From the IMG/VR virus record IMGVR_UViG_3300031830_000005, positions 1-26,613 of that record: 26,613 nt of DNA; one strand, written 5' to 3'. The first letter of the stretch is position 1. Every line of letters begins with the position of its first letter. The DNA is from a virus. Position numbers and translations under genes: made by a program. Shown in pieces: positions 1 to 26,613 of this stretch. Under the pieces are notes generated by a model. It saw nothing but the letters and a program-made list of their open reading frames with translations. It searched no databases and was not told the origin of the DNA.

Positions 1-116
1 TGCATCGCGCTTGTGTCCTCAAGCTCATCACCGTAGTCGTCAACATACTTGAGTGTTGCAAGGGGTTCTGTCCGATTTATGTGCAATTCGTAAGCATAAG
101 CATCAGCGCAAGTATC
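1..116 (-). CDS. Tail assembly chaperone G-T, frameshift-extension part (allele A, truncated by window edge)
   Basis: This is the start of the reading frame that is complete at 24950-25213. It lies directly before the tape measure gene in the circular map and is cut here by the window start. It could begin at a TTG codon (84-86), but there is no convincing ribosome site. The frame is open further upstream across the T6-CGA slip site of gene G, so it is more likely reached by a +1 (or -2) ribosomal frameshift, as in many tailed phages where G and G-T chaperones coat the tape measure during tail assembly. Only about 38 extension residues are present in this copy. The role is inferred from position and frame architecture, not from sequence similarity. 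Confidence 0.6.
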
Positions 117-564
117 GAAAAAACTCTTCGACGACTTGCGCCACCTCATCGTATGGCGTCTCTTGCAATTCGTCTTCGTCAAGCACAACACCACACACGT
201 CGCGTAAGAATTCAACGCCTGCCAAGTATGCCTGCTGCGTACGCGGGTAGTGCTGAATGGAGATTAGCAACTTGACCAACTCAACATCACCGCTGATGAT
301 ATCGAGAATCATGTCACGCAACTCTTCAGCGTCGTGTTGCTGAGCGTACTCGGTCAACGAGCCATTTGACGTGATGAGATGGGACAAGTCGTAGTCGCGC
401 TTCTGTGCCTCAACCAAGAGTCGTGCCAACACGTCGCCAGTCAGCGCATGCTCTCGTGCAATGTCCTGAAGGCGATTGTACCACTGTCGCAGCGACGACT
501 CATTTCGAAGCGTTAGTCGTGGCAGCGTTACCTCAATTGTGCGCTTTGGCGTAGTGAGCTTCAT
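103..564 (-). CDS. Tail assembly chaperone G-like protein (allele A)
   Basis: This 153-residue, helix-rich, acidic protein lies between the major tail protein gene and the T frame/tape measure, which is the classical position of the G chaperone of siphophages. No catalytic or membrane motif is seen. It ends in Phe-Phe-Arg-Tyr-Leu-Arg-stop, with the two Phe codons forming a T6 run followed by CGA, a plausible slip site into the T frame. The second allele (25230-25691) differs at only four residues (S/T, N/S, V/T, V/I), so the gene is under purifying selection. The start is an ATG about 30 bases after the hairpin element, with no strong Shine-Dalgarno. The function is inferred from synteny. Confidence 0.75.
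   Translation of the reverse strand: MKLTTPKRTIEVTLPRLTLRNESSLRQWYNRLQDIAREHALTGDVLARLLVEAQKRDYDLSHLITSNGSLTEYAQQHDAEELRDMILDIISGDVELVKLLISIQHYPRTQQAYLAGVEFLRDVCGVVLDEDELQETPYDEVAQVVEEFFRYLR
115..123 (-). other. Putative +1 frameshift site TTTTTTCGA (allele A)
   Basis: On the minus strand the last codons of chaperone G read TTT TTT CGA. After the second TTT, slipping one base forward re-pairs tRNA-Phe on TTC and continues as GAT in the T frame. A slow CGA codon in the A site would favour this. The nonamer is identical in the other allele, although the codon two before the T run differs (GAA versus GAG). Confidence 0.55.
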
Positions 565-594
565 TGTCTCTCGTTACGATGGTGAATAATAATA

Positions 595-675
595 GTGCGC
601 CGAGCTCTGCAGTGAAGAGGGAAGAGTTGAACGGCATGTATGTATAACCAATGTGGGCTGCATCACTCGGCGCAC
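595..675 (-). promoter_or_regulatory. Structured RNA element between major tail protein and chaperone G (allele A)
   Basis: Perfect 10-bp arms (GTGCGCCGAG at 595-604, CTCGGCGCAC at 666-675) enclose a symmetric 3x3 internal loop and an inner 5-bp stem (608-612 with 658-662), leaving a 45-nt loop. In the other allele the inner stem keeps pairing through a G-U wobble only in minus-strand RNA. On plus-strand RNA the same change would give a C-A mismatch, so late mRNA is the probable active strand. The loop holds the 20-nt motif complementary to the early leader. No U tract follows, so a simple intrinsic terminator is unlikely. It could tune chaperone expression, act in trans, or be a processing site. 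Confidence 0.6.
633..652 (+). repeat. 20-nt repeat GGCATGTATGTATAACCAAT, copy in late intergenic loop
   Basis: This exact 20-mer also occurs at 14110-14129 (early leader) and 25760-25779 (other allele). The flanking bases differ in all three places. Late transcripts read its complement, ATTGGTTATACATACATGCC. Confidence 0.85.
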
Positions 676-683
676 CATCGTTT

Positions 684-1229
684 TTAGGCGTAGTGGATTC
701 TTCCAAACTTCACACTACCCAAACCAAACGTAATCTGTCCTGGCGTCGTTGCGATACCTGTGTAGTACGTTGTTGGGACAGTTACCACACCGCCAGGTTC
801 AACGCTATTGAACGCGAGCTTCGGACGATTGTACTTGTTGCCCTCCTGCGTCCACGAAGCAGACGTTGGGTCAATCTTCACGACCGCTGTGTAGATTTTG
901 CGCGCTGCTCCAGAAAGCCCGCCCTTGACGATGAGCAACAACGCATTGCCCGTAGGTGCGCCCGATGACTTGGAACCATCCTCGAACGTGATGGTCTCAA
1001 CATCAGACGTCTGCGTTACGTCAACGTAGGTATCGATGAAGCTCTGCAGACCAGAGTCGTCTTTGATGTGCTCAACGTCAATCTTGTGTGACTCGGTAGC
1101 GTTGTAGTCTACCTGTGTCTTGATTTGCGCGTCGCACGTGAACACAGGCGTCGATCCGATTGACGGTGTGGCACCAAGTGTCGCAGTGTACACGACAAGA
1201 TAACGACCGCCATGTAATACGCTTGCCAT
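684..1229 (-). CDS. Putative major tail (tube) protein (allele A)
   Basis: This 181-residue beta-rich protein is full of Thr/Val/Gly and has no membrane or catalytic motif. It lies between tail-completion genes and the chaperone/tape-measure pair, the standard slot for the siphophage tube subunit that polymerises around the tape measure. The start ATG leads into Ala-Ser-Val-Leu-His-Gly-Gly-Arg-Tyr. No good ribosome site is visible. The second allele (25812-26357) differs at about ten residues, clustered in the middle region around residues 85-125 and at the C-terminus, as expected for surface loops. The glycosyltransferase gene is 9 bases upstream. The call rests on synteny, length and composition. 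Confidence 0.72.
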   Translation of the reverse strand: MASVLHGGRYLVVYTATLGATPSIGSTPVFTCDAQIKTQVDYNATESHKIDVEHIKDDSGLQSFIDTYVDVTQTSDVETITFEDGSKSSGAPTGNALLLIVKGGLSGAARKIYTAVVKIDPTSASWTQEGNKYNRPKLAFNSVEPGGVVTVPTTYYTGIATTPGQITFGLGSVKFGRIHYA

Positions 1230-1238
1230 AATTGATTC

Positions 1239-1934
1239 TCAATAATTGTTAGACAAACCAAAATATGCATCAAGGTTCGATTGCAACACGTGTAGGTAGT
1301 GCTCACGCAGACTGGCGTCGTCCCAGCAGTCATCCAACGTCTGCGCTACACCACGGAGGTTGCGAAGCAACCGCTCGCGCTGCTTCTCACGTGTGCAAAT
1401 GTAACCATGATGCTCGATAAGTATATTCGCTTTTGCAGTTGTCCAAGTTTCGATTTTCAACACTTCATGCATGCGACCCACCCATCGCCCTGCACCTTTG
1501 CGGTAAAGTCGGGGTTGTTCGACGTGATAGAGCACTGTGCTTTGCCCTTCTATCTGCTGCATGCCGACAACGTGACAATAGTAGGCACCGACTCCACCAG
1601 GAGCATTGCGCACGCAATCAACTACTCGCTCAGGAGTGATGAGTAGATCATCGCTATCAATCCACAAGCACCACTCACCACGAGCAAGCTGCTCTACAAT
1701 CGTACGTGCCACTGCAAGCGATGGCTTGATGCCAATGCCACCCTCATAGACACGTACACGCAATCCGCTTTCAATGACGTCAATCCTCTCCTTGAGCTCC
1801 CGCTCATCGTGATAGGTGATAAGCGACACGCACTCAACATCCTCACCTCGAGGTAACGACGACAGCATCTGCTGATACGCAGGTCGCTGCATATCCTCAA
1901 GCGTCGTGATGTTGACGATGCTCAGTCGCGCCAT
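1239..1934 (-). CDS. GT-A (family 2-like) glycosyltransferase in the tail gene cluster
   Basis: The 231-residue protein carries the nucleotide-sugar/metal-binding signature Trp-Ile-Asp-Ser-Asp-Asp (residues 91-96) of GT-A fold glycosyltransferases. It also has the acceptor-side pattern Pro-Arg-Leu-Tyr-Arg (141-145) followed by Trp151-x-Gly-Arg-Met-His-Glu157, typical of bacterial family 2 enzymes. The early part, with Leu-Ile-Thr-Tyr-His-Asp-Glu-Arg-Glu, resembles a donor-binding region. There is no signal peptide or membrane anchor, so it is probably cytosolic. It sits between a tail-completion gene (13-base overlap) and the major tail protein, suggesting that it decorates a virion protein rather than host envelope. 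Donor, acceptor and linkage cannot be read from sequence. A second, partial allele is at 26367-26613. Confidence 0.8.
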   Translation of the reverse strand: MARLSIVNITTLEDMQRPAYQQMLSSLPRGEDVECVSLITYHDERELKERIDVIESGLRVRVYEGGIGIKPSLAVARTIVEQLARGEWCLWIDSDDLLITPERVVDCVRNAPGGVGAYYCHVVGMQQIEGQSTVLYHVEQPRLYRKGAGRWVGRMHEVLKIETWTTAKANILIEHHGYICTREKQRERLLRNLRGVAQTLDDCWDDASLREHYLHVLQSNLDAYFGLSNNY

Positions 1935-2275
1935 GCTGCTTCTAACTCTACCGCAAGTGATTTACGTGTCGTCGGTGTCGTGTCATCTAATGATGTGATG
2001 CTGCGGACGAAGAGGATGATGCCCAATTTGGCACACATCAACATCAGGTCTTCAATGCGAGTAATGATAGACGTAATCGTATTGACGTCGCTTGTCGTGT
2101 TCGCGATGACAAGTATATCTGCTCTCCACATGCCGCCCTCTTCGAGCGCTTCCTCGAGTTCCATCCGATAGCCAACAACCCTGATTTCCTCCTCGTGTCG
2201 AGCCTTCTCATTTGTTGTTTCGAGCGCTCGACGAAGGTCATTGAGTAAGCGGATGAATGTTGTATATGCTGTCAT
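1922..2275 (-). CDS. Putative tail terminator/tail-completion protein
   Basis: This is a 117-residue alpha/beta protein in the position of lambda gpU/HK97 gp10-neighbour tail terminators, directly after a gpG/HK97-gp10-like gene and before the tube gene. The N-terminal half is helical (charged, Arg/Glu-rich) and the second half has alternating hydrophobic strands. It overlaps the upstream gene by 4 bases (ATGA-type) and the glycosyltransferase by 13, suggesting translational coupling. No recognised motif is seen. An equally possible reading is a minor head-tail joining protein. Confidence 0.5.
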   Translation of the reverse strand: MTAYTTFIRLLNDLRRALETTNEKARHEEEIRVVGYRMELEEALEEGGMWRADILVIANTTSDVNTITSIITRIEDLMLMCAKLGIILFVRSITSLDDTTPTTRKSLAVELEAAWRD

Positions 2276-2691
2276 CGCAATGCCTCTTGCATTATTGCTT
2301 GATACAATTCAACGAGCTCCTTGCGTGCTCGCTTTACCGCAGGTCTCAAGTAAGGTCGCGCAGGAATTCGAGCACGTCTCATGCGTCCAGCCCGCCCACC
2401 GTATTCATGGATTGCTGCATAAGGCACACGTGTGCCATACTCGACGTTGAGACCTTTCACACGCAGAACACCTTCACGGGCGAACGGCGCAAAACTACGA
2501 GCCAAACGTCCAGTGTTGACGTAGAGCTTATCTGTTAGGTTTCTCGGTCCCGGTCGCTGTCCTGCGTGGAAGTGCTCCTCAACGTAGACTTGCATAATCG
2601 CTGGCACGCGCTCTACAAGCCATTCCCGTGCCAGGCGGTTCATCCTCTCAGCAAGTGGTAACTTCCACTCTGTTACAGCAGTAGGCGCCAT
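2272..2691 (-). CDS. Phage virion morphogenesis protein (Mu gpG / HK97 gp10-like head-tail joining)
   Basis: This 139-residue protein has the family hallmark Val-Pro-Tyr-Ala-Ala-Ile-His-Glu-Tyr-Gly-Gly followed about 15 residues on by Ile-Pro-Ala-Arg-Pro-Tyr-Leu and a C-terminal helix. This is the conserved core of the phage tail completion/virion morphogenesis family (Mu gpG-like, HK97 gp10-like). These proteins work at the head-tail interface or finish the tail end. It overlaps the connector gene upstream by 19 bases and the next gene by 4. Length and context match the family. Confidence 0.78.
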   Translation of the reverse strand: MAPTAVTEWKLPLAERMNRLAREWLVERVPAIMQVYVEEHFHAGQRPGPRNLTDKLYVNTGRLARSFAPFAREGVLRVKGLNVEYGTRVPYAAIHEYGGRAGRMRRARIPARPYLRPAVKRARKELVELYQAIMQEALR

Positions 2692-3236
2692 CGGTTTAGC
2701 CTCTCAAGTTGACGTTGGACGTATTTCTCATCGTAGTTCCTCGAGGCGGTGACAGCACCACTCTCGCTTCGTGACTCGCTCGTCAATCCAGCGGCGCTGT
2801 ACTGCAACAGTTGCGTCTGCAACAGAAGATAGAACGCAATCGCATAGATGACATCAACAACAAGCATTGGTGCAGTTGCTTGCGTCCAGCCTGTCTCTAA
2901 CGTGTAGCGATACGTTGTGCCGAGCTCCTCTTCATACGGAAGATAGATGACGTTACCCATCGTTGAACACTGCGGCGCAATGTCCACGTTGTCAGTGTCT
3001 CGATAGAGCGTCAGCAGGTTGATGTCAATGCTTGCTGGCACAATCGCAACATGCCTGTCTGATATCTGATGCGGGACGCATGTAGTAGTGCCTTGAATAA
3101 TAGAGCGCACAACGGGCTGCCCAAGCCAAGCAGTCGCTTCCTGGTGAGCAGCCCGAAGCGCATTGTCTAAGTGGATATCCAGCTCAGTACCCTGGAGTCC
3201 ACATCGAGAACGAAACGTCTCAAGTGACGTTAGCAT
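2673..3236 (-). CDS. Putative head-tail connector (adaptor) protein
   Basis: This 187-residue protein sits immediately after the major capsid gene, where HK97 gp6/SPP1 gp15-type adaptors that dock on the portal are encoded. It has an N-terminal helical segment (Leu-Asp-Asn-Ala-Leu-Arg-Ala-Ala-His), a central beta-rich part, and a long C-terminal helix containing a strongly hydrophobic stretch around residues 125-145 that is more likely buried core than a membrane span. The gap to the capsid gene is 1 base. The identification is by position and overall architecture only. Confidence 0.6.
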   Translation of the reverse strand: MLTSLETFRSRCGLQGTELDIHLDNALRAAHQEATAWLGQPVVRSIIQGTTTCVPHQISDRHVAIVPASIDINLLTLYRDTDNVDIAPQCSTMGNVIYLPYEEELGTTYRYTLETGWTQATAPMLVVDVIYAIAFYLLLQTQLLQYSAAGLTSESRSESGAVTASRNYDEKYVQRQLERLNRWRLLL

Positions 3237-3237
3237 C

Positions 3238-4338
3238 TTATGCCAATGTTAGTACACCATAAGCTTGGGGACGATAGACGTCAAGAGCAGCACGCTCTTC
3301 AATCCGAATCGATACGAGGTTACGCGCGAAGTCATCGCCTTCCGTTCCGACGGCAACGGTAACACCTTGTACGCGCCACAAGGTTGCATAGCGATTGTCA
3401 CCGACAATGACCTTGTTACTTGCGACAAACGGAGAGCGAATGATGGGCACACCAAAGAGACGGTCGTCAACAACGACATTGAGATAAGCACCAGTGGTAT
3501 CCTTCGCAAGCACAAGGTCAGCCCACTTGCTCGGATTGACTGCAATTGTGGTGACGTTAGCACCATTGCCTTCAAGCGTGCCAATTAATTTGACAATCGC
3601 GTCAATCAACGTGTCGGTACCTTGCGCAGCAGTAACTACGCCAGTCGTGTTGAGGATACCCAACAGGTTCGGAGCTGTTCCGTTGCCATTCACGACTTGG
3701 TCTTCTTCGGTCGCCAAAATCTGATTGATGCCTCGTTGCTCGATGGTCTGCCGCAGAGCTGCAATGTCATTGAGGTCTTCTTCCGCCACCTTGACGAGGT
3801 GTGCGATGGATTGCGCAATCGACTGCACCGATTCATAGGTAATGTTTGTCGTCGGTTTGGGAGCACCTTTGGATCGAGGAGCAGCCGACCCTTTGAGCGA
3901 TGTTGTGGTCTCACGCGCATAGAGCGTATTAGCTGCTTGACGCGTACCAACAGAGACAAGCGTGCCCACCAACTGCGACGTCGGAACAAGCGCGGGGGAG
4001 AGCGTTGTGTAGCTGTACGTTGGAGTCGGGATAGTCACATTCTGCACGACATAGGGTCGCATCCCACGCGTCGTGAGCGCCTGCTTGAAAGCATCGGACT
4101 CGATGATAGCTTCAACAATGCTCTTCTGCGGCTTGTTGCCTTGCGTGATGGGCTTGACGTCAGTCTCCTGTTGGATTTGCGCAAGCTCCTCAATCTGCTT
4201 CAAGTCATCATACTTGTTACGCAGCTCATTGAGCGTGGCAATTTTTGCCTTCCGCTCATCATCACTCATTTGTTGGTAATTCTCACGCAATTCACGCGCG
4301 AGCTCTCGTAGTTGTTCGGCAAGTTGTTTAGTCGTCAT
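3238..4338 (-). CDS. Major capsid protein, HK97 fold with N-terminal delta domain
   Basis: The protein has 366 residues. Residues 1-66 are a Glu/Lys/Gln-rich coiled coil, as in the scaffolding delta domain removed by the prohead protease. The body then carries HK97-family features: Ala-Thr-Glu-Glu-Asp-Gln-Val-Val-Asn-Gly-Asn-Gly-Thr and Pro-Asn-Leu-Leu-Gly-Ile-Leu (E-loop/A-domain region), a Val-Asn-Pro-Ser-Lys-Trp strand, and a C-terminal Arg-Ile-Glu-Glu-Arg-Ala-Ala-Leu-Asp-Val-Tyr-Arg-Pro segment. The start codon overlaps the protease stop (ATGA). The gene order protease, capsid, connector is standard. The exact cleavage site is not assignable, but the delta/body junction near residues 75-100 is likely. 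Confidence 0.93.
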   Translation of the reverse strand: MTTKQLAEQLRELARELRENYQQMSDDERKAKIATLNELRNKYDDLKQIEELAQIQQETDVKPITQGNKPQKSIVEAIIESDAFKQALTTRGMRPYVVQNVTIPTPTYSYTTLSPALVPTSQLVGTLVSVGTRQAANTLYARETTTSLKGSAAPRSKGAPKPTTNITYESVQSIAQSIAHLVKVAEEDLNDIAALRQTIEQRGINQILATEEDQVVNGNGTAPNLLGILNTTGVVTAAQGTDTLIDAIVKLIGTLEGNGANVTTIAVNPSKWADLVLAKDTTGAYLNVVVDDRLFGVPIIRSPFVASNKVIVGDNRYATLWRVQGVTVAVGTEGDDFARNLVSIRIEERAALDVYRPQAYGVLTLA

Positions 4339-5093
4339 TGTAATTCATATTCAAATAGTTTAACATATTCGTTAATGTCAAACGCCTCTTGCTTAGTCTC
4401 GTGGACGCTTGCGTCCAAGTCATGCGCTATGCTTGCCAGCGCTGCTTGAAGGCGCTCGACGTGCTGGGACAACGTCTCAATTGTTGATTTGGTTTCGTCG
4501 CTGATGTCTCTGTTCTCCTGCTTTCGAAGTTGTGCCAATGCCTTGATTCTGTTAGTCGTGTACGACGCCTCGAACGTTGCCGCCTCGATTGCAGAGATAG
4601 CATCTCGAATCTGTTCACGAAGTGGCTTGCGCTCTTGAACAGTGATAACTCGTGCTTCGGGATTGTCCGGGAATAAGACGATGGAGCACTCAACAATCTG
4701 CGCTTGCGTGACGATAACATGACCCTCGCTATCCTGCTCGTAACCGTCAACGTAGAAAGCAATGCTCATCGACACTTCAACACCCGCAGCAATGCGCTCT
4801 TCGACGATTTGTCGCAACGACTGCGCTTGAGGATGGGAGTGGAATTGTGCTGTGATGAGCAACCCGTAATCGTCCTCCTGCGCGCTCTCAATGATGCCCA
4901 TCGGCAAGCCATCGCGGTCGTGGTTGTAGAGGAGATAGCCGTTGGTCTTGAGCGTATCGAGTGACTGCGCAAATGCTCCCTTGCGAATGATGATGCCGCT
5001 CTGGCTGACAACGTCGAAGACGGATGCATAGGCCACAATCCGCCCGTTGCTTGCCTCTCTAAGTGCTAATGTGATGAGTTGACGATTGTTCAT
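4335..5093 (-). CDS. Prohead maturation protease (HK97 gp4-like serine protease) with scaffold-like tail
   Basis: The protein has 252 residues from the preferred ATG at 5091-5093, which has an AGAGG six bases upstream and lies 2 bases after the portal stop. An upstream start at 5129 is possible but lies inside the portal gene. The herpes/HK97-type protease core is visible: Gly-Ala-Phe (39-41), Tyr-Asn-His58-Asp, Gly-Leu (77-78), Val-Ser-Met-Ser110-Ile-Ala-Phe, and Val-Glu135-Cys-Ser-Ile-Val. His58 and Ser110 are the likely catalytic pair. After about residue 150 the protein becomes a Gln/Glu/Lys-rich helical region, longer than in HK97 gp4, which may act as additional scaffolding. It is translationally coupled to the capsid gene through ATGA. 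Confidence 0.9.
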   Translation of the reverse strand: MNNRQLITLALREASNGRIVAYASVFDVVSQSGIIIRKGAFAQSLDTLKTNGYLLYNHDRDGLPMGIIESAQEDDYGLLITAQFHSHPQAQSLRQIVEERIAAGVEVSMSIAFYVDGYEQDSEGHVIVTQAQIVECSIVLFPDNPEARVITVQERKPLREQIRDAISAIEAATFEASYTTNRIKALAQLRKQENRDISDETKSTIETLSQHVERLQAALASIAHDLDASVHETKQEAFDINEYVKLFEYELQ

Positions 5094-5095
5094 TG

Positions 5096-6808
5096 TTAAC
5101 CTCTTCGTGGACGTAATACACACCTGCAATTGATACGATTGGCTGGCGAGAGTCGTGCATCACCAGGATGATCGCACAACTCTATGCCACCTTTGCTGTC
5201 TCTAAGTTTGAATTTTCCATCAACTGGCACGACTTGACCGTCCGCCTCTTGGTGATGGTCACGCACCTTGTCATCACGTTGTGAAATCCAATACTTCTTG
5301 ATTGTTCGACGCTTATCCTTGAGCAATTGGTTCATCGTCGCCCACGTCTCTGTCTGCAACCTTGCAACGATTGTCGTCGAGAGTGTCCGTGCCACCAGCG
5401 CAACGTGTGCAAGGTCAATCACTGCATCAGCGCTCAACTTGTCGTAGAGCGTCGCCGATGTGTATTGCATGTCGTGCTCCACAATCTCAGCGATGATGCT
5501 ATCAGCAGAGCTGACCACCTTTGCGACGGGATCTTCGAGGAATTTATCCGTCTTGCTTCGCGCCTCTTGGAATGCGTCACGAACAATCGAGCGCACAGAC
5601 GTTGATGCAGCCTGCTGAATCTTTGCTGCAACGCGTCGCCCTGCGCTACGAAGTATCAACTCACGCTGAACACTGTCCACTGTCTCAAGCTCAGAGACGA
5701 TAGCCGACAGCTCCGCTCTCATCGCTGATGCTATGCGCTGCTCGAGAAGAGAGTAGGAACCTTGCACACGCTGATACCAAAGCTCCTCGCTCTCCTGCTC
5801 CACCATCTGTTGAGTGGTCTCAATGCTGCCTACAGATTCATAACCCAAGCGCTCTCGTGCCTCATCAAGTGTGATAATGCCCTCCTTATAGAGCGCAACT
5901 GTGCTTGATACAGCACTTTCCTGCAGCGCTTGTACACTATCGCGGTCGAGCGCTATCTCCTCCCCAGTAAGTCGCGCAACCGCATCACCCACCGCCTGCC
6001 AAAATGGTACAAGGATGTTATGGACGTAGGCGAGTCTTGCTTGCTCGTAGTTGGCGTAGGTCGAATGGGCAGCACTCGATTGCAGTCCGAGTAATATGGT
6101 GGGGATGCCGTAAATCGCCGCGCAACGCGACTCAACAGCGAGTGCAATTTTCTCAAAATTGAGGGCTTCAAGTAACGGTTCGAACGATTGAACTTCAAAG
6201 CGTGCTGGTAAAATCATCGTGCCGCCCTTGCTTTCAAGATGGGCAGAGAGTAATGAAGAGCGCAGCTGGTTCAACGACTCTTGCGTAAGGACGACAGACG
6301 GATCAGGGATGATTGCACGACGGAAGTACTCATCTGCTGCGATTGACGTCTGCACATAATCACGCACGATTTTGTCGAGCGCCAACTCATCCTTTGCAAG
6401 GTCTCGAGGAGCAACAATTTCATTCAACGCTCGTGCTCCCCACGTCACAACTTCGTAATCGCTTGCTGCGTTGCCGCGGATGAAAACCTTCGGCTCTCCT
6501 CCAATTGCACGCACTGCAAATCCATCTTCTCCACCGTATGGCAACGCCTCAAGGTTACCACTTGCATCAACACGATGGATTGCAACAGCTCCCGTCGTAA
6601 TGTAGTAGCGTGCAATGTCCTTGAGACTGCTGTCAAGCCAATCGTGATTATAACGAGCCTCACTTGCGGATTGAACGAAATACGTCTCGCATACGGTGGC
6701 AAGATTGCTCCCGCTTGCTGCCTTATTCAGCTGCGACACAATCGCCGCCGCGAGCGAGCTACGCTGCTCGATTGGCTTGCGTCTCTTTAACGCCTCGAAT
6801 AATTTCAT
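5096..6808 (-). CDS. Portal protein fused to a MuF-like minor head protein
   Basis: The 570-residue protein has two modules. Residues ~1-330 read as an HK97-type portal: an early Tyr-Asn-His-Asp-Trp-Leu-Asp segment, a central Gly-Ile-Pro-Thr-Ile-Leu-Leu-Gly-Leu turn with Ser-Thr-Tyr-Ala-Asn-Tyr-Glu-Gln-Ala-Arg (clip/stem region), and an Asp-Glu-Ala-Arg-Glu-Arg-Leu-Gly-Tyr helix. After a helical linker (~340-500), the C-terminus has the head-morphogenesis (SPP1 gp7/Mu gpF) pattern: Arg-Asp-His-His-Gln-Glu-Ala-Asp-Gly, Asp-His-Pro-Gly-Asp, and Asn560-Cys-Arg-Cys563. In most phages these are two genes. It overlaps the lysozyme gene by 50 bases. No frameshift is needed, so the fusion looks genuine. 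Confidence 0.85.
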   Translation of the reverse strand: MKLFEALKRRKPIEQRSSLAAAIVSQLNKAASGSNLATVCETYFVQSASEARYNHDWLDSSLKDIARYYITTGAVAIHRVDASGNLEALPYGGEDGFAVRAIGGEPKVFIRGNAASDYEVVTWGARALNEIVAPRDLAKDELALDKIVRDYVQTSIAADEYFRRAIIPDPSVVLTQESLNQLRSSLLSAHLESKGGTMILPARFEVQSFEPLLEALNFEKIALAVESRCAAIYGIPTILLGLQSSAAHSTYANYEQARLAYVHNILVPFWQAVGDAVARLTGEEIALDRDSVQALQESAVSSTVALYKEGIITLDEARERLGYESVGSIETTQQMVEQESEELWYQRVQGSYSLLEQRIASAMRAELSAIVSELETVDSVQRELILRSAGRRVAAKIQQAASTSVRSIVRDAFQEARSKTDKFLEDPVAKVVSSADSIIAEIVEHDMQYTSATLYDKLSADAVIDLAHVALVARTLSTTIVARLQTETWATMNQLLKDKRRTIKKYWISQRDDKVRDHHQEADGQVVPVDGKFKLRDSKGGIELCDHPGDARLSPANRINCRCVLRPRRG

Positions 6809-7304
6809 TGCCTATCGTGTATGCGAGCGTATGGTCTTGTAATAGGTCTGCCAGTCTCTTGTCATAGCGTTTCCACGTGCGCCAATCACCACCGTGCGCA
6901 AGGATTAGCTCAGCACAACGACGACGCAATAGTCCACGAAGTCGCTTGTCGCCTGACTTTGAGTAATGCAGGATCATATACCACTGGTCTTTGTATCCTA
7001 TTTTGAGTGCATTGTAGAGAGTGCCTTTGCGCACGGTCGATAATCCTACATTGTAAGCAAGCGATGATAGCGCCGCAACTTCTGAATCCTTGAGCATGTA
7101 ATGCACAAGTGACCGTTGCAATTTTTGCAACTCTTTCCTCAAAAGCTGCTCTGCTTGCTCTTGAGTGATTGGCGCCGCTGTCTCTTCAGAGCGAGTGCCA
7201 TACCCAATTGTCCAGTAACCTGCTGGACACAAGTATGGCTTAGCTCGGAAGCCCTCGAAGTGCTTGACGAGCTCAACGCACTCATTGAAAATGGACTCAT
7301 CCAT
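6759..7304 (-). CDS. Endolysin, GH24 (T4-type) lysozyme
   Basis: The protein has 181 residues from the ATG at 7302-7304, preferred because it trims the overlap with the holin-like gene to 8 bases. A longer start at 7334 is possible. The catalytic signature is Glu17, eight residues, Cys26, five residues, Thr32, inside Phe-Glu-Gly-Phe...Ala-Gly-Tyr-Trp-Thr-Ile-Gly-Tyr-Gly-Thr. This is the E-x8-(D/C)-x5-T triad of phage lysozymes, here the Cys variant. Later GH24 features include Leu-Ser-Ser-Leu-Ala-Tyr-Asn-Val-Gly and Arg-Arg-Arg-Cys-Ala-Glu. It cleaves peptidoglycan between MurNAc and GlcNAc. No signal-anchor is seen, so export would need the holin. Unusually, it lies between terminase and portal. 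Confidence 0.92.
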   Translation of the reverse strand: MDESIFNECVELVKHFEGFRAKPYLCPAGYWTIGYGTRSEETAAPITQEQAEQLLRKELQKLQRSLVHYMLKDSEVAALSSLAYNVGLSTVRKGTLYNALKIGYKDQWYMILHYSKSGDKRLRGLLRRRCAELILAHGGDWRTWKRYDKRLADLLQDHTLAYTIGNEIIRGVKETQANRAA

Positions 7305-7605
7305 TCTTCCGCTTGTCGCTTGCGAAGAGACCAAGCAAGAACACCGCCACCGCCGTCACTGCATCTAAGATGAACTCTGGGATGTCAGCGATGTTCAGCG
7401 CTCGCAAAATCATTGCAACTCCTGCAAGCACACCAGCGATTGTTGTTTTCCGGTCTCGACTCATGGGATTGGTACGATAGTGGTTGTACATATCTCGGCG
7501 CAGCCATTCTGTTAGTATGCGCCGTTGCTCATCATCTCGTTTTCGATACCAATGAGGCATCGGATTATAAGGTGGCACGGGAGTGATGTTATTCTCACTC
7601 GACAT
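7297..7605 (-). CDS. Holin-like small membrane protein
   Basis: The protein has 102 residues from the ATG at 7603-7605, chosen because GGAGG lies upstream of it; a longer frame to 7650 exists. The N-terminal half is polar and proline/charge-rich. The C-terminal half holds two hydrophobic segments, roughly residues 54-71 (Thr-Ile-Ala-Gly-Val-Leu-Ala-Gly-Val) and 77-96 (Leu-Asp-Ala-Val-Thr-Ala-Val-Ala-Val-Phe-Leu-Leu), and a short Lys/Arg tail. This resembles two-span class II holins or related lysis proteins. It overlaps both the endolysin and the small membrane ORF upstream, forming a lysis cassette. The exact holin family was not recognised. Confidence 0.65.
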   Translation of the reverse strand: MSSENNITPVPPYNPMPHWYRKRDDEQRRILTEWLRRDMYNHYRTNPMSRDRKTTIAGVLAGVAMILRALNIADIPEFILDAVTAVAVFLLGLFASDKRKNG

Positions 7606-7765
7606 AGGTTCGCCCCTCCAACCGTGCAACCCTATCACGTAAGTCACCAAGTAGTTGCGTCAAACTACGCACGTCCGACGCCAACTGTCTGATAGTGTAC
7701 ATTAGCATCGTAATCAATATCGTGGTCGCAATGTTGAGTAAGCGCCAAGCGATTTCGTTGTCCAT
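7595..7765 (-). CDS. Small membrane/coiled-coil protein, 56 residues (lysis cassette)
   Basis: This short gene encodes Met-Asp-Asn-Glu-Ile-Ala-Trp-Arg, then one hydrophobic span (about residues 9-25, Leu-Leu-Asn-Ile-Ala-Thr-Thr-Ile-Leu-Ile-Thr-Met-Leu-Met), then a heptad-like amphipathic helix (Gln-Leu-Ala-Ser-Asp-Val-Arg-Ser-Leu-Thr-Gln-Leu-Leu) to the end. It fills the gap between the large terminase and the holin-like gene and overlaps the latter by 11 bases. An N-terminal anchor with a coiled coil suits an accessory holin, antiholin or i-spanin-like protein, but none is proven. The ribosome site is weak. Confidence 0.6.
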   Translation of the reverse strand: MDNEIAWRLLNIATTILITMLMYTIRQLASDVRSLTQLLGDLRDRVARLEGRTYVE

Positions 7766-7802
7766 CTTGAAGCCACTTTTGTACTCTCGCCAAAATACGA
7801 AA

Positions 7803-8990
7803 TCAAAGAGCCAAGATTTGCAGGTTGTTTCTCAGCGGAACGAGTGCTGCATAGACAGACGCGTCCACACAATCGTCGTGCTGTCCAACTGGGAATGATA
7901 ACAACTCGTCGAAATACCATCGTGGCAATGAATGCGAGAACATCACCTGCCCATGTTCAATGCGTGCAAGTAATGGGAGAAACCGTGTAATCTTATTCTT
8001 ATCGGGCACGTATTCGATGACTGGAAGCTGTGTTGTAGCTATCAATTCTTGCACAACCGCCGCTTGGTACTGCACGCTTTCTATGACGACCAGCGAAGCG
8101 TTCTGCGCAACGTGCTTGATGACTTCGACTACCTCGCGGAAGTTCCAACGCCCGCGTTGCACATCAGCGATGATAACCTTACCGTCCTTATGGATGGCAG
8201 TGACGATTGCAGTGTAATCGGCGAGCACTGACTTGCTGATGGCAAGGTCAACACCTACGACTATCTGCGCATCATCGGTTATAGTTGGCTCCGCGTAGAT
8301 GATGTTCTCCGATTTGACGAGCCCGCCGCTCATCGCGACGAACTCCGCAAGGTATTCCTGCCGAAAAACAAGGTCGGGCAACTCACGTCGTGCTTGCTCG
8401 ATTTCGTCAGGAGAGATGAACGGGTTTGCCGAAGTTGGCATTTGGAACGATGCCCACTCCTTGTCTGCAAGACTACGCATGTAGAGGTCGTAGAAGTAGT
8501 TCCGCCCATTCGGCGTCGAGATTATCATCGCTTCGCCTTTGAAGTCAATCAACGTCTGGCGTATTGATTCTTCCCACGCCTCCCTGAGATAGGTCGCATG
8601 TGCTGCCTCATCAATGACAAGTCGAGCATACTTGCGTCCTCGACCAGCGTCCTTGTCCTCTAACGTCCAGAAGTCTATCACGCCACCAGTGATTAGCTCG
8701 ATACGTCTCTCAGTCCGAGATGAGCGCTGCGTCACTGATTGCAGCGTGCGCACAACGTTGTCCCATACCTCGAAACTCAACTTGTAAGTTGGCGCGAAGT
8801 ATGCAACGGGGAATCCCTCGATTGCTCCGCCATCCATCAACGTGAGCCACTCAACTGCGAGCAGAGTCTTGCCAAATCGTCGTCCTGCCGCTACTACCTT
8901 GAAGCGCGCAGTTGTCTCGAGTACGCGACGCTGACCAGCGTGGAGAGACAGCGGCGAAATGCGGATGACGCATGTCATCGTAATAGCCAT
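7803..8990 (-). CDS. terL: Terminase large subunit (packaging ATPase-nuclease)
   Basis: The 395-residue protein has both TerL domains. ATPase: Walker A Ala-Gly-Arg-Arg-Phe-Gly-Lys41-Thr42, Walker B Leu-Val-Ile-Asp-Glu-Ala (124-129), and coupling motif Ser-Thr-Pro-Asn-Gly (158-162). Nuclease (RNase H-like): Gly-Val-Asp248-Leu-Ala, Val-Ile-Glu304-Ser, and His-Asp-Asp-Cys-Val-Asp376-Ala. It translocates and cuts the DNA at the portal. The protein is on the short side for the family, but no motif is missing. The start is either the ATG at 8990 (used here) or the ATG at 8978, which forms an ATGA overlap with the methyltransferase stop; neither has a clear ribosome site. Confidence 0.95.
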   Translation of the reverse strand: MAITMTCVIRISPLSLHAGQRRVLETTARFKVVAAGRRFGKTLLAVEWLTLMDGGAIEGFPVAYFAPTYKLSFEVWDNVVRTLQSVTQRSSRTERRIELITGGVIDFWTLEDKDAGRGRKYARLVIDEAAHATYLREAWEESIRQTLIDFKGEAMIISTPNGRNYFYDLYMRSLADKEWASFQMPTSANPFISPDEIEQARRELPDLVFRQEYLAEFVAMSGGLVKSENIIYAEPTITDDAQIVVGVDLAISKSVLADYTAIVTAIHKDGKVIIADVQRGRWNFREVVEVIKHVAQNASLVVIESVQYQAAVVQELIATTQLPVIEYVPDKNKITRFLPLLARIEHGQVMFSHSLPRWYFDELLSFPVGQHDDCVDASVYAALVPLRNNLQILAL

Positions 8991-10030
8991 TGATCAATTA
9001 CAACACGCGCTACTTGCTCTGTCATCTTAGGCGGCACACTCATGCCTACTATATACTTGCCAATCCTATCTGTTCTTGCAACATAGTCATCTGGGAATGA
9101 GCTGAGTCGTTTTACTTCTCGAAACGTCAGCTTGCGCATTTCCGACCAATGGCTAAATACATGATGTCTTGCAGTTAATGTTGGTGCTGGCATGTCTTTG
9201 TGCAAGCGAACCCAATTGAAATACGATTTTTTTCCGCGTAACATCATGCATGCAGTATCGTAAGAATCACCAGGTCTTGTCAAGTGATAGAATAGACGAT
9301 CTATATTAGTTGGCGCAGTGTCGGCAAGCTCTGATTCTGTCAGCACTTGCAAGTCACGAGTCGCCTCTTCAGCGCTAATCCATCGATGCTTCGGAGCCAG
9401 CTTCAACGGCGGTACTTCAATATCATTTCGCACAGCAATGAAAAACACGCGCTCACGTTTTTGCGGTACGCCACAATCAGCAGCATTGAGGAAAAATAAT
9501 TGCGGTCTGTAGCCAATCTTTTTGAGCCGAGCCATTATCATTTTGGTATAGCCTTTCGCATTGCCGATCAACATCCCTTTGACGTTTTCGGCAATAGAAA
9601 CCTTAGGTCTTAACTTTTCAACGAGTGCCAAATAATCGAAAAACAGGTCGCTCAACACTTGCTTGGCTTGACCTTCTCGGAAGTATTTTTCCTTGCCCCA
9701 TGTCTTCTCCCTCTTGCCTGCCATGCTGAACGTACTACACGGCGGTGAGCCGTCAAGAATATCAAGATTATAAAGCTCATCAGGCAGATCATTGTTGATC
9801 AAGTCTCTGATAGAGCACAAAAAATAGTGCTTCGAATTTAGATTCTGCTTGTAATGCCACGCCATTTCTGGGTCAATATCATTAGCAGCAATTACATCAC
9901 ATCCAGCACGCTTATAGCCTAAGCTGGAACCGCCACCACCCGCAAATGTGGTCATAACTTTAAGTCCGTTTCGTGGCACAGACTCAAGGTCTTTCAAGCT
10001 CCACGCACACTCAGGTTTTTCCACTGTCAT
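8975..10030 (-). CDS. DNA (cytosine-5) methyltransferase
   Basis: The protein has 351 residues from the ATG at 10028-10030; a GTG 15 bases upstream is an alternative. All main C5-MTase motifs are present: motif I Thr-Phe-Ala-Gly-Gly-Gly-Gly (28-34), motif IV Gly-Ser-Pro-Pro-Cys98 with the catalytic cysteine, motif VI Glu148-Asn-Val, motif VIII Gln190-Lys-Arg-Glu-Arg, and motifs IX/X near Leu-Thr-Phe-Arg-Glu-Val-Lys-Arg-Leu and Val-Gly-Met-Ser-Val-Pro-Pro. The target sequence cannot be predicted. There is no partner restriction gene, so it is an orphan, probably protecting phage DNA from host restriction. The gene looks AT-richer than its neighbours, hinting at later acquisition. It overlaps ParB by 20 bases and TerL by 4-16. 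Confidence 0.94.
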   Translation of the reverse strand: MTVEKPECAWSLKDLESVPRNGLKVMTTFAGGGGSSLGYKRAGCDVIAANDIDPEMAWHYKQNLNSKHYFLCSIRDLINNDLPDELYNLDILDGSPPCSTFSMAGKREKTWGKEKYFREGQAKQVLSDLFFDYLALVEKLRPKVSIAENVKGMLIGNAKGYTKMIMARLKKIGYRPQLFFLNAADCGVPQKRERVFFIAVRNDIEVPPLKLAPKHRWISAEEATRDLQVLTESELADTAPTNIDRLFYHLTRPGDSYDTACMMLRGKKSYFNWVRLHKDMPAPTLTARHHVFSHWSEMRKLTFREVKRLSSFPDDYVARTDRIGKYIVGMSVPPKMTEQVARVVIDQWLLR

Positions 10031-10541
10031 TGAACTCAAACCCACATTTTGGACACTTGTGCATCATCTTGTAACTATCAACGTCAATTTCTTTAGCGCT
10101 TGATTCTGATTGCTCTTCATCTCTATCTTCCAACGATAACAATCCGAATTTTTCGTCGCTAAATCCCGTCAACTCTAAGTTAAAATCAAGCTCTTGTAAT
10201 TCCGCGAGTTCCAATGACAGCATCTCCACATCCCAGCCAGCATTCTCAGCAATGCGATTGTCGGCAATCACAAGTGCGCGTCGTTGCGTTGGTGTTAGAT
10301 GGTCGAGCACTATCACGGGGACAGTCTGCATACCAAGTTTGCGTGCCGCTTCGAGCCGACCATGACCAGCAACAATCACACCATCGCTGCCAACAAGGAT
10401 GGGATTTATGAAGCCGAACTCTGCAATGCTTGCTGCAATCTGGTCAATCTGAGCAGGCGAGTGCGTGCGCGCATTGCGTGCGTAAGGAATGAGCTTATCA
10501 ATACTCCAATGCTCAATCTTGCCAGCAATCCAGTCGTTCAT
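10011..10541 (-). CDS. ParB/Srx-fold protein with C-terminal CxxC
   Basis: The 176-residue protein has a ParB N-terminal (ParB/sulfiredoxin) domain: Ile-Pro-Tyr-Ala-Arg-Asn-Ala-Arg (18-25), Ala-Ser-Ile-Ala-Glu-Phe-Gly-Phe-Ile-Asn-Pro, and the nucleotide-binding box Gly-His-Gly-Arg-Leu-Glu-Ala (59-65), followed by Ile-Ala-Asp-Asn-Arg-Ile-Ala-Glu. There is no central HTH, so it is not a classical partition ParB. The C-terminus has a single Cys163-Pro-Lys-Cys166-Gly-Phe-Glu-Phe, half a zinc ribbon. Such proteins are often encoded beside phage terminases and DNA methyltransferases, where they may modify or cleave DNA; CTP use is possible. It overlaps the small terminase gene by 4 bases. Confidence 0.85.
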   Translation of the reverse strand: MNDWIAGKIEHWSIDKLIPYARNARTHSPAQIDQIAASIAEFGFINPILVGSDGVIVAGHGRLEAARKLGMQTVPVIVLDHLTPTQRRALVIADNRIAENAGWDVEMLSLELAELQELDFNLELTGFSDEKFGLLSLEDRDEEQSESSAKEIDVDSYKMMHKCPKCGFEFNDSGKT

Positions 10542-11041
10542 GGCATCACTCCGTAACTACGCTCAATGACAATCTCCATCTTCGGCTTGGTGTCGTCTAA
10601 GCCCCAGTTGATACGCTCGAGTCGTTGGATAATTGCAAGCGTTTCTGCCGCTATCTTTGCCGCTTTCAAATCTTCGAACGCAAGCACCTTCTCCTCTCGC
10701 GTCGTTGCCGCCTTGTGTGCCTTGAGCCCTGCATAGAGACGCTCACGTGCAGCGTTGGTCTCCTCCTGATGACGCCTGACAATCTCCGCTGCTCTCTCCG
10801 CCGCTGCATCAATCGCTTGTGCTTTCTTGTCGGCGGGCACCGTCGTGCCAGTGAGCTTCTCGTTGACTTTGCGACGGATGACATCAGCAACATCAGTCCC
10901 ATCGCCCCATCCCTCCTTGTTCGCACGCTTGACAATGGCGGTCTTGCTGACGCCGTACTTCGCCGCCAGCTCGCCGAAGCTCGCTCCAGCTTCGCGCTCT
11001 GCACGGATTTCAATCCATGTGTCTCGAGTCGGGCGGGGCAT
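10538..11041 (-). CDS. terS: Terminase small subunit (putative)
   Basis: The 167-residue protein has an N-terminal HTH (about residues 17-42: Ala-Ser-Phe-Gly-Glu-Leu-Ala-Ala-Lys-Tyr-Gly-Val-Ser-Lys-Thr-Ala-Ile) followed by a highly charged helical region rich in Ala, Glu and Arg (residues 60-140), suited to a ring-forming oligomer. This matches small terminases that recognise packaging sites and load TerL. The gene order is TerS, ParB, methyltransferase, TerL, so the two terminase genes are separated by 1.5 kb. A general DNA-binding protein is the alternative, but the packaging context favours TerS. Confidence 0.75.
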   Translation of the reverse strand: MPRPTRDTWIEIRAEREAGASFGELAAKYGVSKTAIVKRANKEGWGDGTDVADVIRRKVNEKLTGTTVPADKKAQAIDAAAERAAEIVRRHQEETNAARERLYAGLKAHKAATTREEKVLAFEDLKAAKIAAETLAIIQRLERINWGLDDTKPKMEIVIERSYGVMP

Positions 11042-11043
11042 GG

Positions 11044-11727
11044 TTAGGTGTAAATGAGGAGTGGTGCTGTTAACGATTGTGCGATATAATTATCTGTTGG
11101 TGCTGGGTTGACGAGACTGCCGGTATTGTTGTTTAGATATACCGATGTGATAGAGTTGAAAAACATGTTAAGCATACGAGTCACTGGTGCACACGCACGT
11201 ACGGTAACATTAGCAGTTACTAAGATCGATGCCCAATACATTATGCCAACACGCAACGTTATGCTTGGACTTGGAGTAGCAGTCTCGATGCCGGTTGTAG
11301 TAATGTTCATCCTCGTTGCAGACGTCAATAATTGGTAAGGCATCGAGATGCCGTTAACGACCTGCGTATTGTAGATACCAACTGATGCTGATCCCGAAGA
11401 TGCTGCCGTTGTAACATTATAACCCATCGCAGTAATGCTTCTGTCCTCGGTCAGGTAGAATGGTAAAAAATACTGTCGATTTGCCGCCAATGCTAACGTC
11501 GTAGATGTGATCAATGCCACAAACGAGTAATAGTTTACGGACGGCATTTTAATAGCTTCTAATGCTGAATCTACTCCCACCACTCCATATCTCCCCGCGT
11601 CCTCGTTGTAAGTAAGGAGCCGCCCCTCTTGTGTTGACCACACAAGCGCTCCGTTCTCACCAGTCGGCGATGTGTCTTCGGCTTGGATTGCAAGCTGCGG
11701 TGGCTTACGTTGCGATAGGTCTTGCAT
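11044..11727 (-). CDS. Putative tail fibre/receptor-binding structural protein
   Basis: The 227-residue protein is rich in Thr, Ser, Ala, Val and Asn with alternating beta-strand patterns and almost no Lys. The N-terminal part (Gly-Ala-Leu-Val-Trp-Ser-Thr-Gln-Glu-Gly-Arg-Leu-Leu-Thr-Tyr) resembles repeats in fibre shaft proteins, and the C-terminal half looks like a beta-sandwich tip. It is the last of three fibre-like genes before the small terminase, with a 2-base gap to it. No enzymatic motif is seen. The host receptor is unknown. It is described as a virion adhesin by composition and neighbours. Confidence 0.55.
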   Translation of the reverse strand: MQDLSQRKPPQLAIQAEDTSPTGENGALVWSTQEGRLLTYNEDAGRYGVVGVDSALEAIKMPSVNYYSFVALITSTTLALAANRQYFLPFYLTEDRSITAMGYNVTTAASSGSASVGIYNTQVVNGISMPYQLLTSATRMNITTTGIETATPSPSITLRVGIMYWASILVTANVTVRACAPVTRMLNMFFNSITSVYLNNNTGSLVNPAPTDNYIAQSLTAPLLIYT

Positions 11728-11730
11728 AGA

Positions 11731-12150
11731 TTACGCGAGGATGATGACACGAAGAGAATTCGTTGCAGGCGCGCTTGAGAAGTTGAGCCGCACGACGTTA
11801 GTGGTGTGCGCCTTCACATCGCAATAAACTTGGTCGTAGTTGCCACTCGTTCTGAACACTTGTACGATAACATCGCGCGTGCCGAAGTTGTGAGTCACAT
11901 CAAACTGAGTCGCTGAACCATCACCAATCGTTGTCACGTGCTTGCGGATCCGTCCTGACCAGTTAGCAAGTTTGAGCGGTGTGACGATAGCGTTGTCAAC
12001 TGTGCCAGCATTGGTTTCCGCCTGCGTCGCAATCATTGCGATACCAGCCGTCGACTCACTCGCTTGCGGCACCGAAAGCGGCGTGTCAACCTTGACAACC
12101 TCACGCACACGTGCAATAATGGGACTCTCGTTGACGATGATCCGCGTCAT
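11731..12150 (-). CDS. Putative tail fibre protein
   Basis: The protein has 139 residues. The segment Ala-Ser-Glu-Ser-Thr-Ala-Gly-Ile-Ala-Met-Ile-Ala-Thr-Gln-Ala-Glu, followed by Gly-Thr...Val-Thr-Pro-Leu-Lys-Leu, is the classic 'AGIA..AT..E...G....VTP.KL' repeat of side tail fibres in many phages. The second half (Thr-His-Asn-Phe-Gly-Thr-Arg-Asp-Val-Ile-Val-Gln-Val-Phe) is a beta domain seen in fibre and receptor-binding proteins. It overlaps the upstream gene by 4 bases and precedes the next fibre gene by 3 bases. The fibres are therefore encoded far from the tail module, at the front of the late operon. Confidence 0.75.
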   Translation of the reverse strand: MTRIIVNESPIIARVREVVKVDTPLSVPQASESTAGIAMIATQAETNAGTVDNAIVTPLKLANWSGRIRKHVTTIGDGSATQFDVTHNFGTRDVIVQVFRTSGNYDQVYCDVKAHTTNVVRLNFSSAPATNSLRVIILA

Positions 12151-12446
12151 GGGCGATGCTGGATGGTAATAGTTGTCTGCGCATAGGTACGCTTATTAGT
12201 TGGCGAGTGTGTGACGACGAGATCACATGTGTAGATGCCTTGAAGTAGAGTCGAGGTTGTGCTCGATGGCACGACAACATCAACTCGCCCGTTAGCACCA
12301 CACGTGCCTGCAACACTCACGAGCGGAGCACTACCAACTCGATATAGCCGCCACTGTGCCGTTGCAGTTGTCACGTCTATCGGCTGACCGTTAGGGTCGG
12401 TCAGCTCATACGTGATTGTCCAATCGTCGCCGATGAAATATCTCAT
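12147..12446 (-). CDS. Small beta-sandwich fibre/baseplate-like protein
   Basis: The protein has 99 residues from the ATG at 12444-12446; a TTG two codons earlier is possible. It opens with Arg-Tyr-Phe-Ile-Gly-Asp-Asp-Trp-Thr-Ile-Thr-Tyr-Glu-Leu-Thr-Asp and continues with an Ig-like strand pattern (Gln-Pro-Ile-Asp-Val-Thr-Thr-Ala-Thr-Ala-Gln-Trp-Arg-Leu-Tyr). This resembles the N-terminal domain of phage upper-baseplate/fibre proteins (BppU-like), which fix adhesins to the tail. That similarity is by eye and weak. It overlaps the next fibre gene by 4 bases, so the two are probably made together. Confidence 0.5.
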   Translation of the reverse strand: MRYFIGDDWTITYELTDPNGQPIDVTTATAQWRLYRVGSAPLVSVAGTCGANGRVDVVVPSSTTSTLLQGIYTCDLVVTHSPTNKRTYAQTTITIQHRP

Positions 12447-12463
12447 AATCAATGGCGAAAATA

Positions 12464-13774
12464 CTAACTCGATAACCGTTGCTCGAGCACTTTCAAGAGC
12501 GCATCACAGAATTCCTTGAGCGGGGTCGCTGTGTTATCGGAATCGATTTGGTGCCCTTGCTTGGAGGCGATGAGTTTCTGGCGGACGCACTCGATGTCTT
12601 GCTCTGTCCACTCGCGCCCGAATACTTCGTTCCAGTTTTGCTGGAAGCGTTTAGCGGCGTGTCCGCGGTAACTTTTTCCGGTAATATCGGTAACTTTTGC
12701 GGTATCCGTTGGTAACTTTCCGAACCGCTGCTTGTAGAGCTCAGCAATAGAGGTTTGCGACGAGTCAATCACGACGTACTTCGGAGGTGCTTTCGGTTGC
12801 TCTTGCTTGTCGCCTTGCAACGCAATAACGACCTCGCTTAGTATGTCTCTCATGTTACGCGATTCTGATTTTTTCGGTGACGAGTATGTAGGCTTTGGCG
12901 GGTCTTTCTTCTTTGGCTCTCGCTGATCTGACGGTAGATAGAACCATGCTTGCTTCATGGTTCGCTTGCGCATGATGAGGTTGACAGCGTAAGTGATCCG
13001 CCATATTAGTTGTCGCAGCGTTTTTACGACGCCTTGCTTGATGTAATTGTTCACAACGCGGACGATGTCGAGAGCTTGATAGATAGTAGGTTTGACTTGC
13101 TTGTAATACCACGTGAGAATTGAGCAGTAGGTTTTCGTGAACTCTTGCCCTCGCTCTTGATGCCATCCACGTATATGTCGCATGATATCACGCCAGAATG
13201 GGTAATGCTCATCTACCTTGAGCGGTTCTTTGAGGAGAGAAGGCTTGTGTTTGCAATGCTCGTAGACGTCTGCGCACTCTCGTTTTCGTTTAGCAGGTGG
13301 CTTGGAAGTGGTAGGAGCTGGAGTTACGGTCTTGATATCTGATTGATGGGATGAAAAATTGGAGCGAAGCTTCACTTCTTTAGTCTTGGAATAACTAATA
13401 TTATTCTTATGCGGTGCAACTTCGTACGCTGAGCGGTTCGTTGCGTGTGTGGGGAGAATGTGGTTGATGATTGACGGCGAGTGGAATGTGTAAAGCGTCT
13501 TGCGTGATTGTCGTCCTGGTAGTTTCGTGAGACACTTGAGGCGGAGAAGATGATTAACGAGTTTACGTGCATAGCTGTAAGATGTTCCCCTGCCAACAAG
13601 CGCTTGGACGTCGTATGTGGAGAATGATTCCTGCTCGAAGAACGCCTCGACTATCATCAAGATATCCTTTCGCTGCCTTGGCTTGTTGGCGAGGTAGTGG
13701 CAGTCGCGCAGGAACGTGATCAGCTTCTTGCGATACTCGCGGCGCTTATCTGGTTGTTGAGCGGATATTACCAT
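12464..13774 (-). CDS. Unknown large basic protein, candidate replication initiator/regulator
   Basis: This 436-residue, Lys/Arg-rich protein is not recognised. The first ~100 residues look like a winged-helix pair (Phe-Ser-Thr-Tyr-Asp-Val-Gln-Ala-Leu-Val-Gly-Arg-Gly-Thr-Ser-Tyr-Ser-Tyr-Ala-Arg-Lys, then a wing with Leu-Thr-Lys-Leu-Pro-Gly-Arg). A low-complexity basic linker, a helical middle (residues ~200-290) and a C-terminal helical domain follow. It is the first gene leftward of the divergent control region, has its own promoter and operator-like palindrome, and is the only candidate for a replication protein in the genome. A DnaD/Rep-like or repressor role is possible. The ATG lies 4 bases from the promoter -7 box. 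Confidence 0.55.
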   Translation of the reverse strand: MVISAQQPDKRREYRKKLITFLRDCHYLANKPRQRKDILMIVEAFFEQESFSTYDVQALVGRGTSYSYARKLVNHLLRLKCLTKLPGRQSRKTLYTFHSPSIINHILPTHATNRSAYEVAPHKNNISYSKTKEVKLRSNFSSHQSDIKTVTPAPTTSKPPAKRKRECADVYEHCKHKPSLLKEPLKVDEHYPFWRDIMRHIRGWHQERGQEFTKTYCSILTWYYKQVKPTIYQALDIVRVVNNYIKQGVVKTLRQLIWRITYAVNLIMRKRTMKQAWFYLPSDQREPKKKDPPKPTYSSPKKSESRNMRDILSEVVIALQGDKQEQPKAPPKYVVIDSSQTSIAELYKQRFGKLPTDTAKVTDITGKSYRGHAAKRFQQNWNEVFGREWTEQDIECVRQKLIASKQGHQIDSDNTATPLKEFCDALLKVLEQRLSS

Positions 13775-13778
13775 CGTG

Positions 13779-13808
13779 CAAATATACGCATTACACTTGT
13801 AATTACAA
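13779..13808 (-). promoter_or_regulatory. Leftward FCB-type promoter for the 436-residue gene
   Basis: On the minus strand, TTG (13806-13808), a 19-base spacer and TATATTTG (13779-13786) fit the Bacteroidota -33/-7 consensus (TTTG; TAnnTTTG). The ATG follows just four bases after the -7 box, so transcription should start at or next to the start codon, giving a leaderless or nearly leaderless mRNA. Confidence 0.65.
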
Positions 13809-13809
13809 G
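13796..13809. promoter_or_regulatory. 14-bp perfect palindrome over the -33 box (operator candidate)
   Basis: CTTGTAATTACAAG is a perfect palindrome overlapping the -33 TTG of the leftward promoter. A dimeric repressor bound here would block it. The candidate binders are the 436-residue protein (autoregulation) or the small HTH protein at 17709-17954. Confidence 0.5.
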
Positions 13810-13901
13810 CGCACCATTGCCAGAGTAATGAAATGGCAAAATCCTATCAAACCCCGTGCCAAACTACCCTCGAAAAAATAAAAAAAATTTTTCATAAAGT
13901 G

Positions 13902-13932
13902 TTGCAAAATCAAAATTAATTGCTTATTTTTG
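13902..13932 (+). promoter_or_regulatory. Early promoter P1 (FCB-type)
   Basis: TTG at 13902-13904, a 20-base spacer, and TATTTTTG at 13925-13932 match the TAnnTTTG/-33 architecture. It has an A7T5 tract upstream. Transcripts would carry a ~205-nt leader that runs through P2. Confidence 0.65.
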
Positions 13933-13982
13933 CGTCGTAACAATTAGACTGTTAATTGTTCTTTCGCAACCGGAAACCTCAA

Positions 13983-14016
13983 GATTGACGCGGTAATAGC
14001 AATCACCGTGACAATC
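13983..14016 (+). other. Imperfect hairpin in the P1 leader
   Basis: GATTG (13983-13987) pairs with CAATC (14012-14016), and CGCGGT (13989-13994) pairs with ACCGTG (14005-14010) with one G-U wobble. An A-A mismatch lies between them and the loop has 10 bases. No U tract follows. It could be a leader structure or an origin-associated inverted repeat. Confidence 0.4.
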
Positions 14017-14053
14017 ATCAAGAGGGAAAAAGAAAAAAATTTTTCAAAACCTC

Positions 14054-14084
14054 TTGACAAACGAAAATAAATTACTTATTTTTG
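14054..14084 (+). promoter_or_regulatory. Early promoter P2 (FCB-type)
   Basis: TTG at 14054-14056 (within TTGACA), a 20-base spacer, and TATTTTTG at 14077-14084. Initiation near 14090 would give a ~55-nt leader containing the small hairpin and the 20-nt repeat before the first early gene. Confidence 0.7.
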
Positions 14085-14097
14085 CGTCGTAAGAATT

Positions 14098-14112
14098 GCC
14101 ACACAATGTGGC
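14098..14112 (+). other. Leader hairpin of the early mRNA
   Basis: GCCACA-CAA-TGTGGC forms a perfect 6-bp stem with a 3-base loop a few bases after the expected P2 start. Its 3' arm includes the first three bases of the 20-nt repeat, so pairing of that repeat with an antisense RNA would open this hairpin. Confidence 0.55.
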
Positions 14113-14129
14113 ATGTATGTATAACCAAT
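14110..14129 (+). repeat. 20-nt repeat GGCATGTATGTATAACCAAT, copy in early leader
   Basis: This is identical to 633-652 and 25760-25779. Here it is in the sense orientation of the early transcript, whereas the late transcripts carry the complement. It ends 15 bases before the first early start codon. Confidence 0.85.
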
Positions 14130-14135
14130 CTAATA

Positions 14136-14144
14136 GGTGTAGTC
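14136..14144 (+). promoter_or_regulatory. Early initiation box GGTGTAGTC before ATG 14145
   Basis: First of five nearly identical 9-base blocks (consensus GGTSYAGYC) that abut start codons in the early operon. It sets the start of the first early gene at 14145 rather than any codon upstream. Confidence 0.7.
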
Positions 14145-14540
14145 ATGCTGTACAGCACATATATGGATCGCAATCTTAGCTGGCTCCGTTGGCAAGCCCG
14201 CAAGGTAGCAGTACTCGGCAATGAGCTCGGCGTTGAAAACAAGACCGAAGCCGAGATCGCCAAGGAGACTGATGATCTTGTCGTAGAAATGCTTGTAAGA
14301 GCTATCCGTAAGTATGACCCCGACTTCTCGGTGGAACCGTACCGATATTACAACTTGCCCGAGACACTTAATGAGTACTTGTGGCATCAGATCCGCAAAC
14401 ACATCTGTATGCAAACTGGTATGTCTGATGTAGACGATGATGCGCGCAAACTTCTCGACAAGGAGCTCGAGCAGGTCTCTCTCTATATTAAGTATGCCTA
14501 CGAACGTCGTCATTACAATCTTACCGCTTACGATGCATAA
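14145..14540 (+). CDS. Early protein of unknown function
   Basis: This 131-residue protein was not recognised. It is helical and charged, with an early Leu-Ser-Trp-Leu-Arg-Trp-Gln-Ala-Arg-Lys segment, an acidic middle (Lys-Thr-Glu-Ala-Glu-Ile-Ala-Lys-Glu-Thr-Asp-Asp), and a Tyr-rich C-terminus. No HTH, metal site or membrane span is seen. As the first gene behind two strong promoters, and separated from the rest by a GC-rich hairpin, it is probably the most abundant early product. Possible roles are host takeover or regulation, but this is only a guess from position. The start is fixed by the adjacent initiation box, although the frame is open further upstream. Confidence 0.8.
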   Translation: MLYSTYMDRNLSWLRWQARKVAVLGNELGVENKTEAEIAKETDDLVVEMLVRAIRKYDPDFSVEPYRYYNLPETLNEYLWHQIRKHICMQTGMSDVDDDARKLLDKELEQVSLYIKYAYERRHYNLTAYDA

Positions 14541-14551
14541 TTTGTAAGTAG

Positions 14552-14580
14552 GAGTGGGGCGCAGCACTCTGCGCCCCCTC
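14552..14580 (+). terminator. GC-rich hairpin after the first early gene (terminator/attenuator)
   Basis: GGGGCGCAG (14556-14564) pairs perfectly with CTGCGCCCC (14569-14577) around a CACT tetraloop, and GAG/CTC extend the stem past a bulged T. The following bases are CTCTGAATAACC-like with no U run, so it may be a partial attenuator, a 3' stabiliser or an RNase stop rather than a classical terminator. Confidence 0.6.
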
Positions 14581-14625
14581 TGAATAACCTTAATATCTAT
14601 CTATTATTGTCCCACTAATCATATA

Positions 14626-14634
14626 GGTGTAGTC
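14626..14634 (+). promoter_or_regulatory. Early initiation box GGTGTAGTC before ATG 14635
   Basis: Identical to the box of the first early gene, and preceded by a similar ATATA-rich stretch, although the genes are unrelated. Confidence 0.7.
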
Positions 14635-15024
14635 ATGTCGCAATATGTTAGTCTCCGCCAATTGCATCCCATTGCTTGCCAAGTCGTTGACCAGTGGCGC
14701 GAGGATAATGCTGTGATTGCAATCATGGTCGTGTCGCCTGATCATGCGGATTACAACGCACAGCCTGGTGATTACATATCCACCGATGTTGATGGCGCTG
14801 TCGCAATAGATTGCTATGCACTAGCCGCCAAGCAGTGTGACAGAGTACCTGATCATGTGCACTATCCGGGCGATAGAGTACTCGTTATTACGGGTCGTGA
14901 TATACTGCCGCTCGACTATGTCGACTATCATCGCTACTGCGCGGCAATTGTGCGTGATGCGTATGTGTTGGGTGTTATTGACCTATCGGTTACTCAATCC
15001 ACCACTCAGGAGGTCCAGCCATGA
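14635..15024 (+). CDS. Early protein of unknown function, acidic
   Basis: This 129-residue protein was not recognised. It is acidic, with many Asp and Tyr residues, and short hydrophobic strands (Val-Ile-Ala-Ile-Met-Val-Val; Val-Leu-Val-Ile-Thr-Gly) suggesting a small beta-rich fold. The Asp/Tyr-rich, negatively charged surface could suit a DNA-mimic or inhibitor, but this is speculation. It follows the hairpin at 14552-14580 and overlaps the next gene by 4 bases (ATGA). Confidence 0.75.
   Translation: MSQYVSLRQLHPIACQVVDQWREDNAVIAIMVVSPDHADYNAQPGDYISTDVDGAVAIDCYALAAKQCDRVPDHVHYPGDRVLVITGRDILPLDYVDYHRYCAAIVRDAYVLGVIDLSVTQSTTQEVQP
15012..15020 (+). promoter_or_regulatory. Early initiation box GGTCCAGCC before ATG 15021
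   Basis: A variant of the box with C at positions 4, 5 and 8, preceded by AGGA to give a full AGGAGGT Shine-Dalgarno. It lies inside the end of the preceding gene. Confidence 0.65.
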
Positions 15025-15221
15025 TCGACTATAAGACCGAAGTCTATCGTATAATACAACTCTTGGATGGAGGAGAGTTGTATAATTGTGGCGATCTTGT
15101 GATATATGGATGGCCAATAAGTGGCAGAAGTTATCCACCAACCGAAGATGCAATCGACTTACTCAAAGCGATGGAAAAAGAAATTGAGCGTCTTAAAGCT
15201 GCGCTATCCCAGTTGACTTAA
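15021..15221 (+). CDS. Small early protein of unknown function
   Basis: This 66-residue protein was not recognised. The N-terminal half has a possible small beta hairpin (Leu-Tyr-Asn-Cys-Gly-Asp-Leu-Val-Ile-Tyr-Gly-Trp). The C-terminal half is an amphipathic helix (Ala-Ile-Asp-Leu-Leu-Lys-Ala-Met-Glu-Lys-Glu-Ile-Glu-Arg-Leu-Lys), probably a coiled coil. It overlaps the previous gene by 4 bases and ends 24 bases before the annealing protein gene, so it is part of the recombination operon. Confidence 0.7.
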   Translation: MIDYKTEVYRIIQLLDGGELYNCGDLVIYGWPISGRSYPPTEDAIDLLKAMEKEIERLKAALSQLT

Positions 15222-15236
15222 TTGTTTCACTTTTTT

Positions 15237-15245
15237 GGTGTAGCC
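15237..15245 (+). promoter_or_regulatory. Early initiation box GGTGTAGCC before ATG 15246
   Basis: Fourth copy of the block. It decides the start of the annealing protein at 15246 rather than an in-frame TTG 24 bases upstream. Confidence 0.65.
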
Positions 15246-16064
15246 ATGAAACCTGTTCTGTATCCCTCTAATCCCCAGCCGCTGGATGATGCGGCACTTG
15301 AGAAAGTGATTGTGCAGGGTCGCCTTGAGCACCTAACGCCTAAGGAGCGCCTGCTCTACTACAAGACGTTGTGTGAGTCACTGGGACTCAATCCGCTCAC
15401 CCGTCCTTTTGAGTACATCACACTCTCGGGACGACTAACCTTGTACGCGCGTCGTGACGCAACAGACCAACTTCGGCGGCTGCATCAGGTGTCAATTACA
15501 ATTGTATCTCGTGAACGCCTTGACGATATCTACGTCGTCACGGCGCGAGCAACATTACCCGACGGCCGTTGTGACGAGTCAACAGGAGCAGTCTCAATTG
15601 CAGGGCTGCAGGGCGAGCAACTGGCGAATGCGATAATGAAGGCGGAGACGAAAGCCAAGCGGCGTGTTACTCTATCCATTGTCGGTCTTGGCATCCTCGA
15701 CGAATCCGAGCTTGATACTGTCCCACAAGCTCAACGAGTCACAATCGACGATGCAGCAGCAGAGGTTGCCGAGCCTCAACTGTCGTCACTACCAAGCAAC
15801 GACACAACAGTTGTGGAGACAGCTGAGCCGCCCGCTGAACTAACCTTCGGCGATGCATATGAGGAGGAGATAGACAAAGTCATGCTTGACGAGTGTCAAC
15901 AGATTTACAATCAATTCTCCGACGTACGCAAGGTCAAATTCACGAACTGGCTCCACAAGACGTATGGGAAAGCAGAACTATTCGAACTCAACAACGACCA
16001 ACTCACAGAAGTCTATCGCACGCTCTTGAAAACGACGAGAACAACTAAGGAGGTGCAGTCATGA
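15246..16064 (+). CDS. Putative single-strand annealing recombinase (RecT/Bet-like)
   Basis: The 272-residue protein contains Leu-Thr-Pro-Lys-Glu-Arg...Tyr-Tyr-Lys-Thr-Leu-Cys-Glu-Ser-Leu-Gly-Leu-Asn-Pro-Leu-Thr-Arg-Pro-Phe (residues 30-54), like the 'C..LGLNP.T' motif of Bet/RecT proteins. Further on are Tyr-Ala-Arg-Arg-Asp-Ala-Thr-Asp-Gln-Leu-Arg-Arg and Met-Lys-Ala-Glu-Thr-Lys-Ala-Lys-Arg-Arg-Val-Thr-Leu-Ser (131-144), the helix that ends many annealing-protein cores. After ~160 comes an acidic linker and a small helical C-terminal domain, possibly for partner binding. It is followed directly by an exonuclease gene (4-base overlap), the usual two-component recombination pair. The family assignment is by motif and context. 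Confidence 0.65.
   Translation: MKPVLYPSNPQPLDDAALEKVIVQGRLEHLTPKERLLYYKTLCESLGLNPLTRPFEYITLSGRLTLYARRDATDQLRRLHQVSITIVSRERLDDIYVVTARATLPDGRCDESTGAVSIAGLQGEQLANAIMKAETKAKRRVTLSIVGLGILDESELDTVPQAQRVTIDDAAAEVAEPQLSSLPSNDTTVVETAEPPAELTFGDAYEEEIDKVMLDECQQIYNQFSDVRKVKFTNWLHKTYGKAELFELNNDQLTEVYRTLLKTTRTTKEVQS
16052..16060 (+). promoter_or_regulatory. Early initiation box GGTGCAGTC before ATG 16061
   Basis: Fifth copy, preceded by AGGA to form AGGAGGT. It lies inside the last codons of the annealing protein gene. Confidence 0.65.
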
Positions 16065-16969
16065 ATGAGAGTAAGCAACTCTTGCAACGCTTGACTGCTC
16101 TTGCAAAGCAGCATAACCTGCCCAAGATAGGTTGCTCTGTTGTGTCGTCGGCAATCGGTGAGTCGCAGTTCGAGGATGCAACACCTCTCAATGCCTACCG
16201 TCGCATTGTCGAAGGCGTCAAGCCTGAGCCTAATCGTGCAATGATTCTTGGGCGCTACTTCGAGGATGGGGTTCGAAACATGTTGGCAGAGGAATACGGC
16301 ATCATGTGCACGCAAGCCCAAGAGTACGTCTGCGCTCCTCCGTTGCATGGCTATATCGACGGGCGAATCAACGAGTCAACAATCCTCGAAATCAAGACGA
16401 CCGCTCGAGGATACGAGAAAATCCCACACGAATACATCATCCAAGCCAACCTCTACATGCTGCTGGCTAACGCGCCGCTCTGTACCTACGCCGTCTTTAC
16501 GTTTTCGAACCAAGAACTCGACATTGAAACCATCGCATTTGATGATGAGCTGACGGCGGATGTGTTGGCACGGTTACTACAATTCTACGAGCAACACGTT
16601 ATCCCGCAAGTCCCGCCTCCTGCAAACAACCCGGAGGAATATCGCGAGTCAATCAAGATTGAAGAGGGCAAGGTAGTGGAGCTCGATTGCGAGGAACTGC
16701 TGCGCAAAATCCATCGCTTGAAGATTGAGCGTGACCAATACGACCATCTTCTCGACGAGGCGAAATTCGAACTTGAACTCATGATGGGTGGCGCAGAGAA
16801 GGCAACGTACAAAGGCAAGAGAGTGGCGTCTTACTCCGTCTCAAGTTATAAGACAGTTGACACCGACAAGCTAAAGGCGAAGTACCCCGATGTCTACCAG
16901 GAATGCTTGAAAGTCAGCGGTCCCACGCTCCGTCTATCCATCAATTACAACCTCTTGGAGAAGCTATGA
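16061..16969 (+). CDS. Phage recombination exonuclease (YqaJ/lambda Exo-type PD-(D/E)XK)
   Basis: The 302-residue protein has the nuclease core in order: Gly-Arg-Tyr-Phe-Glu68 (early acidic residue), Gly-Tyr-Ile-Asp100-Gly-Arg, Leu-Glu110-Ile-Lys112-Thr-Thr, and Ile-Ile-Gln128-Ala-Asn-Leu-Tyr (Q-x3-Y motif), giving the D-x9-E-x-K pattern of YqaJ/lambda-exonuclease enzymes. It would resect double-stranded DNA ends and hand single strands to the annealing protein encoded just upstream. The C-terminal third is a coiled-coil-like helix pair and a small beta module (Thr-Leu-Arg-Leu-Ser-Ile). It is coupled to both neighbours by 4-base overlaps. Confidence 0.87.
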   Translation: MNESKQLLQRLTALAKQHNLPKIGCSVVSSAIGESQFEDATPLNAYRRIVEGVKPEPNRAMILGRYFEDGVRNMLAEEYGIMCTQAQEYVCAPPLHGYIDGRINESTILEIKTTARGYEKIPHEYIIQANLYMLLANAPLCTYAVFTFSNQELDIETIAFDDELTADVLARLLQFYEQHVIPQVPPPANNPEEYRESIKIEEGKVVELDCEELLRKIHRLKIERDQYDHLLDEAKFELELMMGGAEKATYKGKRVASYSVSSYKTVDTDKLKAKYPDVYQECLKVSGPTLRLSINYNLLEKL

Positions 16970-17331
16970 GCAGATATACTACCCTCGAGCAAGCAATCTC
17001 GCTGTTCGACACGGCAAAACGACTGTACTTGCGTAATTACTTACGTGATGTCGACAACCGTCGTGGCGTGCTAACGTATGCAGTGGAGTCGGTGTCACAC
17101 AACCGCCGCTATCACTACGTGCAAGTCAAGTTGTCGGACAGCCCACTTGAGACGCTCTACTCGTGTGACTGTGTGCTCTACCAGCGCGGAGCACCAACGT
17201 GCATACACATCGCCTACATCATCTACCATCGCCATTCCCAGATACGTGACTACGTCGAGCGACGTCACGCATTGCAAGAGCTACTCCCTGCCTTGAGACG
17301 GTACAACGATGGAGATAACTGCTATGCCTAA
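16966..17331 (+). CDS. SWIM zinc-finger protein in the recombination operon
   Basis: The protein has 121 residues from the ATG overlapping the exonuclease stop (ATGA, with GGAG upstream). It contains Cys67-Asp-Cys69, nine residues, then Cys79-Ile-His81, which is the CxCx(n)CxH SWIM signature. It is preceded by beta strands (Tyr-His-Tyr-Val-Gln-Val-Lys-Leu) and followed by a helix (Ala-Tyr-Ile-Ile-Tyr-His), as in real SWIM domains. These zinc modules bind DNA or proteins, and in eukaryotic and archaeal recombination factors they partner with Rad51-like proteins. Here it probably assists the annealing protein or nuclease. The rest is Arg/Tyr-rich and otherwise unrecognised. Confidence 0.75.
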   Translation: MSRYTTLEQAISLFDTAKRLYLRNYLRDVDNRRGVLTYAVESVSHNRRYHYVQVKLSDSPLETLYSCDCVLYQRGAPTCIHIAYIIYHRHSQIRDYVERRHALQELLPALRRYNDGDNCYA

Positions 17332-17728
17332 TCGTCGTTATAGGTCTGGCGTCAATCTTGAGCGAGAGATACGCAACATATTAGAGAAGCGTTACAACAT
17401 CCCTTGTCTTCGAACGGCAGGCAGCAAGAGTGATTTCGACCTTGTCGCTCTTGGACGACGCACAGTTCTAATCCAAGTCAAGTACACGGCGAGAAAGAAT
17501 CTCGAACCGACTCGTACGCTACTCCAAAAGATGGAAAGCTACGTCACAAATGAGAGGTGGGCGGTTATCATCGTTGTGCAGCGGCAGACGCGCAAGACAC
17601 TTCTCGGTTGCTTGAGATATGATACACTTATCAACGATGTTCGATATACGAAAAGGATAGACAGATTCACTGAATCAATGCTTACGTTGAATCAACTATG
17701 TTCTGGTTATGAAGTTGACAATCCATGA
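17324..17728 (+). CDS. Holliday-junction-resolvase-like PD-(D/E)XK nuclease
   Basis: The protein has 134 residues from the ATG at 17324, which has GGAG nine bases upstream; an ATG at 17309 lacks one. It follows the archaeal Hjc plan: Asn-Leu-Glu13-Arg-Glu, Arg-Thr-Ala-Gly-Ser34-Lys-Ser-Asp-Phe-Asp39-Leu-Val-Ala, and Ile-Gln51-Val-Lys53-Tyr. Oddly, the usual Glu of the E-x-K motif is Gln51. Such Q-x-K variants occur among related nucleases, so activity is plausible but not certain. It would resolve recombination or replication branches before packaging. It overlaps the SWIM gene by 8 bases and the HTH gene by 20. Confidence 0.75.
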   Translation: MPNRRYRSGVNLEREIRNILEKRYNIPCLRTAGSKSDFDLVALGRRTVLIQVKYTARKNLEPTRTLLQKMESYVTNERWAVIIVVQRQTRKTLLGCLRYDTLINDVRYTKRIDRFTESMLTLNQLCSGYEVDNP

Positions 17729-17954
17729 ATTCGCACAACTGATGCGTCTCACACGTGCAGGCGCTTACAATTACATCTACGACCTTGAGATTACTCCCGT
17801 CGAGCCAGGACGTGGACGCAAGCCGATGGTGATTGAACTTGCAGACATAGCCGAACGTCTTGGTTGCACGGAGGTGGAACTGCTCACTTACATTCGTGTT
17901 CGCAATGCTCTCAAGGATGCATTCAAGAAGCGTCGTGGCGAGAAGCGCTCATAA
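17709..17954 (+). CDS. Small HTH DNA-binding protein
   Basis: The 81-residue protein has a helix-turn-helix: Ile-His-Glu-Phe-Ala-Gln-Leu-Met-Arg-Leu-Thr-Arg-Ala-Gly-Ala-Tyr-Asn-Tyr-Ile-Tyr (residues 5-24), then a basic wing (Pro-Gly-Arg-Gly-Arg-Lys-Pro) and a second helical pair ending in Lys-Lys-Arg-Arg-Gly-Glu-Lys-Arg-Ser. This resembles excisionase/MerR-like or HTH-17 proteins. No integrase is present, so a transcription regulator is more likely than an excisionase; candidate targets are the palindrome at 13796-13809 or the duplicated promoters. It is the last early gene and its stop codon overlaps that of the convergent metallophosphoesterase. Confidence 0.7.
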   Translation: MKLTIHEFAQLMRLTRAGAYNYIYDLEITPVEPGRGRKPMVIELADIAERLGCTEVELLTYIRVRNALKDAFKKRRGEKRS

Positions 17955-18653
17955 GATGCGCCCGTCTTGGATGTAGTAATTGCGCAAAGAGAAGAATCCA
18001 TCACTATCAGTTGTCACAATCGCGAAGCCGTGATTCCAAGTGTTGACTGGTCGGTAGAATGGATTCAACTCGCACAAGCAACCACTAATCCATGCGCCTA
18101 CGAGATGCCCTTCCGCATTGCGGAGTATTTCCTGCTGTGTCTTATGCCAGTGCCCGCAAAGCGTGTTGGTTAGTGTTTTGCGGAGCACGCTGATTGCGAC
18201 GTTGACACTTGCAGCACTGCCAATCTCGTGACCGTGATAGACTGACAACTTGCCAAGCTGGATAGCTGAACGGTCGTTGATGTAGTCAATGCCGAGTGAT
18301 TGCAACTCAAGTAATGCAGGTATCATCAGCGCTTTCAAGTGAGCAAGCTCTGGAGCTTTGCGCATGATGTACGTTTCGAGGCGTTCCTCGTGATTGCCAG
18401 CTTTGTAGAGGATCCGCGCTCGTCGAAACGTCTTGCGGAGTTCTTGCAGGAAGTACTTCGTTTCATCAATCTCACGGGAGAAGTCAACGGTGTCATAACG
18501 CTTGTCATAGCGTGATAGAGCTTCGCAGTCGATGAGGTCGCCGTCGATGATAATCTCCTCCACTCGTTCCTGTCGAGCAACGCTAAACGCACAATCAAGC
18601 GCAGTCTCTGAGTGGTAGGGTATGTGTATATCCGAGATGATGAGCGTCTTCAT
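17949..18653 (-). CDS. Calcineurin-like metallophosphoesterase
   Basis: The 234-residue protein has all binuclear metal motifs: Asp8-Ile-His10, Asp37-Gly-Asp39, Gly-Asn87-His88-Glu, His140-Gly-His142-Glu and Gly-His168-Trp-His170. These are the hallmarks of metal-dependent phosphoesterases, which act on phosphomonoesters, cyclic nucleotides or nucleic-acid ends. No specificity domain is visible. It is the final gene of the leftward late series, overlapping the preceding tail gene by 4 bases. An unusual partner for tail proteins, it could counter a host nucleotide-signalling defence or repair DNA ends; neither is shown by sequence. Confidence 0.9.
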   Translation of the reverse strand: MKTLIISDIHIPYHSETALDCAFSVARQERVEEIIIDGDLIDCEALSRYDKRYDTVDFSREIDETKYFLQELRKTFRRARILYKAGNHEERLETYIMRKAPELAHLKALMIPALLELQSLGIDYINDRSAIQLGKLSVYHGHEIGSAASVNVAISVLRKTLTNTLCGHWHKTQQEILRNAEGHLVGAWISGCLCELNPFYRPVNTWNHGFAIVTTDSDGFFSLRNYYIQDGRIL

Positions 18654-19450
18654 CGCAGTCGGTGTGCAGTGATTCGCATCAATCTTTCGTAATTCGTCGG
18701 TACGTTAAGCGGAAATGATGTATCCGCCCACAGCCGAATGTCGAATTCACCGCTGCCGTGAACAAGCTGCGAGCCAGTCAAGATTTGAATAGATGGATTT
18801 GCGACAATGATGATACGTGCGTCGAGGCGTGAATAAAATGCGTTATCACGGTAGATGTCCAGATAGAGCCACGTCGGCGCAACAAGGAACGTTGTCACCA
18901 CCTGCACCATCGCAGAGACTTGATAGACGCTGCCACTCTGCGTTGCTACGAGTCGCCAGTAAGGTGACAATGATACACTTTCATCGGTTAAGAGTAGCGT
19001 CGAAGGAACAAGACGAGATGAGTTGTCAGGAGCGTCGGGGATTGGGTCGGGAAGCGAGTAACCATTAGCAATTGACGCGTTCGCTGTGCGCACAAAATCG
19101 TTGCCCACGAAGAGCGTCTGCCCACCGTACTTGATTCCCCGTGAGATTGACACAAGGTCACCAGGTGTTGGCTGTTGAGGGTAGCCCGTCCACGCTGTGG
19201 ATGACGTTACCCACACGTAGCCATACGCATCAAGCACCGTCATGCCTGGTGATGTTGTGATGCCATCAATTGAGATGTTGCCCGATGGATTGGTTAGTGC
19301 CACTGCGCTGTACAAGTCCACAATCCAGCACTCACGGTCTTGAGCAGGGATTACCGCTTGCCCTGTCTCAATCGTTGCTCCAGGCTTGTCGACAAGCAAG
19401 TGCTTCGGGTGGATTTTGCGTGCGCCTATTGTACGCTCTTCAATCGGCAT
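18650..19450 (-). CDS. Putative tail tip/minor tail structural protein
   Basis: This 266-residue, beta-rich, Pro/Ser/Thr/Gly-rich protein was not recognised. The N-terminus (Pro-Ile-Glu-Glu-Arg-Thr-Ile-Gly-Ala-Arg-Lys-Ile) resembles start segments of fibre or baseplate proteins. The middle has a Pro/Asp-rich hinge (Leu-Pro-Asp-Pro-Ile-Pro-Asp-Ala-Pro) and the C-terminal half a jelly-roll-like strand pattern (Trp-Leu-Tyr-Leu-Asp-Ile-Tyr-Arg-Asp), similar to carbohydrate-binding tips. It overlaps both neighbours by 4-11 bases. A receptor-binding or tip role is inferred. Confidence 0.55.
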   Translation of the reverse strand: MPIEERTIGARKIHPKHLLVDKPGATIETGQAVIPAQDRECWIVDLYSAVALTNPSGNISIDGITTSPGMTVLDAYGYVWVTSSTAWTGYPQQPTPGDLVSISRGIKYGGQTLFVGNDFVRTANASIANGYSLPDPIPDAPDNSSRLVPSTLLLTDESVSLSPYWRLVATQSGSVYQVSAMVQVVTTFLVAPTWLYLDIYRDNAFYSRLDARIIIVANPSIQILTGSQLVHGSGEFDIRLWADTSFPLNVPTNYERLMRITAHRLR

Positions 19451-21086
19451 AATCAGTCGTTCCTATTCTATAGTGAGTGTATTCCGCGATACCGCTTGCA
19501 AGCTCGACGTTGTAGCCAAGCATATAGCCGTAACCGTTACTGCGTCCAAGATGAGACATGTAATCATGGTCTTGCATCTTGTACGTGCGGAGCTCCGCTG
19601 ACGTCTGTCCCATCAACGCAACGACAGAGCGAGCCACTACGTTGCGAAGCGAGTACTCATCAGCGCCAGCAAGAAAGTAGGTTGTGTTGTCGCTCGGCGA
19701 AATCGAAGTCGTCGGATTGATTATCAGCCCGTGCTTGCTGATTACTTGATTGACGTGCTGGCTGGCATCAACGTAAGGCGCAATCAACCATGCACGTATC
19801 AATCGCCCACCGCTCAACACGTACACGTTGCGCAAGCCTTCGTAGTCTATGTCTTGAGGAGTCGCTCGCCACTCGTTAGCGTGATCCATACGGAGATAGT
19901 TCTTACCATACGGCACGATGTTGTAGAATGCAAGTCTTACCCCGTAATCGTTGTAGCGGTTATCACGTCGAATCGTGTACTCTTTGATTCGCTCGTGTCC
20001 CCAACGGTCGGCGGTCACTGTGCAGGATGAAATCACGTTGGCAAATAACTTGCGCGAGACAAGAGCAGCAGATGAATAGTTCGCCGATAGTTGCTCAAAA
20101 TCAAAATACGGATACATGATAAAACGAACAGTGTTTCCAATGAAACGTAACACTGCTCGTTGAAGTAGTGACTCTGCTATCTCCTTGATTGCTTCACGCA
20201 ACGAGCCGCAACGATTGATGTATGCTGATAGCCCCCAGTATTTTCGTTTAGGGTCACTTGTGTCGTAATCGGTTGGAATGTAAACTTTATCTAATGGTTG
20301 GCTGATTAGTGTACCATTATTATTGATGAAGATCCCAATCCACCAAGTGTTTAATGTTTGTCCGATCAATAAAAACGGTGGAAACGTGTTCATCAATTTG
20401 TTGACAATTGCTTCTGTGAACGATTGGAATGTAAACTGCCAACGTGTATAGTTATAATTGCCGCCCGGTCCCCAATGCCGAATTTCCTTGATGGGCTTAT
20501 CAATAAAATTCCCAATTGTAAAGTAGCCAATGATATAGTTCGCATTTCTATGTATCTCATACACGTCGTCGATGTTGGTGATGCGATGTGCTGACGATTG
20601 TGCAATCACTGCGTTGTAGTAGTCTTCACCCGTGCACTCGCTCGCCGCCCAATGAGCAGCCTCATCTATCACGAGCCTTGTACTATCGTCCTTGATCAAG
20701 TCAACTTCAAGCCTTGCATTGACAACGCCTGTCCATAACGATTCGGTGTCATCATAATCAGAGTAAGGTTCACGACGGAACACTTGCTTACCTGCGATAA
20801 TAGATGGTATCTCTCGAGTTATCCTCACAAGCACTGGACCGCTTTGTAGCATTGCCAACAAGTCACCGAACGACTGTGAACGCACGTTGAGAGAGAGCTC
20901 CAATTGCGGGACTCTCTCAAGTCCAATCATCGACTCGAATCCAGCTGTGAGCTTGGTCTTGGTGGGGTCGATGATGTCATACGACATGCGCTCGTACGTA
21001 TAGCTCGTCGCACCCGCTGGGAAGAACCCAATGCACACACGTCCCCACAATCGTGATGGATGGTCTGTCCATAGACACGTTGCCAT
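19440..21086 (-). CDS. Putative tail hub/tip (tail-associated) protein
   Basis: This 548-residue protein lies two genes downstream of the tape measure, where the siphophage hub/tail-associated protein is expected. It is rich in aromatic residues and mixed alpha/beta. Residues 1-120 have strand patterns suiting a hub ring (Gly-Phe-Phe-Pro-Ala-Gly-Ala-Thr-Ser-Tyr). No lysozyme, peptidase or glycosidase motif is seen, so it may lack a lytic domain. It follows the distal tail gene by 1 base and overlaps the next by 11. No family was recognised; the call is by order and size. Confidence 0.5.
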   Translation of the reverse strand: MATCLWTDHPSRLWGRVCIGFFPAGATSYTYERMSYDIIDPTKTKLTAGFESMIGLERVPQLELSLNVRSQSFGDLLAMLQSGPVLVRITREIPSIIAGKQVFRREPYSDYDDTESLWTGVVNARLEVDLIKDDSTRLVIDEAAHWAASECTGEDYYNAVIAQSSAHRITNIDDVYEIHRNANYIIGYFTIGNFIDKPIKEIRHWGPGGNYNYTRWQFTFQSFTEAIVNKLMNTFPPFLLIGQTLNTWWIGIFINNNGTLISQPLDKVYIPTDYDTSDPKRKYWGLSAYINRCGSLREAIKEIAESLLQRAVLRFIGNTVRFIMYPYFDFEQLSANYSSAALVSRKLFANVISSCTVTADRWGHERIKEYTIRRDNRYNDYGVRLAFYNIVPYGKNYLRMDHANEWRATPQDIDYEGLRNVYVLSGGRLIRAWLIAPYVDASQHVNQVISKHGLIINPTTSISPSDNTTYFLAGADEYSLRNVVARSVVALMGQTSAELRTYKMQDHDYMSHLGRSNGYGYMLGYNVELASGIAEYTHYRIGTTDYAD

Positions 21087-21087
21087 A

Positions 21088-21546
21088 CTACCACTGCGTG
21101 AAATAGAGTTTCACACGCAAGTACTTCACGCCCGTTTGGTGTTTATGCTCGTGCTCAAGCGCCGCGATTCTGACTGCCCACCACTTTGAGGGGTCGCGTG
21201 AGTTCCACCACGCTGGATAGTTACCGTTCCGAACGTAGTACCAATAATAGGAAGTGAGGTAATCCATCAACGCTTGCCTCGCAGAATCATCGTTAGGGAA
21301 GTGATACGGCAGCACATGGAGCGTCATCTCATCAACGTATTCGCCAGCTGCGATTGCAATTCCATCATCAATAATGTTGGCTTCGGTGTTGAGCGTGCGC
21401 TGAGGATTGGCGGCATAGACGAGCATGTCTTGCTGATACGCAGCACTGGAGCCGATGAGCGTTTGAATCGTCGAATTATCGACAGCTCCAGCCGTGTCAG
21501 TCTGTATGTATGCATTTGTTGCGACGAGCTTCAAAGTCCAACTCAT
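21088..21546 (-). CDS. Putative distal tail protein
   Basis: The protein has 152 residues from the ATG overlapping the tape measure stop (ATGA at 21543-21546); a longer frame to 21594 is unlikely because it lies within the tape measure gene. It begins Ser-Trp-Thr-Leu-Lys-Leu-Val-Ala-Thr and has beta strands, with a Trp/Tyr-rich second half (Tyr-Tyr-Trp-Tyr-Tyr-Val-Arg; Trp-Trp-Asn-Ser). Being first after the tape measure, it fits the distal tail (Dit-like) slot that joins tube and tip. No motif confirms this. Confidence 0.55.
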   Translation of the reverse strand: MSWTLKLVATNAYIQTDTAGAVDNSTIQTLIGSSAAYQQDMLVYAANPQRTLNTEANIIDDGIAIAAGEYVDEMTLHVLPYHFPNDDSARQALMDYLTSYYWYYVRNGNYPAWWNSRDPSKWWAVRIAALEHEHKHQTGVKYLRVKLYFTQW

Positions 21547-24500
21547 GACGCCATCCTCGCACGTAGTGCAACCGACCGTTGCGCAGCAATCCAATCGCCT
21601 TTTGCGCGCACTTGCAGAGCGCCTGTGAGCTCAACTCTTACTTGCTGTACAGTGGGAACCATCACGACCGATGGAGAGTATGTTCCCTTATTCATTGCAT
21701 CAAGGATTTCACGGTAGCGCTCAGCATACGGGTAACGTATGACATATTCACGATGGTGCACAACACCTGCAACGTCTTGTGTGCTGCCATAACCCGTAAA
21801 CCCACCAGACGCAAACCCACGTTGTAATGCTGCACGAGCAGCCGCGAACAAGGTCTTGAGCAAGGCAACGAGAACACCAGCAGTCCCGAAGCCAATGATA
21901 CCTTTGGTGCCAATCTCAGCGCCAGTTGCTCCAGCAATCCACGCAGGGAGCATCGCTTCGAGCAAGTCAATCAATGCGCTCGCAATCGCTCGATTGAATG
22001 ACTTCATGCCCTCTTGAGCGTCGCGCCCGACCTCTACAAATGCAGCACCGAACGCGTTAGTCAGTGATGTCAAAAACGAATCACTCGTGCGTAGCATCTC
22101 TGTGTTGAGCTGTTGCCAGCGCTGCGCTTCTGTGTCCATCAACTGCTGGCGCAGTGCCGCGTAACGCTCACGGATGGCGTAAATAGTCTCTTCCCCAGCT
22201 TGTACTAATTGCGCTTTGCGCAACCATTCTTGCTCTTCCTCATCGAGCCGTCGCAGTCGCTCCTGTCGCTCACGCTCTGCCTCATCACTGATTGCAGCAA
22301 GCTGCACATCTCGCCTTAGCTTGGCACCTTCTGCTGTCTTCTCAACGAGCTGCTTGTTGAACTTGTCGTAGCTCGATAGCACCTTTTCGAGCGCCGACTT
22401 GACAACGTTAGCCTCATCACTTCCTACTCTTAGCGATTGCAATCGTGCTCGAAGGTCTTCGATTGTGCGCTCATACTTGCTTCGCAGCGCGTCAATGGCA
22501 GCGTTATCAAGTGCTACCTCGATAGTCACGTCTGATAGTTTGGAGAGCTCCTCTGATACTGCATCAAGCTCACGCTTTGCACTTTCTACGTTTGCGCGAA
22601 TCTCTAACTCTTGCGATTGTTGACGCAGCTTGATTACTTCGTTGAGGAGAGATAACGCTTCACTCTTTGCCTTCGATAGTGCTTCTTGGTACTTCTTTTT
22701 AGCTTCCGCCGCCTTACCAGCATTATCCGCCGTCTCATCTTCAGCATCAGCGACCGCCTGCATCTCCTGTTGTGCCTTGACGACGATGGGATTCGCCTTC
22801 GCAATCTCCTCTGCCCATTGCTTAGCCGCATCAACACTAAGTTGTAGAGGGTCGGCGAGCATCTTACGAATAGCACTTTCAATCCCCGCCGTCCGTGCGA
22901 ATGAGAGGAGTCGCTGCTGCAGTAGGTCAAGCTGAATACGTGCTGCCTCTAACTGTGTCTGCGTGTCAGGAGAGATTATGCCACGATTGAGTGATGATTG
23001 CTTAGCGGCAAGGTCAACGTATTGCTTGACGGCATCAACGTATTGTTTTGCTCTTTGCGCTACCGCATCTAACTGTGCAGCAAGTGCTGCATAATCAGTA
23101 CTTGCTTTCTTGACTTCACTTGCTGCTGTCTTCGTCGCTTCGGCAACCTGCTGTTGTGACTGTGCAACTTGCTCGCTCTTCTTCGCGGTGTCGTCTTGCC
23201 CACCGATTAGTTTTTTGAGCCAATTGTAGAGCGACACGAATGAGTCAATCACCGACTGCACGTAGTTTTTGAGCGCCAAGAAAATCCCCTGCAGTACCGT
23301 TGATTTGTTGACCAGTTCAACGATGAAATTGACGACCGCTTTAATTGCATTCCACAACATCGTGTAGTAAGAGATTACCAATCGTATAGCCCCACCAACG
23401 ATTAGCCCGACAAACCTTGCGACCGCCGATACAATCGAAGACAGAACGGAGAACACGGTCTTGAGCACATCTGCTAATGTGCCGAAAATGTTAACGCCTC
23501 CACCGAGACCACTAAAAGCATCTTGCAACCCTTGAATCAGCCCCCTCAACGTACCGATAATAAGACTGTTGAGCCCCGCGAACCACGCAATGAGCGGTTG
23601 TAGGATTGTCACAATCGCTGATGCGACATCTTGCACAATTTTCACGATGCCATTCAAGTCTGTCCCTAAACCACCGAATGCGCTTGTAATCATATTCGCA
23701 ACCCTCAACACCTGACTCCCCAGCGCTTCCAATACAAGACCAGCTGCTGTCTTGAGCCGTTCGAGTAACTCTCCCATCGTTGCCATGCGTGTCTCTGCCT
23801 GCTTCAGCGCTGCACCTTGTGCACCAGACTCGATACGCTTCTGGAGCTCTCGGATTTTGTCGAGGTTATTCAGCAGACCGCCTGCTGCTGCAAGATTCTC
23901 TTTCCCGAACACACGCACGAGTAGAGCACTACGCTCTGCGTCAGAACCGAGCTTCTGAAGTCCATCTTGCAATAGCTGCAATGTGTCAGCGATACCTTTC
24001 TCGCTTAGCGATTTCCCGAGCTCTGCAGAGGATAGACCAATTGAGTTGAGTGCTTTCTCGGCTGCACTACTTGTCTTGACAAGTGACGTGAGTACGTTGC
24101 GAAGTCCAACACCTGCCTCTGCTCCACTTTTACCTGCAAACGCAAGCCCCTCAAGCGCTGCCGCAACTTGTGTCGAGGATAGGTTGAGCTGCTTAGCAGT
24201 TGATCCCACTTGGAGATAAGACTCTGCAAGCGCTGAGGTTTCCGCTGCCCCTTCCTGTGCTGCCTTTGCCAACACATCCATCAACTCTCCACTTGCACGC
24301 AATACTTCGTTGGCGTCGCTTGTGTTGACGCCTACTTGCAACATGACGTCCATCAATTGTTGACCAGCCGTTGCTGCATCTTGCCCCGTTGCTTTCGCGA
24401 AGATGTTGACGTTCTCGATGAAGCCCGCAAACTGTTCTTGGCTCTTTGCAAGGTCGGGACCCAATTTCGAGAGCGCTATTGACATCAAGTCAAGCTGCGA

Positions 24501-24947
24501 CGTTGCATCTCCGCCGAAGCGCAATGCAATCTCCTTCGCCTTGTCACCGAGCGCTTCAAGCTCGTCTCCACTGATGCCTGTGATGACACTTAAGTTGGCT
24601 AAGCCCTTCTCGAATTCCAGCGCTCGACGTGTTCCCTCCACCAGTGCCCCGCCCAATGCAGTAACCGCTGCAATCGCTGCTCCAGCAGGATTGACAAGCG
24701 TGCCTAAATTCTTGGCGACTTCTCCGATAACACCACTACCAACGTTGCTGAATCCTTCCTGGAATTTGCTTTTGATGTCGGCGATACCCTTGCCAAATTC
24801 TTGCTTGACGGTTGCAAGGTTGAGCGATGGCACAATGCGTGCATCCTTCTGCGCGGCGTGCAATGACTTACGCACAGACTCAATCGCAGCCTGTGCGCTC
24901 TTTACGTCTGCCTCAATCTTGAGGATAAGTTCCGCTGCTGTTGCCAT
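21543..24947 (-). CDS. Tail tape measure protein
   Basis: This 1134-residue protein is the longest in the genome. Large parts are heptad-like coiled coil (residues ~1-50, ~330-400, ~640-960) rich in Ala, Gln, Glu and Lys, with a central hydrophobic region (~430-590) holding several possible membrane segments (Gly-Gly-Val-Asn-Ile-Phe-Gly and Leu-Ile-Val-Gly-Gly-Ala-Ile-Arg-Leu areas). Residues 100-330 match the conserved tape-measure core with Gly-Leu-Ala-Phe-Ala-Gly-Lys-Ser-Gly-Ala-Glu-Ala-Gly-Val-Gly-Leu. It sets tail length and helps eject DNA. Using the usual ~0.15 nm per residue, the tail would be roughly 170 nm. It starts 2 bases after the chaperone T stop. Confidence 0.92.
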   Translation of the reverse strand: MATAAELILKIEADVKSAQAAIESVRKSLHAAQKDARIVPSLNLATVKQEFGKGIADIKSKFQEGFSNVGSGVIGEVAKNLGTLVNPAGAAIAAVTALGGALVEGTRRALEFEKGLANLSVITGISGDELEALGDKAKEIALRFGGDATSQLDLMSIALSKLGPDLAKSQEQFAGFIENVNIFAKATGQDAATAGQQLMDVMLQVGVNTSDANEVLRASGELMDVLAKAAQEGAAETSALAESYLQVGSTAKQLNLSSTQVAAALEGLAFAGKSGAEAGVGLRNVLTSLVKTSSAAEKALNSIGLSSAELGKSLSEKGIADTLQLLQDGLQKLGSDAERSALLVRVFGKENLAAAGGLLNNLDKIRELQKRIESGAQGAALKQAETRMATMGELLERLKTAAGLVLEALGSQVLRVANMITSAFGGLGTDLNGIVKIVQDVASAIVTILQPLIAWFAGLNSLIIGTLRGLIQGLQDAFSGLGGGVNIFGTLADVLKTVFSVLSSIVSAVARFVGLIVGGAIRLVISYYTMLWNAIKAVVNFIVELVNKSTVLQGIFLALKNYVQSVIDSFVSLYNWLKKLIGGQDDTAKKSEQVAQSQQQVAEATKTAASEVKKASTDYAALAAQLDAVAQRAKQYVDAVKQYVDLAAKQSSLNRGIISPDTQTQLEAARIQLDLLQQRLLSFARTAGIESAIRKMLADPLQLSVDAAKQWAEEIAKANPIVVKAQQEMQAVADAEDETADNAGKAAEAKKKYQEALSKAKSEALSLLNEVIKLRQQSQELEIRANVESAKRELDAVSEELSKLSDVTIEVALDNAAIDALRSKYERTIEDLRARLQSLRVGSDEANVVKSALEKVLSSYDKFNKQLVEKTAEGAKLRRDVQLAAISDEAERERQERLRRLDEEEQEWLRKAQLVQAGEETIYAIRERYAALRQQLMDTEAQRWQQLNTEMLRTSDSFLTSLTNAFGAAFVEVGRDAQEGMKSFNRAIASALIDLLEAMLPAWIAGATGAEIGTKGIIGFGTAGVLVALLKTLFAAARAALQRGFASGGFTGYGSTQDVAGVVHHREYVIRYPYAERYREILDAMNKGTYSPSVVMVPTVQQVRVELTGALQVRAKGDWIAAQRSVALRARMAS

Positions 24948-24949
24948 CG

Positions 24950-25243
24950 CTACAAGTACTTTTCGTATGGGTTACGGGTCGGCTTTCGCCACGTTCGCGC
25001 CTTCACTACAAGCAGTAGGTCAATGCAATGCTTGTAGTCGTAATCGAGCACAGTCTCGAAATCAATGTGCAATGCCTCTGCTATCATCGCTGCCAATGCA
25101 TAACATCGTAGATGCTCTGGCAGTAAGTGCATCGCGCTTGTGTCCTCAAGCTCATCACCGTAGTCGTCAACATACTTGAGTGTTGCAAGGGGTTCTGTCC
25201 GATTTATGTGCAATTCGTAAGCATAAGCATCAGCGCAAGTATC
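24950..25243 (-). CDS. Tail assembly chaperone T extension (frameshift product G-T, allele B)
   Basis: This 97-residue extension is in the +1 frame relative to chaperone G and is open from a stop at 25259-25261 through the slip site to 24950, two bases before the tape measure. An independent start would have to be the TTG at 25211-25213 (87 residues), with no ribosome site. With a +1 (or -2) shift at T6-CGA, the G-T fusion would have 246 residues. The sequence contains Val-Asp-Asp-Tyr-Gly-Asp-Glu-Leu-Glu-Asp and an Asp-Tyr-Asp-Tyr-Lys-His helix. In lambda and many relatives the fused form binds the tape measure through T and the tube subunit by G. Confidence 0.68.
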   Translation of the reverse strand, partial: DTCADAYAYELHINRTEPLATLKYVDDYGDELEDTSAMHLLPEHLRCYALAAMIAEALHIDFETVLDYDYKHCIDLLLVVKARTWRKPTRNPYEKYL

Positions 25244-25691
25244 GAAAAAACTCCTCGACTATCTGAGCCACCTCATCGTATGGCGTCTCTTGCAATTCAT
25301 CCTCATCGAGCGTAACACCACACACGTCGCGTAAGAATTCAACGCCTGCCAAGTATGCCTGCTGCGTACGCGGGTAGTGCTGAATGGAGATGAGTAGCTT
25401 GACCAACTCAACATCACCGCTGATGATATCGAGAATCATGTCGCGCAACTCTTCAGCGTCATGCTGTTGAGCGTACTCTGTCAATGAACCGCTCGACGTG
25501 ATGAGATGGCTTAGGTCGTAGTCGCGCTTTTGCGCTTCGACCAACAGCCGCGCCAACACGTCGCCAGTCAGCGCATGCTCGCGTGCAATGTCCTGCAATC
25601 TATTGTACCACTGACGAAGCGTTGACTCATTTCGCAGCGTTAGTCGTGGGAGCGTTACCTCAATTGTGCGCTTTGGTGTTGTGAGCTTCAT
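25230..25691 (-). CDS. Tail assembly chaperone G-like protein (allele B)
   Basis: This is the complete second allele of the 153-residue chaperone, in its true position before the tape measure. It keeps the same length, start and C-terminal Phe-Phe-Arg-Tyr-Leu-Arg, and the slip site. Against allele A, about one base in ten differs but only four residues change, mostly conservative. It is presumably expressed both alone and as the 246-residue G-T fusion, in a ratio set by slippage and perhaps by the upstream RNA element. Confidence 0.77.
   Translation of the reverse strand: MKLTTPKRTIEVTLPRLTLRNESTLRQWYNRLQDIAREHALTGDVLARLLVEAQKRDYDLSHLITSSGSLTEYAQQHDAEELRDMILDIISGDVELVKLLISIQHYPRTQQAYLAGVEFLRDVCGVTLDEDELQETPYDEVAQIVEEFFRYLR
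25242..25250 (-). other. Putative +1 frameshift site TTTTTTCGA (allele B)
   Basis: Same nonamer as in allele A. Slipping from TTT to TTC changes the reading from Phe-Phe-Arg-Tyr to Phe-Phe-Asp-Thr-Cys-Ala and leads into the T frame. Confidence 0.58.
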
Positions 25692-25721
25692 TGTCTATTG
25701 TTGTGATTGTGAATAATAATA

Positions 25722-25803
25722 GTGCGCCGAGCTCTGCAGTGAAGTGGAAAGAGCTGAAAGGCATGTATGTATAACCAATAGCGGGCTACATTACTCGGCG
25801 CAC
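25722..25803 (-). promoter_or_regulatory. Structured RNA element between major tail protein and chaperone G (allele B)
   Basis: The 10-bp outer arms (25722-25731, 25794-25803) are unchanged from allele A. The inner stem is 25735-25739 with 25786-25790; its single change (G to A on the plus strand) leaves a U-G wobble in minus-strand RNA but a C-A mismatch in plus-strand RNA. Several loop bases differ, but the 20-nt motif is intact. Confidence 0.6.
25760..25779 (+). repeat. 20-nt repeat GGCATGTATGTATAACCAAT, allele B late copy
   Basis: Exact match to 633-652 and 14110-14129, with different bases immediately on both sides. Confidence 0.85.
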
Positions 25804-25811
25804 CATCATCG

Positions 25812-26357
25812 TTAGGCGTAGTGAACCTTGCCGAACTTGACGCTTCCAAGCCCGAACGTAATCTGTCCTGGCGTTGTAGCGATGCCTGTGTAATAGGTGG
25901 TCGGCACTGTCACCACTCCACCAGGTTCGACGCTGTTGAACGCGAGCTTCGGGCGATTGTACTTGTTGCCCTCCTGACTCCACGAGCCAGACGATGGGTC
26001 AATCTTGACGATTGCTGTATAGATTTTACGCGCTGTTCCAGAGAGCCCACCTTTGACGATGAGCAACAACGCATTGCCAGTAGGCGTGCTTGAGCTTTTG
26101 GAACCATCCTCAAATGTGATGGTCTCCACATCAGACGTCTGCGTAATGTCAACGTAGGTATCGATGAAGCTTTGCAAACCAGAATCGTCTTTGATGTGCT
26201 CGACATCAATCTTGTGCGACTCGGTAGCGTTGTAATCCACCTGCGTCTTGATTTGAGCGTCGCACGTGAACACAGGCGTCGATCCAATTGACGGTGTGGC
26301 ACCAAGTGTCGCAGTGTACACGACAAGGTAACGTCCGCCATGTAATACGCTTGGCAT
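25812..26357 (-). CDS. Putative major tail (tube) protein (allele B)
   Basis: This is the second allele of the 181-residue tube protein, with identical length. Differences from allele A include Ala/Pro at residue 2, Gly-Ala/Ser-Thr after Lys-Ser-Ser, Ala/Thr before Ala-Arg-Lys, Thr/Ser-Ala/Gly changes around Ile-Asp-Pro, and Arg-Ile/Lys-Val near the C-terminus. Changes cluster between residues 85 and 125, a likely exposed loop region. Otherwise as for 684-1229. Confidence 0.72.
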   Translation of the reverse strand: MPSVLHGGRYLVVYTATLGATPSIGSTPVFTCDAQIKTQVDYNATESHKIDVEHIKDDSGLQSFIDTYVDITQTSDVETITFEDGSKSSSTPTGNALLLIVKGGLSGTARKIYTAIVKIDPSSGSWSQEGNKYNRPKLAFNSVEPGGVVTVPTTYYTGIATTPGQITFGLGSVKFGKVHYA

Positions 26358-26366
26358 ATCTTGATC

Positions 26367-26613
26367 TCAATGATTGTGTAACATACTGAAATAGGCATCA
26401 AGATTACTCTGCATCACGTGCAAGTAGTGCTCACGCAGACTGGCGTCGTCCCAGCAGTCATCCAACGTCTGCGCTACACCACGTAAGTTGCGAAGCAACC
26501 GCTCGCGCTGCTTCTCACGTGTGCAAATGTAACCATGATGCTCGATAAGTATATTCGCTTTTGCAGTTGTCCAAGTTTCGATTTTCAACACTTCATGCAT
26601 GCGACCCACCCAT
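26367..26613 (-). CDS. Glycosyltransferase, C-terminal part (allele B, cut by window edge)
   Basis: This is the C-terminal ~81 residues of the GT2-like enzyme seen complete at 1239-1934, from the Trp-Val-Gly-Arg-Met-His-Glu motif to the stop. It is identical to allele A up to the last ~20 residues, where the ends diverge (Phe-Gly-Leu-Ser-Asn-Asn-Tyr versus Phe-Ser-Met-Leu-His-Asn-His). The catalytic Asp-x-Asp part lies beyond the window edge, not lost. Confidence 0.8.
   Translation of the reverse strand, partial: WVGRMHEVLKIETWTTAKANILIEHHGYICTREKQRERLLRNLRGVAQTLDDCWDDASLREHYLHVMQSNLDAYFSMLHNH

Follow-up and report, generated by a model that had tools for sequence, protein, structure and literature searches.

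Why should a small uncultured phage carry the same 20 nucleotides, letter for letter, both ahead of its first early gene and within its tail gene region? In the window, i.e. the whole 26,613-base virus record that was analysed, GGCATGTATGTATAACCAAT is found exactly at positions 14110-14129, 633-652 and 25760-25779, always on the plus strand. No further match occurs in the window at up to three mismatches, and dinucleotide shuffles yielded none at all. The preliminary description had counted three sites and proposed that they could serve as an antisense switch from early to late gene expression. All three exact matches were recovered, but they represent only two real sites. The ends of the window, 1-1486 and 25128-26613, overlap over about 1.49 kb with 84-95% identity at an offset of 25,127-25,128, and a related contig (L001) crosses the joint unbroken, aligning to 21491-26613 and then to 1-9885. 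Hence, we are dealing with a circular or circularly permuted genome of about 25.1 kb (unique part 25,127 bp), in which 633-652 and 25760-25779 represent alleles of a single tail locus contributed by two strains. L001 itself appears mosaic, combining both end haplotypes across the tail gap and the tail gene. Different flanking bases, claimed for all three sites, are therefore true of tail versus leader only, as the flanks of the two tail copies match apart from some substitutions.

Whether two copies of a 20-mer can give rise to complementary RNAs depends on the direction in which each is read. All minus-strand genes form a single leftward unit that runs from 13774 to 1, across the joint and on to 17949, and that includes genes for a terminase small subunit, a ParB-like protein, the terminase, portal, capsid, connectors and a tape measure protein, the latter borne out at 21543-24947. 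The tail copy lies in this unit, in the gap between a putative major tail protein gene (684-1229, minus strand) and a putative tail assembly chaperone gene (103-564, minus strand), which lie upstream and downstream on the late strand, respectively. Family searches gave no match for the former, which sits after the connectors and before the tape measure gene, and no convincing match for the latter. The preliminary description had placed a hairpin between these two genes; its intergenic location stands, while the gene identities rest on position. A glycosyltransferase-like gene (1239-1934) separates the putative major tail protein gene from the connectors. The plus-strand unit, 14145-17954, comprises among others a RecE-like exonuclease, a resolvase-like protein and a small helix-turn-helix (HTH) protein at its end (17709-17954, HTH_Mga, 2.1e-05). 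The protein encoded at 15222-16064 has several hundred viral relatives and is probably a recombinase, judging from its place before the exonuclease. The first gene of this unit, 14145-14540 in the open reading frame list, encodes 131 amino acids without a Pfam family and with a weak PHROG match that is itself annotated without function. It is followed by a strong hairpin, GGGGCGCAG-CACT-CTGCGCCCC (14541-14634), that lacks a T-run. The early and late units meet tail to tail with a 6-base overlap at 17949-17954, and late read-through past this point would yield antisense RNA to the whole early operon.

Upstream of the first early gene, two promoters on the plus strand are predicted from consensus matches: P2 at 14054-14084, TTGACA-N17-TATTTTTG of the TAnnTTTG type, and P1 at 13902-13932, within a tandem duplicate of the P2 region (13845-13945 and 13997-14097, 74% identity). 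The first copy of this duplication is followed by an inverted repeat, AACAATTA-N6-TAATTGTT. From P2, transcription would start near 14088. The resulting leader would contain, in order, a seven-pair hairpin at 14097-14113 (TGCCACA-CAA-TGTGGCA), the remainder of the 20-mer, an AGGTG motif and the ATG at 14145. A leader hairpin at 14098-14112 had been described before and is indeed present in the fold; its 3′ arm contains the first four bases of the 20-mer. The 20-mer ends 15 nt ahead of the start codon and 5 nt upstream of the likely Shine-Dalgarno sequence. An in-frame ATG at 14106 would turn this copy into coding sequence. The start at 14145 is favored because of the AGGTG motif and a block, ATAGGTGTAGTCATG, that the first early gene shares with the second (at 14623). 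Promoters of the form TTG-N20-TAnnTTTG correspond to the consensus of Bacteroidota, and the host may thus belong to this phylum.

For the leftward unit, a promoter on the minus strand, TTG-N19-TATATTTG, is predicted by consensus at 13779-13808, adjoining the start codon at 13774, so that the leftward message may be nearly leaderless. A perfect 14-bp palindrome of operator-like appearance, CTTGTAATTACAAG (13796-13809), overlaps this promoter. A role of the 20-mer as a phage-specific promoter or another leftward DNA element would agree with the fact that ATTGGTTATACATACATGCC has the same orientation relative to the single leftward unit at both places. We regard such a role as very improbable: a consensus leftward promoter already adjoins 13774, the sequences after the two copies have nothing in common, and a message starting from the leader copy would carry over 300 nt of leader that traverses two promoters of opposite direction. 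The separate promoter near 13774, which makes the leader copy dispensable as late promoter, also speaks for an antisense function. As judged from gene order and orientation together with the promoter consensus, the two sites would be transcribed from opposite strands, and the predicted RNAs from the two loci are complementary over an extended stretch of 20/20 bases, in full agreement with the perfect complementarity claimed between early leader and late-strand loop.

The late copy is embedded in a conspicuous structure. As initially described, its complement is carried by a stem-loop of the late strand (595-675, identified by folding and an exact-arm scan), with ten exact pairs between the arms 595-604 and 666-675 (GTGCGCCGAG/CTCGGCGCAC), about 15 pairs in the fold and a 61-nt loop. 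The 20-mer complement occupies positions 633-652 (minus strand) of the loop in the left haplotype and 25760-25779 (minus strand) in the allelic right haplotype, which was assigned by the end overlap. The loop holds a further inner stem of five pairs. Fold z-scores are -3.2, -4.3 and -4.4 in three haplotypes, and of the six hairpins whose exact arms measure 10 nt or more, this one has the highest G+C content in its arms. A function as standard intrinsic terminator was rejected, as the hairpin lacks a U-tract and is followed by TATTATTATTCAC; a terminator scan, which allows loops of 3-8 nt only, likewise found none here. A short open reading frame starting from an ATG in the loop was also dismissed as a gene, since the changes between haplotypes are in our reading mostly amino acid-altering.

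Could the match simply be a chance event or a functionless recent copy of a short word? The 20-mer is the sole exact repeat of at least 17 nt, in either orientation, in the unique 25,127 bp. The chance expectation for 20-nt pairs is about 2e-4 for direct repeats and about 4e-4 for both orientations, in line with the earlier verdict of a very improbable coincidence. Moreover, both sites lie in the 2.5% of the genome that is intergenic; for any given repeat, the additional probability that chance puts both copies there is about 6e-4. Dispersed exact repeats of 18-59 nt occur in 12 of 79 phage stretches (this one counted), and both copies are noncoding in only two of the 78 others, each with several-member repeat families; this base rate is rough, as the gene caller took the leader copy as coding from the ATG at 14106.

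Variation between strains provides additional information. Relatives were sought with the 20-mer, the putative major tail protein, the first early gene, the terminase, the capsid, the chaperone, the gene at 12464-13774 and the recombination protein as queries. Only the contigs L001 and L002 reach the 20-mer sites, while the closest terminase relatives (L010-L013) stop short of them, and none of the loci found is a relative that has diverged at either site. This leaves three haplotypes at the tail locus and two at the leader, with the 20-mer invariant in all of them and, consequently, no compensatory change between leader and loop in these haplotypes. In no other fetched locus was the 20-mer detected at up to four mismatches. 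The search of genome contigs returned only Tepidimonas terminase relatives, phage records contained no match to the early region, the tail protein or the first early protein, and Rfam gave no match in the window at the gathering score. Structure models of tail and early proteins were of too poor quality for use. At the tail locus, variable columns number 0/22 in the arms, 0/20 in the 20-mer and 8/42 in the remaining loop, a contrast (P = 0.035) that is modest, post hoc and drawn from three haplotypes. The only variation in the inner stem converts a C-G into a U-G and thus keeps the pair. The leader region of the window differs from that of L002 in 4/372 columns, none of them near the 20-mer, and conservation between two such near-identical haplotypes is uninformative on constraint. 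This, and the small number of haplotypes known, leaves room for a functionless copy. In view of the chance expectation, the intergenic position of both sites, the rarity of such repeats in other phages and the unchanged tail copy amid varying neighbors, we nevertheless consider this explanation improbable.

The reading that we prefer, albeit tentatively and at somewhat less than even odds, is that the loop of the late tail mRNA represses the early genes by pairing in trans with their leader. Leftward late transcription would produce a tail mRNA that forms, between the putative tail and chaperone genes, a strong hairpin, which could display ATTGGTTATACATACATGCC in its open loop or be excised as a small RNA. 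As late mRNA accumulates, the loop would pair with the complementary 20 nt of the early leader, with the 17 nt beyond the leader hairpin as starting point, before the 3′ arm of this hairpin is displaced. The resulting 20-bp duplex, located 15 nt from the start codon and 5 nt from the likely Shine-Dalgarno sequence, would block ribosome entry, perhaps with additional cleavage by RNase III. We infer that both sites are transcribed, that the RNAs pair in cells, that the late RNA acts on the early one and that this has an effect. That the abundant tail mRNA itself is the trans antisense timer shutting the early operon through these 20 perfect base pairs is a slightly more doubtful proposition.

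Calculated energies are compatible with such pairing. The duplex amounts to -30.5 kcal/mol at 37 °C, against opening costs of 10.6-11.4 kcal/mol for the leader and 2.9-4.5 kcal/mol for the loop. This leaves net values of -15 to -17 kcal/mol at the same temperature, which shrink to about -10 to -12 kcal/mol at 60 °C. The late side is open, ranking in the top 3% (left haplotype) or top 10% (right haplotype) of random late 20-mers. In contrast, the leader side is partly closed by the small hairpin: the full 20-mer is more closed than 86% of early 20-mers, while its 17 nt beyond the hairpin, at the 21st percentile, are fairly accessible. Nested co-folding does not pick the leader-loop pairing, but as the program cannot represent pairing of a closed loop with a second strand, this neither supports nor refutes the interaction. 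Complementarity and energies would be identical if the early leader RNA acted on the late hairpin instead, for example by changing how it is processed or the read-through to the chaperone and tape measure genes. However, the complementary stretch belongs to the loop and is positioned about 69 nt upstream of the chaperone start, so that pairing alone would open neither the stem nor the start. In addition, the late mRNA should presumably outnumber the early leader when both are present. This reverse direction thus seems quite unlikely, hardly more so than a functionless copy is.

The main competitor of the antisense reading is that a regulator, from phage or host, recognizes the 20-mer as double-stranded DNA, which we judge possible but rather unlikely. 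Bound downstream of P2, such a protein would block early transcription, and late transcription would be affected when it binds in the tail gap. Operators shared between distant promoters are frequent in phages, the HTH protein that closes the early operon is a candidate regulator, and the exact identity of both sites equally suits a binding site. On the other hand, the 20-mer is non-palindromic and present in two copies only, unlike the operators of dimeric regulators, and no weaker copies at up to five mismatches exist anywhere in the window. The tail gap has no leftward TAnnTTTG promoter, and the more operator-like palindrome CTTGTAATTACAAG sits on the leftward promoter instead. A DNA site would also leave the conserved hairpin around the late 20-mer unexplained. 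This hairpin, its conservation and the gap-free identity of two non-palindromic copies favor RNA over a DNA site, although they separate the two readings only weakly. Of the antisense switch as originally proposed, the anatomy fits: the two opposite transcripts are complementary, the loop is open and borne by a conserved stem, and the target adjoins the ribosome binding site. The argument from three sites is now one from two.

How would such a mechanism compare with known systems? Switching from early to late expression in phages is usually explained by proteins. The P4 CI and P1 c4 RNAs resemble the present case in that a short complementary stretch acts on an early leader, but they are immunity RNAs from the same early transcript and employ other mechanisms. 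The phage antisense RNAs sar, OOP and aQ are encoded in cis and target genes of the lysis-lysogeny decision. As proposed here, P22 sar and λ OOP lower the expression of a phage gene; pairing of sar blocks translation initiation, while that of OOP leads to decay by RNase III (PMC12197685). Unlike sar and OOP, which derive from the opposite strand of the same DNA, the two loci considered here are 11.6-13.5 kb apart, and the candidate antisense RNA is part of a late mRNA. Pairing in trans is also known from the phage small RNAs VpdS (VP882) and PreS (λ), which function in lytic growth and depend on Hfq, with PreS targeting a host gene (PMC12197685). The present candidate differs from these two by its 20 perfect pairs, by a target in the phage itself and by the lack of a U-tract. 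Searches of an openly licensed literature library returned no report of a late mRNA loop acting on a phage's own early leader.

The 20-bp pair offers an easily mutated test case. Should the 20-mer turn out to be a DNA site instead, it would provide a lead to the regulator of the phage itself. If the antisense reading is true, the mRNA of structural genes would itself serve as an antisense switch, which would make early gene shut-off directly dependent on how much late mRNA is present.
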